A DNA stretch of 64,000 nucleotides from Streptomyces flavofungini. GTDB lineage: Bacteria; Actinomycetota; Actinomycetes; Streptomycetales; Streptomycetaceae. The notes beneath the pieces are model-generated. The model was given only the letters and a program-made list of their open reading frames with translations, searched no databases and was not told the DNA's origin. Positions 1 to 64,000 of the stretch are shown piece by piece; the first letter of the stretch is position 1, and each line of letters begins with the position of its first letter. A program made the position numbers and the translations under genes. The stretch is taken from contig NZ_CP128846.1 in assembly GCF_030388665.1 (NCBI RefSeq), positions 7,204,501-7,268,500 on the forward strand, written 5' to 3'.

Positions 1-15
1 CCCTGACCGGCGGCA

Positions 16-107
16 GCGTCCGTGCGATCGGGGGCGGTGTGTCCGTGCGACCGGGGGCAGTGCGTCCGTACGATCGGGGGCGGTGCGTCCGTGCGATCGG
101 GGGCGGG
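16..107. repeat. 23-bp tandem repeat, four copies
   Basis: Four consecutive 23-bp units (16-38, 39-61, 62-84, 85-107) share the pattern GCGTCCGTGCGATCGGGGGC followed by GGT, with one to four substitutions per copy. The unit is not a multiple of three. The array lies just past the stop codon of the first kinase gene, which ends at 131 on the minus strand. It could act as a transcription end region or simply be replication slippage. No gene is apparent before 131. Confidence 0.8.
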
Positions 108-130
108 CTCGCCCCTGCCTCACCCTCCGC

Positions 131-2683
<2,553 letters not shown>

Positions 2684-2730
2684 GCGGGGGCACCTTTCGA
2701 GGGGCGAGGGCTGGTGTTGGTGCTCGCATT

Positions 2731-2790
2731 GGTGCTGGTGCTGGTGCTGGTGCTGGTGCTGGTGCTGGTGTCGGTGTCGGTGTCGGTGCT
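2731..2790. repeat. Hexanucleotide microsatellite (GGTGCT/GGTGTC)
   Basis: Ten perfect-length hexamers in a row: six GGTGCT copies (2731-2766), three GGTGTC copies (2767-2784) and one more GGTGCT (2785-2790). The tract lies between the two kinase genes, about 48 bp upstream of the start of kinase A. It therefore falls in the probable promoter or 5' leader of kinase A, where copy-number change could alter spacing. Confidence 0.85.
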
Positions 2791-2832
2791 CGTGGTTCGA
2801 GGGGCGCGGGGGCCCACGGGGGCAGCGGGGCT

Positions 2833-2859
2833 GATCCGATCGACGGCGCCGATCGGATC
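2833..2859 (-). terminator. 10-bp perfect inverted repeat after kinase B
   Basis: Arms GATCCGATCG (2833-2842) and CGATCGGATC (2850-2859) are separated by 7 bases. The hairpin lies about 80 bp beyond the stop of the kinase gene that ends at 2942, and before the start of kinase A. A terminator is the simplest reading, but there is no U-tract and it could also be an operator. GATCCGGCC-like motifs follow at 2868-2905. Confidence 0.45.
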
Positions 2860-2941
2860 AACGGCCCCGATCCGGCCGGGGGCGCCGATCCGGCCGGGGG
2901 CGGTCCTCGTGCTGCCGACGGCGGTCCTCACGCTCGCTCCC

Positions 2942-5323
2942 TCACGTCCGCTCCGGGGGTGCTATCGCCACGACCGTCCCGTCCGCGTACACGTGGACCA
3001 CGTCCGGCGCCGCGGCGGCCGCCTTCACCGTCCTGAGGCCCTCGGAGCGTGCCGCCCAGGCCGTGCGGCCGGTGCGGACGTCCAGGGCGTGCAGGCCCCA
3101 GCCGGGCTCGCCGGTCGTGCCCGGCTGGGGCCCCACGACGTACGCATGGCCGTCCGCAGTCAGCAACGAGCCGTCGGCGGCGGTGAGTTCCTCGACGTCC
3201 GTGCGGGTCCACCGCGGCTCGCCGCCGGATTCGGCCGCGTACCCGCTGAGGCCGTCGGACGTCGCGGCGAGCAGCATGCCGTGCGTCGGCACCGGTGTGA
3301 CGGCCGTCGGCGAGTCCAGGCGGCGGGTCCAGCGGACGCGGCCCGTGGTGAGGTCGACGGCGTGGATCGCGGTGCGGCTTTCGTAGCACGCGATGCCCTT
3401 CGCGCCGGGGTGGGCGCGGGGGTATCGCGCCCCGCCGCGCACCGTTCGCTCCACCTTGCCGTCCGTCGCGCGCAGGACGACCAGGGGGTCCCGGCGCGCG
3501 TAGTCGTCCGTGCCGCTCATGCCGGGGTTCGGGGACACGGCCACGGCGATGCGTCCGCCCGCCCCGTCGACGCCGATCACCCCGGCGGCAGTGCCCTCGT
3601 GGAACCACAGGGCCTCGCGCGTCCGCGCGTCGAACCCGTACGCCCGCCAGCGCCGACCCCAGGAGCTGCGCCGCGCCCACATGGTGTCGTACGGGGCGTA
3701 CGTCAGGAAGCACAGCACGTCCCCCGCCAGCACGAACGTCCCCTGGTTGCCTTCGAGCGCGCTGCTGCCCGCGTCGAAGGAGGGCAGGCCCGCGGCGCGG
3801 CGCTCGGGGTTGAGGCGCGGGGACGGGGACGTCCACACCTTGCGGCCGGTGGCGGCGGTCAGCGCGTGCATCTCGGGTTCGAAGAGGTCGTCGCGGAGGA
3901 CGTAGACCGTGTCGCGGTGGCGGTCCACGTTCTGCAACCGCTCCGCGGAGTACACCCAGCGCTCGGTGTTGGAGCGGGCTTCGAGGCAGGTGAGGGAGCC
4001 GGAGGCGAGCAGGTAGAGGTCGTCGCCCCGGCGCACCAGGCCGTCGGCCCGGAGCTCCCCGACGTCCCGGCTCCACAGCACCCGCCCCCGGGCCGTCGCG
4101 TCCGGCGACCGCTTCCGCGAGCCCGCGCCTTCCTCGCCCGCGCCCCGGCCCCCGTCCCGGAGAGCGATGGCCGCACCGGTGACGCCCGCGGCGGCGGCGA
4201 GGGCACCACCGCCCCAGAGGAGCAGCTTGCGGCGGGAGGGACGTCGGTCGGCAGGGGGCGCGGTGGGGGGTGTGTCGGTAGGGGCAGGGGTGTCGAGGGG
4301 AGGGACGGCGGTGGGAAGGGCGTCGGCGGGAGGGACGTCGACGGGAAGGGCGCGGGTGGTTGAGGCACCGGTGGGAGGGGCGTCGGTGGCAGAGACCCCG
4401 GTGGGAGGGGCGTCGGTGGTCGTAGGCTCCAACAGCCGCGCCAGATCATCCTCATGACGCTCTATCAGCTCGGCGACGCCTCCCCGCTCCCACCACGGTG
4501 ACCCGGCCGCTCTCGCCGCGCACCAGGACAGGACCTGTTCGACCGTGGGGCGGTCGGCCGGGTCGCGGGTGAGGCAGCGGGCGAGGAAGGCGCGCAGGGC
4601 GGGGTCCGGTACGCCGTCGAGGTCCGGTTCCTCGTGGAGGGTGCGGTACAGGACGCGGGCCGCGCCGTCCGCCCCGAAGGGGGCGCGCCCGGTGACCGCG
4701 AGGGCGAGGAGGGCGCCGAGGGCGAACACGTCGGCGGGCGGTCCGGGCCGGGCGTCGTCGGTGCCGCGCGCGAGTTGCTCGGGGGCGATGAAGCCGGGGG
4801 AGCCGATGGCTTCGTCGGTGGCGGTGAGGCTGTCGTCGGCGGCGCTCTTGGCGATGCCGAAGTCGAGGACTCTGGGGCCGTCGCGGGTGACGACGACGTT
4901 GGACGGCTTGAGGTCGCGGTGGACGAGGCCCGCCGCGTGCACGGCGGCGAGGGCTTCGGCGAGGGAGGCGCCGAGCGCGGCGAGGTCGGCGGTGGAGAGG
5001 GAGCCGTGCGCGCAGACGGCGTCCGTGAGGACGGGGCCCGCACAGAACTCGGTGGCGAGCCAGGGCTGTTCGGCGTCCGGGTCGGCGTCGAGCACGGCGG
5101 CGGTGTACGGGCCGGTGACGGCGCGGGCGGCCGCGGTCTCGCGTCGGAAGCGCTCGCGGAACTCCGGTTCGGCGGCGAGGTGCGGGTGCACGGTCTTCAC
5201 GGCGACGGGGCGCCCGGACGCGGAGCGCGCCAGCTGCACCTGCCCCATGCCGCCCGCCCCGAGCCGGGCCACGATCCGATACCCGCCGACCTCGACGCCC
5301 ACTCCACGCCCGGCCCCAGCCAT
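2942..5323 (-). CDS. Membrane Ser/Thr protein kinase with C-terminal PQQ-like propeller (kinase B)
   Basis: A 793-aa paralogue of kinase A with the same order of parts. The kinase domain (about 14-275) has GAGGMGQV (23-30), Lys43, HRDLKPSN with Asp137, DFG Asp154 and IAPEQ. A Pro/Thr/Ala-rich linker follows (about 300-360), with two APPTG-containing repeats. A basic RRPSRRK motif precedes a single transmembrane helix (about 366-388). An extracytoplasmic region (about 410-793) has tryptophan-rich blades typical of PQQ-type propellers. The kinase halves of A and B are nearly collinear while linkers and propellers diverge, suggesting duplication followed by change of sensor. Neighbouring genes do not reveal the ligand. 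Confidence 0.93.
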   Translation of the reverse strand: MAGAGRGVGVEVGGYRIVARLGAGGMGQVQLARSASGRPVAVKTVHPHLAAEPEFRERFRRETAAARAVTGPYTAAVLDADPDAEQPWLATEFCAGPVLTDAVCAHGSLSTADLAALGASLAEALAAVHAAGLVHRDLKPSNVVVTRDGPRVLDFGIAKSAADDSLTATDEAIGSPGFIAPEQLARGTDDARPGPPADVFALGALLALAVTGRAPFGADGAARVLYRTLHEEPDLDGVPDPALRAFLARCLTRDPADRPTVEQVLSWCAARAAGSPWWERGGVAELIERHEDDLARLLEPTTTDAPPTGVSATDAPPTGASTTRALPVDVPPADALPTAVPPLDTPAPTDTPPTAPPADRRPSRRKLLLWGGGALAAAAGVTGAAIALRDGGRGAGEEGAGSRKRSPDATARGRVLWSRDVGELRADGLVRRGDDLYLLASGSLTCLEARSNTERWVYSAERLQNVDRHRDTVYVLRDDLFEPEMHALTAATGRKVWTSPSPRLNPERRAAGLPSFDAGSSALEGNQGTFVLAGDVLCFLTYAPYDTMWARRSSWGRRWRAYGFDARTREALWFHEGTAAGVIGVDGAGGRIAVAVSPNPGMSGTDDYARRDPLVVLRATDGKVERTVRGGARYPRAHPGAKGIACYESRTAIHAVDLTTGRVRWTRRLDSPTAVTPVPTHGMLLAATSDGLSGYAAESGGEPRWTRTDVEELTAADGSLLTADGHAYVVGPQPGTTGEPGWGLHALDVRTGRTAWAARSEGLRTVKAAAAAPDVVHVYADGTVVAIAPPERT

Positions 5324-5471
5324 GCCCCGCGCACCCCCCTCACCCCACCGGCCCGCCCGGCCCCCGCACCCGGCCGAACTCTGCGACGCCTGCGGGGCAT
5401 CGTACGGTTGCGCGAGCCACGGAACCGGCGCCTCACCGCCTCACGAAGGGCCCCGCCTCCCCCTCGCACGC

Positions 5472-5509
5472 CAGCGGCCCCCGCGGCACTCAAGCTGCGG
5501 GGGCCGCTG
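5472..5509 (-). terminator. Strong terminator hairpin after the TerD gene
   Basis: A perfect 13-bp stem: CAGCGGCCCCCGC at 5472-5484 pairs with GCGGGGGCCGCTG at 5497-5509 around a 12-base loop. It lies 44-81 bp past the stop codon of the TerD gene (5553) and upstream of kinase B. No U-tract follows, as is normal in high-GC actinomycetes. Confidence 0.75.
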
Positions 5510-5552
5510 TTCGGCGTCGGGCGGGGGAGAGCCGGTCGAGGCGCGCCGCCCG

Positions 5553-6794
5553 TTACAGCGCCTGGGCCGCGGGCTTCACCATGCCCCGCACCGTGCGGGA
5601 CTTCACGAAGTCGCCCATCGCCGTCATGTCCCACTCGCCCGTGAACTGGCGGATCAGCTTGGCCATCATCACGCCCGTCTGGGCCTCGGCGTTCGTCAGG
5701 TCGAAGCGGACCAGCTCCTCGCCCGTGGCGCCGTCGATCAGGCGGCAGTAGGCCTTCGCGACCTCGGTGAACTTCTGGCCGGAGAAGGAGTTGACGGTGA
5801 AGACCAGGCCGGTGACCTCCTGCGGGAGGGCGCCGAGGTCGACCGTGATGACCTCGTCGTCGCCGCCGCCCTCACCCGTCAGGTTGTCGCCGGAGTGCCT
5901 GACGGCGCCCTTGAGGATCTTCAGCTTGCCGAAGTAGCAGCTGTCGATGTGGTTGCGCTGCGGGCCGTACGCGATGACCGACGCGTCCAGGTCGATGTCC
6001 TTGCCGCGGAACGCGGGCTCCCAGCCGAGGCCCATCTTGACCTGGGAGAGGAGCGGGCGGCCGCCCTTGACCAACGACACCGTCTGGTTCTTCTGGAGGC
6101 TCACCCGGCCCTTGTCCAGGTTGATCTTCCCGGCGCCGGGGGCGGGGGCCGCCGGGGCGGCGGGCGCGGGCGGGGTCGGGGGCTGCTGGGCGAGGCGCGG
6201 GTCAGCCGCCGGGGGCGGCGGCATCTGCACCGGGGGGCCGGCCGGCGGGGCCATGGGGGCGGCGGGCTGCGCGGGGGCGGGGGCCGGGGCGGGCTCCTCC
6301 ACCGTCACGCCGAAGTCCGTCGCGATGCCCGCGAGGCCGTTGGAGTAGCCCTGGCCGACCGCTCGGGCCTTCCAGGCGCCGTTGCGCAGGTAGACCTCGA
6401 CGATCACCAGCGCCGTCTCCGCGCCCAGCTGGGGCGGGGTGAACGTCGCCAGGACCGCGCCGTCGTCCGCGTTGCGGATGGTGGCCGTGGGCTCGATGCC
6501 CTGGAAGGACTGGCCCGCCGCGTCCGGGCTCGCCGTCACGACGATCTTCTCGATGCCCGGGGGGACGGCCGACGTGTCGACCGTGATCGCGTCGGGGGAC
6601 GTGCCGCCGCCCGAGCGGTACGTCACGCCCGGGCCCGCGGGCTGGTTGTAGAAGATGAAGTCGTCGTCGGAGCGCACCTTGCCGTCGGCGGTGAGCAGCA
6701 GGCCCGATACGTCAAGACGCACGGGGGCGGTGACGTCCACCGTCACGCGGGCCGCGGTCAGGGGGATGTTCGAGCCAGGGGTCATAGCTGTCAT
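5553..6794 (-). CDS. Double TerD-domain protein (tellurium-resistance/stress family)
   Basis: A 413-aa protein made of two TerD domains. The first (about 1-165) begins MTPGSNIPL-like and contains SDDDFIFYNQP. The second (about 220-400) contains LVKGGRPLLSQVKMGLGW and DLDASVIAYG. A Pro/Ala-rich linker (about 168-220) joins them. TerD domains bind calcium through acidic loops, and the family is linked to tellurite, phage and envelope stress and, in Streptomyces, to differentiation; the exact biochemical role is unknown. It is cytoplasmic, with no signal or membrane helix. It is a stand-alone gene rather than part of a full ter operon. The upstream ATG at 6794 is used; an ATG three codons later (6785) is equally possible because neither has a clear ribosome site. 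Confidence 0.88.
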   Translation of the reverse strand: MTAMTPGSNIPLTAARVTVDVTAPVRLDVSGLLLTADGKVRSDDDFIFYNQPAGPGVTYRSGGGTSPDAITVDTSAVPPGIEKIVVTASPDAAGQSFQGIEPTATIRNADDGAVLATFTPPQLGAETALVIVEVYLRNGAWKARAVGQGYSNGLAGIATDFGVTVEEPAPAPAPAQPAAPMAPPAGPPVQMPPPPAADPRLAQQPPTPPAPAAPAAPAPGAGKINLDKGRVSLQKNQTVSLVKGGRPLLSQVKMGLGWEPAFRGKDIDLDASVIAYGPQRNHIDSCYFGKLKILKGAVRHSGDNLTGEGGGDDEVITVDLGALPQEVTGLVFTVNSFSGQKFTEVAKAYCRLIDGATGEELVRFDLTNAEAQTGVMMAKLIRQFTGEWDMTAMGDFVKSRTVRGMVKPAAQAL

Positions 6795-6893
6795 GCCTGG
6801 GGTAACGAGCGGGGGGACTTTGCCGTTCCCTTACCGGGGGAAAATTCGGTGGCCGAGGGTAGGCACGGGACGGCCGGCCCTGGATGCGGGTGC

Positions 6894-7115
6894 TCAGCGT
6901 GCGTTCCGCGGATGTCCCCGCGACGCCCTCTCATTGCCCCGCTTGTAGTTCCCCGTCCAGCGCGCCATCACCAGTTGGGCGTCGCCGGACTGGGTCTCCG
7001 CAAGGAACTGTTCGGCGCGGGGGCCGCGCAGGGTCGCCGCGGTGCGGGTGCCGTGGGTGATCACGACGGTGCCGTCGGCGCGCTGCTCGTACTGGAATCC
7101 ATGGGGTCGAGGCAT
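6894..7115 (-). CDS. Small conserved actinomycete protein, unknown function
   Basis: A 73-aa basic protein without membrane segment or signal. Its sequence (start MPRPHGFQYEQRADGTVVITHG; core GNYKRGNER) resembles a short hypothetical protein I recall from many Streptomyces genomes. The N-terminal half looks like two short beta strands (EQRADGTVVITHG) and the C-terminal end is Arg/Asn-rich, which would suit nucleic acid binding, but nothing identifies a function. A palindrome abuts its start codon. Confidence 0.7.
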   Translation of the reverse strand: MPRPHGFQYEQRADGTVVITHGTRTAATLRGPRAEQFLAETQSGDAQLVMARWTGNYKRGNERASRGHPRNAR

Positions 7116-7138
7116 GACCGGGATGGTAGATCCTGGTC
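7116..7138. promoter_or_regulatory. Interrupted palindrome between the dehydrogenase gene and the small gene
   Basis: GACCGGGAT (7116-7124) faces ATCCTGGTC (7130-7138) across a 5-base loop, with one mismatch. It sits immediately before the start codon of the 73-aa gene and 47 bp past the stop of the zinc dehydrogenase. It may be an operator or leader hairpin for the small gene. As a terminator for the polyol operon it would have an A-C mismatch in the minus-strand RNA. Confidence 0.4.
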
Positions 7139-7184
7139 ATGCCCCGGCGGTACGGATTTTGGGGCGGGCCGGTACGGGCTCAGC

Positions 7185-8174
7185 TCACGGCACCACGACG
7201 ATCTTGCGGCCCTCGCCCGCCGCGAACTTGCCGAGGGCCTCGGGGTACGCGGACAGGGGCAGGCGGTCGCTGATGAAGACGTCGGGGTCGAGGACACCGG
7301 CGGCGAAGAGGTCGGCGGCGCGTTCGAAGCTGTGCAGGACGGCCATGGAGCCGGTGATGGTGATTTCCTGGTTGTAGATGCGGTACGGGTCGATGGTGAC
7401 GCGGGTGGCGTAGTCGGCGACGCCGAACTGGAGGAACGTGCCCGCCTTGGCGACGCGGTCGAGGCCGTCCTGGATGGCGGCGGCGTTTCCGGTGGCGTCG
7501 ACGACGATGTCCCAGCCGCGCGGGCGGTCCAGCTCGTCCGGGCTCGCGCCGGACCCGCTCACGCCGAGGCGCACGGCGGTGGCGAGCCGGTCGGGGTTGA
7601 GGTCGACGACGTCGACGCTCGCGGCGCCGGTGCGCTTGGCCAGCTCCAGCATCATCAGGCCCATGGTCCCGGAGCCGTAGATCAGGACGCGGGCGCCGAG
7701 CCGGGCACGCAGCACGTCGTAGCCGCGGACCGCGCAGGACAGCGGCTCGATGAGGGCGGCGTCCTGGGGGCGGATGTGCTCGGGCAGCCGTACGCAGTTG
7801 GCGACCGGCGCCACCGCGTACTGCGCCGCGCCGCCCGCCGTGGTCACGCCGATGGCGGCCCACCGCTCGCACAGGTTGTTGTGGCCCTCGCGGCAGTAGC
7901 GGCATTCGTGGCAGTACAGGGAGGGGTCCACGGCGACCTGGTCCCCGATCGACACCTCGATGACGTCCCTGCCCACGCCGACCACCTGGCCGGCGAACTC
8001 GTGCCCCGGCACCACCGGCAGCGTCGGCGCGAACTCGCCCTGCAGAATGTGCAGATCGGTGCCGCACAGGCCGCACGCGGCGACCTCCACGACCACGTCG
8101 CGCGGCCCGGGCGTGGGGTCGGGGACCTCGCCGACCACGGCCTTGCCGACGGACTCGATGATGGCGGCTTTCAC
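7185..8174 (-). CDS. Zinc-dependent polyol/alcohol dehydrogenase (MDR family)
   Basis: A 329-aa medium-chain dehydrogenase, probably oxidising a polyol (sorbitol-like) to a ketose with NAD. Visible features: catalytic zinc ligands Cys37 and His58-Glu59 (GHE), structural zinc ligands Cys88, Cys91, Cys94 and Cys102, and a Rossmann motif GSGTMG. The GTG start at 8174 overlaps the stop of the upstream permease (GTGA), giving tight translational coupling. The 661-codon open frame around it is not a real fusion. Being last in an operon with a sugar importer argues that it acts on the imported substrate. The exact polyol cannot be read from sequence. Confidence 0.88.
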   Translation of the reverse strand: MKAAIIESVGKAVVGEVPDPTPGPRDVVVEVAACGLCGTDLHILQGEFAPTLPVVPGHEFAGQVVGVGRDVIEVSIGDQVAVDPSLYCHECRYCREGHNNLCERWAAIGVTTAGGAAQYAVAPVANCVRLPEHIRPQDAALIEPLSCAVRGYDVLRARLGARVLIYGSGTMGLMMLELAKRTGAASVDVVDLNPDRLATAVRLGVSGSGASPDELDRPRGWDIVVDATGNAAAIQDGLDRVAKAGTFLQFGVADYATRVTIDPYRIYNQEITITGSMAVLHSFERAADLFAAGVLDPDVFISDRLPLSAYPEALGKFAAGEGRKIVVVP

Positions 8175-9082
8175 TTGACGGCTCCCAACGACAGGCCCTG
8201 GACCAGTTTGTCCTGGGCGGCGAACCCCGCGGCGAGCACCGGCAGGGAGATGACGAGCGACGCGGCGCACACCTTGGCCAGGAACAGGCCCTGACTGGTG
8301 ATGAAGCCGGTCAGGAAGACGGGTGCCGTCTGGGCGACCACGCCCGTCAGGACCCGGGCGAAGAGCAGTTCGTTCCAGGAGAAGATGAAGCAGATCAGGG
8401 ACGTCGCGGCGATGCCGGGCAGGGCGATGGGAGCGACGACCCGGGCGAGGATCGTCGGCAGCCTCGCCCCGTCGATCTGCGCCGCCTCGATGATCGCCAC
8501 CGGCACCTCGGACAGGAACGACTGCATCATCCAGACGGCGATCGGCAGGTTCATCGACGTGTAGAGGATGACCAGGAGCCAGATGTTGTCCAGGAAGTCG
8601 GTGTTCTTCGCGAACAGGTAGATGGGCAGGAGACCCGCGACGACCGGCAGCATCTTCGTGGAGAGGAAGAAGAAGAGGACGTCCGTCCACTTCTTCACCG
8701 GGCGGATCGACAGGGCGTACGCCGCGGGCAGCGCCAGGACCAGGACGAGCAGCGTCGAGGCCGTGGACGCCACGAACGAGTTGATGAGCGAGGGCCAGGG
8801 GCTCGCGCCGCCGCCCGCGCCGAAGAACTCCCGGTAGCCGTCCAGGGTGAGGGACGCCGCCACCGAGGGCGGGTTCGTCGCCGCGTCCTCCTCGGAGTGG
8901 AAGGACGTCAGGGCCATCCAGGCGATGGGCAGGAAGAACAGCAGCCCGGCGAGCCAGGCGGCGAGCGTCAGGCCCGCGCCCCGGGTCCGTACCCGGAGCA
9001 CCTTCGGCGGCCTGGCGCCGGGCCGGGAGCCGTTCACGGGTGCGGGGCCCGTACGGATGTCGTGCACGCGGGCGTCGCTCAT
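8171..9082 (-). CDS. ABC sugar/polyol transporter permease (MalG type)
   Basis: A 303-aa inner-membrane permease of the carbohydrate uptake 1 family. About six transmembrane helices are visible, starting with LTLAAWLAGLLFFLPIAW. The EAA loop that docks the ATPase reads EAAQIDGARLPTILARVVAPIALPG-like in the C-terminal third, with the conserved EAAxxDGA and the trailing Gly. Its ATG overlaps the stop of the partner permease (ATGA, 9082-9079). It forms the channel with the next gene and accepts substrate from the lipoprotein encoded at 10026-11396. Confidence 0.92.
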   Translation of the reverse strand: MSDARVHDIRTGPAPVNGSRPGARPPKVLRVRTRGAGLTLAAWLAGLLFFLPIAWMALTSFHSEEDAATNPPSVAASLTLDGYREFFGAGGGASPWPSLINSFVASTASTLLVLVLALPAAYALSIRPVKKWTDVLFFFLSTKMLPVVAGLLPIYLFAKNTDFLDNIWLLVILYTSMNLPIAVWMMQSFLSEVPVAIIEAAQIDGARLPTILARVVAPIALPGIAATSLICFIFSWNELLFARVLTGVVAQTAPVFLTGFITSQGLFLAKVCAASLVISLPVLAAGFAAQDKLVQGLSLGAVK

Positions 9083-10029
9083 GCGCGGGACACCTCCTCA
9101 CGGAAGAGGGACGACACCACGCGCAGCGCGAAGGTCGCGATGATGATCGAGCCGATGACGACGAGGACACCGGCGGCGGACGCCAGGCCGTTCTCGTGGG
9201 CCTGGTAGAAGCTCTGGTAGACGGTGTAGGGCAGGTTCGCGGTGCCGAGGCCGCCCGAGGTGATCGTGAAGACCGCGTCGAAGTTCTGCACGATGTAGAT
9301 CGAGCCGAGCAGCGCGCCCAGCTCCAGATAGCGGCGCAGGTGCGGGAGCGTGAGGTGGCGGAACACCTGCCAGTTGTTCGCGCCGTCCATGCGGGCCGCC
9401 TCGATCAGCTCGGTGTCGCGGCTCTGCAGCCCGGCCAGCAGGATCAGCATCATGAACGGCGTCCACTGCCAGATCAGGGACAGCTCGATGGCGAGCAGCG
9501 GCGTGTTGGAGATCCAGTCGGGCTGGCTCGCGCCGTCCCCGCCGACCCAGTGCAGGACGCCGTTGAACAGGCCGTACTCGGGGTTGTAGAGCACGTGCTT
9601 CCACAGCAGCGCCGCGGCCACGGGCACGAGGAGGAACGGCGCGATGAGCAGGGTGCGCACCACGCCCCGGCCGCGGAACCTCCGGTCGAGCAGCAGCGCG
9701 AGGCCGAGGCCGATGACGAGGCTCGCGAGGACGACCGTCGCGGTCAGCAGGATCGTCGTCCACACCGACTTGCGCAGGTCGGCGTCCGTGAGGACCTCGT
9801 GGTAGTTGGAGAGGCCGGTGAAGCTGCGGGCGTCCGGGTAGAGCGCGTTCCAGTCGAAGAAGGAGATCACCAGGGTCGCCACGAACGGCAGTTGCGTCAC
9901 GGCGATCATGAAGATCAGGGCGGGCAGGAGCGGGGCCCGGGTGGCCCAGGCGCGCAGCCGTCCCGGGGGACGTGGCGCGGAGGTCCGTTCGGCCGCGCGC
10001 GGGAGCGGGGTGCTGGTCGTGGCGGTCAT
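9079..10029 (-). CDS. ABC sugar/polyol transporter permease (MalF type)
   Basis: A 316-aa permease with a 30-residue Pro/Arg-rich cytoplasmic N-terminus, first helix PLLPALIFMIAVTQLPFVA, and the EAA motif EAARMDGANNWQVFRHLTLP. It is the partner of the MalG-type permease. The ATG at 10029 overlaps the stop of the binding-protein gene (ATGA). No ATP-binding subunit is encoded in this operon. In Streptomyces one shared ATPase, MsiK, is known to energise several sugar importers and is the likely motor here (inference). Confidence 0.92.
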   Translation of the reverse strand: MTATTSTPLPRAAERTSAPRPPGRLRAWATRAPLLPALIFMIAVTQLPFVATLVISFFDWNALYPDARSFTGLSNYHEVLTDADLRKSVWTTILLTATVVLASLVIGLGLALLLDRRFRGRGVVRTLLIAPFLLVPVAAALLWKHVLYNPEYGLFNGVLHWVGGDGASQPDWISNTPLLAIELSLIWQWTPFMMLILLAGLQSRDTELIEAARMDGANNWQVFRHLTLPHLRRYLELGALLGSIYIVQNFDAVFTITSGGLGTANLPYTVYQSFYQAHENGLASAAGVLVVIGSIIIATFALRVVSSLFREEVSRA

Positions 10030-11396
10030 CGTCCCTCGTACTCCTCGGAGATCTTCTCGGCGAGATCCTGGGACTTGTCCAGCGCCGACCCGACGGACTG
10101 GCGTCCGGCGATGGCCGCGCTGATCTCCTGGGAGACCCGGGTGCCGAGGTCGGTGAACTCGGGGATGCCGACGAACTGGATGCCCGGCGCGGGCCGGGGC
10201 TGCACCCCGGGGTCGCGCGGGCGCGCGTCGGCGATGGCGGCGCGCATGACGCCCTGGAAGGCGGCCGCCTCCTCGCGGTAGCGCGGGTTCTCGTACGTCG
10301 AGGACCGCTTGCCCGCGGGCACGTTGGACCAGCCGATCTTCTCGCCGACCAGCTCCTCGTACTCCTTGCCGGACGCCCAGGAGATGAACTTCCAGGCCTT
10401 GTCGGGGTTCCGCGAGGACTTCTGCAGGCCCCACGCCCAGGTGTAGAGCCAGCCGGAGCTCGCCGTCTTCTCCACCGGCGCGGCCACGTAGCCGATCTTG
10501 CCCTTGACCGGGGACTTGGCGGCCTCCAGGGAACCCGCCGCGGCCGTGGCGTCGTACCACATGGCGGTCTTGCCCTGGGTGAGGTTGTTCAGGCACTCCG
10601 CGTACCCGGACTGGGCCGCGCCGGACTCGCCGTGCTTGCGTACGAGGTCCACGTAGAAGCGGGTCGCCTTCTCGAACTCGGGGGAGTCGAGGCGCGCCTT
10701 CCAGTCCTTGTCGAACCAGGTGCCTCCGAAGGTGTTGACGACCGTCGTCAGCGGCGCCATCACCTCGCCCCAGCCGGGCAGGCCGCGCAGACAGATGCCC
10801 TTCATGCCCTTCTCGGCGCCGTCCACCTTCGCCGCGAGGTCCGCGACCTGCTGCCAGGTGGGCTTCTTCGGCATGCGCAGGCCCGCCTTCGCGAAGACGT
10901 CCTTGCGGTACATCAGGAACGACGACTCGCCGTAGAAGGGCTCTCCGTAGAGCTTGCCGTCCTCGCCGGTGAGGGACTGGCGCATCGGCGGCAGGATGTC
11001 GTCCTGGTCGAAGGCGCGGTCCTTGCGGGCGTACGGGCCGAGCTCGCGCAGCCAGCCGTTCTTGGCGTAGATCGGGATCTCGTAGTTGCTGAGCGTCGCC
11101 ACGTCGTACTGGCCCGCCTGGTTGGCGAAGTCCTGGCTGATCTTGTCGCGGACGTCGTTCTCGGGCAGCACGGTGAAGTTCACCTCGATGCCCGTCTCCT
11201 TGGTGAAGTGGGCGGCGGTGAGCTTCTGCAACTCCACCATCTGCGGGTTGTTCACCATCAGTACGTTGATGGAGTCGCCGCCGGAACCGGACCCGCCCGC
11301 CCCGGCCCAGCAGCCGGAGAGCAGCGGGGTGAGCAGCGTCCCTGCGGCGGTCGCGGCGAGCAGCCGCCGCGACCGCCATCGGCTCTGGGTTCGCAT
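10026..11396 (-). CDS. Extracellular sugar/polyol-binding lipoprotein of ABC importer
   Basis: A 456-aa family 1 solute-binding protein. The N-terminus is a Tat/Sec-like signal with twin arginines (RSRRLLAATAAG) and a lipobox LLSGC with Cys29, so it should be anchored as a lipoprotein. The mature part has the usual two-lobe layout, with an N-lobe INVLMVNNPQMVELQKL and a hinge segment MYRKDVFAKAG. The order binding protein, two permeases, zinc dehydrogenase and DeoR regulator resembles sorbitol/mannitol (SmoE-like) systems, so a polyol is the best guess. A good ribosome site AGGAG sits 6 bases before the ATG. Confidence 0.9.
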   Translation of the reverse strand: MRTQSRWRSRRLLAATAAGTLLTPLLSGCWAGAGGSGSGGDSINVLMVNNPQMVELQKLTAAHFTKETGIEVNFTVLPENDVRDKISQDFANQAGQYDVATLSNYEIPIYAKNGWLRELGPYARKDRAFDQDDILPPMRQSLTGEDGKLYGEPFYGESSFLMYRKDVFAKAGLRMPKKPTWQQVADLAAKVDGAEKGMKGICLRGLPGWGEVMAPLTTVVNTFGGTWFDKDWKARLDSPEFEKATRFYVDLVRKHGESGAAQSGYAECLNNLTQGKTAMWYDATAAAGSLEAAKSPVKGKIGYVAAPVEKTASSGWLYTWAWGLQKSSRNPDKAWKFISWASGKEYEELVGEKIGWSNVPAGKRSSTYENPRYREEAAAFQGVMRAAIADARPRDPGVQPRPAPGIQFVGIPEFTDLGTRVSQEISAAIAGRQSVGSALDKSQDLAEKISEEYEGR

Positions 11397-11414
11397 GAAT
11401 CGCTCCTGAACGAA

Positions 11415-11466
11415 GGGGAGAGGGGGGAGAGGGGAGGGAGGGGAGGGAGGGGAGGGAGGGAAGGGG
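11415..11466 (+). other. Dense G-run tract (potential G-quadruplex)
   Basis: About 50 bases on the plus strand consist of runs of 3-6 G separated by single A or AG, giving at least eight G-runs (GGGGAGAGGGGGGAGAGGGG and similar). It lies in the leader region of the binding-protein gene, about 20 bp upstream of its start, and after the DeoR gene. The G-rich strand is the template strand for the operon. Such tracts can fold into G-quadruplexes and impede polymerase. Confidence 0.75.
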
Positions 11467-11578
11467 CCAGCGGGGTGGTCCGGCGTTTTCGGGTGTGCGG
11501 TGCCGCACCGGCGGCCCTGTGTCCGCCGGTGCGCGGGAGCGGGAGATCAGTTGTCGGGCTGTGGCCCGGGGCGGGCGG

Positions 11579-12340
11579 TCAGGCGCGGATGACCTGCGGC
11601 CCGCGCAGGGAGTAGCGGTGCGCCTCGGAAGCGGGCAACTGCACGCTGGTGACGATGGACTCCAGGTCGCCCACGCTCGCGAACCGGCAGAAGCTCGCCG
11701 CCCCGAACTTGGTGTGCACGCCCGCGAACACGGTGCGCCGGGAGGCCCGCATGGCCTGCGCCTTCACCTCGCTGACCGCGGGGTCGGGGGTGGTCAGACC
11801 GTGTTCGCGGGAGATGCCGTTGGCGCCGATGTACGCCAGGTCGATCACGAAGCCCGCGAGCATCCGGGTCGTCCAGTGGTCGACGGTGGCGAGTGTCCCG
11901 GACCGGACCCGGCCGCCGAGCAGCAGGACGGTCACGTGCTCGGACGCGGCGAGCGCGCCCGCCGTCGAGAGCGAGGCGGTGATCACGGTCAGCGGGCGGT
12001 TCTTGGGCAGCGCCTCGGCGATGAGCTGCGGGGTGAAGCCCTCGTCGATGAAGACGGTCTCGGCGTCGCCGAGCTGCGCGGCCGCCGCGGCCGCGATCCG
12101 CCGCTTCTCGGGCACGTGCATGGTCGTACGGAAGGCGAGGGTCGTCTCGAAGCCGGCGCTCTCCACCGGGTAGGCACCGCCGTGGGTGCGGCGGACCAGG
12201 CCGTGGTCCTCCAGGGCGCGCAGATCGCGGCGCACGGTCTCCTTGGCGACGCCGAGCTCGGCCGCGAGCACGGACACGTCGACGGATCCGGAGCGGCGTG
12301 CCGCGCGCACGATCTGCCGCTGACGTTCCTCCGCCGACAT
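11579..12340 (-). CDS. DeoR/GlpR-family sugar-responsive repressor
   Basis: A 253-aa regulator. The N-terminal winged helix-turn-helix reads VSVLAAELGVAKETVRRDLR, then RRTHGGA, the family signature. The C-terminal half is the DeoR sensor domain, with IDEGFTPQLIAEAL and a GGRVRSGTLATV-type phosphosugar-binding loop. The ATG at 12340 is preferred over a GTG three codons upstream because GAGG sits 8 bases before the ATG. It lies directly upstream of the ABC importer on the same strand, and probably represses that operon until a phosphorylated sugar or polyol is present (inference). Confidence 0.9.
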   Translation of the reverse strand: MSAEERQRQIVRAARRSGSVDVSVLAAELGVAKETVRRDLRALEDHGLVRRTHGGAYPVESAGFETTLAFRTTMHVPEKRRIAAAAAAQLGDAETVFIDEGFTPQLIAEALPKNRPLTVITASLSTAGALAASEHVTVLLLGGRVRSGTLATVDHWTTRMLAGFVIDLAYIGANGISREHGLTTPDPAVSEVKAQAMRASRRTVFAGVHTKFGAASFCRFASVGDLESIVTSVQLPASEAHRYSLRGPQVIRA

Positions 12341-12682
12341 GGGTGCCACCTCTTCCCACAGACTCCACTGCGATGTTCTGCCCGTTCGGGCCCTGTGGGG
12401 AAGTTCTACAGCGGGGGGAAGTCGGTGACCAGGCGCGCAACGACCAGGATGATGCCCGAATCCGCCCGTTCACCCGGGCGATGTCCTGCGCGGCAAGGCG
12501 ATCATGTGCCCGTTGATCGGCTCACGGTGCCCGTTTCCCGCCCGTTTCGCGTGCGGGCGGAGGGCGGGGCGAGGCCGGACGGCTGGAAATGAACGCTCGG
12601 AAAGGGACGGCCGTGGGCCTGCCGTCGGCCGGGACCGCCCGGGGCGGGACCGGGGCGGGGCGGCGGCTGGCCCACGGCCGCG
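12341..12682. other. 342-bp intergenic region upstream of the DeoR gene
   Basis: No convincing gene lies here. It should hold the promoter of the DeoR gene near 12350-12450, where an AT-richer stretch contains TTCTACAGCG. At the far end is the terminator hairpin of the secreted hydrolase gene (12608-12680). Confidence 0.6.
12608..12680 (-). terminator. Terminator hairpin after the secreted hydrolase
   Basis: CGGCCGTGGGCC (12608-12619) is perfectly complementary to GGCCCACGGCCG (12669-12680). The intervening 49 bases are themselves GC-rich and can fold. The inner arm ends 3 bp from the stop codon of the hydrolase gene (12683), so the structure is best read as its terminator. Confidence 0.65.
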
Positions 12683-13876
12683 TCAGGGCCGGTGGAAGCC
12701 GACCTCGGGGTGGGCGGGCGTCGGCCCGTCGAGCAGCGGCTGCCCGGTCCCGCGCAGGTGCCGGTCGTAGAACGCGGCGACGTAGGCGCGGGTGATCTGC
12801 TCGGACCGCCGCCCCGAGAGCGGCACCGCCGGGTCGTGCTCGCCGAGCCGGCCGAGGACGACCGGTGTGTCGGTGAACGTGAAGTGCCCGGCCCCGGTGA
12901 CCGTCAGCCAGCGCTTCCAGCCCTTCAGGCGCGGCCAGGCGGCGCCCCAGTCGTAGGGGTCGCCGGCCTGGACCGTGGTCGTGGTGCCGAGCAGCAGGAA
13001 GGGCCGGGCCACGCCGGCGGGCGTGGTGTGGAAGCCGCCGTCCATGTTCACGCCCGCGCGCACCCGCGGGTCGGTGTCCATCAGGGCGGCCGTGGCGGCG
13101 CCGCCGATGGAGTGTCCGCCCATCCCGATCCTGCGGGCGTCGATCATCCCGGAGTGCCGCCAGGTGGCCTTGCCCGACCTGCCGCCGACGAGCCGGTCCA
13201 GGACGTACGACAGGTCCTCGGCCCGGCCCGCGGTGATCCGCGGACCCGAGTCGCCCCCGCCGTCCACGCAGCCGACGCAGGGCGGCACGCGCCCGCCGTC
13301 GAACTCCGCTCCGGCCGCCTCGTGGGCGTGGTCGACCGTCGCGACCACGTACCCCCGGCTCGCCAGGTCCTCGGCGAGGTGCGTCAGCGTCGAGCGCGGC
13401 GCGGTGAAGCCGGGGGAGAGCACGACCAGCGGGAACCTGCCCCGCGCGGGATGTGCCCCGGTGCGGGCGTGGGTGCGCGTGGAGCCGTAGTCGGCGGCGG
13501 AGACGCGCCCGTCGAGCTCGTTGTACGCGAGCAGTTCCTGGGCCGCCTTCTCGGAGGTGTACGCGGTGGGCCGCCCGCCCGTGCCGCGCGCCGGGTAGTA
13601 CAGCGACAGCATCAGCTCCCGCGCCTCGGTCGGCACCCAGGGGTCCTTGCGGCTCTCGTCGACCAGGTGCAGGGTGTCGCGGCCGACGGTGAACCGGCCG
13701 GTGGGGCGCGGGAGTTCGGGCCGGGTCGTGGGCGCATCGGCGGCGACGGAGGCGGGCGCGGTGTCGGTGGCGGGTGCGGCCTGGGCGCTCGCCGTGGCCG
13801 CGAGGGGCACGGCGAGCGCCAGCGCGAGCACGGTGGCGACGGCGCGCCCGCGCGGGGTGTTCAGGGTGCGAGTCAT
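12683..13876 (-). CDS. Secreted alpha/beta hydrolase, PAF-acetylhydrolase/lipase-like
   Basis: A 397-aa secreted hydrolase. A Sec signal peptide (about 1-33, AVATVLALALAVPLAATASA) ends near the Ala-rich AQAAPA. The nucleophile elbow is GHSIGG with Ser256, and His331 in GAGHFTF is the likely catalytic histidine. An early strand PLVVLSPGFTAPRSTL supplies the oxyanion region. Overall it resembles the platelet-activating-factor acetylhydrolase and cutinase/lipase families, so an extracellular ester is the likely substrate. The CVGC pair (200-203) may form a disulfide. It is a monocistronic gene. Confidence 0.85.
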   Translation of the reverse strand: MTRTLNTPRGRAVATVLALALAVPLAATASAQAAPATDTAPASVAADAPTTRPELPRPTGRFTVGRDTLHLVDESRKDPWVPTEARELMLSLYYPARGTGGRPTAYTSEKAAQELLAYNELDGRVSAADYGSTRTHARTGAHPARGRFPLVVLSPGFTAPRSTLTHLAEDLASRGYVVATVDHAHEAAGAEFDGGRVPPCVGCVDGGGDSGPRITAGRAEDLSYVLDRLVGGRSGKATWRHSGMIDARRIGMGGHSIGGAATAALMDTDPRVRAGVNMDGGFHTTPAGVARPFLLLGTTTTVQAGDPYDWGAAWPRLKGWKRWLTVTGAGHFTFTDTPVVLGRLGEHDPAVPLSGRRSEQITRAYVAAFYDRHLRGTGQPLLDGPTPAHPEVGFHRP

Positions 13877-13976
13877 GACAACTCACGCTAGCCAGCGGCG
13901 TGTTGTCGCACGTCGCCCCGCGGGCTGACCCGTACCGGACCGCAGGCGTACGGAACCGTCAGCTCCAAGGACGACC

Positions 13977-14786
13977 TCAATACGGCCACACTGGCGGGTT
14001 CGTGCAGAAGTGGCCGCCCAGGTGCGCGTGGTCGGGGTTGGCGGGGTCGAGCTCGCCGTGCTCGGCGATCAGCTTCTCCGCGTACTGCTCGGAGTCGTCC
14101 TGCGGCTCGTACCCGAGCGCCCGCGCGGGCCCGAGGTCCCACCACAGGCGGGTGTTGGCCGACGAGCCGTACACGACGGTGTGCTTGACGTGCGGCGCGG
14201 TCAGCGCCGCGTGGAAAAGGCGGGCGCCGTCGCCGGGCGACATCCACACCGACAGCATCCGGACGTTCGCGGGCTCCAGGAAGCAGGAACCGATCCGCAC
14301 GGACACCGTCTCGATGCCGTGCTTGTCCCAGTAGAACTGCGCCAGGTCCTCGCCGAAGGACTTCGAGAGGCCGTAGAAGGTGTCGGGCCTGCGCGGGGTG
14401 TCGACGGGGATCAGCGGGTCGTCGCCGACGGGGCGCGGGGTGAAGCCCACCGCGTGGTTGGAGGAGGCGAAGACGACCCGCGGGACGCCCTCCTCGCGCA
14501 CGGCCTCGTAGAGGTTGTGCACGCCTTCGATGTTCGCCTTGAGGATCTTGTCGAAGGTGGACTCCAGGGAGATCCCGGCGAGGTGCAGGACGGCGTCGAC
14601 GCCGCGCACCGCCTCGCGCAGGGCCGCCCGGTCGGCGAGGTCCACCGTGAGGGCGTCGGGCTCGCCGTCGACGGGACGCAGGTCGAGCAGCCTCAGGTCG
14701 TATCCGTACGCGGGCAGGAGCCCCCGCATCAGGGTGCCGAGGCCACCGGCGGCGCCGGTCAGCAGGACGGTGCGGGGAGCGGGCAT
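13977..14786 (-). CDS. udh: Uronate dehydrogenase (NAD-dependent)
   Basis: A 269-aa short-chain epimerase/dehydratase-type protein. It oxidises D-glucuronate or D-galacturonate to the aldaro-lactone with NAD (EC 1.1.1.203). Features: NAD loop GAAGGLG (11-17), Asp at the end of beta2 in RLLDLRP, HLAGIS, the FASSNHAVGF signature of Udh proteins, catalytic Tyr138 and Lys142 in YGLSK, and RIGSCFLEP. These match the known Agrobacterium and Streptomyces Udh enzymes closely from memory. The ATG at 14786 is chosen because AGGAG sits 8 bases upstream; an in-frame longer start lacks support. It is divergent from kdgD, which acts two steps later. Confidence 0.9.
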   Translation of the reverse strand: MPAPRTVLLTGAAGGLGTLMRGLLPAYGYDLRLLDLRPVDGEPDALTVDLADRAALREAVRGVDAVLHLAGISLESTFDKILKANIEGVHNLYEAVREEGVPRVVFASSNHAVGFTPRPVGDDPLIPVDTPRRPDTFYGLSKSFGEDLAQFYWDKHGIETVSVRIGSCFLEPANVRMLSVWMSPGDGARLFHAALTAPHVKHTVVYGSSANTRLWWDLGPARALGYEPQDDSEQYAEKLIAEHGELDPANPDHAHLGGHFCTNPPVWPY

Positions 14787-14808
14787 GCGGTGATCTCCTC
14801 GTACGCGT

Positions 14809-14829
14809 TCATGTATGAGATTCACATTC
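14809..14829. promoter_or_regulatory. Candidate operator of udh (copy 1 of a shared motif)
   Basis: The near-palindrome TCATGTATGA (14809-14818) runs into GATTCACATTC (14819-14829). It lies 23-43 bp before the udh start. The minus-strand reading, GAATGTGAATCTCATACATG, matches the site in front of kdgD (GGATGTGAATCATAAACGTG) and the palindrome in front of the DapA/IlvD pair (TCATATATGAGA). A common regulator is inferred. Confidence 0.6.
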
Positions 14830-14960
14830 GTGGACACGCTAGGGAGCGTGGCGTGCGACGTCAAGTGGGGCGCGGAGTCCGTGAATCCGGTCCTGAGTTG
14901 CGGGTTCGCGCGCTTGACCGGCCCGGCTTCGCGGCTTAGCGTGGGCGCGTTCAGGGATAT

Positions 14961-14980
14961 GGATGTGAATCATAAACGTG
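14961..14980. promoter_or_regulatory. Candidate operator of kdgD (copy 2 of the shared motif)
   Basis: GGATGTGAATCATAAACGTG lies 19-38 bp before the kdgD start. Its ATGTGAATC nonamer is an exact inverted copy of the one in the udh operator about 140 bp away, so the divergent genes are flanked by mirror-image half-sites. The GTG that ends this stretch opens the frame but lacks a ribosome site. Confidence 0.55.
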
Positions 14981-14998
14981 TACGCTAAGGGAGAGCCC

Positions 14999-15940
14999 GT
15001 GACGTCAGCCCCCCTCGCCGCCAGGCTCCGCGTTCCCAGCGGGCCGCTGTTCTTCCCGGTCACGCCGTACGCGGCCGACGGCTCCGTCGACATCGAGGCC
15101 TTCCGCACGCATGTGCGCGGGGGCGTGGAGGCGGGCGCCGCCGCGGTGTTCGCGTGCTGCGGCACGGGTGAGTTCCACGCGCTCACCCCCGAGGAGTTCC
15201 AGCTGCTCGTCACGGCCGCCGTCGAGGAGACCGCGGGCCGCGTCCCGGTGGTCGCGGGCGCCGGGTACGGCACCGCGCTCGCCGTCAGGTACGCGCGCAT
15301 CGCCGAGGCGGCGGGCGCCGACGGGCTCCTCGCCATGCCGCCGTACCTGGTGGTCGCCGCCCAGGAGGGCCTGCTGCGGCACTACACCGAACTGGCCGCC
15401 GCCACCTCCCTGGACGTCATCGTCTACCAGCGCGACAACGCCGTCTTCACCCCCGAGACGGTCGTCGAGTTCGCCCGCGCGGACGGCATCATCGGCTTCA
15501 AGGACGGCCTCGGGGACCTCGACCTGATGCAGCGCGTCGTCAGCGCCGTGCGCGCCGAGGCCCCCGGCGACTTCCTCTACTTCAACGGCCTGCCCACCGC
15601 CGAGCTGACCGGCCTCGCCTACCGCGGCATCGGCGTCAGCCTCTACTCCTCGGCCGTCTTCTGCTTCGCGCCCGACCTCGCGCTCGCCTTCCACAAGGCC
15701 CTGAACTCCGGCGACGACGAGACCGCGGAGCGCCTCATCGACGGCTTCTACCGGCCCTTCGTCGAACTGCGCAAGGAGGGCCGCGGCTACGCGGTCTCCC
15801 TCGTCAAGGCCGGGGTCCGCCTCGCCGGGCTCGACGTCGGCGGGGTGCGCCCGCCGCTGCACGAGCCCTCCGACGAGCACGTCAAGCGGCTCGCCGAACT
15901 CGTCGAGCGCGGCCGGGCACTGCTGCGGGAGGGCACGTGA
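14999..15940 (+). CDS. kdgD: 5-dehydro-4-deoxyglucarate dehydratase
   Basis: A 313-aa DapA-superfamily enzyme. It converts 5-keto-4-deoxy-D-glucarate to 2,5-dioxopentanoate (alpha-ketoglutarate semialdehyde), CO2 and water (EC 4.2.1.41). Signatures: FACCGTGEFHALTPEE, the substrate tyrosine Tyr143 in VYQRDN, and the Schiff-base Lys168 in IIGFKDG, which is the KdgD form of the motif. The GTG at 14999 is preferred because AAGGGAG lies 5 bases upstream, dropping seven upstream codons. The stop overlaps the next gene (GTGA). It belongs to the oxidative uronate pathway with the divergent udh. Confidence 0.92.
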   Translation: MTSAPLAARLRVPSGPLFFPVTPYAADGSVDIEAFRTHVRGGVEAGAAAVFACCGTGEFHALTPEEFQLLVTAAVEETAGRVPVVAGAGYGTALAVRYARIAEAAGADGLLAMPPYLVVAAQEGLLRHYTELAAATSLDVIVYQRDNAVFTPETVVEFARADGIIGFKDGLGDLDLMQRVVSAVRAEAPGDFLYFNGLPTAELTGLAYRGIGVSLYSSAVFCFAPDLALAFHKALNSGDDETAERLIDGFYRPFVELRKEGRGYAVSLVKAGVRLAGLDVGGVRPPLHEPSDEHVKRLAELVERGRALLREGT

Positions 15941-17103
15941 GAGCGTCCGCGTTCCTCTACCCCTGGGACGTCGTCGGCGACCCGCGGGCCGCCGCGCGGA
16001 TCGCGGACCTCGGCGTCGCACAGGTCACCCTCGCCGCCGCCTACCACTCCACCCGCGCCCTCACCCCCCGCCACCCCCGCCACCGCGTCGTCACCGCCGA
16101 GCACGCCGCGGTCCTGTACGAGCCGGACGACCGCTGGGCGGCCCGCGCCCTGCGCCCCCGCCCGGCCGGAGCCTGGGCCCCGGGCGACACCTACCAGGAG
16201 GCCGCCGACGCGCTGGCCGCCGCCGGGCTGGACGTGCACACCTGGGTGGTCCTCGCGCACAACTCCCGTCTGGGCGCCGAGCACCCGGACACCTCCGTCG
16301 TGAACGCCTACGGCGACCGCTACCCGTGGGCGCCCTGTATCGCGCAGCCCGCCACCCGCGCCTACCTGGTCGACCTCGCCGCGGAAGCCGCCACGAGGCC
16401 CTGCGCGGGCGGCACCGAACTGGAGTCGTGCGGCTGGTACGGCCTCGCGCACCTGCACGCCCACGACAAGATCGCGGGCGTGGGCCTCGGCGAGGCCGGG
16501 CAGTACCTGATGTCGCTGTGCTTCTGCGGGGGCTGCCGCGCCGGGTACGCCGGGCACGGCCACGACCCCGACGAACTGGCCGCCGCCGTGCGCCTCGCCC
16601 TGGAGCCGGTGTGGCGGGGCGCGGCCACCGACCCCGGCTGGACCGGCGTGGAGAAGCTCCTCGGCGCCGAGGCGGCGGCGGTCACCCGGGCCTGGCGCGA
16701 GGGGTGCGCCCGCGCGCTCCAGGAGGCGGCGGTCGGCGCGGTGCGCGCGGCGGCTCCCGACGGCTTCCGGGTGCTGCTGCACGCCGACCCGGTGGCCCAC
16801 CACTGCGGGGCCAACGCCGGAGTCGACCCGCGGCACGTCCTGTCCGTCGCCGACGGCGTGGTCGTGCCCTGCGCCTCCGGCCCCGGCCTGCTCGCGCCGT
16901 TCGCCGCGCACGCCGGTCCCGACACCGTCCTCGCGGCCAACCTCACGGTCGTGGCGGGCATGGGCGGCAGCCCCGCCACACTCACCGCCGACGCCCGCGC
17001 CGCGGCCCGCCACGGCGCCACTGAACTGCGGCTTTACCACGCCGGGTTGGCATCGGACGACGATCTGGCGCTGGTCGGGGCGGCCCTGTCGCAGATCGAC
17101 TGA
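15937..17103 (+). CDS. Uncharacterised protein translationally coupled to kdgD, possible TIM-barrel enzyme
   Basis: A 388-aa soluble protein I cannot assign to a known family. Its GTG start overlaps the kdgD stop by the GTGA arrangement. Visible motifs: NAYGDRYPWAPC (C134), ELESCGWYGLAHLHAHDK (C165), SLCFCGGC (C195, C197, C200), and LHADPVAHHCGANAG. Alternating hydrophobic strands and helices with Trp, Glu and His at strand ends suggest a TIM barrel. The CxCxxC block recalls predicted glycoside-hydrolase-like families in which a CxC-C cluster follows a barrel strand. There is no signal peptide. Given the coupling, an intracellular role on uronides or aldarates is plausible, for example releasing free uronate or acting on a pathway lactone. 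This is inference only. Confidence 0.8.
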   Translation: MRASAFLYPWDVVGDPRAAARIADLGVAQVTLAAAYHSTRALTPRHPRHRVVTAEHAAVLYEPDDRWAARALRPRPAGAWAPGDTYQEAADALAAAGLDVHTWVVLAHNSRLGAEHPDTSVVNAYGDRYPWAPCIAQPATRAYLVDLAAEAATRPCAGGTELESCGWYGLAHLHAHDKIAGVGLGEAGQYLMSLCFCGGCRAGYAGHGHDPDELAAAVRLALEPVWRGAATDPGWTGVEKLLGAEAAAVTRAWREGCARALQEAAVGAVRAAAPDGFRVLLHADPVAHHCGANAGVDPRHVLSVADGVVVPCASGPGLLAPFAAHAGPDTVLAANLTVVAGMGGSPATLTADARAAARHGATELRLYHAGLASDDDLALVGAALSQID

Positions 17104-17205
17104 CAACGGCTACGATCCGCGCACCACACGCCGCGAACAGGCGAGAACAGGGTGAACCCACCCGCTCGCCCCGCGGCGGGACTCATCGTCAGACGAGGAG
17201 ACAAG

Positions 17206-18561
17206 GTGCGCAACAAGGGGATATCCGCGCTGGTCTGTGCCGGCCTCACGGCGGGCGCGGCGGTGCTCGCGACCACGGCGCCCGCGGCCGCGCAGACCGC
17301 GCAGACCGGCCCCCGCCCCACCGGCACGGCCGACATCCGCGAACAGCTCGAGAACATCCCGGGCATGACGGTCGTCTCCGTCACGGAGAAGGAGGGCCAC
17401 CCCCTCTACTCCCTGACGTACCGCCAGCCCGTCGACCACCACCGCCCCACAGCCTCCGGGACCTTCACCCAGCGCCTGACTCTCTGGCACAAGGCCACCG
17501 ACAAGCCGACCGTCCTCTACACCGGCGGCTACACCCTCGCCTCCGGCACCACCGCCCTCACCAAGCTGATCGACGCCAACCAGGTCAGCCTGGAGCACCG
17601 CTACTTCGAGCAGTCCCGCCCCGCCGGCGCCGCGGGCAAGGACTGGTCCAAGATGACCGTCCAGCAGGAGGCGGCCGACGAGCATCGCATCACCAAGGCC
17701 CTGCGCACCGTCGAGAAGGGCAAGTGGCTCGGCACGGGCGCCAGCAAGGGCGGCATGACCGCCACGTACCACGAGCGCTTCTACCCGGGCGACCTGGACG
17801 CCGTCGTCGCCTTCGTGGCCCCCAACGACGCGAACAACAAGGACGACAGCACCTACGAGCGCTTCTTCAGGACCGTCGGCACCAAGGAGTGCCGCACCGC
17901 CCTGAACGCCGTGCAGCGCGAGATGCTGGTGCGCCGCGACGCGCTCCTGCCCAAGTTCGAGGCGGACGCCAAGGCCAACGGCCAGACCTTCCACGAGACG
18001 CTCGGCACCACCGACCGGGCGTACGAGTTCGCCGTCCTCGACCAGGTGTGGAACTTCTGGCAGTCCGGCACCGCCGCCGACTGCCCGACCGTGCCCGACG
18101 CGAAGAAGGCCAGTGACGACGAGCTCTACGACTGGTCGAAGAAGCACGGCCTGAGCGTCTACCACGACGCCGAGCTCGGCGAGAACGGCACCGGCCCCTA
18201 CTACCGCCAGGCCGCCACCCAACTCGGCTGGGCCGACCTGAAGTTCAAGCACCTCAAGGACGTGCGCCACTACCCGGACATCTACCAGCCGAACTCGGTG
18301 CTCCCGCCCGCCATGCGCGGCTCGTACGACAACAGCACCATCGCCGACGTCGACCGCTGGGTGAAGACCCGCGGGCAGCGGATGATGTTCGTCTACGGCG
18401 AGAACGACCCGTGGAGCGCGGAGCGGTTCACGCCGAGCCACCGCGACTCGTACCTGTACGAGGTGCCGGGCGCCAACCACGGCGCGAGCATCGCGAAGCT
18501 GCCCGAGCCGCAGCAGTCGCGGGCCGTCGCCACCATCAAGCGCTGGGCCGGCGTGCGGTAG
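17206..18561 (+). CDS. Secreted S37-family tripeptidyl/prolyl aminopeptidase
   Basis: A 451-aa exported serine peptidase of the Streptomyces S37 (PS-10) type. The signal peptide is about residues 1-29 (ISALVCAGLTAGAAVLATTAPAAA). The nucleophile is Ser180 in GTGASKGGMTATYHERFYP, the S37 signature. The C-terminal part has FVYGENDPW, with a probable catalytic Asp, and GANHGAS, with the catalytic His. The start at 17206 (GTG) has GAGGAG 5 bases upstream, so the 18-codon upstream extension is rejected. It releases N-terminal peptides from extracellular proteins during growth on protein. The last 26 bp overlap the 3' end of the convergent MFS gene. Confidence 0.9.
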   Translation: MRNKGISALVCAGLTAGAAVLATTAPAAAQTAQTGPRPTGTADIREQLENIPGMTVVSVTEKEGHPLYSLTYRQPVDHHRPTASGTFTQRLTLWHKATDKPTVLYTGGYTLASGTTALTKLIDANQVSLEHRYFEQSRPAGAAGKDWSKMTVQQEAADEHRITKALRTVEKGKWLGTGASKGGMTATYHERFYPGDLDAVVAFVAPNDANNKDDSTYERFFRTVGTKECRTALNAVQREMLVRRDALLPKFEADAKANGQTFHETLGTTDRAYEFAVLDQVWNFWQSGTAADCPTVPDAKKASDDELYDWSKKHGLSVYHDAELGENGTGPYYRQAATQLGWADLKFKHLKDVRHYPDIYQPNSVLPPAMRGSYDNSTIADVDRWVKTRGQRMMFVYGENDPWSAERFTPSHRDSYLYEVPGANHGASIAKLPEPQQSRAVATIKRWAGVR

Positions 18562-19753
18562 CGCGCCCGGCCACGGACCGGAGCAGGGGCGTGGCGATCA
18601 GCAGCCGCGCCCCCGCGAGGGCGTACAACGGCAGCCGGTGGTCGACGAGTTCGACGAGCGCCGCGCCCAGGGCGATGCCCGCCGCCGTCGGCGCGAACAT
18701 CAGCGTGCCCGCGGTCGCCGCGACCCGCCCCACCAGCTCCTGCGGCGCCTCGCGCTGCACGGCCGTCAGCGCGGCCACGAGCACGCACGGCAGCCCCACC
18801 CCGTTCGCGAGGCTCCCCGTGAGCACCAGCGCGTCCCACGGCAGAGCGAGGAGCACCGCCGACACCGCGGTCAGCGCGATCCCGCCGCCCGCGAACCGCC
18901 GCTCGCCCACGCGCCGCATCAGGGCGCCCGAGGCGATCCCGACGGCGACGGACCCGGCGCCCTGCGCGACGTACAGCGCGCCCGTGTACGCGGGGGAGTG
19001 GCCGAGCGCCTCGACGATCGCGTAGACGAGCGCGCCGCTGACGCCCGACGACAGCATGGTGAGCCCGCCCGCGACCACCAGCGGCCGCAGCCGCCCGTCG
19101 CCCCACAGCAGCCGGGCGCCCCGCGCGGTGCCCGCCCGCCACCCCTCCGGGTCCGGCGCCGGGCGTGCCTCCGCCACCCGGAGCAGCGCGAAGAGACCAC
19201 CGGCAAGGACGAACGTGACGGCGTCGAGCAGCGCCACCCGCGGTCCGCCCCAGGCGGCGAACACCGCGGCCCCGGCCAGCGGCGCCACCAGCTTCATGCC
19301 CTCGTTCGCGGACATCCGCAGCCCGTTGAGGTCCCCGAGCAGGTCCTTGCCGACGGCCCCCGCGACCAGGGCGGCCTCCGCCGCGTCCGTGACCACCCCG
19401 CACGCCCCGTACACCACGAGCACGGCGAACAGCAGCCACAGCCCCGCCGCACCGCCCACGCGGTCCACCCACAGCAGGGACAGCAGCAGCACCCCGAGGC
19501 CCACGTTCACGGCGACCAGCAGGGGCCGGCGCCGGGTGCGGTCGGCGAGGGTGCCGAGCAGGGGGCCGAGGAGCAGCGGGGCCCAGAGGGCGAGCGTGCA
19601 CAGGGCCGCCAGGCCGTCGGAGCCGGTCAGCTCCTTCACCCAGATGCCCGACACCAGCGTCATCGCGGAACTCCCGAACCCGGAGACCACGACCGCCGTC
19701 AGGTACAGGCCCGCGTTGCGGTCCCGCAGGACACGTCCGATCGTCGTTGCCAT
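18536..19753 (-). CDS. MFS transporter, enterobactin-exporter/DHA-like
   Basis: A 405-aa, roughly 12-helix major facilitator. The first helix is YLTAVVVSGFGSSAMTLVSG. The A-loop between helices 2 and 3 carries GTLADRTRRRPLL, the GxxxDRxxRR motif. The family includes multidrug and siderophore exporters such as EntS-like proteins, and substrate is not deducible. The ATG at 19753 is taken because upstream in-frame sequence is Arg/Ser-rich and not membrane-like. The 3' end overlaps the convergent peptidase gene by 26 bp. Confidence 0.85.
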   Translation of the reverse strand: MATTIGRVLRDRNAGLYLTAVVVSGFGSSAMTLVSGIWVKELTGSDGLAALCTLALWAPLLLGPLLGTLADRTRRRPLLVAVNVGLGVLLLSLLWVDRVGGAAGLWLLFAVLVVYGACGVVTDAAEAALVAGAVGKDLLGDLNGLRMSANEGMKLVAPLAGAAVFAAWGGPRVALLDAVTFVLAGGLFALLRVAEARPAPDPEGWRAGTARGARLLWGDGRLRPLVVAGGLTMLSSGVSGALVYAIVEALGHSPAYTGALYVAQGAGSVAVGIASGALMRRVGERRFAGGGIALTAVSAVLLALPWDALVLTGSLANGVGLPCVLVAALTAVQREAPQELVGRVAATAGTLMFAPTAAGIALGAALVELVDHRLPLYALAGARLLIATPLLRSVAGRATARRPSA

Positions 19754-19893
19754 GTGCCCGAGGCTGGTTCTGAGGCCGCGCGCAGGGCATCGGGCAGATG
19801 CCCTACGCGGCGGCGATGAGTTCGGCGCGCCCGGGGAGTCGACCTGAGGAGAAGGCCTTACCAGGGCCTCGTACGCGGACGAAGGAGAACCCC

Positions 19894-20496
19894 ATGCCGG
19901 ACGACACCGAGGCCCTGCTGCCGGACTTCGGCCCGCAGACACAACTCGTGGCGCGGCTCGCCGGAGCCGTCAAGGACGACCAGCTCGACGGGCCCACGCC
20001 CTGCCCCGACTACGCGGTGCGCCACCTCCTCGGCCACGTCGTCTTCCTGACCCTCGCCTTCACCGAGGCCGGCCGCAAAGAGCTCGGGGAGATCACGGGC
20101 ACCGACCCGGGCAGCGCCCTGCCGGACCTCGCCGAGGGCTGGCGGGAGGCACTGCCGGGGCAGCTCGCCCTGCTCGCCGAGGCGTGGCGGGACCCGGCGG
20201 CGTGGACCGGGGACACCCGGGCGGCCGACGTCGACCTGCCCGGCGACATCGCGGGCACCATCGCCATGAACGAACTCGTCCTGCACGGCTGGGACCTGGC
20301 GCGCGCCACGGGCCAGGAGTACGCCCCCGACGAGGCCGGCCTCGCCGTCTCCTACGCCATGGTGTCCGCCACGGCGGCGGAGCCGCCCGAGGCCCGGGGA
20401 AACCTCTTCGGGCCGCCGCTGCCGGTCCCCGAGGGCGCCTCGCTCCTGGACCAGGTGGTGGCCCTGAGCGGGCGCGACCCGGCGTGGCGGCCCTGA
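19894..20496 (+). CDS. DinB/maleylpyruvate isomerase-like protein (TIGR03086-type)
   Basis: A 200-aa protein of the mycothiol-dependent maleylpyruvate isomerase N-terminal superfamily, a four-helix DinB-like bundle. The motif PTPCPDYAVRHLLGHV provides the first metal histidine and NELVLHGWDLARATG the second His region, as in actinomycete TIGR03086 proteins. These are mostly uncharacterised and thought to be mycothiol-linked transferases or isomerases. The ATG at 19894 has AAGGAG 7 bases upstream. It is divergent from the MFS gene and is the only gene in its transcript. Confidence 0.82.
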   Translation: MPDDTEALLPDFGPQTQLVARLAGAVKDDQLDGPTPCPDYAVRHLLGHVVFLTLAFTEAGRKELGEITGTDPGSALPDLAEGWREALPGQLALLAEAWRDPAAWTGDTRAADVDLPGDIAGTIAMNELVLHGWDLARATGQEYAPDEAGLAVSYAMVSATAAEPPEARGNLFGPPLPVPEGASLLDQVVALSGRDPAWRP

Positions 20497-20644
20497 CCCG
20501 GGATGACCGGGCTGACCCGGTGCGACCGGGCGACCGGGAGCGACAGGTGCGCCCGGGAGTGACGGGGCGGCGCAACGACCGGTCGTCGCACAGCCGTTGA
20601 CGCGGCCCGTGCGGCGCGCCTAGCTTCATCGCGTCGTACTTCAT

Positions 20645-20662
20645 GCGTCATATATGAGACGC
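20645..20662. promoter_or_regulatory. Palindromic candidate operator of the DapA/IlvD pair (copy 3 of the shared motif)
   Basis: GCGTCATATATGAGACGC contains a perfect 10-bp palindrome TCATATATGA (20648-20657) inside GCGTC/GACGC arms. It is 23-40 bp before the ATG at 20685, the same distance as the related motif before udh. TCATRTATGAGA is shared between the two sites with a single difference. Confidence 0.65.
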
Positions 20663-20684
20663 GATACGCGAGAGGCGCGCGCCC

Positions 20685-21637
20685 ATGACTCCAGCGACCT
20701 CAGGAACCTCGGCCTCAGGGACGGCGGAGCCCCCGTGGGACGCATCGGACCCGCGCCGCGCCGCCCTCGCCGACGTCGTGGCCATCCCCGTCACCCCGTT
20801 CGCCGCGGACGGCTCCCTCGACCGCGCGGCCCACCGCGCCCTGCTGCGCCGCCTGCTCGACACGGGCGTCCGCACGCTCACGCCGAACGGCAACACCGGC
20901 GAGTTCTACGCCCTGAGCCCCGAGGAGCGGCGCGCCGTCACCGAGCTGACCGTCGCCGAGGCCGGGGAGCGGGCCGCCGTCGTCGTCGGCGTCGGGCACG
21001 ACCTGGCGACCGCGACGGCCGACGCCCGGCACGCCGCCGAGACGGGCGCGCGCCTGGTGATGGTCCACCAGCCCGCGCACCCGTACGTCTCCGGCGCCGG
21101 CTGGGTCGCCTACCACCGGGCCGTCGCCGAGGCCGTGCCCGGTCTCGGTGTCGTGCCCTACGTACGCGACGCGGCCCTGCCGGGAGCCCGGCTCGCCGAA
21201 CTGGCCGACGCCTGCCCGAACGTCACCGGTGTGAAGTACGCGGTGCCGGACGCGGCACGCTTCGCGGCGTTCGCGCGGGACGCGGGCGCCGAGCGGTTCG
21301 TGTGGGTGGCGGGCCTCGCGGAGCCGTACGCGCCCGCGTACTTCTCGGCCGGGGCGACCGGCTTCACCTCGGGCCTGGTCAACGTGGCGCCGCTGCTCTC
21401 GTTCGCGATGCTGGGGGCGCTGCGGGAGGGCGACCACGGCACGGCGATGGCGGTGTGGGAGCGGATCCGCCGCTTCGAGGAACTGCGGGCCGCCGACGGC
21501 TCGGCGGCCAACGTGTCCGTGGTGAAGGAGGCGCTCGCGGTCCTCGGCCTGTGCCGCCGCGACGTACGCCCGCCGAGCAGCGTGCTGCCGGAGCCGGTGC
21601 GCGCGGAGGTCGCGCAGATCGTGGCGGGGTGGGGCCG

Positions 21638-21641
<4 letters not shown>
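20685..21641 (+). CDS. DapA-family 2-keto-3-deoxy-sugar-acid dehydratase/aldolase
   Basis: A 318-aa member of the dihydrodipicolinate synthase superfamily with a 28-residue extra N-terminus. Core features: IPVTPFAADGS, NGNTGEFYALSPEER, Tyr159 in VVPYVRD and Schiff-base Lys184 in VTGVKYAV. It is not lysine biosynthetic DapA: the context is sugar acid degradation, coupled by a GTGA overlap to an IlvD/Edd dehydratase. Together they would dehydrate a pentonate or similar aldonate to a 2-keto-3-deoxy acid and then convert that either to alpha-ketoglutarate semialdehyde (dehydratase, as for 2-keto-3-deoxy-L-arabinonate) or by aldol cleavage. The dehydratase option fits the semialdehyde dehydrogenase at 31127, but sequence alone cannot choose. 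Confidence 0.87.
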
Positions 21642-23386
<1,745 letters not shown>

Positions 23387-23390
23387 CTGG

Positions 23391-23424
23391 CTAGGTTGCA
23401 TTCCTAACTAGGTCGTTCTACGGT
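23391..23424 (+). promoter_or_regulatory. Promoter with overlapping palindrome ahead of the CPBP-PadR-HAAS operon
   Basis: TTGCAT (23396-23401) and TACGGT (23419-23424), 17 bp apart, resemble the -35 and -10 of a HrdB-type promoter. The -35 sits inside TAGG-N7-CCTA (23392-23406). CTAGG occurs twice, 17 bp apart (23391, 23408). Likely bound by the PadR regulator encoded in the operon (inference). Confidence 0.6.
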
Positions 23425-23458
23425 CTGGGCAGTTCACAAGACCGGGGGGCGCACGACC

Positions 23459-24211
23459 ATGTCATCCATCCTCACGCCGGACTTTGCACCGGAGTTCTCC
23501 GGCGCCGCCACGGCCCTCGCGGGCGCGCTCGGCGCCTACCTGCTGCTCGTCGAGCCGTGGCTCGGCCGCCGCATGTACGCCTCGCTGGCGCGCCGCCGCG
23601 CGAGCGAACCACGCGCGCTCGTGCGCTACTTCACCCTCTCCATCAGCCTCTGGTGGGCGTTCGCCGCACTGGCGGTGACGACCCTGCTGCTCTCGCCGGA
23701 CGCGAGGGCGACGGACTTCGGCATGGCTCTGCCCGAGGACCCGCTCTTCTTCGTCCCCGTGGTCCTCCTCTTCGCCGCGATCGCCGTCGCGTCCGGGCGG
23801 GCCTTCCGGGACATGGCCAAGGAGGGCAAGCACATCCCGGGCCGCGCCGCGATCGAGGCGATGCTGCCGCGCACCGGCGCGGAGCGGCGGCTCGCGATCG
23901 CCGCGGCGGTGACCGACGGCATCTGCGCGGAGCTGGTCTACCGCGGCCTGCTCATCGCCTTCGGCGTCGGCGCCCTCGGCCTCGACCCCTACCTGGCGGC
24001 GGCGCTCGCGCTCGCCGTGTACGCGCTCGCGGGCTGGTACCAGGGCGGTGCCGGCATCGTCGTCCTCGCCCTCTTCGGCGCGCTGCTCACCGGCCTGTAC
24101 CTGGCCACCGGCAGCCTGCTCCTGCCCATCGCCGTGCACGCCATGATCAGCGTGCGCGACCTGCTGATCCCCGCGCCCGAACTGCCCCGGACCCAGGGCG
24201 GCACGGCATGA
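23459..24211 (+). CDS. CPBP (Abi)-family intramembrane protein with degenerate protease motif
   Basis: A 250-aa membrane protein with about seven helices. The third block looks like the CPBP/Rce1-type EExxxR motif, but reads AELVYRGL, so the first glutamate is replaced by Ala. The FxxxH position is replaced by a Gly-Trp-Tyr stretch (YALAGWYQGG). The last motif histidine is present in IAVHAMISVRDL. Proteolytic activity is therefore doubtful and it may be a pseudo-enzyme. It is the first gene of an operon with PadR and a HAAS-domain protein; its stop overlaps the PadR start (ATGA). Confidence 0.78.
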   Translation: MSSILTPDFAPEFSGAATALAGALGAYLLLVEPWLGRRMYASLARRRASEPRALVRYFTLSISLWWAFAALAVTTLLLSPDARATDFGMALPEDPLFFVPVVLLFAAIAVASGRAFRDMAKEGKHIPGRAAIEAMLPRTGAERRLAIAAAVTDGICAELVYRGLLIAFGVGALGLDPYLAAALALAVYALAGWYQGGAGIVVLALFGALLTGLYLATGSLLLPIAVHAMISVRDLLIPAPELPRTQGGTA

Positions 24212-24546
24212 CCGCGGACCGGCGCGCCAGCTGGTTCAAGGGCGTGCTCGACCTCCTGGTCCTCGCCTCCCTCACCGACGGCGAGAGCTACGGCTACGAG
24301 ATCGCCAAGCAGCTCGGCGCGGCGGGCTTCGGGCAGATCAAGGGCGGCACGCTGTACCCCGTCCTCAACCGCCTGGAGGAGGCGGGCCTGGTGGCGGCGG
24401 AGTTCCGCGCGACGGAGAAGGGGCCGGGCAGGCGCTATTACACCCTCACCGCCGGGGGCCGCGAAGTCCTCTCCTCCCAGGGGGCGTTGTGGCTGGCCTT
24501 CGACGGTTCGGTACGTGAGGTCCTGGCGAAGGCGGGAGTGCGATGA
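24208..24546 (+). CDS. PadR-family transcriptional regulator
   Basis: A 112-aa winged-helix regulator. The PadR N-terminal domain covers nearly the whole protein: LDLLVLASLTDGESYGYEI, IKGGTLYPVLNRLEEAGLV and GPGRRYYTLT. It lacks the longer coiled C-terminal dimer domain and is a short PadR (subfamily 2 size). The ATG overlaps the previous stop and its own stop overlaps the next ATG, so the three genes are translated together. It probably autorepresses through the TAGG-N7-CCTA site at 23392. Confidence 0.9.
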   Translation: MTADRRASWFKGVLDLLVLASLTDGESYGYEIAKQLGAAGFGQIKGGTLYPVLNRLEEAGLVAAEFRATEKGPGRRYYTLTAGGREVLSSQGALWLAFDGSVREVLAKAGVR

Positions 24547-25325
24547 ACTCGGCGGACACGGCTGCTTCGTACCTGGACGGACTCGGTGCGAGGCTGCGGG
24601 AGCAGGGGCTGCCCGCCGAGCACGTCCGGGTGACCGTCGCGGACCTCGCGGCGCACCTGGCGGAGTGCGGGGGCACGGCGGAGGAGGAGTTCGGGCCGGT
24701 CGAGGAGTTCGCTCGCGAGCTGGCACCCGGGGCGATGGGGGTCCCCCCTGCTCGAGCGAAGCCGAGAGCTTGGGGGAGGGAGGCCCCGCCCCGGGCAGAG
24801 GGGGACTCCCGGACCGAGGTCTGGCGGTGGACCGCCGACACGTTCGTCGACGAGGAGCTCATCGGCCGGTTCGGCGACGAGGGCTGGGAGATGCGGCGGG
24901 TCGACGCGGTCGGCCGGTTCGTCTGCCACCGGGACCTCGACCGCCCCCAGCGGTGGGAGTACCGGCGGGAGCTGGTCACACGCGGCCGCGAGGGCCTTGA
25001 CGAGCGGCTGGCGCCCGAGGGCTGGGAGGCCTGCGGCGACTGGGTGGTGTACGCGTGGTTCAAGCGCCCGCGCGCGGCGAGCCTCGGCCCCGCCGCGGAA
25101 CTGTCCACGATCCCCGCACCCCCCACCCGCCGCACCTACTTCAGCCCCCGCTTCTACGCTCTGCTGGGCCTGTTGGTGATCGCCCTTGCCGCGTCCGGCG
25201 TGACCATCGCACTCCGGGACGGGGAGGCGTCCTCCGGCCTGGGCTATGTGGCGGGCCTCCTGGCCGGGGCGGCGGTGCCGGTGGCCCTGTTCGTGGCCTG
25301 GCGCAGGTGGCGCAACCGTACGTGA
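24543..25325 (+). CDS. HAAS-domain membrane protein, PadR operon partner
   Basis: A 260-aa protein of unknown function. Residues 1-60 form a small helical domain (YLDGLGARLREQGLPAEHV... EEFARELAPG) like the HAAS domain that typically accompanies PadR regulators. Residues 62-80 (GAMGVPPARAKPRAWGRE) are encoded by a Streptomyces repeat inserted in frame. A central region with two WE/W-rich segments (DEGWEMRRV, APEGWEACGDW) looks like a DUF2812-type fold. Two C-terminal transmembrane helices (about 203-222, 232-252) end in RRWRNRT. HAAS proteins are thought to relay signals to their PadR partner; here that is inference. Confidence 0.75.
   Translation: MNSADTAASYLDGLGARLREQGLPAEHVRVTVADLAAHLAECGGTAEEEFGPVEEFARELAPGAMGVPPARAKPRAWGREAPPRAEGDSRTEVWRWTADTFVDEELIGRFGDEGWEMRRVDAVGRFVCHRDLDRPQRWEYRRELVTRGREGLDERLAPEGWEACGDWVVYAWFKRPRAASLGPAAELSTIPAPPTRRTYFSPRFYALLGLLVIALAASGVTIALRDGEASSGLGYVAGLLAGAAVPVALFVAWRRWRNRT
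24736..24778. repeat. Streptomyces short repeat (family 2) inside the HAAS gene
   Basis: The stretch with CTGCTCGAGCGAAGCCGAGA flanked by a C-run and a G-run can form a hairpin. This element is one I recall as common between Streptomyces genes. Here it lies wholly inside an open frame and is read through as GVPPARAKPRAW. A related copy is at 52109-52145. Confidence 0.7.
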
Positions 25326-25400
25326 AGGGCACGGCTCGGCCGGGGCGTGGCGCCGCGGGGGCGGGGCGACGGCGCGCAGCGCCGGGACAGAGAGTCCCGG

Positions 25401-26846
25401 CTAGCGCAGAGCCGCTCGCATCATCGCCGAAGCCACCGGCGCGGCCAGCCCGTTCCCGCTGACCTCGGACCGCGCGGCGTCCGACGACTCCACGATCACG
25501 GCGACAGCGACCTCCTTGCCGCCCGCGCCCTTGGCGTACGAGGTGAACCAGGCGTACGGCGTCTTGGAGTTGTTCTCGCCGTGCTGAGCGGTACCGGTCT
25601 TGCCGCCGACGACGGCTCCGTCGATCTTCGCGTTGGTGCCGGTGCCCTCCTCGACGACCGTCCGCATGGCGGACTGCAAGCCCTCGGCGGTCCCGGCACT
25701 CATGACCCGCTTCGAGCCCCCGTCGCCGTAGTCCCGCAGCACGTTGCCGTCCGCGTCGGTCACCTTCGACACCATGTGCGGCGAGGCCAGCTCCCCGCCG
25801 TTGGCGATGGCGGCGGACACGAGGGCCATCTGCAGCGGGGTGGCCGTCACGTCGAACTGCCCGATGCCGGTGAGCGCGGTCTGCGCCTTGTCCATGCCGG
25901 AGGGGTAGGAGCTCTTCGCCGCCCGCACGGGCACGTCCAGCTTGTCGGCGTTGAAGCCGAACTTCTCGGCCTGGGCCTTGACCTTGTCCTGCCCGAGGTC
26001 GACGGCCATCTTGGCGAAGACGTTGTTGCAGGAGTAGCGCAGGGCCGTGCGGATGGTGGCGTCCGCGCAGGGCGCGGAGGCGTTCTCGTTCTTGAGGACG
26101 GTGCGCGTCCCGGGCAGCGTGTACGGGTCGGGGCTCGCGGTCTTCTCGTCGACCGACCCGTAGAGCCCGCTCTCCAGCGCCGCCGCCGCGACGACCAGCT
26201 TGAACGTCGAACCGGGCGGCAGCGGCTGGCGCAGCGCGCGGTTCACCATCGGCTTGTCCTCGTCGGAGGTGAGGGCCTTCCACGCGTCGCCGTCGGTGGA
26301 ACCGCTGATCTTCGACGGGTCGTAGGACGGCGTGGAGACCATGCCGAGGATCTTCCCGGTCTTCGGGTCGACGGCGACGGCCGCGCCCTTCTTGTCGCCG
26401 AGCGCCTTGTACGCGGCCTTCTGCACGGCCGGGTCGATGGTCGTGAGGACGTCACCGGGGTCGGCACGCTTGTTGGTGAGCGTGTCGAGGGGGTTCTTGA
26501 GGCGGTTGTCGGTGCCGTCGAGGACGTCCTTGTAGATGCCCTCCAGCTGGGTGGCCCCGTACACCTGTGAGCTGTAGCCGGTGACGGCGGAGTACAGCGG
26601 GCCGTCCTTGTAGGTGCGTTTGTACGCCAGGTCACCGCCCTTCGTGCGCTTCGAGCCGGTGACGGCGTCCCCGGCCACGATGATGTCGCCCAGCGGGTAC
26701 GCGTACTGCTCGATCACGTTGCGCCGGTTCAGCTTGTCGTCCGCGAGTGCCTTGGAGTCGTGGAACTGCACCCAGGTCGCCCGCACAAGCAGGGCGAGCA
26801 CCAGGAGCAGCACGAACACCGAGGTGTGCCTGATCGTCTTGTTCAT
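25401..26846 (-). CDS. Class B penicillin-binding protein (PBP2/PbpA-like transpeptidase)
   Basis: A 481-aa membrane-anchored transpeptidase. One N-terminal transmembrane helix (about 8-27, TSVFVLLLVLALLVRATW) is followed by a dimerisation domain and the transpeptidase domain. The active-site motifs are intact: SxxK as Ser213-TFK216, SxN as Ser272-Cys-Asn274, and KTG at 416-418. It cross-links peptidoglycan on the outer face and is a beta-lactam target. It resembles the PbpA/FtsI-like PBPs found in several copies in Streptomyces. No RodA/FtsW partner adjoins it here, so it is an additional copy outside the rod/dcw loci. ATG at 26846 preferred over the upstream MACSSSRE extension. Confidence 0.92.
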   Translation of the reverse strand: MNKTIRHTSVFVLLLVLALLVRATWVQFHDSKALADDKLNRRNVIEQYAYPLGDIIVAGDAVTGSKRTKGGDLAYKRTYKDGPLYSAVTGYSSQVYGATQLEGIYKDVLDGTDNRLKNPLDTLTNKRADPGDVLTTIDPAVQKAAYKALGDKKGAAVAVDPKTGKILGMVSTPSYDPSKISGSTDGDAWKALTSDEDKPMVNRALRQPLPPGSTFKLVVAAAALESGLYGSVDEKTASPDPYTLPGTRTVLKNENASAPCADATIRTALRYSCNNVFAKMAVDLGQDKVKAQAEKFGFNADKLDVPVRAAKSSYPSGMDKAQTALTGIGQFDVTATPLQMALVSAAIANGGELASPHMVSKVTDADGNVLRDYGDGGSKRVMSAGTAEGLQSAMRTVVEEGTGTNAKIDGAVVGGKTGTAQHGENNSKTPYAWFTSYAKGAGGKEVAVAVIVESSDAARSEVSGNGLAAPVASAMMRAALR

Positions 26847-26934
26847 CTCACGGGAGGACGAGCACGCCACCGCCTCGCGTTCCCCACTTGCGCCGATGTG
26901 TCCGTTTTCTCAGGAACTCCTCATGAACCCGGCC

Positions 26935-27600
26935 TCACGCATTCCGCATGAACCCGGCCTCGTACGCCGCGATCACCGCCTGCGTCCGGTCCCGCGCCCC
27001 CGTCTTCGCGAGGACCGCCGCCACGTGCGTCTTCACCGTCGCGGGGCCGACCTCCATCCGCTCGGCGATCTCCGCGTTGGTGAGACCGCCCGCCATGTGC
27101 CGCAGCACCTCGCTCTCGCGTGTGGTGAGCCGCGCCACCCAGGGCGCCTGCGCGGTCTCGGCGCGCGCGTGCTCGGCGGCGAGGGCGCGTACGGCCGCGG
27201 GGAACAGCAGCGAGTCGCTGCGCGCCACGAGCCGCACCGCCTGCACCAGCGCCTCCGCCTCGGCCCGCTTCAGCAGGAAGCCGGACGCCCCGGCGCGCAG
27301 CGCCTCGTACACGTACGCGTCGTTCTCGAAGGTGGTGACGACGACGATGCGGGGCGGCTCGGGCATCGTCTGGAGGATCTGCTCGGTGGCGCGGATGCCG
27401 TCGATCTCCGGCATGCGTACGTCCATGAGCACCACGTCGGGCTTCAGCTCGCGCACCACGGACACCGCCTCGGCGCCGGTCGCCGCCTCACCGACGATCT
27501 CCAGGTCGGGCTCGGCGGCGAGGATGGCGCGCAGCGCGGTGCGCACCATCCGCTCGTCGTCGGCGAGGACGATGCGCAGCGGGGCGGCGGGGTCGGTCAT
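26935..27600 (-). CDS. NarL/LuxR-family response regulator
   Basis: A 221-aa response regulator. The receiver domain (about 8-125) has Asp14-Asp15, phospho-acceptor Asp60 in VLMDVRMP and a Lys in GFLLKRAE. The LuxR helix-turn-helix is near the C-terminus (LTTRESEVLRHMAGGLTNAEIA). Its ATG overlaps the stop of the histidine kinase gene (27597-27600), making a cognate pair. Target genes are unknown; the adjacent PBP gene 88 bp away on the same strand is a candidate. Confidence 0.92.
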   Translation of the reverse strand: MTDPAAPLRIVLADDERMVRTALRAILAAEPDLEIVGEAATGAEAVSVVRELKPDVVLMDVRMPEIDGIRATEQILQTMPEPPRIVVVTTFENDAYVYEALRAGASGFLLKRAEAEALVQAVRLVARSDSLLFPAAVRALAAEHARAETAQAPWVARLTTRESEVLRHMAGGLTNAEIAERMEVGPATVKTHVAAVLAKTGARDRTQAVIAAYEAGFMRNA

Positions 27601-28973
27601 GGGTGTCCCTTCAGGGGCAGTCGTACGTGGAGTCGCCAGGTGGTGGCGGCCGGGGCTGTGGGCGTGCCGTCGGCCGGGGCGGCGGCATCGGGCGGGCCGT
27701 CGACGGGTCCGGCCCGGGCCGTGCCGCCGAGGAGGCGGGCCCGGTCGGCGATGCCGCGCAGGCCGTGGCCGCCGCCCGTGCGGGTGGGCGCCGCCCCGCT
27801 CCCGCCGGCGGGCAGCGTGTTCTCGGCGACGATCTCGAGGCCGGAGCCGTCGAGGGCGACGCGCAGCGTCACGACGGTGTCCGCCCCCGCGTGCTTGAGC
27901 GCGTTGCTGAGGGCTTCCTGCACGATGCGGTAGCCCTCGCGGGACACCATCGGCGGCAGCGCGTCCGCGTACGCGGCCCCGGGCCCTGAGGTGCCGAGGA
28001 CCTCCGGGTCGATGTCCGCGTCGACGCGCAGGCCGCCCGCCCGGGTGCGGTCGATCAGCCCGGCGAGGTCGCCGCCGAGCGTGGGTGCCGGTGCGGTGGA
28101 GCCGCGCTCGCCGCCCTCGCGCAGCACACCGAGGACGGCGTCCAGCTCACCGACGGTCCGCCGGGTGGTGTCCTCGATGGCGGCCAGGGCCTCGCGGACG
28201 AACTCGGGGTCCCGGTCGAGGACTTTGCGGGCCGCGCTCGCCTGGAGCGTGACGGCGCTCAGCGCGTGGCCCACCGAGTCGTGCAGCTCGCGGGCGAGCC
28301 GGTTGCGCACGGCCAGGTCGGCGGCGCGGCGCTCGGCGTCGGCGAGGCGGTCGGCGGGCGTGGGCCCGAGCAGCAGCGGTGCCCAGCGCGCGAGGAGGGC
28401 ACCCGCACCCGCCACGCACCCGGCGAGCGCGGCGAGGAACAGGGTGCCCGTGACCGGCGCGAGCGCGAGCACCCAGGGTTCCCGCAGGTTCTCGGGGAGC
28501 CCCAGCCAGGAGTCCCCGAGGACCACGAAGACCGGCAGGAGGAGCTGGAAGGTCGCGAACGGCACGAGTCCGAGCGTCATCCCGCTGATGATCCCGCCGA
28601 AGCCGAGGTGCAGCGTGAACCAGGCGACGGTCCGCCCGCGCGCGGCCCGCGACCGCGGCGGCCCGTCGGCGAGCGACGCGTCGGGGACCTGGCACAGCGC
28701 CCGCACCGCCGCCACCGACATCGGCCGGGTCAGCGGGAACAGCGCGGTGATCGCTGCCAGCGGCAGCCCGAACGCGAACGACAGGAGCTGGGAGGTGAAC
28801 GAACCGAACATCATCTTCTCGCCGAGCAGCGGCCCGGCCATCGTCGACCCGACGAAGACGTACGGCATCGCGAGCGCGCCGCCGAGGATCAGATGGATCC
28901 ACCGCCGCCGCGTCCGCCGCCCGACGAGGACCGTGGCGAGCCGCCGCGCACCACCCGAGGACGGTCGTCTCAC
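27597..28973 (-). CDS. Sensor histidine kinase (HisKA_3, NarL-partner type)
   Basis: A 458-aa kinase. The N-terminal half carries four or five transmembrane helices (for example WIHLILGGALAMPYVFVGS, LLPVFVVLGDSW). The dimerisation domain holds the phospho-accepting His231 in LARELHDSVGHALSAVTLQ, the HisKA_3 hallmark. The ATPase domain has the N box ALSNALKHAG and the G box GGGHGLRGIADRARLLGG. The GTG start overlaps the stop of the membrane protein gene upstream (GTGA). There is no obvious periplasmic domain, so the signal is probably sensed within the membrane or through the coupled membrane protein. Confidence 0.9.
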   Translation of the reverse strand: MRRPSSGGARRLATVLVGRRTRRRWIHLILGGALAMPYVFVGSTMAGPLLGEKMMFGSFTSQLLSFAFGLPLAAITALFPLTRPMSVAAVRALCQVPDASLADGPPRSRAARGRTVAWFTLHLGFGGIISGMTLGLVPFATFQLLLPVFVVLGDSWLGLPENLREPWVLALAPVTGTLFLAALAGCVAGAGALLARWAPLLLGPTPADRLADAERRAADLAVRNRLARELHDSVGHALSAVTLQASAARKVLDRDPEFVREALAAIEDTTRRTVGELDAVLGVLREGGERGSTAPAPTLGGDLAGLIDRTRAGGLRVDADIDPEVLGTSGPGAAYADALPPMVSREGYRIVQEALSNALKHAGADTVVTLRVALDGSGLEIVAENTLPAGGSGAAPTRTGGGHGLRGIADRARLLGGTARAGPVDGPPDAAAPADGTPTAPAATTWRLHVRLPLKGHP

Positions 28974-30034
28974 GCGGACTGCCGTGGGCTCTGCGGGGCG
29001 ACCCGGGGGGTGGTGGGCGTGCCCCTGGTGCGCGCCGCCGCCCGCTCCCCGAGGAAGCGCACCCCCGTGGCGGCCACGAGCGTTCCGATGATCATCTGCA
29101 CAGCGTAGGACAGGACCATCGCGGACGTGGGCTGCTCGGCCACGTCCCCGGAGCCCGCGAGCGTCGCCGCGAACAGCCACCCGCCCCAGCACGCCACCGC
29201 GCCGGACCCGCCCCAGGCGAGCGCGAGCGGCACCTTCACGGGCAGCGCGGGCAGCCGCCGGAAGGCGAGGACCAGGGCGCCGACCACGGCCGCGGCGAGG
29301 TAGCCGAACTCCAGGGCCGACAGGACGTGGAAGTCGAAGGTGCGCTCGGCGACACGTGCCTCGTTCAGGCCGGACGTCGAACCGCCCGCCCACAGCAGCC
29401 GCAGCCCGGCCGGGTACAGGGCGAGCACCGCGGCCGCCACCGCGCACACCCGCGCCGCCCGCCCGCCCGGGCCCGCCTTCGGCAGGTCCCACATCCGGCC
29501 CCGCCACAGGTGCCCCCACCGGTCGCGGGCGTACAGGACGAACAGGAGCCCCAGGCTGAGCCCTTGGAGGATGAACCCGCCGTACACCACCCCGAACACC
29601 CACTCGTCGAGGAACGCCTCGCGGCCGGTCCCCCCGGCGTTGTTCACCGACCCGCCGAACGCCCGCACCGCGAGCTGCGCCGGGAACCCGCCCATGATCG
29701 GGAGCAGAAGGCCGGTCGCGGCCCACATGGGCAGGCCGAGCAGCCAGGCCGGTACGCGCCGCCCCCAGGGCCGGGTCAGGAGCAGGGCGAGGACGATGAC
29801 GGCGCCGTCCATGAGGACGGTGACGCTGTTGGCGACGGCCATCAGACCGCGGTGGTCCAGGAGGGAGCTGCCGTCCGGGATGCCGATGCGGCTCCCGGCG
29901 ATCCAGGCGACCTTCAGGGAGAGGTAGGGGAGGCAGGCGGCGACGGCGACGGCGCGCAGCAGCGGCCGGAGCCTGCCGGTGAAGGGGCGCGCGCCGCGGT
30001 CGGCGGCCGGGGCGAGGACGGGAGTCTGGCTCAT
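28970..30034 (-). CDS. Polytopic membrane protein coupled to the two-component system
   Basis: A 354-aa protein with about eight hydrophobic helices (LLRAVAVAACLPYLSLKVAW, GAVIVLALLLTRPWG, AVVGALVLAFRR). No transporter or enzyme motif is recognised. It is followed by a GTGA overlap with the kinase gene and is transcribed first in the operon, so it may be a co-sensor or the transported/membrane component that the kinase watches. The ATG at 30034 (MSQTPVLAP) is preferred since the upstream in-frame sequence is Gly/Arg-rich and non-hydrophobic. A homologous arrangement exists in other Streptomyces, to my recollection. Confidence 0.75.
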   Translation of the reverse strand: MSQTPVLAPAADRGARPFTGRLRPLLRAVAVAACLPYLSLKVAWIAGSRIGIPDGSSLLDHRGLMAVANSVTVLMDGAVIVLALLLTRPWGRRVPAWLLGLPMWAATGLLLPIMGGFPAQLAVRAFGGSVNNAGGTGREAFLDEWVFGVVYGGFILQGLSLGLLFVLYARDRWGHLWRGRMWDLPKAGPGGRAARVCAVAAAVLALYPAGLRLLWAGGSTSGLNEARVAERTFDFHVLSALEFGYLAAAVVGALVLAFRRLPALPVKVPLALAWGGSGAVACWGGWLFAATLAGSGDVAEQPTSAMVLSYAVQMIIGTLVAATGVRFLGERAAARTRGTPTTPRVAPQSPRQSA

Positions 30035-30167
30035 GCCCCCCACGCTCCCGCCGTGGCCCCGCCCGCCGCCTCCTGCCTGTCGGTGAACCGCCTCCGCCGC
30101 ACGGGGGAGGGAGCACCGGCCCGCGAGGAGGGGCACGGGGGAGCCGCGCGGCGGGTGCGGGTGGGCC

Positions 30168-30941
30168 TCAGAGCCGCCGGGTGGCCAGGGTGAGCCGGTC
30201 CCGGGCGTCGAACAGCGCGTCCTTGACCATCTGCTCGTGGGCGGGCGTGAGCCGGGCCACCGGCACCGAGCAGCTGATGGCGTCGCGCGCGGGGGTGCGG
30301 TAGGGGATGGCCACGCCGAAGCAGCGCAGGCCGAGGGTGTTCTCCTCGCGGTCCACGGCGAAGCCCTGCTCGCGCACCGCGTGCAGCTCCTCGATGAGCT
30401 TCTCGCGGTCGGTGATCGTGTTCTCGGTCAGCGACGGCAGTGTCTCGGGGAGCATCTTGCGGACCTGCTCGTCGGTGTGGGAGGCGAGCAGCGCCTTGCC
30501 GAGCGACGTGGAGTGGGCGGGCAGGCGCCGGCCCACGCGCGTGAAGGGGCGCAGGTAGTGCTGGGACTGGCGGGTGGCCAGGTACACCACGTTGGTGCCG
30601 TCGAGGCGGGCGAGGTGGATGGTCTCCGTGGTGTCGTCCGAGAGCCGGTCCAGCGTCGGGCGGGCCGCGGCGACGACCTCGTCGCCGTCGATGTACGACG
30701 TGCCGACGAGCAGCGCCCGCACCCCGATGCCGTACCGCGTACCGGTCGCGTCCGTCTCGATCCAGCCCAGCTCCACGAGGGTGCGAAGCAGCATGTAGAG
30801 GCTGGACTTCGGGTACCCGACGGCCTCCTGGACCTCGGCGAGGGCGTGCATCCCGGGCCGCCCCGCGAAGAACTCCAGCAACTCCACCGTCCGCACCGCG
30901 GACTTGACCTGCGCGCCCCCGCCCGTCTCCCCAGCCGACAT
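30168..30941 (-). CDS. IclR-family transcriptional regulator
   Basis: A 257-aa regulator. The N-terminal winged helix (about 10-80) reads SAVRTVELLEFFAGRPGMHALAE..GYPKSSLYMLLRTLVELGW. The C-terminal effector domain has HSTSLGKALLA and GFAVDREENTLGLRCFGVAI, the IclR signature region. It is divergent from the alpha-ketoglutarate-semialdehyde dehydrogenase gene with 185 bp between, containing palindromes, and therefore likely regulates it in response to a keto acid or sugar acid (inference). Start at ATG 30941. Confidence 0.9.
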   Translation of the reverse strand: MSAGETGGGAQVKSAVRTVELLEFFAGRPGMHALAEVQEAVGYPKSSLYMLLRTLVELGWIETDATGTRYGIGVRALLVGTSYIDGDEVVAAARPTLDRLSDDTTETIHLARLDGTNVVYLATRQSQHYLRPFTRVGRRLPAHSTSLGKALLASHTDEQVRKMLPETLPSLTENTITDREKLIEELHAVREQGFAVDREENTLGLRCFGVAIPYRTPARDAISCSVPVARLTPAHEQMVKDALFDARDRLTLATRRL

Positions 30942-31008
30942 CGCCCTTGACCCCTCACGTCCGACAGGAAATAGTCTCCACTGTCCCCCACGATTCATCA
31001 TCGGGGAC

Positions 31009-31030
31009 GGCGTTCAGCATATCGAACGCC
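31009..31030. promoter_or_regulatory. Palindrome between the IclR gene and the semialdehyde dehydrogenase gene
   Basis: GGCGTTC (31009-31015) and GAACGCC (31024-31030) are perfect inverted arms around AGCATATC. Immediately to the left, GTCCCC (30983) and GGGGAC (31003) form a second inverted pair. The position, between divergent start codons (30941 and 31127), suits an IclR operator. Confidence 0.5.
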
Positions 31031-31126
31031 CCTGGTGAGTGGCAGCAGATCCGACGCACGGTGAGCGGCTCGTGACATCCGGGCCGCGGACACCGGCTTC
31101 GCACGGCAACCCTGGAGGAACCCGCG

Positions 31127-32668
31127 GTGGCAGCAGCACCAGTCTGGAGTGTGGACCCCCGAACCGGGAAGCGGCGCGCACAGGTCGCCGCCGAGGCCAC
31201 CGCGCAGGACGTGGACCGGGCCGTCACGGCCGCGCACGCGGCGCGCGCCGCGCTGGCCGACCGCACCGTCCGCGCGGCCTTCCTGCGCACCGCGGCCGAC
31301 CTCCTGGAGGCCGCCGAGGACGACCTCGTCGCGACCGCGGACGCCGAGACGGCCCTCGGCACCGCCCGCCTGACCGGCGAACTGGCCCGCACCCGCTACC
31401 AGTTGCGGGCCTTCGCGGACCTCGTCGACGAGGGCGCCTACCTCGGCGTCGTCATCGACCACCCCGACAGCGCCGCCACACCCCCCGTCCCCGAGCTGCG
31501 CCGCTACAAGATCCCGCTCGGCGTCGTCGCCGTCTACGCCGCCTCCAACTTCCCCTTCGCCTTCTCCGTGCCCGGCGGCGACACCGCGAGCGCCCTCGCC
31601 GCCGGCTGCCCCGTCGTCGTCAAGGCGCACCCCGACCACCCCGACACCTCCGAGCGCGTCGCCGCCGTCCTGCGCGCCGCCGCCGCGCGCCACGAACTGC
31701 CCGAGGCCGTCGTCGGCCTGGTGCACGGCTTCGACGCGGGCGTCGACCTGGTCCGCCACCCGCTGGTCGCCGCCGCGGGCTTCACCGGCTCGGTGCGCGG
31801 CGGCCGGGCCCTGTTCGACGCGGCGGCCGCGCGCCCCGTGCCGATCCCCTTCCACGGCGAACTCGGCTCCCTCAACCCGGTCGTCGTCACCGAGGCCGCG
31901 GCCGCCGAGCGCGGTGAGCAGATCGGCACCGGCCTCGCCGGGTCCATGACCCTCGGCGTCGGCCAGTTCTGCGTGAAGCCCGGCCTGGTCCTCGCCCCCG
32001 AGGGCGCGGGCGGCGACCGCCTCCTGAAGTCCCTGACGGAAGGCCTCGGCGCCACCGCCGCCGGGGTCCTCCTCGACCACCGCATGCGCGACAACTTCGT
32101 CGCCGGAGTCGTCGAGCGCGCCCAACTGCCCGACGTGAGCGCCCCGGTGGCGCCCGGCGCGGCCGACGAGCACACCGTCACCGCCGGCTTCCTCGCCGTC
32201 CCGGCCGCCCGCCTCGCCGCCGAGGGCGTCCACGACCTGCTCCTCGAAGAGTGCTTCGGGCCGGTCACCGTCGTCGCCCGGTACGCGGACGAGGCCGAGA
32301 TCAGCGCGGTGCTCGCCCGGCTCCCCGGCAACCTCACCGCGACCGTGCACCTGTCCGCCGACGAGGCCGCGGACGCCCCGGCCGCCCAGGGCCGCGGCCC
32401 CCGGCTCCTGGCCGAACTGACCCCGCTGGCCGGGCGGGTCCTGGTCGACGGCTGGCCCACCGGCGTGGCCGTGGCCCCCGCCCAGCAGCACGGCGGCCCC
32501 TACCCCGCCACCACCAGCACCTCGACGTCCGTCGGCGGCACCGCCATCGAGCGCTGGCTGCGCCCCGTCGCGTACCAGAACACCCCCGAGGCGCTCCTGC
32601 CGCCGGAACTCCACGACGCCAATCCCCTCGGTCTGCCGCGCCGCTACGACGGACGCCTGGAACACTGA
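31127..32668 (+). CDS. Alpha-ketoglutarate semialdehyde (2,5-dioxovalerate) dehydrogenase
   Basis: A 513-aa aldehyde dehydrogenase of the type III KGSADH branch. It oxidises 2,5-dioxopentanoate to 2-oxoglutarate with NAD(P), the last step of oxidative uronate and pentonate catabolism. Active-site Glu245 (PFHGELGSLNP) and Cys282 (GVGQFCVKPG) are present; ELGS-NP and GQFC are characteristic of this branch. The cofactor region is YAASNFPFAFSVPGGDTASA. The GTG start has GGAGGAA about 8 bases upstream. A DUF1349 gene follows 4 bp later. Its substrate is the product of KdgD (14999) and possibly of the DapA-family enzyme (20685). Confidence 0.88.
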   Translation: MAAAPVWSVDPRTGKRRAQVAAEATAQDVDRAVTAAHAARAALADRTVRAAFLRTAADLLEAAEDDLVATADAETALGTARLTGELARTRYQLRAFADLVDEGAYLGVVIDHPDSAATPPVPELRRYKIPLGVVAVYAASNFPFAFSVPGGDTASALAAGCPVVVKAHPDHPDTSERVAAVLRAAAARHELPEAVVGLVHGFDAGVDLVRHPLVAAAGFTGSVRGGRALFDAAAARPVPIPFHGELGSLNPVVVTEAAAAERGEQIGTGLAGSMTLGVGQFCVKPGLVLAPEGAGGDRLLKSLTEGLGATAAGVLLDHRMRDNFVAGVVERAQLPDVSAPVAPGAADEHTVTAGFLAVPAARLAAEGVHDLLLEECFGPVTVVARYADEAEISAVLARLPGNLTATVHLSADEAADAPAAQGRGPRLLAELTPLAGRVLVDGWPTGVAVAPAQQHGGPYPATTSTSTSVGGTAIERWLRPVAYQNTPEALLPPELHDANPLGLPRRYDGRLEH

Positions 32669-32672
32669 CGGC

Positions 32673-33299
32673 ATGAACGCCAAGCAGACCGGAAGCCTCA
32701 CCCTGCCCGAACTCCCCTTCACCTTGCGGCCGTACGGCCCCGAGGGCGACTGGAGCTACGAGAACGGTGTCCTCACCGGCTGGGCGGGCCCCCGCCAGGA
32801 CCGCTTCGTGCCGCCCACCGGCGAGGCCCTCGACCCGGCGTCCGACGCGCCACGGCTGCTCGGCGCGCCCGAGGGGGACTTCCAGCTGATCGCCCGCGTC
32901 ACGGTCGGCTTCGCCGCCGCCTTCGACGCGGGGGTGCTGTACCTGCACGTGGGGGAGCGCGAGTGGGCCAAGCTCTGCTTCGAGCGCTCCCCGGACCGCC
33001 CCACGATCTGCACGGTGGTCACCCGGGGCCGCTCGGACGACGCCAACGCCTTCGTCGTGGACGGCTCCAGCGTCTGGCTGCGGATCAGCCGCACCGGCAC
33101 GGCGTTCGCCTTCCACGCCTCGACGGACGGCGCGCACTGGACGTTCGTGCGCATCTTCCAGCTCGGCGACGCGGAGGCGGCCGCCGCGGCGCTCGTGGGC
33201 TTCCTCGCGCAGTCGCCGCAGGGCGAGGGGTGCGTGGTGACGTTCGAGGAGATCGAGTTCCGCCCGAACTGGCCGAAGGGCCTGCGCGACGGCTCCTGA
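32673..33299 (+). CDS. DUF1349-family protein (concanavalin-like fold)
   Basis: A 208-aa cytoplasmic protein with the DUF1349 pattern: LPFTLRPYGPEGDWSYENG, VGFAAAFDAGVLYLHVGEREWAKLCFERSP, SVWLRISRTGTAFAFHASTDGAHW and VGFLAQSPQGEGCVVTFEE. The fold is a beta-sandwich like concanavalin A, often found with sugar-active enzymes; its biochemical role is unsettled. It follows the dehydrogenase by 4 bp, so it is in the same transcript and probably relates to sugar acid metabolism. It ends 3 bp from the convergent oxidoreductase gene. Confidence 0.83.
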   Translation: MNAKQTGSLTLPELPFTLRPYGPEGDWSYENGVLTGWAGPRQDRFVPPTGEALDPASDAPRLLGAPEGDFQLIARVTVGFAAAFDAGVLYLHVGEREWAKLCFERSPDRPTICTVVTRGRSDDANAFVVDGSSVWLRISRTGTAFAFHASTDGAHWTFVRIFQLGDAEAAAAALVGFLAQSPQGEGCVVTFEEIEFRPNWPKGLRDGS

Positions 33300-33302
33300 G
33301 CC

Positions 33303-34424
33303 TCAGAGCGTGACGCGCGTCCCCGTCGCTGCGGCCCGCTCGACCGCGTCGAGCAGCCGCTGGCGCCGGGCCGCGTGCGCGAAGTCCGGCACGGTAGGGG
33401 TTCCTTCGCGCAGGTCCCGCAGGATCCTCGCGTACTGGACCCCGACGTTGTACGCGGGGTCCGCACGCAGCCCGTCCAGCTCGGGTACGTCGAAGTACCG
33501 GCCGGGGACGGGGAGTTCGGCGATTTCCGTGTCCGCGCCCCGGGCGCCCCGCACCGTGAGCCGGGCCTGCTGCAGATGCCCGTGGTCACCGGTCACGACC
33601 AGGTCGCCGTCCGTGCCGTTGATCTCCCAGTGGAAGTCCGTGCCGCGTGCGAGCCCGCCCCGGAAGTGCACGGAGGCGACGGCGCCGGAGGCGAGCCGTC
33701 CGCTGACCGCGATCTGGTCCTCGGCGGTCATCGGGACGGCGCGCCCGCTGCCCTCCTCGGTGACGAGCGGCCGCCGGACCGCCGTCGTCGCCGACACCTC
33801 CGCGAACTCGCCGAGCACCATGGTCAGCGCGTCCACCGTGTGACCGAAGGGGATGGTGAGCATCGTGCCGCCGTTCTCCTTGTCCAGGAGGTAGGCGCCG
33901 CCCGGCTCGAAGGTGGGACCCCAGCGGCGGCCCGAGGCCACGAGGCTCGTGGACAGCACTTCGCCCACGAAGCCCTCGGCGACGAGGTCGCGCAGGTGCC
34001 GCACGGCGGGCGCCACGCGTGCCTGGAGCCCGGCGAAGGTCCGCACCCCGGCGCGGGCCGCCGCCGCGGCGAGGTCCTCGGCCTCCGTGACGCCCCTGCC
34101 CAGCGGCCACTCCGACAGGACGTGCTTCCCGGCCGCCAGCGCCGCCAGGACCGCCTCCCGGTGCCGGGGCACCCGGACGCTGACCACGACCAGGTCCACG
34201 GCCGGGTCCGCGGCCAGCTCGGCGGCGGACCCGTGGGTGCGCCCGATCCCGTACGTCTCGCCTGCCGCGCGGGCCGACTTCGGCGTCGACGCGGCCAGGG
34301 CGCGCAGCCGGTAGCCCGGGAGGCGGGTGAGGGCGGGGAGGTGGGCCCGCGCGGCCCAGCCGGAGCGGGCGGAGAGGCCGACGATGCCGACGCCGACGGC
34401 GGTGTTCCCGATGTCCTTGATCAT
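33303..34424 (-). CDS. Gfo/Idh/MocA-family oxidoreductase
   Basis: A 373-aa NAD(P)-dependent dehydrogenase. The N-terminal Rossmann fold has VGIVGLSARSGWAARAHLPAL. AGKHVLSEWPLGRGVTEAEDL carries the family Lys/Glu-x-Pro motif in the variant SEWP in place of the usual catalytic EKP lysine. The C-terminal domain follows from about residue 130. This group commonly oxidises sugars or inositols, or acts on biliverdin or galactose as in yeast Gal80-like relatives; GLSARSGWA recalls the Gal80-type branch. Substrate unknown. It is divergent from an HxlR regulator 62 bp away, which likely controls it. Confidence 0.85.
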   Translation of the reverse strand: MIKDIGNTAVGVGIVGLSARSGWAARAHLPALTRLPGYRLRALAASTPKSARAAGETYGIGRTHGSAAELAADPAVDLVVVSVRVPRHREAVLAALAAGKHVLSEWPLGRGVTEAEDLAAAAARAGVRTFAGLQARVAPAVRHLRDLVAEGFVGEVLSTSLVASGRRWGPTFEPGGAYLLDKENGGTMLTIPFGHTVDALTMVLGEFAEVSATTAVRRPLVTEEGSGRAVPMTAEDQIAVSGRLASGAVASVHFRGGLARGTDFHWEINGTDGDLVVTGDHGHLQQARLTVRGARGADTEIAELPVPGRYFDVPELDGLRADPAYNVGVQYARILRDLREGTPTVPDFAHAARRQRLLDAVERAAATGTRVTL

Positions 34425-34486
34425 GCCCGGACCGTAGGGCCCGGAGCCCGATCACCCGCAAGGGCCCCAACTATATTCTGGAAACC

Positions 34487-34870
34487 ATGACAGCTCAGAG
34501 CCGCTTTACGCCGCCGTCGGCGGCCACGGAGCACCGGCACGACATCTACGGCCTGCTGTGCCCCGGCCGGGAGATCTTCGAACTGCTCGCCACGAAGTGG
34601 GTCGGCCTCGCGATCACCGCCCTTGAGGACGGCCCCCGCCGCTTCGGTGAACTCCGCGCCCGCCTGGAGGGCGTGAGCCCCAAGGTCCTCACCCGGACGC
34701 TGCGGCGCCTGGAGGACCACGGCCTGGTGCGCCGCACGGTCTACGCGGAGGTCCCGCCCCGGGTGGAGTACGAACTCACCCCCCTGGGCAGGGGCGCCCT
34801 GGAGCCCCTGTCCCACCTCCGCACCTGGATCCGCACGAACACTCACCGCTTCGGCCCCGGGGCGGGGTGA
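34487..34870 (+). CDS. HxlR-family transcriptional regulator
   Basis: A 127-aa winged-helix protein: CPGREIFELLATKWVGLAIT, RFGELRARLEGVSPKVLTRTLRRLEDHGLV, and VEYELTPLGRGALEPL, all HxlR signatures. The conserved Cys (C25) near the N-terminus is in the position used for redox or electrophile sensing in several HxlR proteins. It is divergent from the Gfo/Idh/MocA gene. AT-rich TATATT at 34472 could be part of a promoter with a very short leader. Confidence 0.9.
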   Translation: MTAQSRFTPPSAATEHRHDIYGLLCPGREIFELLATKWVGLAITALEDGPRRFGELRARLEGVSPKVLTRTLRRLEDHGLVRRTVYAEVPPRVEYELTPLGRGALEPLSHLRTWIRTNTHRFGPGAG

Positions 34871-34969
34871 GGGCGCGGCGGGGAATGGAAGGGGAATGGA
34901 AACGGCCGGGCCCGGGTTGCACAGACGCGGAGGACGTCTCCGTTTACGTACGATCCAAGGAAGAACCAC

Positions 34970-35704
34970 ATGCGCGTCGAGATCTGGAGCGACATCGCCT
35001 GCCCCTGGTGCTACGTGGGCAAGGCCCGCTTCGAGAAGGCCCTGCGGGCCTTCGAGCACCAGGACGCCGTGGAGGTGATCCACCGCTCCTTCGAGCTGGA
35101 CCCGAACCGCCCGAAGGGCGACACGGCCGCCGTGATCCCGATGCTGGCGCAGAAGTACGGCATGACCGAGGACCAGGCGAAGGACGCCGAACGCCGCCTC
35201 GGCGACAACGCGGCGGCCGAGGGCCTGGCGTACCGCACCGAGGGCCGCGACCACGGCAACACCTTCGACATGCACCGCCTCCTGCACTTCGCGCGGGAGC
35301 AGGGCGGCCAGGACACCCAGGACCGCCTCATCGGCGCGTTCTACCGCGCCAACTTCGCCGAGGAGCGCTCGGTCTTCGACGACGAGCGCCTGATCGCCCT
35401 CGCCGCCGACGCCGGCCTGGACGCGGACGCGGCGCGCGCGGTCCTCGCCGACCCCGACGCGTACGCCGACGCGGTCCGCGCCGACGAGCGCGAGGCCGCC
35501 GAGCTGGGCGCGAACGGCGTGCCGTTCTTCGTGCTCGACCGGAAGTTCGGCGTCTCCGGCGCCCAGCCCGCCGAGGTGTTCACGCAGGCCCTGGAGCAGG
35601 CCTGGGGCGCCCGCTCGCCGCTGACGGTGCTCGCCGACGGCGCGGCCGACGGCGCCGACGGCGAGGCCTGCGGCCCGGACGGCTGCGCGGTGCCGCGGGC
35701 CTGA
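34970..35704 (+). CDS. FrnE/DsbA-like thioredoxin-fold oxidoreductase
   Basis: A 244-aa cytosolic DsbA-family protein of the FrnE type. The active site CPWC is at residues 11-14 (SDIACPWCYVGKARFE), and the cis-proline loop is NGVPFFVLDRKFGVSGAQP. The helical insertion lies between. FrnE of Streptomyces was named for a role in frenolicin biosynthesis and is a likely disulfide isomerase; in most genomes the role is general redox maintenance. The tail EACGPDGCAVPRA carries two more cysteines, which could bind metal or form a disulfide. A ribosome site AAGGAAG lies about 8 bases upstream of the ATG. Confidence 0.9.
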   Translation: MRVEIWSDIACPWCYVGKARFEKALRAFEHQDAVEVIHRSFELDPNRPKGDTAAVIPMLAQKYGMTEDQAKDAERRLGDNAAAEGLAYRTEGRDHGNTFDMHRLLHFAREQGGQDTQDRLIGAFYRANFAEERSVFDDERLIALAADAGLDADAARAVLADPDAYADAVRADEREAAELGANGVPFFVLDRKFGVSGAQPAEVFTQALEQAWGARSPLTVLADGAADGADGEACGPDGCAVPRA

Positions 35705-35840
35705 CCCGCGCCGTACCGGCCCCGCCGATCCGCGCCGTACGGCATCCGCCCTGGTCGGAGGCCATGAGTAAGCGTCGCTAAGCGGTACGGGTCAGGTATC
35801 CGCAATGGACCGGGCCCGACCGAGGCGGCACAGTGACCTC

Positions 35841-36989
35841 ATGGAGACTTCCGGCCAGGGCCCCGTTCCGACCGTCCAGACCGCGTCGCACTCCGCCACG
35901 ACACCGGCGGCCTTCCAGACGCTCGTACGCTCCGAGTTCACCCCCCGCACCACCTACCTGAACAGCGCGAGCACCGGCCTGCTCCCGGCGCGCGCCGTCC
36001 GGGCCATGCACGAGGCGACCCTGTCCGTGGCGGAGGGCCGCCCGGCCGACATGTTCGCGGACGTGGAGGCGGCCCGCGCCGCGTTCGCGCGCCTGGTCGG
36101 GGTGGCGCCGAGCCGGGTCGCGGCGGGCGCGTCCGTCGCCGTGTACAGCGGCCTGGTCGCGGCCTCGCTGCCCGCGGGCGCCGAAGTCCTCACCGCCGAG
36201 GGCGACTTCAGCTCGACGGTGAACCCCTTCCACATGCGCGCCGACCTCAAGGTCCGCATGGTCCCGCTGGAGCGGATCGCGGAGTCCGTGCGCCCCGGCA
36301 CCGCCCTGGTCGCGGTCTCTGCGGCGCAGTCGGCGGACGGCCGGATCGTGGACCTGCCCGCGCTGGGCGCCGCGACCCGCGCGCACGGCGCCCGCCTCTA
36401 CCTGGACGCCTCGCAGGCGACTGGGTGGCTGGACCTCGTCGAGCACATCGCCGACGTGGACTTCCTGGCGTCGGTGGCCTTCAAATGGCTCGCGTGCCCG
36501 CGCGGCGTGGCGTTCTTCGTGGTCCCCGACGGCCCCGAGGACCCCGACACCCCCGGAGCCTTCGGGGGTGTGCCCGCGCTGCTCGCGGGCTGGGTCGCGG
36601 GGGAGCGCCCCTGGGACAGCTGCTACGGCCCGATCGCCGAACTCGCCCGCTCCGCACGGCGGTTCGACGAGAGCCCGAGCCTGTTCGCGTACGCGGGCGC
36701 GCGGCACTCCCTCGCCGTGATCGAGGAGCTGGGCGTGGCCGCGATCCGCGCCCACGACCTCGCGCTCGCGGACCGCTTCCGTGCCGGACTTGCGGCGCTC
36801 GGCCACGAGCCGGTGGCCGCGCCGGGATCGCCCATCGTGTCCGTGCCCGGACTCGGAGTCCGGCAGCCGGAGTTGAGCGCGGCGGGCATCGAGGTTTCGG
36901 ACCGCGCGGGCCAGTTGCGGGCGGCCTTCCACCTGTACAACACGGAGGCCGACGTGGACCGGCTCCTGGAGGTGCTCGGCGAGGGCTGA
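35841..36989 (+). CDS. Aminotransferase class V-fold PLP enzyme
   Basis: A 382-aa fold-type I PLP enzyme. TTYLNSASTGLLPARAVRAM is the typical N-terminal class V motif. The PLP-binding Asp and Gln are in YLDASQATGW and the Schiff-base Lys in VAFKWLACPRG. The catalytic group includes cysteine desulfurases, kynureninase and isopenicillin epimerase-like proteins; LDASQATGWLDL and KWLACPRGVAF suit the last. The substrate is unknown. The ATG at 35841 is preferred over an upstream in-frame ATG at 35805. Monocistronic, convergent with MarR. Confidence 0.83.
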   Translation: METSGQGPVPTVQTASHSATTPAAFQTLVRSEFTPRTTYLNSASTGLLPARAVRAMHEATLSVAEGRPADMFADVEAARAAFARLVGVAPSRVAAGASVAVYSGLVAASLPAGAEVLTAEGDFSSTVNPFHMRADLKVRMVPLERIAESVRPGTALVAVSAAQSADGRIVDLPALGAATRAHGARLYLDASQATGWLDLVEHIADVDFLASVAFKWLACPRGVAFFVVPDGPEDPDTPGAFGGVPALLAGWVAGERPWDSCYGPIAELARSARRFDESPSLFAYAGARHSLAVIEELGVAAIRAHDLALADRFRAGLAALGHEPVAAPGSPIVSVPGLGVRQPELSAAGIEVSDRAGQLRAAFHLYNTEADVDRLLEVLGEG

Positions 36990-36993
36990 GGAG

Positions 36994-37028
36994 CCGGGCG
37001 GGCCGGGGCGGGCCGCGTCCGCCCGGCG
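36994..37028. terminator. Bidirectional terminator between the PLP enzyme and MarR genes
   Basis: GCCGGGCGG (36994-37002) pairs perfectly with CCGCCCGGC (37020-37028). It lies in the 49-bp gap between convergent genes ending at 36989 and 37039, so it can serve both. Confidence 0.6.
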
Positions 37029-37038
37029 GCCCGCCGCC

Positions 37039-37581
37039 CTACCTGCCGAGCGCCGCCCGCCGCCGCGCCTCCTCCGGGCAGTCCGCCGTCTCCACGCAGA
37101 GGTTGGCCTCGACCCGGCCGAGCAGCCGGGCCAGCTCCGCCCGCTCGGCGGGGTCGAGGCCGGCGAGGGTGTGGTCCTCCAGCTCACCCCAGGAGCGCCG
37201 CACGTCGGTGAGCAGGCCGCAGCTGGAGTCGGTGGCCTCGACGAGCACGGCCCGGCGGTCGTCGGGGTCGGGGCGCCGCCGCACGTGCCCGGCCTGCTCC
37301 AGGCGCTGGAGCATCTTGGTGACCGTCGACGGGTCGAGGTCGACGGCCTTGATGAGGTCGGACTGGCGCACCGGGCCCGCGTCCCACAGGTGCATCATCA
37401 CGAATTCCTGGCCGGGGTAGAGGCCGAGGCCCTTCAGGAGCTTGCCCGCCGCGATCCGGTGCAGCCGGGCCACCCGGCTGATCGTCATGCTGACCGGCCC
37501 GTCCTGGGCGGCCAGAGGCAGCCGCTCGCTGCACGCGGGGTCGGCCTGTGCGGCCCCCGCCGTTCCTGTCTCGGCCTGCAT
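37039..37581 (-). CDS. MarR-family transcriptional regulator
   Basis: A 180-aa regulator. The winged helix core is QSDLIKAVDLDPSTVTKMLQRLEQAGHVRRRPDPDDRRAVLVEAT. It has an extended N-terminus and a C-terminus with Cys160 and Cys166 (CVETADC), which could be a redox or electrophile switch. It is divergent from an old-yellow-enzyme gene. Between them are two mirror-image TTGG-N4-CCAA sites, the likely operators. MarR/OYE pairs commonly respond to quinones or reactive electrophiles; that is the likely logic here. Confidence 0.9.
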   Translation of the reverse strand: MQAETGTAGAAQADPACSERLPLAAQDGPVSMTISRVARLHRIAAGKLLKGLGLYPGQEFVMMHLWDAGPVRQSDLIKAVDLDPSTVTKMLQRLEQAGHVRRRPDPDDRRAVLVEATDSSCGLLTDVRRSWGELEDHTLAGLDPAERAELARLLGRVEANLCVETADCPEEARRRAALGR

Positions 37582-37665
37582 CGCAGCTCCTGCCCTTCAC
37601 CGGTCCGGCCCCGTCCGCCGTCTCCGTCCTCCACCAGTGTCGTCCTGGTTCCCCACCCAGATTAA

Positions 37666-37679
37666 CTTGGTCGGCCAAG
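37666..37679. promoter_or_regulatory. Operator site 1 between MarR and OYE genes
   Basis: CTTGGTCGGCCAAG is a 14-bp inverted repeat with 5-bp arms. Its TTGGTCGGCCAA core is the exact reverse complement of site 2. It overlaps a likely -35 element of the OYE promoter, whose -10 may be TACAGT at 37688-37693. Confidence 0.75.
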
Positions 37680-37711
37680 GAATGCGCTACAGTGGCTCCC
37701 GGTTGAATTAC

Positions 37712-37723
37712 TTGGCCGACCAA
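37712..37723. promoter_or_regulatory. Operator site 2 between MarR and OYE genes
   Basis: TTGGCCGACCAA lies 45 bp centre-to-centre from site 1 and is its reverse complement. It falls downstream of the presumed -10 (TACAGT), about 40 bp before the OYE start, a position suited to blocking transcription. Confidence 0.75.
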
Positions 37724-37761
37724 CTGTCGACCGACCGATCTTCGTACGCCCTGGAGCTGTG

Positions 37762-38832
37762 ATGACCACCGCATTCGACCCGATCGACCTGCACGGCGTG
37801 TCCCTCACCAACCGGATCGCCCTGGCACCCATGACCCGCAGCCGGGCGGGCGCGGGCGGCGTCCCCACCGATCTCGTCGCCGAGTACTACGCCCAGCGCG
37901 CCGGCGCGGGCCTCATCATCACCGAGGGCGTCCAGCCCTCCGCGGTGGGTCAGGGCTACCCCGACACCCCGGGCCTGCACAGCGCCGAGCAGATCGAGGG
38001 CTGGCGCAAGGTCACCGACGCCGTGCACGCCAAGGGCGGCCGGATCTTCGCCCAGCTCATGCACGCGGGCCGCATCGGCCACCCCTCGCTGCTCCCGGAC
38101 GGCCTGGTGAACGTCGGCCCGTCGCCGATCGCCGCCGTGGGCCAGGTCTACACGCACGAGGGGCCGAAGGACTTCATCACGCCCCGCGAGCTGTCCGGCG
38201 ACGAGGTGCGCGCCACCATCGGCGAGTTCGTCGAAGCGGCCCGCAACGCCATAGCGGCGGGCTTCGACGGCGTCGAGCTGCACGGCGCCAACGGCTACCT
38301 CATCCACCAGTTCCTCGCGCCGGGCTCCAACCAGCGCACCGACGAGTGGGGCGGCTCCCCCGAGAAGCGCATCCGCTTCGCCGTCGAGGTGTCCCGGGCC
38401 GTCGCCGCCGAGATCGGCGCCGCGCGCACCGCCATCCGGCTCTCGCCCGGCAACGAGCTCAACGGCATCCACGAGCCCGACCCGGACGAGGCCTACACCG
38501 CCCTCGCGAAGGAGCTCGGCGCCCTGGACCTGGCGTACGTGCACGTCATGGAGGTCGGCCCGATCCGCGAGCTCGTCAACACCGTGCGCGAGGAGTTCGG
38601 GGGCGTGTTCATCCTGAACCCCTCGACCGAGGAGCCCACCGGACCCGACGACCTGCGCCTGATCGAGGACGGCACCGCCGACATCGTGTCCTTCGGCGCC
38701 CTGTTCCTCGCCAACCCGGACCTGCCCGCGCGCCTGAAGGCGGGCGGCCCGTACAACACGCCCGACAAGACGACGTTCTTCGGCGGCGACGCCAGGGGCT
38801 ACACGGACTACCCGACGCTGACGAGCGCGTGA
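37762..38832 (+). CDS. Old yellow enzyme-type ene-reductase
   Basis: A 356-aa FMN-dependent NAD(P)H oxidoreductase. Typical features: RIALAPMTRSRA, LIITEGVQPSAVGQGYPDTPG, the His/Asn pair of the substrate site in HGANGYLIHQFLAPGSNQRTD and LFLANPDLPARL. It reduces activated C=C bonds of enones, quinones or nitro compounds. The ATG at 37762 follows GGAG by 5 bases; a GTG one codon earlier is less likely. Controlled by the divergent MarR regulator through two operator sites. Confidence 0.92.
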   Translation: MTTAFDPIDLHGVSLTNRIALAPMTRSRAGAGGVPTDLVAEYYAQRAGAGLIITEGVQPSAVGQGYPDTPGLHSAEQIEGWRKVTDAVHAKGGRIFAQLMHAGRIGHPSLLPDGLVNVGPSPIAAVGQVYTHEGPKDFITPRELSGDEVRATIGEFVEAARNAIAAGFDGVELHGANGYLIHQFLAPGSNQRTDEWGGSPEKRIRFAVEVSRAVAAEIGAARTAIRLSPGNELNGIHEPDPDEAYTALAKELGALDLAYVHVMEVGPIRELVNTVREEFGGVFILNPSTEEPTGPDDLRLIEDGTADIVSFGALFLANPDLPARLKAGGPYNTPDKTTFFGGDARGYTDYPTLTSA

Positions 38833-38848
38833 GCGGCCGCGAGGACCT

Positions 38849-38897
38849 CTGACGGCGGTGGCCCGGCACCTCTCGGGTGCCGGGCCACCGCCGTCAG
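38849..38897. terminator. Perfect 22-bp bidirectional terminator
   Basis: Two arms of 22 bp (38849-38870 and 38876-38897) are perfect reverse complements around a TCTCG loop; the base of the stem is CTGACGGCGGTGG. It lies between the ends of the OYE gene (38832) and ectD (38952), which converge, and so ends both transcripts. Confidence 0.9.
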
Positions 38898-38951
38898 CCG
38901 CATGTCGGGGCGCGGCAGCCGCGACCGGACCAGTTCATCCGCCCCGGGGCT

Positions 38952-39851
38952 TCACCCCACCGGCGTGAAGTCCCGCGCCCCGATGTACTCGGGCCGCCGC
39001 ACCGGTGCCGCGAACGGCTCGACCGCGGTGTTCTCCACGCTGTTGAAGACCAGGAAGACGTTCGAGCGCGGGTAGGGCGTGATGTTGTCGCCGGAGCCGT
39101 GCATGGCGTTGCAGTCGAACCAGGTCGCCGAGCCCGCCTCGCCGGTGAACAGGCGGATGCCGTAGTCACCGGCGAGCCTGGTCAGCGCCTCGTCGGACGG
39201 CGTGCCCGCGTCCTGCATCTGCAGGGACTTCTTGTAGTTGTCCTTCGGCGTCGCGCCCGCGCAGCCGAGGAACGTCTTGTGCGAGCCGGGCATGATCATG
39301 AGCCCGCCGTTGGTGTCGTGGTTCTTGGTGAGCGCGATCGACACCGAGACGGTGCGCATGTTCGCCAGGCCGTCCTCCGCGTGCCAGGTCTCGAAGTCCG
39401 AGTGCCAGTAGAAGCCCGACGCCCCGAAGCCCGGCTTGACGTTGATCCGGGACTGGTGGACGTACACGTCGGAGCCGAGGATCTGGCGGGCCCGGCCGAC
39501 CACGCGCGGGTCGGCGGCGAGGCGGGCGAAGACCTCGCTGATGCGGTGCACCTCGAAGATGGACCGGATCTCCTGGGAGCGCGGCTCGACGATGGAGCGC
39601 TCGTTGGCGCGCATCTCTGGGTCGCTCGTCAGGCGCTCCAACTCGGCGTGGTACTCCGCGACTTCCGCGGGCGTGAGCAGCTGCTCGACGGTCCTGAAGC
39701 CGTCACGCTCGAACCCCGCCAGGTCCTCGCCGGTGAAGGGCCCCGGCGTACCCGGCGCGGACCACACCACGGGGTCCTTGCGCTCGATGAGCACCTCTTC
39801 GGCGCCTCGGGTCGGGTACAGGTCGGCGATTCGTCCGGGTGCGGTGGTCAT
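38952..39851 (-). CDS. ectD: Ectoine hydroxylase
   Basis: A 299-aa iron(II)/2-oxoglutarate dioxygenase that turns ectoine into 5-hydroxyectoine. The EctD signature FYWHSDFETWHAEDG includes iron ligands His150 and Asp152; the third ligand is His251 in NAMHGSGDN. Arg262 is the likely 2-oxoglutarate anchor. It is the last gene of ectABCD, 67 bp after ectC. It uses the 2-oxoglutarate that the nearby sugar acid pathways also yield. Confidence 0.95.
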   Translation of the reverse strand: MTTAPGRIADLYPTRGAEEVLIERKDPVVWSAPGTPGPFTGEDLAGFERDGFRTVEQLLTPAEVAEYHAELERLTSDPEMRANERSIVEPRSQEIRSIFEVHRISEVFARLAADPRVVGRARQILGSDVYVHQSRINVKPGFGASGFYWHSDFETWHAEDGLANMRTVSVSIALTKNHDTNGGLMIMPGSHKTFLGCAGATPKDNYKKSLQMQDAGTPSDEALTRLAGDYGIRLFTGEAGSATWFDCNAMHGSGDNITPYPRSNVFLVFNSVENTAVEPFAAPVRRPEYIGARDFTPVG

Positions 39852-39918
39852 GGTGTTGCCTGCCTCTCCTCTCTCGTACGGCCCTGTGCGGGATGTCTCT
39901 CCGCCCGCCAGTCGCGGC

Positions 39919-40320
39919 TCACGCCTCCGGCTCGGTCAGCAGCGGGTACACGCCGTTCTCGTCGTGGTCCTCGCGGCCCGTCACCGGCGGGTTGAACACG
40001 CACAGGCAGCGGAAGTCCTCCTTGATCCGCATGGTGTGCTTCTCGTGCCCGTCGAGCAGGTACATCGTTCCCGGCGTGATGGTGAACGTCTCGCCGGTCT
40101 CGTCGTTGGTCAGCTCGGCGACGCCCTCGGTGCAGACGACGGCCTCGATGTGGTTGGCGTACCACATGCTCGTCTCCGTACCGGCGTAGAGCACGGTCTC
40201 GTGCAACGAGAAGCCGACGCGCTCCTTGGCGAGCACGATGCGCTTGCTCTCCCAGGTGCCCGACGCGGCCTTGACGTGCCGGTCGGTGCCTTCAATGTCC
40301 TTGAACGAACGGACGATCAC
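39919..40320 (-). CDS. ectC: L-ectoine synthase
   Basis: A 133-aa cupin that closes N-gamma-acetyldiaminobutyrate to ectoine. Diagnostic stretches are [34 protein letters not shown], and [17 protein letters not shown], which carry the cupin metal residues Glu, Tyr and His. Length matches the family. It follows ectB by 80 bp in the ectABCD operon. Confidence 0.96.
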
Positions 40321-40400
40321 GGTCAGTCAGTTCCTCTTCTGTGCGTGCTGTACGGGTGCTGAGTGGGGTACGGGGGCGGGGCCGCCGCGCGGGCGAGCGC

Positions 40401-41672
40401 TCAGGCGGTCTCGCGGATCGCGCGGGCGAGCGTGCGCAGGCCCTCGTCCAGTTCGTCGGCGGTGATGGTCAGGGCCGGGAGCAGCTTGACGACCTCGCTC
40501 TCGGGGCCCGAGGTCTCGATGAGCAGGCCGAGTTCGAAGGCGCGCTTGGCGATGGCGCCCGCGCGCGGCTTGTCGCGGAACTCGATGCCCCACACCAGGC
40601 CGCGGCCGCGGTACTCCTCGATGGCGTCGCCGTTCTCGTCGGCGATCGCGACCAGGGCCTGCTCGATCTGCTCGCCGCGGGCCCGGGTCTGCTTCTCCAT
40701 CGCGGGGCCGTCGGACCAGTACGCCTCCAGGGCGGCGGCGGCCGTCACGAACGCCGGGTTGTTGCCGCGGAAGGTGCCGTTGTGCTCGCCCGGCTCCCAC
40801 ACGTCGAGCTCCGGCTTGAACAGGCAGAGCGACATGGGCAGTCCGTAGCCGCTGATGGACTTGGACACCGTCACGATGTCCGGCACGATGCCCGCCTCCT
40901 CGAAGGAGAAGAACGCGCCGGTGCGGCCGCAGCCCATCTGGATGTCGTCGACGATCAGGAGCATGTCCTGGCGGCGGCAGAGGTCGGCCAGCGAGCGCAG
41001 CCACTCGGCGCGCGCGACGTTGATGCCGCCCTCGCCCTGCACGGTCTCCACGATCACCGCGGCGGGCTTGTTCAGGCCCGAGCCCTGGTCCTCCAGAAGC
41101 CGCTCGAACCAGAGGAAGTCCGGCATCGAGTCGTCGAGGTAGTGGTCGAAGGGCATCGGCGTGCCGTGCACCAGCGGGATGCCCGCGCCCGCCCGCTTGA
41201 AGGCGTTGCCGGTCACCGCGAGCGAGCCCAGCGACATGCCGTGGAAGGCGTTGGTGAAGGACACGATCGACTCGCGGCCCTTGACCTTGCGGGCCAGCTT
41301 AAGTGCGGACTCCACCGCGTTGGTGCCCGTCGGGCCCGGGAACATGACCTTGTACGGCAGGTCGCGCGGACGCAGGATCAGGTTCTGGAACGACTCCAGG
41401 AACGCGCGCTTGGCCGTCGTCGACATGTCGAGGCCGTGGGTGACGCCGTCGCGCTCCAGGTAGTCGATGAGGGCGCGTTTGAGGACCGGGTTGTTGTGGC
41501 CGTAGTTGAGCGAGCCGGCCCCGGCGAAGAAGTCGAGGTACTCATGACCGTCCTCGTCGAACATGCGGCTGCCCTGCGCGCGGTCGAAGACAGTGGGCCA
41601 ACCGCGGCAGTAGCTGCGCACCTCCGACTCCAGGGTCTCGAAGACGCTCAGGTCGGGCTGGGTGATGGTCAC
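40401..41672 (-). CDS. ectB: Diaminobutyrate--2-oxoglutarate transaminase
   Basis: A 423-aa class III aminotransferase. It makes L-2,4-diaminobutyrate from aspartate semialdehyde and glutamate, the first ectoine step. Characteristic residues: SLNYGHNNP, PTGTNAVESALKLARK, DDIQMGCGRTG and PLP-binding Lys271 in VTVSKSISGYGLP. The GTG start at 41672 has AGGAG 7 bases upstream. Located 109 bp after ectA. Confidence 0.95.
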   Translation of the reverse strand: MTITQPDLSVFETLESEVRSYCRGWPTVFDRAQGSRMFDEDGHEYLDFFAGAGSLNYGHNNPVLKRALIDYLERDGVTHGLDMSTTAKRAFLESFQNLILRPRDLPYKVMFPGPTGTNAVESALKLARKVKGRESIVSFTNAFHGMSLGSLAVTGNAFKRAGAGIPLVHGTPMPFDHYLDDSMPDFLWFERLLEDQGSGLNKPAAVIVETVQGEGGINVARAEWLRSLADLCRRQDMLLIVDDIQMGCGRTGAFFSFEEAGIVPDIVTVSKSISGYGLPMSLCLFKPELDVWEPGEHNGTFRGNNPAFVTAAAALEAYWSDGPAMEKQTRARGEQIEQALVAIADENGDAIEEYRGRGLVWGIEFRDKPRAGAIAKRAFELGLLIETSGPESEVVKLLPALTITADELDEGLRTLARAIRETA

Positions 41673-41781
41673 AGCGAATCTCCTGGGAGACGGATTGATC
41701 GTGAGGGGTTCTGAGTGGACTGGGATCGTGCCGGGGGCGATTGACGGTGCGTCAGGCCCACGGGTGCGGCTGCCGGGCCGG

Positions 41782-42339
41782 TCAGCGAAAGAGCGGGGCG
41801 ATGGCGTACAGGACCTCGGGCTCGTGCCCGCCGTCGTCGCCGGGAAACAGGGCCGCGTCGAACAGCACGGTCCGCTCGACGCGCGCGCCGTGGCGCTTGG
41901 CGAACGAGGTGAACAGGCGCTCGGAGGCGGTGTTGCCCGGGGAGATGGTGGTCTCCAGGGCGTCGAACCCGGGGTGGGCGGCGACCTTGGCGGCGAGCCC
42001 GTCGAGCAGCGCACCGGCGAGGCCGCGGCCACGCTGCGCGTGGTCGACGGCCACCTGCCAGACCACCAGGGTGCGGGGCTTGTCGGGGCGGACGTAGCCG
42101 GTGATGAAGCCGACGATCGCGCCGTCCGCATCCCTGGCCACGGCGGATGTCGCCGCGAAGTCGCGGCACCACAGCAGGTAGCTGTACGAGGAGTTCAGGT
42201 CGAGGACCTTCGAGTCGCGGGCGATCCGCCAGATCGCGGCGCCGTCGGCGACGTCCGGGGTGTCGAGCCGCAGGCCCTCGGGCATTTCAAGGAATTGCGC
42301 TTGCAGGTCGGTCGGTAGATCGGCTTGTGCAGCGGTCAT
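41782..42339 (-). CDS. ectA: L-2,4-diaminobutyric acid acetyltransferase
   Basis: A 185-aa GNAT enzyme that acetylates diaminobutyrate. VWQVAVDHAQRGRGLAGALLDGL is the acetyl-CoA binding loop; LDLNSSYSYLLWCRDF and TTISPGNTASERLF are EctA-typical. The ATG at 42339 is chosen from homology (MTAAQAD); upstream in-frame codons are not EctA-like. There is no clear ribosome site ahead of it. It leads the ectABCD compatible-solute operon, whose control region holds several palindromes. Confidence 0.93.
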   Translation of the reverse strand: MTAAQADLPTDLQAQFLEMPEGLRLDTPDVADGAAIWRIARDSKVLDLNSSYSYLLWCRDFAATSAVARDADGAIVGFITGYVRPDKPRTLVVWQVAVDHAQRGRGLAGALLDGLAAKVAAHPGFDALETTISPGNTASERLFTSFAKRHGARVERTVLFDAALFPGDDGGHEPEVLYAIAPLFR

Positions 42340-42448
42340 GCGGATTGAATTTACCGAGCAATTTCTGGGATTGCATCGGGGGAAGGGGTTACGCGCGGCG
42401 CTCTCGTGTGTTATCACGCAGGCGCGGGCGCCCGCACGAATGGCCGGG

Positions 42449-42486
42449 GTTTTGTGGGGGTATTGCCGGATTTATTTCCGACAAAA
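42449..42486. promoter_or_regulatory. AT-rich nested inverted repeat upstream of ectA
   Basis: TTTTGT (42449) and ACAAAA (42481) are inverted arms enclosing a smaller pair, CGGA-N6-TCCG. It lies about 110-145 bp before ectA. In this GC-rich sequence such AT-rich symmetry stands out; function unknown. Confidence 0.4.
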
Positions 42487-42491
42487 CGGCC

Positions 42492-42515
42492 TTGCTGTGG
42501 AGTGCGTCACAGCAA
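42492..42515. promoter_or_regulatory. 8-bp-arm palindrome upstream of ectA
   Basis: TTGCTGTG (42492-42499) and CACAGCAA (42508-42515) are perfect inverted arms separated by 8 bp, about 155-175 bp before the ectA start. The size and symmetry suit a dimeric regulator operator controlling ectABCD. The regulator is not identifiable in this window. Confidence 0.5.
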
Positions 42516-42633
42516 CGTAATCCCTGCGAGACGTGCCCGAATTACGACGTTTGACGATGGCGAAACCTTAGTGTTTAGGGCCTCGAAAAGCGGGCAGAAG
42601 AATACGGGAAGCTGCACTCATAAAGAATTCATG

Positions 42634-42666
42634 AAAGCGCTCGGGGTAATTGCCCTGGAGCGCTTT
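42634..42666 (-). terminator. Second hairpin downstream of the aminotransferase gene
   Basis: AAAGCGCT (42634-42641) and AGCGCTTT (42659-42666) are perfect arms, with an inner GGG/CCC pair. It follows the larger hairpin at 42699-42751 in the direction of transcription, so the two act as tandem terminators. On the minus strand the stem ends in a short A/T run. Confidence 0.55.
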
Positions 42667-42698
42667 GCCGCAGTGCGCGCATCGTGTTTTCGGCGGGT

Positions 42699-42751
42699 GC
42701 CGGACGGGCTGTCCCGTTCGTGGTGCGGCAGGCACGAACAGCCCGTCCGGC
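42699..42751 (-). terminator. Two-step hairpin terminator of the aminotransferase gene
   Basis: Outer arms GCCGGACGGGCT (42699-42710) and AGCCCGTCCGGC (42740-42751) are perfect. Inner arms GTTCGTG (42716-42722) and CACGAAC (42733-42739) are perfect too, with a 5-base bulge. It starts 43 bp past the stop codon. The right arm, CAGCCCGTCCGGCG, is the conserved edge of the family 1 Streptomyces repeat, so the terminator is built from a repeat element. Confidence 0.8.
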
Positions 42752-42793
42752 GTTCGAGGGCGAGCGCGGAGTGCGATCGGCGCTCACCCAGGC

Positions 42794-43894
42794 CTACGCC
42801 CAGGCGTGGGTGACGGCGCGCCGAGCGGCCTCCAGGTCCACGGCGAGCCCCACCTCGCCCATCGCCGCACCGAGCGCCGCCAGCGACGCGTGCACCACGC
42901 CGCGCGTCGCGTCCGGGCCGTAGTGGTTGACGCGGATCATCTCCTTGGCCAGCGTGCCCCCGCCCGCCACCAGCGGAAGCACCGGGTCGGCGGCCAGCGC
43001 CCGCGCCACCAGGTCGGAGGCGTCGACGCCCCGCGGCGCCCGCAGCGTCGTCGCCACCGGCGCGGCGTCCGCGGCCTCGTACACGTACGGCTCCAGGCCC
43101 CCGCCGAGCGCGAGGGCGCCCGCGCGCGTCGCCGTCGCCGCCGTCGCGTGCCGCCGCATCAGCGCCTCCAGGCCCTCCGCCTCGATGCGCTCCACACACG
43201 CCTCCAGGGCCAGCATCTCCAGCTGCGCCGGGGCGTGCAGGAGGGCCTTGCGGCCGCCGTCGATCCACCGCTCCTTCCAGTCGAGGAGGGAGAGGTACGA
43301 ACGGCGCGGGGCCTCGGGATTGGCCGCCATGCGCTCCCAGGCGCGCTCGCTCACCGACACCGCCGAGACGCCCGCGGGGCCGCCCATCGCCTTCTGCGCG
43401 CCGATCACGCACAGGTCCACGCCCCACGCGTCCGGAAGGAGCGGCTCGGCGGCCACCGAGGCCACCGCGTCCAGCATGAACAGCGCGCCGTGCGCCCGTA
43501 CGACCTCCCCGATCTCCGCCACCGGGTTGGTGTTGCCGGTCGCGGCCTCCGCGTGCACCAGGGACACGAAGTCGATGTCCGGGTGCTCCGCGAAGGCCGC
43601 CTCGACCTGTGCGGCCGTCACGGCGGTGTGGAACGGCACCGCGAGGTCGACGACGCTCGCGCCGCAGTCCCGCAGCCAGTTCCCGAAGGTCTGCCCGTAC
43701 GGACCGGTGATCACGTTCAGGGCCTTCGTGCCGGTCCTCGCGGCGCCCCGGATGCAGCCCTCCAGGGGAAGCAGCGCCTCGCCCTGCATGATCACGACGT
43801 CCTGCCGGGTGTCCAGGAGCCGGGCCACCCGGTCCTCGATGGCGGCGAAGTGCGCGGCGCCGAGCGGCGTCAGGTCAAGGAAGGGGTGCGTCAC
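42794..43894 (-). CDS. Class V aminotransferase, alanine-glyoxylate/serine-pyruvate type
   Basis: A 366-aa PLP enzyme. LDAVASVAAEPLLPD supplies the PLP Asp and Lys168 lies in CVIGAQKAMGGPAGVS; both are typical of alanine-glyoxylate and serine-pyruvate aminotransferases. MIRVNHYG near the C-terminus is the substrate-carboxylate region of this family. Amino donor and acceptor cannot be fixed by sequence. It is divergent from the amidohydrolase gene, with 152 bp between. Annotations of purine or glycine metabolism would be guesses. Confidence 0.85.
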   Translation of the reverse strand: MTHPFLDLTPLGAAHFAAIEDRVARLLDTRQDVVIMQGEALLPLEGCIRGAARTGTKALNVITGPYGQTFGNWLRDCGASVVDLAVPFHTAVTAAQVEAAFAEHPDIDFVSLVHAEAATGNTNPVAEIGEVVRAHGALFMLDAVASVAAEPLLPDAWGVDLCVIGAQKAMGGPAGVSAVSVSERAWERMAANPEAPRRSYLSLLDWKERWIDGGRKALLHAPAQLEMLALEACVERIEAEGLEALMRRHATAATATRAGALALGGGLEPYVYEAADAAPVATTLRAPRGVDASDLVARALAADPVLPLVAGGGTLAKEMIRVNHYGPDATRGVVHASLAALGAAMGEVGLAVDLEAARRAVTHAWA

Positions 43895-44046
43895 GCTGCT
43901 GCTCGCTTCGGTAACTCGGTAACGGGGCCTCTACGGCGGGTCGGTGCGGCGGCCGCGGGCCTCGGCCCGGGGTCGCCCGCCGTCGAGCGTACCCACTGCC
44001 CCCGTCAGCCCTGTCGCCTCCCACGCTGCTGTCTAAGCTGACGCAC

Positions 44047-45144
44047 ATGAGCGAACGCGCGGTGCTGCACGTGAAGGGGCGGGTGCTCGTAGGGCCCGAG
44101 GACGTACGCGACGAGCTGTGGGTGGTCGGCGGGCGGGTGACCTACCGGCGGCCCGCGTCGGCCGCCGGTAGGGACACCGTGACCGTGCGGGGGTGGGCGC
44201 TGCCCGGCCTCGTCGACGCGCACTGCCACGTCGGCCTCGACGCCCACGGGCCCGTCGCGCCGGACGTCGCCGAGAAGCAGGCCCTCACCGACCGCGACGC
44301 GGGCACCCTGCTCCTGCGCGACGCGGGCTCGCCCTCCGACACCCGCTGGATCGACGACCGCGAGGACCTGCCGAAGATCATCCGCGCCGGGCGGCACATC
44401 GCGCGCACCCGCCGCTACATCCGCAACTACGCCCACGAGATCGAGCCCGACGACCTCGTCGCCTACGTCGCCCGCGAGGCGCGGCGCGGCGACGGCTGGG
44501 TCAAGCTCGTCGGCGACTGGATCGACCGCGACGCCGGTGACCTCACCGCCTGCTGGCCGCGCGGTGCCGTCGAGGCCGCCATCGCCGAGGCCCACCGGCT
44601 CGGGGCCCGCGTCACCGCCCACTGCTTCGCCGAGGACTCCCTGCGGGACCTCGTCGAGGCCGGGATCGACTGCGTCGAGCACGCCACCGGGCTCACCGAG
44701 GACACCATCCCCCTCTTCGCCTCCCGCGGCGTCGCCATCGTGCCCACCCTCGTCAACATCGCCACCTTCCCGCGGCTCGCCGACGGCGGCGAGGCGAAGT
44801 TCCCCCGCTGGTCCGCCCACATGCGCCGACTGCACGCCCGGCGCTACGACACCGTCCGTGCCGCCTACGACGCCGGTGTCCCCGTCTACGCCGGCACCGA
44901 CGCCGGTGGCGCCCTCGCCCACGGCCTCATCGCCGGTGAGGTCGCCGAGCTCACCAAGGCGGGCATCCCGCCCGTCGAGGCACTGTCCGCCGCGGTGTGG
45001 CGTGCCCGTTCCTGGCTGGGGCGCCCCGGGCTCGTCGAGGGGGCTCCGGCTGACCTCGTCGTGTACGCGGAGGATCCGCGGGCCGATGTGCGGGTGCTGG
45101 CCGCGCCCTCCGCGGTGGTGGTGAACGGGAGGGTGGTGGGCTGA
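44047..45144 (+). CDS. Amidohydrolase (metal-dependent, imidazolonepropionase-like)
   Basis: A 365-aa TIM-barrel hydrolase. Metal ligands: HxH at His59-Cys-His61 (GLVDAHCHVG), a Lys in DGWVKLVGDW that may be carboxylated, His in VTAHCFAE, His in CVEHATG, and the catalytic Asp in YAGTDAGG. The N- and C-terminal strands form the small beta-sandwich (AVLHVKGRVLVG; ADLVVYAEDPR). The family hydrolyses ring amides, arginine peptides or imidazolones. Substrate unknown. It carries no signal peptide. Confidence 0.87.
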   Translation: MSERAVLHVKGRVLVGPEDVRDELWVVGGRVTYRRPASAAGRDTVTVRGWALPGLVDAHCHVGLDAHGPVAPDVAEKQALTDRDAGTLLLRDAGSPSDTRWIDDREDLPKIIRAGRHIARTRRYIRNYAHEIEPDDLVAYVAREARRGDGWVKLVGDWIDRDAGDLTACWPRGAVEAAIAEAHRLGARVTAHCFAEDSLRDLVEAGIDCVEHATGLTEDTIPLFASRGVAIVPTLVNIATFPRLADGGEAKFPRWSAHMRRLHARRYDTVRAAYDAGVPVYAGTDAGGALAHGLIAGEVAELTKAGIPPVEALSAAVWRARSWLGRPGLVEGAPADLVVYAEDPRADVRVLAAPSAVVVNGRVVG

Positions 45145-45207
45145 GGCGGGGGCCTTGCCGGGGCTGACGCCGGAGGAGCTGTCCATGGCGCCGGTGCGGC
45201 AGGGCTT

Positions 45208-45320
45208 CAGCCCGTCCGGCGCTTGAGGACGAGGCGCGAAGCGCCGATCCGGCGGGGGCCGTCCCACCCGTACGGGACACCCGCCCCTGGGGGCCGGGGG
45301 CGGAGCCCCGGTTACGGGCA
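45208..45320 (+). repeat. Family 1 Streptomyces repeat between amidohydrolase and sulfatase
   Basis: It begins CAGCCCGTCCGGCGCTTGAG, passes GACGAGGCGCGAAGCGCCGA, and reaches the CGGAGCCCCGG edge at about 45300-45310. Related copies are at 57226 and 60739. The far end runs into the last codons and stop of the sulfatase gene. The internal GC hairpins could terminate both convergent transcripts. Confidence 0.8.
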
Positions 45321-46766
45321 GGGGCGGGGTCGGGGCGCCTCCGGCAGGACCTCCAACGGCGCGCGGCCGGGGCGCAGGGCACCGTCCATGACGTAGCCCT
45401 CGGGGCGGGAGGCCAGTTCGGTGGTGAGGCGGGTGCGCCAGCGGGCCACCGAGTCCGGGCGGGACGGGGCCAGGTCGTGGCGTTCCTGGGGATCGTCGGC
45501 CAGGTCGAAGAGCTGGTCGTGGCCGCTCCCGGAGAACCACACGTACTTCTCGCGCCCGTCGGTGAGCCACTGCACGGACTCCCCGAAGAGGGTGTGCTCG
45601 CCGTGGAGCCAGGGCCGGGGCGAGGGAAGGGGCTCGCCCCGGGCCGCGGGGAGGAGGCTGTGGCCGTCGAGGCCGCCCGGCACGGGCAGCCCCGCGCAGT
45701 CGAGCAACGTCGGCATGACGTCCCGCAGTTCGGCGAGGGAGCCGGAGACGACCCCGCCCGGGGGCAGCGCGCCGGGCGGCCCGGCGAGCAGCAGGGGTAC
45801 CCGGGCGGACCCCTCGTAGGGGTAGGCCTTGCGCCACAGCCGGTGCTCACCGAGCATCTCGCCGTGGTCGGAGGTGAAGCACACCCACGTGTCGTCCCCG
45901 AGCCCGAACTCGGCGAGCGCGGTGAGGAAGCGATGGAGCTGCTGGTCGATGTGGGCCATGTGGCCGTAGTAGCCGGCCCGCGCGCGGCGGACGGTGTCGG
46001 GGGAGTGGACCGCGGAGTTGGCGTCGGCCCGGCTGTCGTCGCGCCAGTGGGCGAGCGCGTCGGCCCAGTCACCGACCACGGGATCCTCCTGGGGCACGCC
46101 GAGGAACTGCTCGAAGGCCCAGGCGGGCGGATCGTACGGCGGATGGGGCCGGTGGAAGGAGAGGTGCAGGAGGAACGGGGAGGTGACGTCGCGGCGGTAC
46201 AGGAAGTCGATGGCCTCGGTCACCACCCAGTTGGTGGGGTGCAGCCGCTCGGCCCGGGGCCAGGGACGGGCCACGACGCTGTTGCAGTCGAGCCCGGTGT
46301 CGGCGTAGTCGGCCCCGGCCCGCTCACCGGGCTGTCGTTCGAGCCAGGACAGGTAGTCGTCGTGGAAGCGAGGGTCGACGCGGCGGTCCCGGGCGGCGTG
46401 CAAGTACCCGTCGTGCAGGGTCACTTCGTCAAAGCCGATGCGATTGCGCTCCGGGAAGGCGTGCAACTTGCCGATGGCGCGCGTCTGGTAGCCGTGGCGG
46501 CCGAACTCCGAGGCCAGCGTGACCGGGTACTCCCACGGCACGCCGTCCCGGTAGCCGGTGCGGCGGTGCGAGGTCTGCGCGAGGCCGGTGTGCAGGGCCG
46601 CGCGGGCCGGGATGCACGACGGCACGGCGGAGTACGCCTTCTCGAACCGGGCGCCGCGCCCCGCGAGCTGGTCCAGGTAGGGCGTGCGGACCACGGGGTG
46701 CCCGGCGGCGGACAGACAGTCGCCGCGCCACTGGTCGGCGGTGATCAGGACGACATTGCGAGGCAT
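45312..46766 (-). CDS. Type I sulfatase (formylglycine-dependent)
   Basis: A 484-aa arylsulfatase-superfamily enzyme. The formylglycine motif C-x-P-x-R is intact: Cys51-Ile-Pro53-Ala-Arg55 (PSCIPARAALHTG). Metal residues Asp11-Gln12 (TADQWRGD) and Asp-His in FTSDHGEMLG are present. PYLDQLAGRGARFEKAYS and RIPLL-like features agree. There is no signal peptide, so it would act in the cytoplasm, perhaps on a sulfated or phosphonate-ester metabolite. The ATG at 46766 has AGGAG 5 bases upstream. The C-terminal PRPRPCP and stop are encoded by repeat sequence. Confidence 0.9.
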   Translation of the reverse strand: MPRNVVLITADQWRGDCLSAAGHPVVRTPYLDQLAGRGARFEKAYSAVPSCIPARAALHTGLAQTSHRRTGYRDGVPWEYPVTLASEFGRHGYQTRAIGKLHAFPERNRIGFDEVTLHDGYLHAARDRRVDPRFHDDYLSWLERQPGERAGADYADTGLDCNSVVARPWPRAERLHPTNWVVTEAIDFLYRRDVTSPFLLHLSFHRPHPPYDPPAWAFEQFLGVPQEDPVVGDWADALAHWRDDSRADANSAVHSPDTVRRARAGYYGHMAHIDQQLHRFLTALAEFGLGDDTWVCFTSDHGEMLGEHRLWRKAYPYEGSARVPLLLAGPPGALPPGGVVSGSLAELRDVMPTLLDCAGLPVPGGLDGHSLLPAARGEPLPSPRPWLHGEHTLFGESVQWLTDGREKYVWFSGSGHDQLFDLADDPQERHDLAPSRPDSVARWRTRLTTELASRPEGYVMDGALRPGRAPLEVLPEAPRPRPCP

Positions 46767-47115
46767 GCGGCTCCTGTTGACGGAGAGTGACGCGACGGGA
46801 TCCGGCTCGTTGTACGTAACTTTGCCGCGACCCCGGCTGTCAACGTGACGATCACGCTTGTCACCGGCACGTGCGGGATGCGAGAGGTCCGAGGGAACGC
46901 CCGTGCCGCCGGATTCGAATGCATCAGCGGAAACCTCTCCTTGGGGTGAACTCACGCCACGTTGCTGCCTGTTCACTCTCAGTGCGTAAAGATTCCGGGA
47001 GTCGGGAGGGCGCCGCCAGGCGCATCCCCGGCATCCCTGGTGCCGCGCGCACGCGATGTCCCCGTGTGGCGTGCGCGGTCGGTACTTCCGTGACTCATGT
47101 GGGGGTTCCACCACC
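46767..47115. other. 349-bp divergent promoter region (sulfatase / LAETG protein)
   Basis: No credible gene is present; a short open frame near 46871-47119 has no family resemblance or ribosome site. On the minus strand a perfect -35 hexamer TTGACA lies at 46838-46843, with TTACGT (46814-46819) as a weak -10 for the sulfatase gene. An AT-richer stretch at 46982-46995 (GCGTAAAGATTC) could be part of the promoter of the plus-strand gene. Confidence 0.55.
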
Positions 47116-48057
47116 TTGACCAGCAACGCCTTCCGCAGACTGCCCGGGCGCCGCATCGGCGCGCTCACCGCCGCCACCGTCGTCGCCGCGGGCTCCACGG
47201 CGCTCGCCGCCACGGGCACCGCGCACGCCACCGACGACCACCGCGGCGGCCGCGCCGACGCCGTCGTCCTGCGCACCGGACTCAACGTCTCCCTGCTCAA
47301 CAAGACCGTGAACCTGCCGCTGAACGCCGTCCTCAACGAGGTGTCCGCCCCCGCGAGCGCCGAGAAGACCGCGCTCACCGTGAAGCTGGACGGCGTGGAC
47401 GGAGGCCGCCCCTTCAGCGTGCTGCGCGCCGACGTCGCGACCGCGCGGGCCACCGTGAAGGGCGGCACGGCGCAGGGCTACAGCAACGTCGCCCGCGCGA
47501 AGGTGAACCTGCCCGGACTGCCGATGCTGCCCCTCGTCGAGGTCGACCAGGTGACGTCCAAGGCCCTGTGCGTGTCCGGCAAGCGGCCCGTGGCCGAGTC
47601 CAAGCTGCTCGGCGGGGTGACGGTGCTCGGCAAGCGCGTCTCCGTGAAGGCCTCCGGCACCACCCAGGTGTCCGTCCCCGGCGTCGGAGACGTCCGGCTC
47701 GACCTGTCGTCGGCGCGCACCACGTCCCGTACGGCCGCCGCGGTCGCCCTGCGTCTCAAGGTGTCCGTCGACCCGCTGAAGCTCGGTGTCGCGGCGGTCG
47801 ACGGCACCGTCACCCTGGCCGGCGCCACCTGCACCACCCCCGGGCCGGGGCCCAAGCCCCTGCCCGAGCCGCAGAAGGCCGACCCCGCCCCGCAGGGCAG
47901 GCCCGCGGAGCCGGTGGCCGCCAAGAAGGAGGCCCCCGACGACAACCTCGCCGAGACCGGCGGCAGTTCGTCCACCCCGTACGTGGCCGGGGGAGCGGTG
48001 GCCCTGGTCCTCGCCGGGGGCGGCGCCCTCGTCCTGACGCGTCGCCGCCACCGCTGA
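47116..48057 (+). CDS. LAETG-motif cell-wall-anchored surface protein
   Basis: A 313-aa secreted protein. A signal peptide (about 1-38, GALTAATVVAAGSTALAATGTAHA) is followed by a beta-rich domain (about 50-240) with two Cys (C152, C239) that may pair. A Pro/Lys/Ala linker (240-275), the sortase motif LAETG (278-282), a hydrophobic helix (288-307) and RRRHR follow. LAxTG is the sequence used by class E sortases of actinomycetes, so it is likely linked to peptidoglycan. Its function is unknown. The TTG start at 47116 is preferred since it gives a normal signal peptide; an ATG 20 codons upstream is possible. Its place beside the cob genes resembles S. coelicolor. Confidence 0.78.
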   Translation: MTSNAFRRLPGRRIGALTAATVVAAGSTALAATGTAHATDDHRGGRADAVVLRTGLNVSLLNKTVNLPLNAVLNEVSAPASAEKTALTVKLDGVDGGRPFSVLRADVATARATVKGGTAQGYSNVARAKVNLPGLPMLPLVEVDQVTSKALCVSGKRPVAESKLLGGVTVLGKRVSVKASGTTQVSVPGVGDVRLDLSSARTTSRTAAAVALRLKVSVDPLKLGVAAVDGTVTLAGATCTTPGPGPKPLPEPQKADPAPQGRPAEPVAAKKEAPDDNLAETGGSSSTPYVAGGAVALVLAGGGALVLTRRRHR

Positions 48058-48062
48058 GCCGG

Positions 48063-48096
48063 ACCCCGGCCGGGGTGCCGACGCCCCGGCCGGGGC
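48063..48096. terminator. Twin GC palindromes between the LAETG gene and cobC
   Basis: ACCCCGGCCGGGGT (48063-48076) and GCCCCGGCCGGGGC (48083-48096) are each perfect palindromes and can also pair with each other into a longer stem. They lie a few bases after the stop at 48057, between convergent genes. Confidence 0.65.
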
Positions 48097-48107
48097 CTGC
48101 CGGAGGC

Positions 48108-48180
48108 TCCCCGGCCCCGCCCCTTCCCGAAACCGGGGGCGCGGCCCCCGGCCCCCGGGGTGGGTGTCCCACCCGAAGGG
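48108..48180 (-). repeat. Family 1 Streptomyces repeat, partial, before cobC end
   Basis: Reads, on the minus strand, from CGGGTGGGACACCCACCCC to GGTTTCGGGAAGGGGCGGGG, the right-hand half of family 1. It sits between the twin palindromes and the stop of cobC (48213) and adds further hairpin potential to that convergent gap. Confidence 0.7.
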
Positions 48181-48212
48181 AGCACCCGCCAAGGAAACAC
48201 CCACCCCCGGCC

Positions 48213-49298
48213 TCAGGGCCCCCCGGCCAGAACCCCTCGCAACGCCCCCAGAAACGCGTCCGTCGTCCCCCGGTCCCGCACCGCCACCCGAAGCCACCGC
48301 GCCCCGAGCCCCGGAAACGTATCGCCACGCCGCACGGCGAACCCCCGCTCCCGCAACCGCTCCCGCACCACGAGCCCGTCGGCCACCCGCACAAGGACGA
48401 ACGGCCCCGCCGCGGGCCCCGCCACCGACACCCCGGGCAACTGCCCCAGCCCGTCCACCAGATACCGCCGCTCGGCGGCGACCCGGTGGGCCACATGGCC
48501 CGCCTCCGCGAGCGCGCGCGGCGACACACACGCCTCCGCGGCGGCGAGCGCGGGCGACGACACCGGCCACAGCGGCTGCGCGCGGGACAGCTCGGCGACG
48601 ACAGCCGGTTCGGCGAGGACGTAGCCGATGCGCAGCCCGGCGAGACCCCACGTCTTCGTGAGGCTCCGCAGCACCACGAGCCCGGGCACGTCGACCCGCC
48701 CCGCGAGGGCTTCGCGCTCGCCCGGCACGGCGTCCATGAACGCCTCGTCCACCACGAGGACCCGCCCCGGCCGGGCGAGCCGGACGACGTCGGCGGCGCG
48801 GTGCAGCACCGAGGTGGGGTTCGTGGGATTGCCGATCACGACGAGGTCCGCGTCATCGGGCACCAGACCCGGATCGAGGCGGAACCCGTCCGAGGGCCGC
48901 AGCAGCACCCGACCCACCGTGTGCCCGGCGTCCCGCAGCGCGGCCTCCGGCTCGGTGAACTGGGGATGCACCACCACGGGCCGCCGCACCCGCAGCGCCC
49001 GCGCGAGCAGCACGAACGCCTCGGCGGCCCCCGAGGTGAGCAGCACCCGCTCCGGCGGGACCCCGTGCCGCGCCGCCACCGCGGCCCGCGCCGCCCGCCC
49101 GTCCGGGTAGGCGGCGAGCCCGTCGAGCGAGTCGGCGACACACTGCTTCAGCCACGCGGGCGGCGTACCGGCACGGACGTTGACGGCCAGGTCCACCAGA
49201 TCGCCCTCGCCCCGCACCTCCACGTCCCCGTGGTGACGCAGGTCGACGTCGGCCACCGCCGGGCCGCTCACGACCCCGGCCTCAGTGGGAGTGCGCAT
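48213..49298 (-). CDS. cobC: Threonine-phosphate decarboxylase-like aminotransferase (CobC/CobD)
   Basis: A 361-aa class I/II PLP enzyme that should supply (R)-1-amino-2-propanol phosphate for the cobalamin nucleotide loop. LAVNVRAGTPPAWLKQ..AYPDGRAARAAVA is CobC-like, GNPTNPTSVL and VVDEAFMD are the PLP-contact strands, and the Schiff-base Lys215 lies in SLTKTWGLAGLRIG. The ATG at 49298 overlaps the 3' end of cbiX by 17 bp. Last gene of the cobM-to-cobC block. Confidence 0.88.
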   Translation of the reverse strand: MRTPTEAGVVSGPAVADVDLRHHGDVEVRGEGDLVDLAVNVRAGTPPAWLKQCVADSLDGLAAYPDGRAARAAVAARHGVPPERVLLTSGAAEAFVLLARALRVRRPVVVHPQFTEPEAALRDAGHTVGRVLLRPSDGFRLDPGLVPDDADLVVIGNPTNPTSVLHRAADVVRLARPGRVLVVDEAFMDAVPGEREALAGRVDVPGLVVLRSLTKTWGLAGLRIGYVLAEPAVVAELSRAQPLWPVSSPALAAAEACVSPRALAEAGHVAHRVAAERRYLVDGLGQLPGVSVAGPAAGPFVLVRVADGLVVRERLRERGFAVRRGDTFPGLGARWLRVAVRDRGTTDAFLGALRGVLAGGP

Positions 49299-50226
49299 GG
49301 CTTCCGTGGTGGTCGTGCCCGTGGCCATGGCCGTGTCCGTGCCCGTGGTGGTGACCGTCGTCGTCCGGGTGGAAGTGCGGCTGCTGCGGCAGCCCCACCT
49401 TGTCCTCGAAGCCCGGCAGCGCCACCCGGTACACACAGGTGTCGCAGTTCATCCGCAGGTCTCCGCCCACGGCCTCCCGGTACCGCTCCATGACCAGCTC
49501 GACCAGCTCCTCCTCGGGGCCGATCACATCGGCGGACCGCACCTCCACGTCGGGGTGCGCGGACGCCCAGCCGTCGGTCTGCTGCCGCACCCGGTCCGGC
49601 AGGATCCCGGTGAACAGGAAGTACGGCAGGACCACGATGCGCCGCGCGCCGAGTGCCACGCACCGGTCGAGCCCCGACGGCACGTCGGGCGCGGCCAGCG
49701 ACACGAACGCCGTCTCCACGCCCGCGTACCCGCGGCCCTCCCACAGCAGCCGCGCCGCCTTGAACACCTCGGAGTTGGCGTCGGGATCCGTCGAGCCGCG
49801 CCCCACCAGGAGCACGGTGACGTCGGCCCGGTCCTCCGGCGTGCGCACCGAGTCGCCGAGCGCCTCGTCCAGGCGCCGCTCCAGGACCTTCAGGATCGAG
49901 GGGTGCGGGCCCAGCGGACGGCCGTAGGAGTACGAGATGCCGGGGTGGCGCTCCTTCTCGCGGGTCAGCGCGGCCGGGATGTCGCCCTTGGCGTGCCCGG
50001 CGGACACCAGCATCAGCGGCACCGCCGCGAACCGTTTCACGCCCCGCTCGACGAGTTCGGTCACGGCTTCGCCGAGCGGCGGCGGCGACAGCTCGATGAA
50101 GCCGCCCGCGACGGGCAGTTCGGGGTTGCGGCGCGCCAGCTCCTCGACGAAGTCGCGGAACGCCGCGGCTCCGGCGTCGTCACGGGTGCCGTGGCCGGCG
50201 ATGAGCAGTGCGGGCGGGGTGGTCAC
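49282..50226 (-). CDS. cbiX: Sirohydrochlorin cobaltochelatase CbiX with CxxC and His-rich tail
   Basis: A 314-aa two-domain chelatase that inserts cobalt into sirohydrochlorin, an early-insertion enzyme. His12 (GHGTRDD) and His78 (SAGHAKGD) mark the metal-binding sites of the first half; PYFLFTGILPDR is in the second. A CxxC motif (MNCDTC, Cys261/Cys264) matches the iron-sulfur site known in long-form CbiX. The last 31 residues (284-314) hold 15 histidines among Gly, Asp and Ser, a likely cobalt store. The GTG start at 50226 overlaps the stop of cobH (GTGA). Confidence 0.9.
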   Translation of the reverse strand: MTTPPALLIAGHGTRDDAGAAAFRDFVEELARRNPELPVAGGFIELSPPPLGEAVTELVERGVKRFAAVPLMLVSAGHAKGDIPAALTREKERHPGISYSYGRPLGPHPSILKVLERRLDEALGDSVRTPEDRADVTVLLVGRGSTDPDANSEVFKAARLLWEGRGYAGVETAFVSLAAPDVPSGLDRCVALGARRIVVLPYFLFTGILPDRVRQQTDGWASAHPDVEVRSADVIGPEEELVELVMERYREAVGGDLRMNCDTCVYRVALPGFEDKVGLPQQPHFHPDDDGHHHGHGHGHGHGHDHHGSHAHSH

Positions 50227-50837
50227 GTGTTCTCCTCGGGTCGGATCCCGGCGCCCGGCGCCGGGGGGTGGTACAGCAGGGCGTTCAGAGCGGCCGACGC
50301 GACCGCCGAACCCCCCTTCTCGGACACGTTGCTGACGGCGGGAAGCCCGCTTGCGCGGAGCGCCTCCTTGGACTCGACGGCGCCGACGAAGCCGACCGGA
50401 AGGCCGATCACGAGCGCGGGCCTGGCGTCGAGCAGCAGCAGTTCCTCCAGGGCGGTGGGCGCGCAGCCGATCACCCAGAGCGCGCCGGGACCGACCTGTT
50501 CGTACGCGAGCCGCACCGCGTGCGCCGAACGCGTCAGATCGGGGCCGGACGTGGCGTCCTTGAGCCTGCACACGGTCTCGCGCCGCGTGATCCCGGCGGC
50601 GACCATCTCCACGTCCACCACGACGGGCGCGCCCGCGTGCAGGGCGGCGTGGCCGCGTACCAGCGACTCCTCGTCCGTCACCAGGTCCCGCGCGTAGTCC
50701 AGGTCCGCCGCGGAGTGGATGACGCGCTCCACGACGGCCCGCGTCAGCGGCGGGAAGTGAGAGGTGTCGAGCCGGGAGCGCAGCCGCCGGAACGACTCCC
50801 GCTCGATGGGGTGCACCACGCGTTCCACGGCGGTCAC
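50223..50837 (-). CDS. cobH: Precorrin-8X methylmutase
   Basis: A 204-aa CobH/CbiC enzyme. It moves the methyl group from C-11 to C-12 to give hydrogenobyrinate (or cobyrinate). The catalytic histidine lies in RVIHSAADLDYA; VVDVEMVAAGI, NAPTALEELLLL-like and GLPVGFVGAVESKEALR match the family. The GTG start overlaps the stop of cbiG-cobJ and its stop overlaps cbiX, so the set is a translational chain. Confidence 0.92.
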   Translation of the reverse strand: MTAVERVVHPIERESFRRLRSRLDTSHFPPLTRAVVERVIHSAADLDYARDLVTDEESLVRGHAALHAGAPVVVDVEMVAAGITRRETVCRLKDATSGPDLTRSAHAVRLAYEQVGPGALWVIGCAPTALEELLLLDARPALVIGLPVGFVGAVESKEALRASGLPAVSNVSEKGGSAVASAALNALLYHPPAPGAGIRPEENT

Positions 50838-52666
50838 ACCCCCTGCCAGCGGTAGCCGCGCGGGGTCACCATGCGGCCCGCGACGGCGCGGGTCGCGGTG
50901 TTGCCGACGGTCACGACGGTCATCATGTCGACGCTGTCGGGGTCGAGCTCGGCCAGCGTGGTCAGGCGCACGCTCTCGTCGGGGCGCGAGGCGTTGCGCA
51001 CGACACCGACGGGCGTCGACGCCGCCCGGTGCTCGGCGAGCAGCGCCAGGGACTTCGGCAGCTGCCAGTCCCGGCCCCGGCTGCGCGGGTTGTAGAACGT
51101 CACGACCAGGTCCGCCTCGGCCGCCGCGCGCACCCGGCGCTCGATGACCTCCCACGGCGTGTGCAGGTCGGACAGGCTGATGGACACGTGGTCGTGGCCG
51201 AGCGGCGCGCCGAGGAGCGCACCGGCGGCCAGCGCGGCGGTCACGCCCGGTACGCCGACGACGTCGATGTCGTCCCCGGCCTCCGCGAGCGCGGGCGACG
51301 CCATCGCGTACACGCCCGCGTCCCCCGACCCGATCAAGGCCACCGCCCGGCCCTCGCGGGCCTCGGCGACGGCCGTACGGGCCCGCTTCTCCTCGGCGCC
51401 GAGCCCCGACTCGATGATCCGCGTCCCCGGCCGCAGCAGATCCCTGATCTGGTCGACGTACTGGTCGAGGCCCACGAGCACGGCGGCGCGCCGCAGTTCG
51501 TCGCGCGCCCGGGGCGTGAGCAGGTCCCGGGCACCGGGCCCGAGCCCCACCACGGCGAGCCGCCCCCGCGCGGGCCGCCGCACCACGGCACACGTGGCCA
51601 TCGCGGGCCTGCCGTCCGCCCGCTGCGACTTCCGCTTCGGCACGACGAGTTCACCCCCGCCGCGCAGCGCAGCGGCCTCGGCGACGGACGGCGTCCCGAC
51701 GGCGGCGAGCGGCGCCTTCGAGGGGTTCGGCACGTCGACCCCGGCCAGTTCCTCGGCGGTGTACGTCACCAACGGCACCCCGAGCCGCCTCGCCGCCTCC
51801 ACGATCCCCGCCTCGTCCCGCTTGGCGTCGACGGTGACCAACTCCCGCACACAGAGCACGGAGAGCCCGGCCGCCCGCAGGGAGTCCCGTACGAGTTCCA
51901 GGATCTCGTCGGCAGGCGCCCCCTTGCTGGCCCCGACCCCGACGACCAGGGAAGGCGGCCGGAGGGTGACCTCGCGCAGCGAGGACGCGTGGGCGCGGTC
52001 GGTGACCCGCACCGTCGCCTGCTCGCGTTGCGGCTGATCGGCCGGCCCGGGGTGGCGCTCGCCCCGCTCCTCGCTCTGTGGGCGATCGTCCCGCCGGGCG
52101 ACAGAGCTCTCCCCGGCCCGAGCGGAGCCGAGAGCCCGGGGAAGGGCGGGCGCGGCCCCGTCCGGCGGCGCCATGACGTTCGAGGGCAGGGCAGGCAGGG
52201 GCCACGCCAACTCCGCCTCCAGGGCGACGGGCTCCCCGTCCAACATGGCCCGGGTCACCCCGGCGACGTCCCCCTCGACAGGGAACCCGAGCGTGTCGAG
52301 CCCCGGCACGGCCACCGCGTCCGTGGCGGTGGTGACCACGGGCTCGGCCCCGAGCACCTCCCCGACCTCCCGCGCCAGCGCGTTCGCGCCCCCACCGTGC
52401 CCGCCCAGCAGGGCGACGGCGAACCGACCGCCCTCGTCGACACACACGACCCCGGGGTCCACCGACTTCCCCGACAGCAACGGCGCGGCCAGCCGCACCA
52501 CGGCGCCCGTGGCGAGAAAGCACACCACCTGCTCGCACTCGCGGAACGCCCGCTCGAAGGCGTCTCGTACGGGACCCTCGTACACCCGCGTCCGGGCGGG
52601 CCAGGCACCGGCGAGTCGCGCGCACGCACGCCCGCCGGCCTCCGTGGCGGAGATCAGGCCGATCAC
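50834..52666 (-). CDS. cobJ: CbiG-CobJ fusion (cobalt-precorrin-5A hydrolase / precorrin-3B C17-methyltransferase)
   Basis: A 610-aa fusion. Residues 1-365 form the CbiG type: SVIGLISATEAGG, FLATGAVVRLAAPLLSGKSVDPGVVCVDE, GGHGGGANALAREV, then the C-terminal CbiG domain from about 240 (LVVGVGASKGAPADEIL). Residues 369-610 are CobJ, with a SAM-methyltransferase fold LAVVGLGPGARDLLTPRA, IGSGDAGVYAMASP and TFYNPRSRGRDWQL. CbiG opens the delta-lactone in the anaerobic route while CobJ contracts the ring. A linker at about 165-235 includes repeat-encoded residues (about 170-190). The GTG start has AAGGAG upstream and overlaps the cobL stop. Confidence 0.9.
   Translation of the reverse strand: MIGLISATEAGGRACARLAGAWPARTRVYEGPVRDAFERAFRECEQVVCFLATGAVVRLAAPLLSGKSVDPGVVCVDEGGRFAVALLGGHGGGANALAREVGEVLGAEPVVTTATDAVAVPGLDTLGFPVEGDVAGVTRAMLDGEPVALEAELAWPLPALPSNVMAPPDGAAPALPRALGSARAGESSVARRDDRPQSEERGERHPGPADQPQREQATVRVTDRAHASSLREVTLRPPSLVVGVGASKGAPADEILELVRDSLRAAGLSVLCVRELVTVDAKRDEAGIVEAARRLGVPLVTYTAEELAGVDVPNPSKAPLAAVGTPSVAEAAALRGGGELVVPKRKSQRADGRPAMATCAVVRRPARGRLAVVGLGPGARDLLTPRARDELRRAAVLVGLDQYVDQIRDLLRPGTRIIESGLGAEEKRARTAVAEAREGRAVALIGSGDAGVYAMASPALAEAGDDIDVVGVPGVTAALAAGALLGAPLGHDHVSISLSDLHTPWEVIERRVRAAAEADLVVTFYNPRSRGRDWQLPKSLALLAEHRAASTPVGVVRNASRPDESVRLTTLAELDPDSVDMMTVVTVGNTATRAVAGRMVTPRGYRWQGV
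52109..52145. repeat. Family 2 Streptomyces repeat inside cbiG-cobJ
   Basis: The core GGCCCGAGCGGAGCCGAGAG with a flanking CCCC/GGGG pair is a diverged copy of the element at 24736-24778. It is read in frame on the minus strand as part of ALPRALGSARAGES in the CbiG linker. Confidence 0.6.
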
Positions 52667-54042
52667 TGAACTGCTCCTTCGTTCAAGGAAGTTGACGCTT
52701 CGGGTGCCGCCGGGTCGGACGCCGACGACACGGCGCCGGCCCCGCCTCGCGTACCCCACAGCAGAAACACCGGATTGGTCGCGGCGAGCCGCGTGACCGC
52801 ACCCGGCAGCGGCGCGAGCCGCGACGACTGCAACAGCACCCCGTCGCAGTCGAACCCGGCCCCGAGCAGCGCGGCCCGCACCGCAGGCACCCGGTCGACC
52901 GCGGCCAGGGACACCACGACGGCCCGCCGCGCCCGCCGCGCGCACGCGGTCACGATGGCGGGCAGCTCGCGCCCACCGCCGCCGACGAACACGGCGTCGG
53001 GATCGGCGAGGTCGGACAGGACGGTGGGCGCCGCCCCGTGCACGGCGAGCACGTCCACGCCGTGCGCGGCGGCGTTGGCGCGGATCCGCTCGATGCCGTC
53101 GGCGGTCTTCTCCACGGCCGTCACGGCCGCGCCGAGCCGCGCGCACTCCACGGCGACGGAGCCCGAGCCCGCGCCGATGTCCCACACCAGGTCCCCGACG
53201 CGCGGCCCGAGCCGGGCCAGCGCGAGGGCCCGCACCTCGAACTTGGTGATCATCGAGTCCCGGTGGCTGAACTCCTCCTCGGCCAGGGCCCACCGGCCGG
53301 GCCCGGTCCTCGGCCCCGCGACGGTCCGGGCGGCCGCGGTGACCGCGCGGTCCTCGTCGAGGCAGAGCACGACGCTGACCGTGGCACCCCAGTCGCGGGC
53401 GGCGGCCTCGGCGGGGGTGACGCGCTCCACGCGTTCCGCGGCGGGGTCGCCCAGGGCGGTGGCCACCACCAGGGTGCGGCCCTCCGCGCGGCGGGCCAGT
53501 TCGGCGCCCAGTTCGGCGGGGCCCGCGCCGGGGCCGGTGAGGACAGCGACCTTCGGGTGGGCGCGGCAGGCGTTCACCGCGGTGCGCAGGTCGCGGCCGT
53601 GGGCGCTGACCACGACCGCGTCGTCCCAGGGCAGGCCGACCCGGGCGAAGGCCGTCGCCACGGAGGAGACGCCGGGCCGGACGTCGAGGGCGTCCGGCCC
53701 GAAACGGGCCGCCAGCGCGCGCACTATGCCGAAGAAGCCGGGGTCCCCGGAGGCCAGGACGACCACGCGTGGGCTGCTGCCGTCGGCGTCGGCGCGCTCC
53801 TCACACGGTGTTGCCGATCGGCCTTCGGCCTCGTCCGCACACGCCGGACGGGCTGTTCCCACCTGCTCGATCGCCTCCAGCGCGGGCTCCAACGGCCCGA
53901 GCACCACCTGCCGCACCCCCGCCGGGACCCCGGCCGCCTCCAGGTGACGGCGTCCCCCCACCACGAGCGCGGCGCCCCGCACCGCCGCGCGGGCCGCCTC
54001 GCCCAGGGGTGCCCCCGTCCCCGTACCGAAGACCGTGATCAC
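52663..54042 (-). CDS. cobL: Precorrin-6Y C5,15-methyltransferase (decarboxylating), CobL (CbiE-CbiT)
   Basis: A 459-aa bifunctional methyltransferase. The N-terminal CbiE domain (about 1-215) has VITVFGTGTGAPLGE and VVVLASGDPGFFGIVRAL. The CbiT domain (about 250-410) has FSHRDSMITKFEVRALALARLG, the SAM loop LVWDIGAGSGSVAVE and FVGGGGRELPAIV. It methylates C-5 and C-15 and decarboxylates the C-12 acetate. Residues 62-90 (GTARPACADEAEGRS...) are an extra loop encoded by a family 1 repeat in frame. GTG start at 54042 overlaps the stop of cobM (GTGA). Confidence 0.92.
   Translation of the reverse strand: MITVFGTGTGAPLGEAARAAVRGAALVVGGRRHLEAAGVPAGVRQVVLGPLEPALEAIEQVGTARPACADEAEGRSATPCEERADADGSSPRVVVLASGDPGFFGIVRALAARFGPDALDVRPGVSSVATAFARVGLPWDDAVVVSAHGRDLRTAVNACRAHPKVAVLTGPGAGPAELGAELARRAEGRTLVVATALGDPAAERVERVTPAEAAARDWGATVSVVLCLDEDRAVTAAARTVAGPRTGPGRWALAEEEFSHRDSMITKFEVRALALARLGPRVGDLVWDIGAGSGSVAVECARLGAAVTAVEKTADGIERIRANAAAHGVDVLAVHGAAPTVLSDLADPDAVFVGGGGRELPAIVTACARRARRAVVVSLAAVDRVPAVRAALLGAGFDCDGVLLQSSRLAPLPGAVTRLAATNPVFLLWGTRGGAGAVSSASDPAAPEASTSLNEGAVQ
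53817..53855 (-). repeat. Family 1 Streptomyces repeat (short) inside cobL
   Basis: On the minus strand it reads CAGCCCGTCCGGCGTGTGCG then GACGAGGCCGAAGGCCGAT, the left edge of family 1. It is translated in frame to give ARPACADEAEGRS. The arms GGCC-TTC-GGCC at its end form a small hairpin. Confidence 0.75.
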
Positions 54043-54860
54043 CGTTCGGACCTCTCGGCGCGCAGCGCCGCGCGGGCCCCGGGGTCGGCCTTGCGGAAGC
54101 CGTGGAAGTGGCCGGGGTGGTACAGGTGCGAGCGGGTGCCGTGGGCTCCGAGCGCCGGGCCGACCAGGAACAGGGTGTGCTTCCACAGCCGGTGTTCCTT
54201 CACCGTCTCTTCCAGCGTCCCGACGGTGCAGGTCAGGACCAGCTCCTCCGGCCAGGTGGCCTGGTACGCGACGACGACGGGCGTGGTCGTCGGGTAGCCG
54301 CCTTCGAGGAGTTCGCGCACGAGCTGGCCGCTGCGCGCCGCCGACAGGAACAGCGCCATCGTCGTGCCGTGCCGCGCGAACTCCCGTACCTCCTCGCCCG
54401 GCGGCATCGGTGTCTTGCCGCCGCCGAGCCGGGTGAGGATCACGGACTGGGCGACCTCCGGGATGGTCAGCTCGCGCCCGGCGATGGCGGCGACGGCCGA
54501 GAACGACGAGACACCCGGCACGATCTCCGTCTCGACGCCGAGGCCGGCGCACCGGTCGAGCTGCTCCTGCGTGCCGCCCCACAGCGCCGGGTCCCCGGAG
54601 TGGATCCGCGCGACCTTCAGGCCGTCCCGGGCGGCCCGCTCGTACACGGCCACGACGTCCTCCAGGGACATCACCGCCGAGTCCAGGATCTCGGCGCCCT
54701 CGCGGGCGTGCTCCAGGACATCGGCCTGCACGAGGCTGGCGGCCCAGATCACCACGTCGGCGTCCGCGATGGCCCGGGCGGCCCGGAACGTCAGCAGATC
54801 GGCGGCGCCGGGACCGGCTCCGACGAAGGTCACCTTGCCGGTGGGGGCGGCATCGGCCAT
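54039..54860 (-). CDS. cobM: Precorrin-4 C11-methyltransferase
   Basis: A 273-aa SAM-dependent methyltransferase of the CobM/CbiF family. Signatures: VTFVGAGPGAADLLTFRA, VVIWAASLVQADVLEH, RIHSGDPALWGGTQEQL, TEIVPGVSSFSAVAAIAG, and LVGPALG near the end. Length matches. First gene of the cobM-cobL-cbiG/cobJ-cobH-cbiX-cobC chain on the minus strand; its leader holds degenerate 12-bp repeats. An AGAGGA ribosome site lies 8 bases before the ATG. Confidence 0.95.
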   Translation of the reverse strand: MADAAPTGKVTFVGAGPGAADLLTFRAARAIADADVVIWAASLVQADVLEHAREGAEILDSAVMSLEDVVAVYERAARDGLKVARIHSGDPALWGGTQEQLDRCAGLGVETEIVPGVSSFSAVAAIAGRELTIPEVAQSVILTRLGGGKTPMPPGEEVREFARHGTTMALFLSAARSGQLVRELLEGGYPTTTPVVVAYQATWPEELVLTCTVGTLEETVKEHRLWKHTLFLVGPALGAHGTRSHLYHPGHFHGFRKADPGARAALRAERSER

Positions 54861-54892
54861 GAGGGGATTCCTCTCGTACGGACTCGTACAGG

Positions 54893-55010
54893 ACGGGGAC
54901 TGATGAAACAGAACGGGGACTGTTGAAGGGGAGACGCGGGCTGAGAACGGGGGCTGAGGACTGGGCTGAGGACGGGAACCTGAGACGGGGCTGAAGACGG
55001 GGGCTGAAGC
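54893..55010. repeat. Degenerate 12-bp tandem repeats in the cobM leader
   Basis: About eight units of the type GACGGGGGCTGA (plus strand) with substitutions and small insertions. They sit between divergent cobM (start 54860) and the ZIP gene (start 55108). On the cobM transcript the unit reads TCAGCCCCCGTC. I saw no cobalamin riboswitch box here. Confidence 0.65.
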
Positions 55011-55107
55011 AGGCGTGCGGCCCGGGGACGGGGCCGGGGGAGTGGCCCGTGGGGCCGTGGGGCGGGTGCGCGATGCGGGGACGGGCTCAATCGGCTAGCA
55101 AGAGCGC

Positions 55108-55839
55108 ATGGCGGTGTTCGTGGCGCTCGGCGCGTTCGTGATGACACTCGTCGGCGGCTGGACCGCCGGGCGGGTCACCGACCGGCGCCATCTGGTGCTC
55201 GGTCTCGCGGGCGGCCTGATGCTCGGCGTGGTCGGCCTCGACCTGCTGCCCGAAGCCCTGGAGGCGGCCGGCGGACCCGTCTTCGGCGTACCGGCGGCGC
55301 TGCTCCTCGCCGTGGCGGGCTTCCTGTTCGCGCACGTGGTGGAGCGGCTGCTCGCGCTGCGCCGGTCGGCGCACGGGGCCGCCGAGCACCCGGGCGGCCG
55401 GGTCCCCGAGGTCGGCCTGACGGCGGCCGCGGCGATGGTCGGCCACAGCGTGATGGACGGCGTCGCGATCGGCGCCGCGTTCCAGGTGGGCGGCGGCATG
55501 GGCGTGGCGGTGGCGGTCGCCGTCATCGCCCACGACTTCGCGGACGGCTTCAACACGTACACGATCACCCGGCTGTACGGGAACGCGCGCCGCAGGGCCG
55601 TGGCGATGCTCCTCGCGGACGCGGCGGCCCCGGTCGTGGGCGCGGCGACCACGCTGGCCTTCACCATTCCGGAGCAACTGCTCGGCGGATATCTCGGCTT
55701 CTTCGGCGGCGCCCTGCTCTACCTCGCCGCCGCCGAGATCCTGCCCGAGGCCCACCACGACCACCCGGCGCGCTCGACGCTGCTGTGCACGGTGGCGGGG
55801 GCGGCGTTCATCTGGCTGGTGGTGGGCATCGCCGAGTGA
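55108..55839 (+). CDS. ZIP-family metal transporter
   Basis: A 243-aa membrane protein with about eight helices. The ZIP metal-binding helices read TAAAAMVGHSVMDGVAIGAAF and VAVIAHDFADGFNTYTI, with the His-Ser/His-Asp pairs in helices 4 and 5; PEALEAAGG precedes them. The family moves Zn, Fe, Mn or Co into the cytoplasm. Its place inside the cobalamin cluster, on the opposite strand between cobM and cobI, suggests cobalt supply (inference). The His-poor loop between helices 3 and 4 is short. Confidence 0.88.
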   Translation: MAVFVALGAFVMTLVGGWTAGRVTDRRHLVLGLAGGLMLGVVGLDLLPEALEAAGGPVFGVPAALLLAVAGFLFAHVVERLLALRRSAHGAAEHPGGRVPEVGLTAAAAMVGHSVMDGVAIGAAFQVGGGMGVAVAVAVIAHDFADGFNTYTITRLYGNARRRAVAMLLADAAAPVVGAATTLAFTIPEQLLGGYLGFFGGALLYLAAAEILPEAHHDHPARSTLLCTVAGAAFIWLVVGIAE

Positions 55840-55859
55840 GGCGCGCGCCCGGTCGAAGG

Positions 55860-56600
55860 TCACAGCTTCCCGCCCCGCCCGCCCTCGCGCCGCGCGGGCG
55901 CGATGAGCGTCGACAGGTACGGCAGCGGCCCGTCGCCCAGTTCGGCGGCGCCGCGAATGGACTCCTCGGGCAGCCCGAGGGCCGACCCCCACACCGCGTC
56001 CCCGGTCCGCCCCGTCTCCCGCAGCGCCGCCGCGACCTCGTGCGCGAGCCGCCCGAACTTGTACGCCACCACGGTCCCGGGCCCGGCGAGCGCGTCCTTC
56101 AGGACGGCGGCCCCCGCCGTCACCGGCACCAGCGTCAACGGCTCGGTGCCCTCGGTGAGGACGGCCCCGCTGCGCGCCGCGAGGTCCTGCATGGCCGTGA
56201 TCCCGGGCACCGTCTCGACGCCGACGCCCGGCACCAGCTCCTCGATGGTCTGCGCGAGATAGGTGAACGTCGAGTACACATTGGGGTCGCCGATGGTGGC
56301 GAACGCCACCGTGCCGTGCTCCCGCAGCAGTTCCGCGACGCGCTCCCCGGCCGCGTCCCAGGCCGCCTCGCGCCGCGCCCGGTCGGTGCGCTCGTTCAAC
56401 GCGAACACGACCCGGACGACCCGCTCCGCCGGAACGTAGTGCAGCACCGTCGCCTCGGCCCGGCCCCGCTCGCCGGTGTCCATGACGGGGACGACGACGA
56501 CATCGGCGGCGCGCAGCGCGTTCACCCCCTTGACGGTCACGAGCTCGGGGTCACCGGGGCCCACCCCGACCCCGATCAGCCTGCTGTCGCTGTCACTCAT
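55860..56600 (-). CDS. cobI: Precorrin-2 C20-methyltransferase
   Basis: A 246-aa SAM methyltransferase (CobI/CbiL). LIGVGVGPGDPELVTVKGVNALR, ADVVVVPVMDTGERGRAE, TIGDPNVYSTFTYLAQTI and VPGITAMQDLAARSG are diagnostic. The ATG at 56600 overlaps the stop of cobB by ATGA, so it is preferred over a GTG three codons upstream. It ends 20 bp from the convergent ZIP gene. Confidence 0.94.
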   Translation of the reverse strand: MSDSDSRLIGVGVGPGDPELVTVKGVNALRAADVVVVPVMDTGERGRAEATVLHYVPAERVVRVVFALNERTDRARREAAWDAAGERVAELLREHGTVAFATIGDPNVYSTFTYLAQTIEELVPGVGVETVPGITAMQDLAARSGAVLTEGTEPLTLVPVTAGAAVLKDALAGPGTVVAYKFGRLAHEVAAALRETGRTGDAVWGSALGLPEESIRGAAELGDGPLPYLSTLIAPARREGGRGGKL

Positions 56601-58081
56601 GCCTTGCACCTCTCCATGAACCGACGGGCGATCCCGGGTTCGGCGGCCCAGTGCGTGTGCACGTAACTCGCGTGCACACCCTGTTGTACGAAACCTTCGA
56701 CGCGCCGTTCAGGAGCGTGCAGCCCCCACGCGGGAGCCGCCCCCGCGCCCGGCTCCACGACCGTGCGGTGGAACTCGTGCCCGCGCATCCGCGTACCCAC
56801 GCCCGCGAGGACACTGTCCGACACGGCGACGGCCTCGCGATACCCCAGCGTCAGCCGCTCCGACATCCGCGCCGTCGCGTCCAGCACCCCGCACATCGGC
56901 TTCCCGTCCAACTCCCGCGCCAGATAGAGCAGCCCCGCACACTCGGCGGCGACGGGCGCGCCGCTCCCGGCGAGTTCCGCCACGGCCTTCCGCAAGGGCT
57001 CGTTGGCGGACAACTCCGGCGCGTACACCTCGGGAAACCCACCACCGATGACGAGCCCTCGGGTGCCGCGGGGCAACTCCTCGTCGTGCAGCGGATCGAA
57101 GGTCACGACCTCGGCTCCGGCGGCGGTCAGCAGCTCGGCATGCTCGGCGTAGGAGAAGGAGAAAGCGGCGCCTCCGGCAAGGGCGACGACAGGTCGCCCA
57201 CTTTCGGGCCCGCCCGGCGAAGTTGCAGCCCGTCCGGCGTTTGAGGACGAGGCGCGAAGCGCCGATTCGGCGGCGGCATGTCCCACCCGCACGGGAGACC
57301 CACCCCCGGGGTCCGGGGCGGAGCCCCGGTTTCGGGAAGGGGCGGGACTGGGGAAGGCCCCGCAGGGCGACCACCCCGCACCCGAAAGCCCCGGCGCACT
57401 CCGCGCCAACGCCAACACTGCCTCAAGGTCAACCCCGCCCCGCACCTGCGAGGCCAACGCGGCCACAGCCGCAAGAGCTTCCCCCCGCCGCTCGGCAACA
57501 GGTACGAGCCCCAGATGCCGCGAGGGCGCCCGAACCTGAGAAGCCCGCCGCAAGGCACCCAGCACCGGCACCCCGGAAGAATCCAACGCCTCCCGCAACA
57601 ACTCCTCGTGCCGCTCCGACCCCACCTTGTTGAGAATCACCCCACCGACCCGAACCTCCGGATCCCAAGAGGCGAACCCATGCACGAGCGCGGCCACGGA
57701 CCGGGACTGCGACGACGCGTCGACGACCAGCACGACAGGAGCCCGCAGCAACTTGGCGACATGCGCGGTGGAGGCCAGCTCCCCCTGCCCGGCGGCCCCG
57801 TCGTACAGCCCCATCACACCCTCGACCACGGCCAGATCACACCCGGCGGAGCCATGCGCGAACAGCGGGGCGACCAGCTCGGGCCCGCACAGATACGCGT
57901 CGAGGTTCCGCCCCGGGCGGCCCGTGGCCAGCGAGTGGTATCCGGGGTCGATGTAGTCGGGCCCGACCTTGTGCGCGGACACGGCGAGCCCGGCCTGCGC
58001 GAAGGCGGCCATCAACCCGGTCGCGACCGTCGTCTTCCCACTCCCGGAAGACGGCGCCGCGACAACGACACGTGCTACCAC
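56597..58081 (-). CDS. cobB: Cobyrinate/hydrogenobyrinate a,c-diamide synthase (CobB/CbiA)
   Basis: A 494-aa two-domain glutamine amidotransferase that uses ATP and glutamine to amidate side chains a and c. The N-terminal ATPase has the P-loop APSSGSGKTT (9-18) and YIDPGYHS. The C-terminal class I amidotransferase domain has GGGFPEVYAPEL and the nucleophile Cys in AAECAGLLYLA, and ends with YVHTHWAAEPGIARRF. Residues 237-286 between the domains are encoded by a 145-bp family 1 repeat read in the antisense direction. Family proteins normally have a short linker there. The GTG at 58081 overlaps cobO by 7 bp. Confidence 0.92.
   Translation of the reverse strand: MVARVVVAAPSSGSGKTTVATGLMAAFAQAGLAVSAHKVGPDYIDPGYHSLATGRPGRNLDAYLCGPELVAPLFAHGSAGCDLAVVEGVMGLYDGAAGQGELASTAHVAKLLRAPVVLVVDASSQSRSVAALVHGFASWDPEVRVGGVILNKVGSERHEELLREALDSSGVPVLGALRRASQVRAPSRHLGLVPVAERRGEALAAVAALASQVRGGVDLEAVLALARSAPGLSGAGWSPCGAFPSPAPSRNRGSAPDPGGGSPVRVGHAAAESALRASSSNAGRAATSPGGPESGRPVVALAGGAAFSFSYAEHAELLTAAGAEVVTFDPLHDEELPRGTRGLVIGGGFPEVYAPELSANEPLRKAVAELAGSGAPVAAECAGLLYLARELDGKPMCGVLDATARMSERLTLGYREAVAVSDSVLAGVGTRMRGHEFHRTVVEPGAGAAPAWGLHAPERRVEGFVQQGVHASYVHTHWAAEPGIARRFMERCKA
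57226..57371 (+). repeat. Family 1 Streptomyces repeat, full length, inside cobB
   Basis: Begins CAGCCCGTCCGGCGTTTGAG on the plus strand, continues through GACGAGGCGCGAAGCGCCGA and CGGAGCCCCGGTTTCGGGAA, and ends GGGAAGGCCCCGCAGGGCG. The same right half recurs at 60739-60845. It lies wholly within the cobB frame, at the boundary between the two domains, and adds about 48 residues. Confidence 0.85.
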
Positions 58082-58683
58082 TCGATGCCCCGCTGCCCCT
58101 TCTGACCGGCGTCCATGGGGTGCTTGACCTTGGACATGTCGGTGACGAGGTCGGCGTACTCCACGAGCGCGGCCGGCGCGTTGCGCCCGGTGATCACGAC
58201 ATGCTGGGTCCCGGGCCGGGCCTTCAGCACGGCGACGACCTCCTCGACGTCGATCCACCCCCAGTGCATGGGGTAGGCGAACTCGTCGAGGACGTACAGC
58301 CGGTACGTCTCGGCGGCGAGGTCCCGCTTGACCTGCTCCCACCCCTCACGGGCCTTGTCCTCGTTGCTCATCTCGCCGTCGGCCGGGGCACGCTGGATCC
58401 AGGACCACCCCTCACCCATCTTGTGCCAGTCGACGGACCCGCCCTGGCCGCTCGCGCCGAGCACCCGCAGCGCGTTCTCCTCGCCGACCTTCCACTTCGC
58501 CGACTTCACGAACTGGAACACTCCGATCGGCCACCCCTGATTCCAGGCCCGCAGCGCGAGCCCGAAGGCGGCGGTCGACTTGCCCTTGCCGATCCCGGTG
58601 TGCACGACGACGAGCGGCCGATTGCGCCGCTGACGCGTCGTGAGCCCGTCGTCGGGCACGACACTCGGCTGACCCTGAGGCAT
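58075..58683 (-). CDS. cobO: Cob(I)yrinic acid a,c-diamide adenosyltransferase
   Basis: A 202-aa CobO/BtuR/CobA-type ATP:corrinoid adenosyltransferase. The modified P-loop GIGKGKSTAAFG lies near residue 30. FQFVKSAKWKVGEENAL and YVLDEFAYPMHWGWID fit the family, the latter as the Walker B strand. It attaches the adenosyl ligand to cobalt. The ATG overlaps the stop of the chelatase gene by one base. The conserved tail is KGQRGIEW. Confidence 0.95.
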   Translation of the reverse strand: MPQGQPSVVPDDGLTTRQRRNRPLVVVHTGIGKGKSTAAFGLALRAWNQGWPIGVFQFVKSAKWKVGEENALRVLGASGQGGSVDWHKMGEGWSWIQRAPADGEMSNEDKAREGWEQVKRDLAAETYRLYVLDEFAYPMHWGWIDVEEVVAVLKARPGTQHVVITGRNAPAALVEYADLVTDMSKVKHPMDAGQKGQRGIEW

Positions 58684-60698
58684 CAGGCGACCCTCCTCGC
58701 GGAGCCGTACGACCCCTGAACGTCCTTCACGAGCCCGGCGATCGAGTCCGCCCGCAGCTCGTCCAGCGTCACCGCGGTCCCGCCGAGCTCCCCGGCCAGC
58801 TGCCCCGCGAGCCCGAGCCGCACCGGCCCCGACTCGCAGTCCACGACCACCGAGGCCTGCCCCTCGGCGGCGAGGAGCCGCGCGGCACGCCCGGCCTGCG
58901 CGACCGGCTCCACACCACCGGTGGCCCGGCCGTCGGTCACCACGATCACCAGCGGCCGCCGCGCGGGATCCCGCAGCCGCTCGACCCGCAGCACCTCGTG
59001 GGCGCGCAGCAGCCCGGCCGCGAGCGGCGTACGCCCGCCGGTGGGCAGCGACTCCAGGCGCGCGGCCGCCGCGTCCACGGACGACGTGGGCGGCAACGCC
59101 ACGTCCGCCCCCGTCCCCCGGAACGTCACGAGCCCCACCTTGTCCCGCCGCTGGTAGGCGTCGAGCAGCAGCGAGAGCACCGCGCCCTTCACGGCGCTCA
59201 TCCGCTGCCGCGCCGCCATCGACCCCGACGCGTCCACGACGAACAGCACGAGATTGCCCTCGCGCCCCTCGCGCGTGGCCTGCCGCAGATCGTCCCGGCG
59301 CACCACGAGCCCCCGCCCGGACCGCCCGCGCGCCCGCTGATGGGGCGCGGCGGCCTGCACGGTCGCCGCCAGGTGCAGCTTCGTGAGCGCACCCCGCGGC
59401 CGCCGCGCACCCGTCGTGCGGCCGTGCTCGGTGCGCGCCCGGGACCGCCGCCCCGCCGCGCCCTCACCGAGCCCCGGCACGCTCAGGACCTTCGTGCGGA
59501 ACGGCTCACCGGCGCGCACGGCCTGCTGCTCGCCCGCGCCGCCAGCCCCCGGCTGCCCGTCGTCGGCGGCCTCGGGCGTCGCGGCGGCGCCGTCCCCGGA
59601 CTGCTCGGGACCGGAGTCCTGGGGCGGCTGCCCGCCCCCGCCGTCGGGCCCGCCACCGTCGGGGTCGGGCTCGTCGTCCCCGTCGTTCTCCCCGAACTCC
59701 TCAAGGGTCTCGTCCAGCTTGTCCTCGTCGAGCCCCGGCGCGTCGAAGGGGTTGCGCCGCCGCCGGTGCGGCAGCGCGAGCAGCGCGGCCTGCCGCACGT
59801 CCTCGGCGAGCACGTCCTCACGCCCGGCCCAGGCGGCAAGGGCGGTGGCCGTCCGCGCCATCACGATGTCGGCGCGCATGCCGTCCACCTCGAAGGCCGC
59901 GCAGGTCGCCGCGATCTGCCGCAGCGCCCCGTCCCCGAGCCGCACGCGTGGCAGCAGCGCGCGGGCGGCGACGATACGTCCGCGTACGGCACCCTCCTCA
60001 TCGCCCCAGCGCGCCGCGAACCCGTCCGGGTCGTCGTCGTAGGCGAGCCGCCGCCGCACGACTTCGACGCGCTGGTCGGGCTCGCGGGACGCGGAGACCT
60101 CGACGGTGAGCCCGAACCGGTCGAGCAACTGCGGCCGCAGCTCGCCCTCTTCGGGGTTCATGGTCCCGACGAGCAGGAACCGCGCGGCATGCCGTACGGA
60201 GACGCCTTCGCGCTCGACGTACGAGGCGCCCATGGCGGCGGCGTCGAGCAGCAGGTCGACCAGGTGGTCGTGCAGCAGGTTGACCTCGTCGACGTACAGG
60301 ATCCCGCGGTGCGCGTCGGCGAGCAGCCCCGGCTCGAACGCCTTCACGCCCTCGGCGAGCGCCCGCTCGATGTCGAGCGCCCCCACGAGCCGGTCCTCGG
60401 AGGCCCCGACGGGCAGCTCGACCATGCGCGCGGCCCGGGCGACCCCGCCCCCGGCTTCGTGCGGCCCGTCCGGGCAGGAGGGATCGGGCGCCCCCGGAGC
60501 ACAGGAGAACCGGCAGCCCGGCACGACGTCCACCTCGGGCAGTAGTGCCGAGAGCGCCCGCACGGCGGTGGACTTGGCCGTCCCTTTCTCCCCCCGAACC
60601 AGTACGCCACCGACGGCGGGGGAGACGGCGTTGAGCAACAGGGCAAGCCGCAGGTCGTCCTGTCCGACGAGGGCGGTGAAGGGGTAGGGGGTGCTCAC
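58683..60698 (-). CDS. ChlI/ChlD-like AAA+ and vWA chelatase subunit (cobaltochelatase partner)
   Basis: A 671-aa fusion of a magnesium-chelatase-type AAA+ ATPase and a von Willebrand A domain. The P-loop GEKGTAKST is at 36-44, Cys62, Cys66 and Cys75 lie in a cysteine cluster typical of ChlI-like proteins (GCRFSCAPG, DPSCPDG), the Walker B is GILYVDEVNLL, and the MIDAS motif is DASGSMA with a later DGRATGG loop. An acidic Gly/Asp/Pro linker (about 335-405) connects the halves. With CobN it would form a late cobalt chelatase in place of CobS/CobT. It follows cobN by 148 bp of repeat. Confidence 0.9.
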   Translation of the reverse strand: MSTPYPFTALVGQDDLRLALLLNAVSPAVGGVLVRGEKGTAKSTAVRALSALLPEVDVVPGCRFSCAPGAPDPSCPDGPHEAGGGVARAARMVELPVGASEDRLVGALDIERALAEGVKAFEPGLLADAHRGILYVDEVNLLHDHLVDLLLDAAAMGASYVEREGVSVRHAARFLLVGTMNPEEGELRPQLLDRFGLTVEVSASREPDQRVEVVRRRLAYDDDPDGFAARWGDEEGAVRGRIVAARALLPRVRLGDGALRQIAATCAAFEVDGMRADIVMARTATALAAWAGREDVLAEDVRQAALLALPHRRRRNPFDAPGLDEDKLDETLEEFGENDGDDEPDPDGGGPDGGGGQPPQDSGPEQSGDGAAATPEAADDGQPGAGGAGEQQAVRAGEPFRTKVLSVPGLGEGAAGRRSRARTEHGRTTGARRPRGALTKLHLAATVQAAAPHQRARGRSGRGLVVRRDDLRQATREGREGNLVLFVVDASGSMAARQRMSAVKGAVLSLLLDAYQRRDKVGLVTFRGTGADVALPPTSSVDAAAARLESLPTGGRTPLAAGLLRAHEVLRVERLRDPARRPLVIVVTDGRATGGVEPVAQAGRAARLLAAEGQASVVVDCESGPVRLGLAGQLAGELGGTAVTLDELRADSIAGLVKDVQGSYGSARRVA

Positions 60699-60738
60699 GC
60701 GACGACCTCCAGCGTTTTCCGGGCTTCCGGCGACGATT

Positions 60739-60845
60739 CAGCCCGTCCGGCGTTTGAGGACGAGCCGCGCAGCGGCGATACGGGGGTCCGGGGGCGGAGC
60801 CCTCGGTTTCGGGAAGGGGCGGGACTGGGGAACGCCCCGCAGGGC
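60739..60845 (+). repeat. Family 1 Streptomyces repeat between cobN and the chelatase gene
   Basis: Begins CAGCCCGTCCGGCGTTTGAG, continues GACGAGCCGCGCAGCGGCGA, and ends with GGTTTCGGGAAGGGGCGGGA and ACGCCCCGCAGGGC, like the copy in cobB. It occupies nearly all of the gap between the stop of cobN (60847) and the start of the chelatase (60698). Confidence 0.85.
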
Positions 60846-60846
60846 C

Positions 60847-64000
<3,154 letters not shown>

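Follow-up and report, generated by a model that had tools for sequence, protein, structure and literature searches.

One of the questions raised by the stretch of the Streptomyces flavofungini genome analysed here (the window, 64,000 nucleotides in length) concerns how many regulators stand over its genes for sugar-acid catabolism. The genes udh, kdgD and the DapA/IlvD pair (dapA-ilvD) are thought to feed 2-oxoglutarate semialdehyde, which speaks for common control, and the preliminary description of the window had indeed proposed that a single motif precedes all three and that it is read by a single regulator, either the IclR protein at 30168 or a GntR-type protein encoded elsewhere. The answer reached here is that there are very probably two independent circuits, with IclR acting on udh, kdgD and iclR, and a GntR/FCD protein acting on dapA-ilvD and gntR. 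This yields two precise predicted operators and two named regulators for Streptomyces sugar-acid catabolism.

Table. Genes, predicted operators and promoter-like sequences of the window
Feature	Position	Strand	Basis
udh, uronate dehydrogenase-like SDR (269 aa)	13977..14786	-	Epimerase Pfam match
predicted IclR operator of udh	14801..14835	-	two 16-bp units, 19-bp period, abuts -10; matrix 19.3
udh promoter-like TTGACG-17-TAGCGT	14836..14864	-	read from sequence
kdgD promoter-like TTGACC-17-TAGCGT	14914..14942	+	read from sequence
predicted IclR operator of kdgD	14949..14983	+	matrix 50.3, own sequence left out of matrix
kdgD, 5-dehydro-4-deoxyglucarate dehydratase-like	14999..15940	+	NCBIfam PRK03620, 432.6 bits (cut-off 278)
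conserved gene, no Pfam match	15937..17103	+	overlaps kdgD end; adjoins kdgD in many relatives
dapA promoter-like TTGACG-18-TAGCTT	20597..20626	+	read from sequence
predicted GntR operator CGTCATATATGAGACG	20646..20661	+	core conservation and genome tallies
DapA-family dehydratase	20685..21641	+	Pfam DHDPS
IlvD/Edd-family, L-arabinonate dehydratase-like	21638..23386	+	PRK13016, 894.9 bits, above NCBIfam equivalog cut-off of 882
IclR-family regulator	30168..30941	-	HTH_IclR and IclR_C; start likely ATG 30941
predicted IclR operator, iclR/aldh spacer	30993..31027	+	matrix 8.8
aldehyde dehydrogenase, divergent from iclR	31127..32668	+	Aldedh Pfam

The gene assignments are of differing precision. 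The product of udh is 80% identical to its match in S. viridochromogenes DSM 40736 (L229), the strain whose Udh was characterised (PMC4476818). KdgD scores 320.7 against the TIGR03249 equivalog cut-off of 373.95 and is placed in the broader PRK03620 subfamily. The protein at 30168 belongs to the IclR family (PF09339 54.1 and PF01614 138.4 bits, both above cut-off) and scores below the equivalog cut-offs for KdgR (PRK15090, 129.1 against a cut-off of 275) and BhcR (NF045644, 172.8 against 350). The divergent aldehyde dehydrogenase, for which the nearest solved chains are 1eyy and 3v4c, reaches no NCBIfam equivalog cut-off among the 25 models listed and is, by its inferred role, a candidate 2-oxoglutarate semialdehyde dehydrogenase.

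The strings that had suggested a single motif are present as quoted, TCATGTATGAGATTCACATT at 14809-14828, GGATGTGAATCATAAACGTG at 14961-14980 and TCATATATGAGACGC at 20648-20662. The near edge of each is 18-22 bp away from the probable start codon (udh 14786 on the minus strand, kdgD GTG 14999 and dapA ATG 20685). Genome-wide, ATGTGAATC occurs in seven copies, while TCATRTATGAGA has only three exact matches in 9.36 Mb and a further 15 with one mismatch, and one of the three, at 7731762, falls within a called reading frame away from the udh, kdgD and dapA promoters. Among 138 udh spacers (which include genomes without kdgD beside udh, where at most 400 bp upstream of udh were taken) the 12-mer before udh, TCATGTATGAGA, is found in just three, one from the window and one each from its closest relatives, L249 and L250, and TCATATATGAGA is found in none; the occurrence of TCATGTATGAGA before udh is a clade-specific coincidence or a recent gain. 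The sharing of ATGTGAATC by udh and kdgD stands insofar as the two genes have one common operator, but the two copies lie out of register within it, since ATGTGAAT belongs to the conserved core at udh and the aligned kdgD columns read RGACGNNNATCA (ATATGAATC in L249 and L250). The lesson is that rare words recurring within one genome may mislead until relatives are aligned.

What, then, is the operator that udh and kdgD have in common? At udh, at kdgD and in the iclR/aldh spacer there is a 35-bp element composed of two 16-bp imperfect palindromes (approximately GTTCA-N6-TRGAC) 19 bp apart, a period that is clear at kdgD and iclR and weaker at udh, where the outer unit is weak. A single 16-mer pattern, RTTCANAWNYRTGGAC, proved too unspecific when allowed up to two mismatches genome-wide (150 matches against 70 for the reversed control), so a 35-bp profile was used instead. 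The matrix was built from 114 distinct kdgD sites of relatives, the window being left out and its two closest relatives included, with training restricted to stretches having at most six mismatches to a hand-made consensus and with stretches shorter than 100 bp left aside. Over the whole window the three operators tabulated above are followed by a next-best score of -0.3. Counting that of the window, 129 of 137 spacers have a kdgD site scoring above 20, and the udh site exceeds 5 in only 102 of 137. The 80 named loci yield 143 matches above 5, of which 135 fall in the space from udh to kdgD or at iclR. The element is found in all 30 fetched iclR loci, the window's own included, although the window's site scores below those of 26 of the 29 relatives.

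Column-shuffled matrices provide the control for these scores. The median for the udh halves (8.6, n=107) and that for the iclR spacers (13.4, n=30) were each reached by none of 1000 shuffled matrices; the kdgD-matrix median for the gntR leaders (-13.0, n=71) was reached by 494 of 1000, and the window's dapA leader scores -22.7. Every third udh and gntR sequence was used in the shuffled runs, and the gntR leaders were taken from the 71 of 80 loci that exceed 20 kb. The kdgD site is moreover kept in 14 of 14 sampled genomes that have a KdgD orthologue (a best match of at least 66% identity, weaker matches being counted as absent) and no gntR, with a lowest score of 36.7, and IclR was found in 13 of these. 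An IclR match at E<=1e-90 is present in 107 of 121 Streptomyces genomes, including the one studied; KdgD is present and the IclR match absent in G114, an assembly in about 800 contigs, and in G001, which is 79% complete. All genome counts take genomes one by one and ignore shared ancestry. That the udh/kdgD operator recurs between iclR and aldh speaks for the IclR protein at 30168 as the regulator of udh and kdgD.

A second profile, R1, extends the search beyond these genes. From its picks of 20 kdgD, 20 udh and 16 iclR sites, one, five and two respectively were removed by hand, some of those at udh being visibly wrong automatic choices, and it scored 150 of the 731-1087 first-look candidates per genome, with E-values that are rough. 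Since R1 was built in part from the window's own sites at kdgD and iclR, and from a udh site of L250 that agrees with the window's letter for letter, its matches in the window, such as the udh operator at a genome-wide E of 0.007, are circular, and only the lyase, symporter and other-genome matches are informative. In G012 and G038, which have IclR and no KdgD or Udh match, the top R1 match falls in the iclR/aldh spacer (E 0.67 and 0.16). Outside udh, kdgD and iclR there are 15 matches at E<=1 in 12 genomes, 13 of which lie at genes of three kinds, alginate-lyase-family, pectate-lyase-like and sodium:solute symporter, with G121:C8 and G044:1743925 as misfits. There is a fair likelihood that IclR is the genus-wide Streptomyces master switch of uronic-acid polymer use, acting via one tandem operator on a set that would comprise these lyases and the symporter together with Udh, KdgD, iclR and the divergent aldehyde dehydrogenase.

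The DapA/IlvD pair has a different operator. In relatives CGTCATATATGAGACG is the leader element of a gntR-dapA-ilvD operon, and TCGTACG directly before its core is frequent, and variable in some leaders. With at most one mismatch CGTCATATATGAGACG is found in 70 of 75 genomes that have gntR as against one of 46 that do not, and in those 70 it lies 19-117 bp before the gntR match, with one mismatch at six of the sites, the window genome's own included; the five gntR-positive genomes without it all have a gntR of at most 74% identity. Of 121 genomes, 74 have both gntR and dapA, one has gntR alone and none has dapA alone, and gntR, dapA and ilvD are all present in 79 of 80 named loci. The gntR product, as represented in L010:3602-4267:-, is a GntR-family protein of the FCD (FadR) type (PF00392 66.1 and PF07729 76 bits, above cut-off). 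In the genome studied gntR lies outside the window, at 339 kb (G000:C1:338604-339266), behind a one-base variant of CGTCATATATGAGACG, at a place where S. aureoverticillatus (L169) has gntR-dapA-ilvD; identity between L169 and the window is 80% for dapA, 88% for ilvD and 95% for udh. The 3 kb that follow the relocated gntR yielded no dapA or ilvD remnant, and the split operon likely arose by duplication with loss or replacement.

Relatives therefore resolve two distinct operators where one motif had been proposed, and the single-motif reading was dropped after the comparison of 138 spacers and the matrix tests. Both regulators named in the preliminary description were probably right, each for different genes: IclR for udh and kdgD and not for the DapA/IlvD pair, and an outside GntR-type regulator for that pair and not for udh and kdgD. 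It had also proposed a comparison upstream of orthologues, and there the 12-mer at udh is not conserved, while the actual udh/kdgD operator and the dapA operator are.

A variant that keeps the two circuits and adds a weak GntR site, TCATGTATGAGA, gained at udh in the window's clade as a lineage-specific cross-link is unlikely to hold: the word is confined to the window and to L249 and L250, whose udh is 97 and 95% identical, but it departs from the GntR core, which is identical in all 109 leaders of relatives compared, by an additional T and by the absence of the outer CG (CGTTCATGTATGAGATTC), and it sits within the IclR operator. DeoR proteins often act on direct repeats, and many loci have deoR close to udh, so that the udh/kdgD element might be read by another regulator such as the neighbouring DeoR (11579-12349), its match at iclR being incidental. 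This is very improbable given that the kdgD-type element is present in 30 of 30 iclR spacers and is the top match in the two genomes without KdgD and Udh matches, and DeoR was set aside because another word is repeated before deoR (AACGGGC in 70 of 70 upstream regions, at least two ACGGGC in 69 of 70). That udh, kdgD and dapA-ilvD all answer to one regulator, IclR or GntR, by way of a single motif is scarcely credible, for although the rare TCATRTATGAGA is common to udh and dapA in this genome, the rarity of the 12-mer among udh spacers, the shuffled-level score of the gntR leaders with the kdgD matrix and the retention of kdgD sites in genomes without gntR all stand against it.

What is observed for the two proposed circuits is the conservation, placement and specificity of their sites, co-occurrence and gene context; the binding, sign of control and ligands of IclR and GntR we infer by comparison as follows. 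IclR would bind, probably in the form of two adjacent dimers, the tandem 16-bp palindromes that lie over the udh and kdgD start regions and in the promoter region of iclR itself. It would most likely act as a repressor, with a uronate-derived sugar acid lifting the repression. The regulon in the genus probably adds the uronic-acid-polymer lyases and the sodium:solute symporter, so that polymer breakdown, uptake and oxidation would be switched together, with the prediction that the lyase genes are under the control of uronic acids or their product. The GntR/FCD protein would bind CGTCATATATGAGACG immediately after the dapA-ilvD promoter, as well as the near-identical site in its own leader, again most likely as a repressor, responding to a compound of the pentonate pathway.

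How do these circuits compare with known systems? Neither an IclR uronate regulon nor a GntR regulon with CGTCATATATGAGACG was found for Streptomyces among the matches listed from open-licence titles and abstract openings. The predicted GntR/FCD autorepressor resembles HypR of S. coelicolor, a GntR/FCD protein that represses its own gene and has homologues of 2-oxoglutarate semialdehyde dehydrogenase in its regulon (PMC6608401), and is set apart from it by motif and genes, HypR having CTNTGC(A/C)ATGTCAC and hydroxyproline genes where CGTCATATATGAGACG precedes dapA-ilvD here. Set beside the TKGT/ACMA kind of operator (PMC6608401), the core of CGTCATATATGAGACG contains GT and AC, but only towards its ends. 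The predicted IclR circuit shares with the tandem-site regulators described by Suvorova and Gelfand in 2021 (PMC8222616) its IclR domains and near-palindromic units of the GTNC...GNAC kind. Its spacing of 19 bp between centres fits a family trait that is common and not universal, tandem palindromes 18-22 nt apart, mainly 19-21, being given there for 94 of 181 groups. The main text of that paper contains no word starting with uronate or galacturonate; its supplementary regulon tables may list this IclR. KdgR of the gamma-proteobacteria, an IclR-family regulator of pectin and oligogalacturonate use (Table 1 of PMC8222616), is alike in that IclR-family control would here too unite uronic-acid polymer breakdown with catabolism in a single regulon, but its motif is RWWGAAACGNCGTTTCAKKA (PMC8222616), and the pathway of the window, with udh and kdgD, is an oxidative one. 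If the master-switch reading is true, IclR would be the actinobacterial counterpart of KdgR, drawn from a different IclR branch and serving an oxidative pathway.

The preliminary description had read three related words before udh, kdgD and the dapA-ilvD pair as one operator-like motif, served by a single regulator that could be either the IclR protein encoded in the window or a GntR protein encoded outside it. All three words are present at the positions given there, and the predicted operators at the three promoters are conserved and real, but the words that revealed them are partly coincidental and there appear to be two operators, read by two regulators, of which one is encoded in the window: the in-window IclR would act on udh and kdgD and the outside GntR on dapA, so that each candidate would hold for part of the set. 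Within the 9.36-Mb genome TCATRTATGAGA has three exact matches, at udh, at dapA and at 7731762, the last falling in a called reading frame, and 15 further matches at one mismatch, including TCGTATATGAGA at 339295, immediately before a GntR/FCD regulator gene; ATGTGAATC is matched seven times. As read from the sequence, the candidate sites lie downstream of a TTGAC-17/18-TAGC(G/T)T element in all three promoters.

Features in the window and at the gntR locus of the same genome
Feature	Coordinates	Remark
Predicted GntR operator of dapA	20646-20661	exact copy of the 16-mer CGTCATATATGAGACG
Start of longest kdgD reading frame	14978-14999	begins within the operator
kdgD start	14999 (+)	GTG, the likelier start
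Region before deoR	12349-12690	AACGGGC
PAF-AH/PETase-like hydrolase gene	12683-13876	between udh and deoR
iclR	30168-30941 (-)	
gntR (locus L010)	3602-4267 (-)	alone among other genes

The predicted operator of udh and kdgD is different from that of dapA. When the kdgD leaders are aligned (125 of the 138 spacers pass the cut), they read about GTTCA-KAAAT-RTRGAC, then 3 bp of spacer and another unit of about RATCAKAANNRTGNAC; the udh leaders (130 of 138) carry ATTCACATNCRTGGAC and, at a distance of 19 bp, a weaker unit. A scoring matrix made from 114 distinct kdgD 35-mers, the window's own excluded, gives 50.3 at kdgD, 19.3 at udh (minus strand), 8.8 in the spacer between iclR and the divergent aldehyde dehydrogenase gene, and -0.3 at the next best position of the window; its dapA leader scores -22.7. 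The kdgD-type element recurs in all 30 iclR loci compared, those of 29 relatives and of the window genome (scores 8.3-23.4), there as ATTCATCATCAGAGAC-AGC-GTTCAGTATATCGAAC or close variants, and among the 143 matches above 5 in 80 named gntR-centred loci, 133 lie between udh and kdgD, two at iclR and eight elsewhere. For iclR and udh, 1000 column-shuffled matrices all gave medians below the observed ones, and gntR leaders scored no better with the kdgD matrix than with 1000 shuffled ones. The choice of kdgD start rests on an in-frame TAG in several orthologue matches that cover the first residues of the longest frame.

Which protein, then, reads the udh/kdgD element? Of 121 Streptomyces genomes, the window's own included, 75 match gntR at the cut-offs used, 74 the DapA-like gene, 91 KdgD and 99 Udh. 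The kdgD site is kept in all 14 sampled genomes with a KdgD orthologue and no gntR (lowest score 36.7), and thus the gntR-encoded protein is not needed for its upkeep. IclR is present in 13 of these 14, the exception being G114, an assembly of about 800 contigs, and in some genomes without gntR (G044, G064, G034) iclR and kdgD are no more than about 6 kb apart. As raw counts that ignore ancestry, 80 of the 107 genomes that have IclR also have a KdgD orthologue, compared with 2 of the 14 that lack IclR. In two genomes with IclR and no KdgD or Udh match (G012, G038), the best match of the site profile falls in the iclR/aldehyde dehydrogenase spacer, each match being weak on its own (E 0.67 and 0.16). 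The 19-bp spacing of the tandem palindromes agrees with the rule published for the IclR family (PMC8222616). The neighbouring DeoR was rejected as reader, having its own recurring word, AACGGGC, in 70/70 deoR upstream regions. This word, usually repeated, is likely the DeoR autoregulatory operator for sugar ABC transporter genes; many named relatives have deoR about 300 bp after udh.

The dapA operator, by comparison of leaders, appears to belong to gntR. The 16 bases CGTCATATATGAGACG are identical in 109/109 relatives' gntR leaders (80 of them from the named loci, 29 from sampled genomes, all with gntR identity of 81% or more). Allowing one mismatch, the 16-mer occurs in 71 of the 121 genomes, namely 70 of 75 with gntR and one of 46 without (G069); in each of the 70, one site precedes the gntR match by 19-117 bp (median 34), and six of these sites have one mismatch. 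Genes gntR, dapA and ilvD lie together in 79 of the 80 named loci, 68 of which have udh and kdgD as well, no farther than about 10 kb away. The window genome has dapA-ilvD without an adjoining gntR, which lies at 338.6-339.3 kb of the 9.11-Mb contig (the window at 7.20-7.27 Mb) and carries CGTCGTATATGAGACG at its operator. In S. alboflavus gntR is likewise alone, and S. aureoverticillatus has the whole gntR-dapA-ilvD operon at that position, its dapA being 80%, ilvD 88% and udh 95% identical to the window's. In many relatives (L169-L248) the stretch from the GntR operator to the gntR ribosome site contains 14-bp repeats close to GATACGCGAGATCC in varying copy number; the repeats differ between species, the operator being constant. 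Five genomes (G029, G052, G053, G065, G072) possess a further TGTCATATATGAGACG site far from the first, which may be another GntR target, and G119 has extra sites of this type.

A profile of 48 sites, searched in 12 genomes, points to a wider uronate regulon. It finds four sites in the window genome, three of them at udh (E 0.007), iclR (0.007) and kdgD (0.03); the fourth (0.116) precedes an alginate-lyase-family gene at 7866070. The matches at udh, iclR and kdgD are circular, because a udh site identical to the window's is part of the profile, as are the kdgD and iclR sites of the window itself. Outside udh, kdgD and iclR there are 15 matches at E of 1 or less, all inspected: five at alginate-lyase-family genes, four at pectate-lyase-like PF12708 genes, three at sodium:solute symporters and one, in G009, that lies about 100 bp upstream of a Pel9A-like beta-helix gene and, towards its other side, overlaps the beginning of a called cytochrome-assembly gene. 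Two do not fit, one inside a called frame (G121:C8) and one where a YhfZ-like regulator gene begins (G044:1743925). The other 13, with a putative link to uronic-acid polymers or transport, count as independent because lyase and symporter sites were absent from the building set, and are the strongest independent sign of such a regulon. Several of the 13 overlap the first called start codon of their gene, whose true start may lie elsewhere.

Relative to the -10 element, the predicted operator abuts it at udh, begins 6 bp after it at kdgD and, for the GntR site of dapA, 19 bp after it; these placements would fit repression by a block of initiation or early elongation. The uronate and L-arabinonate routes both end at 2-oxoglutarate semialdehyde. 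Udh, KdgD and the aldehyde dehydrogenase beside iclR (nearest solved chains 1eyy and 3v4c) would assign IclR to the oxidative uronate route, and the DapA-family and IlvD-type dehydratases, the latter exceeding its equivalog cut-off (L-arabinonate dehydratase), would assign GntR to the L-arabinonate route; the presumed ligands are a uronate-derived sugar acid for IclR and a pentonate-pathway compound for GntR. In the available parts of the literature searched, no description of either the IclR uronate regulon or the GntR regulon was found; the IclR and GntR protein families themselves are of known kinds.
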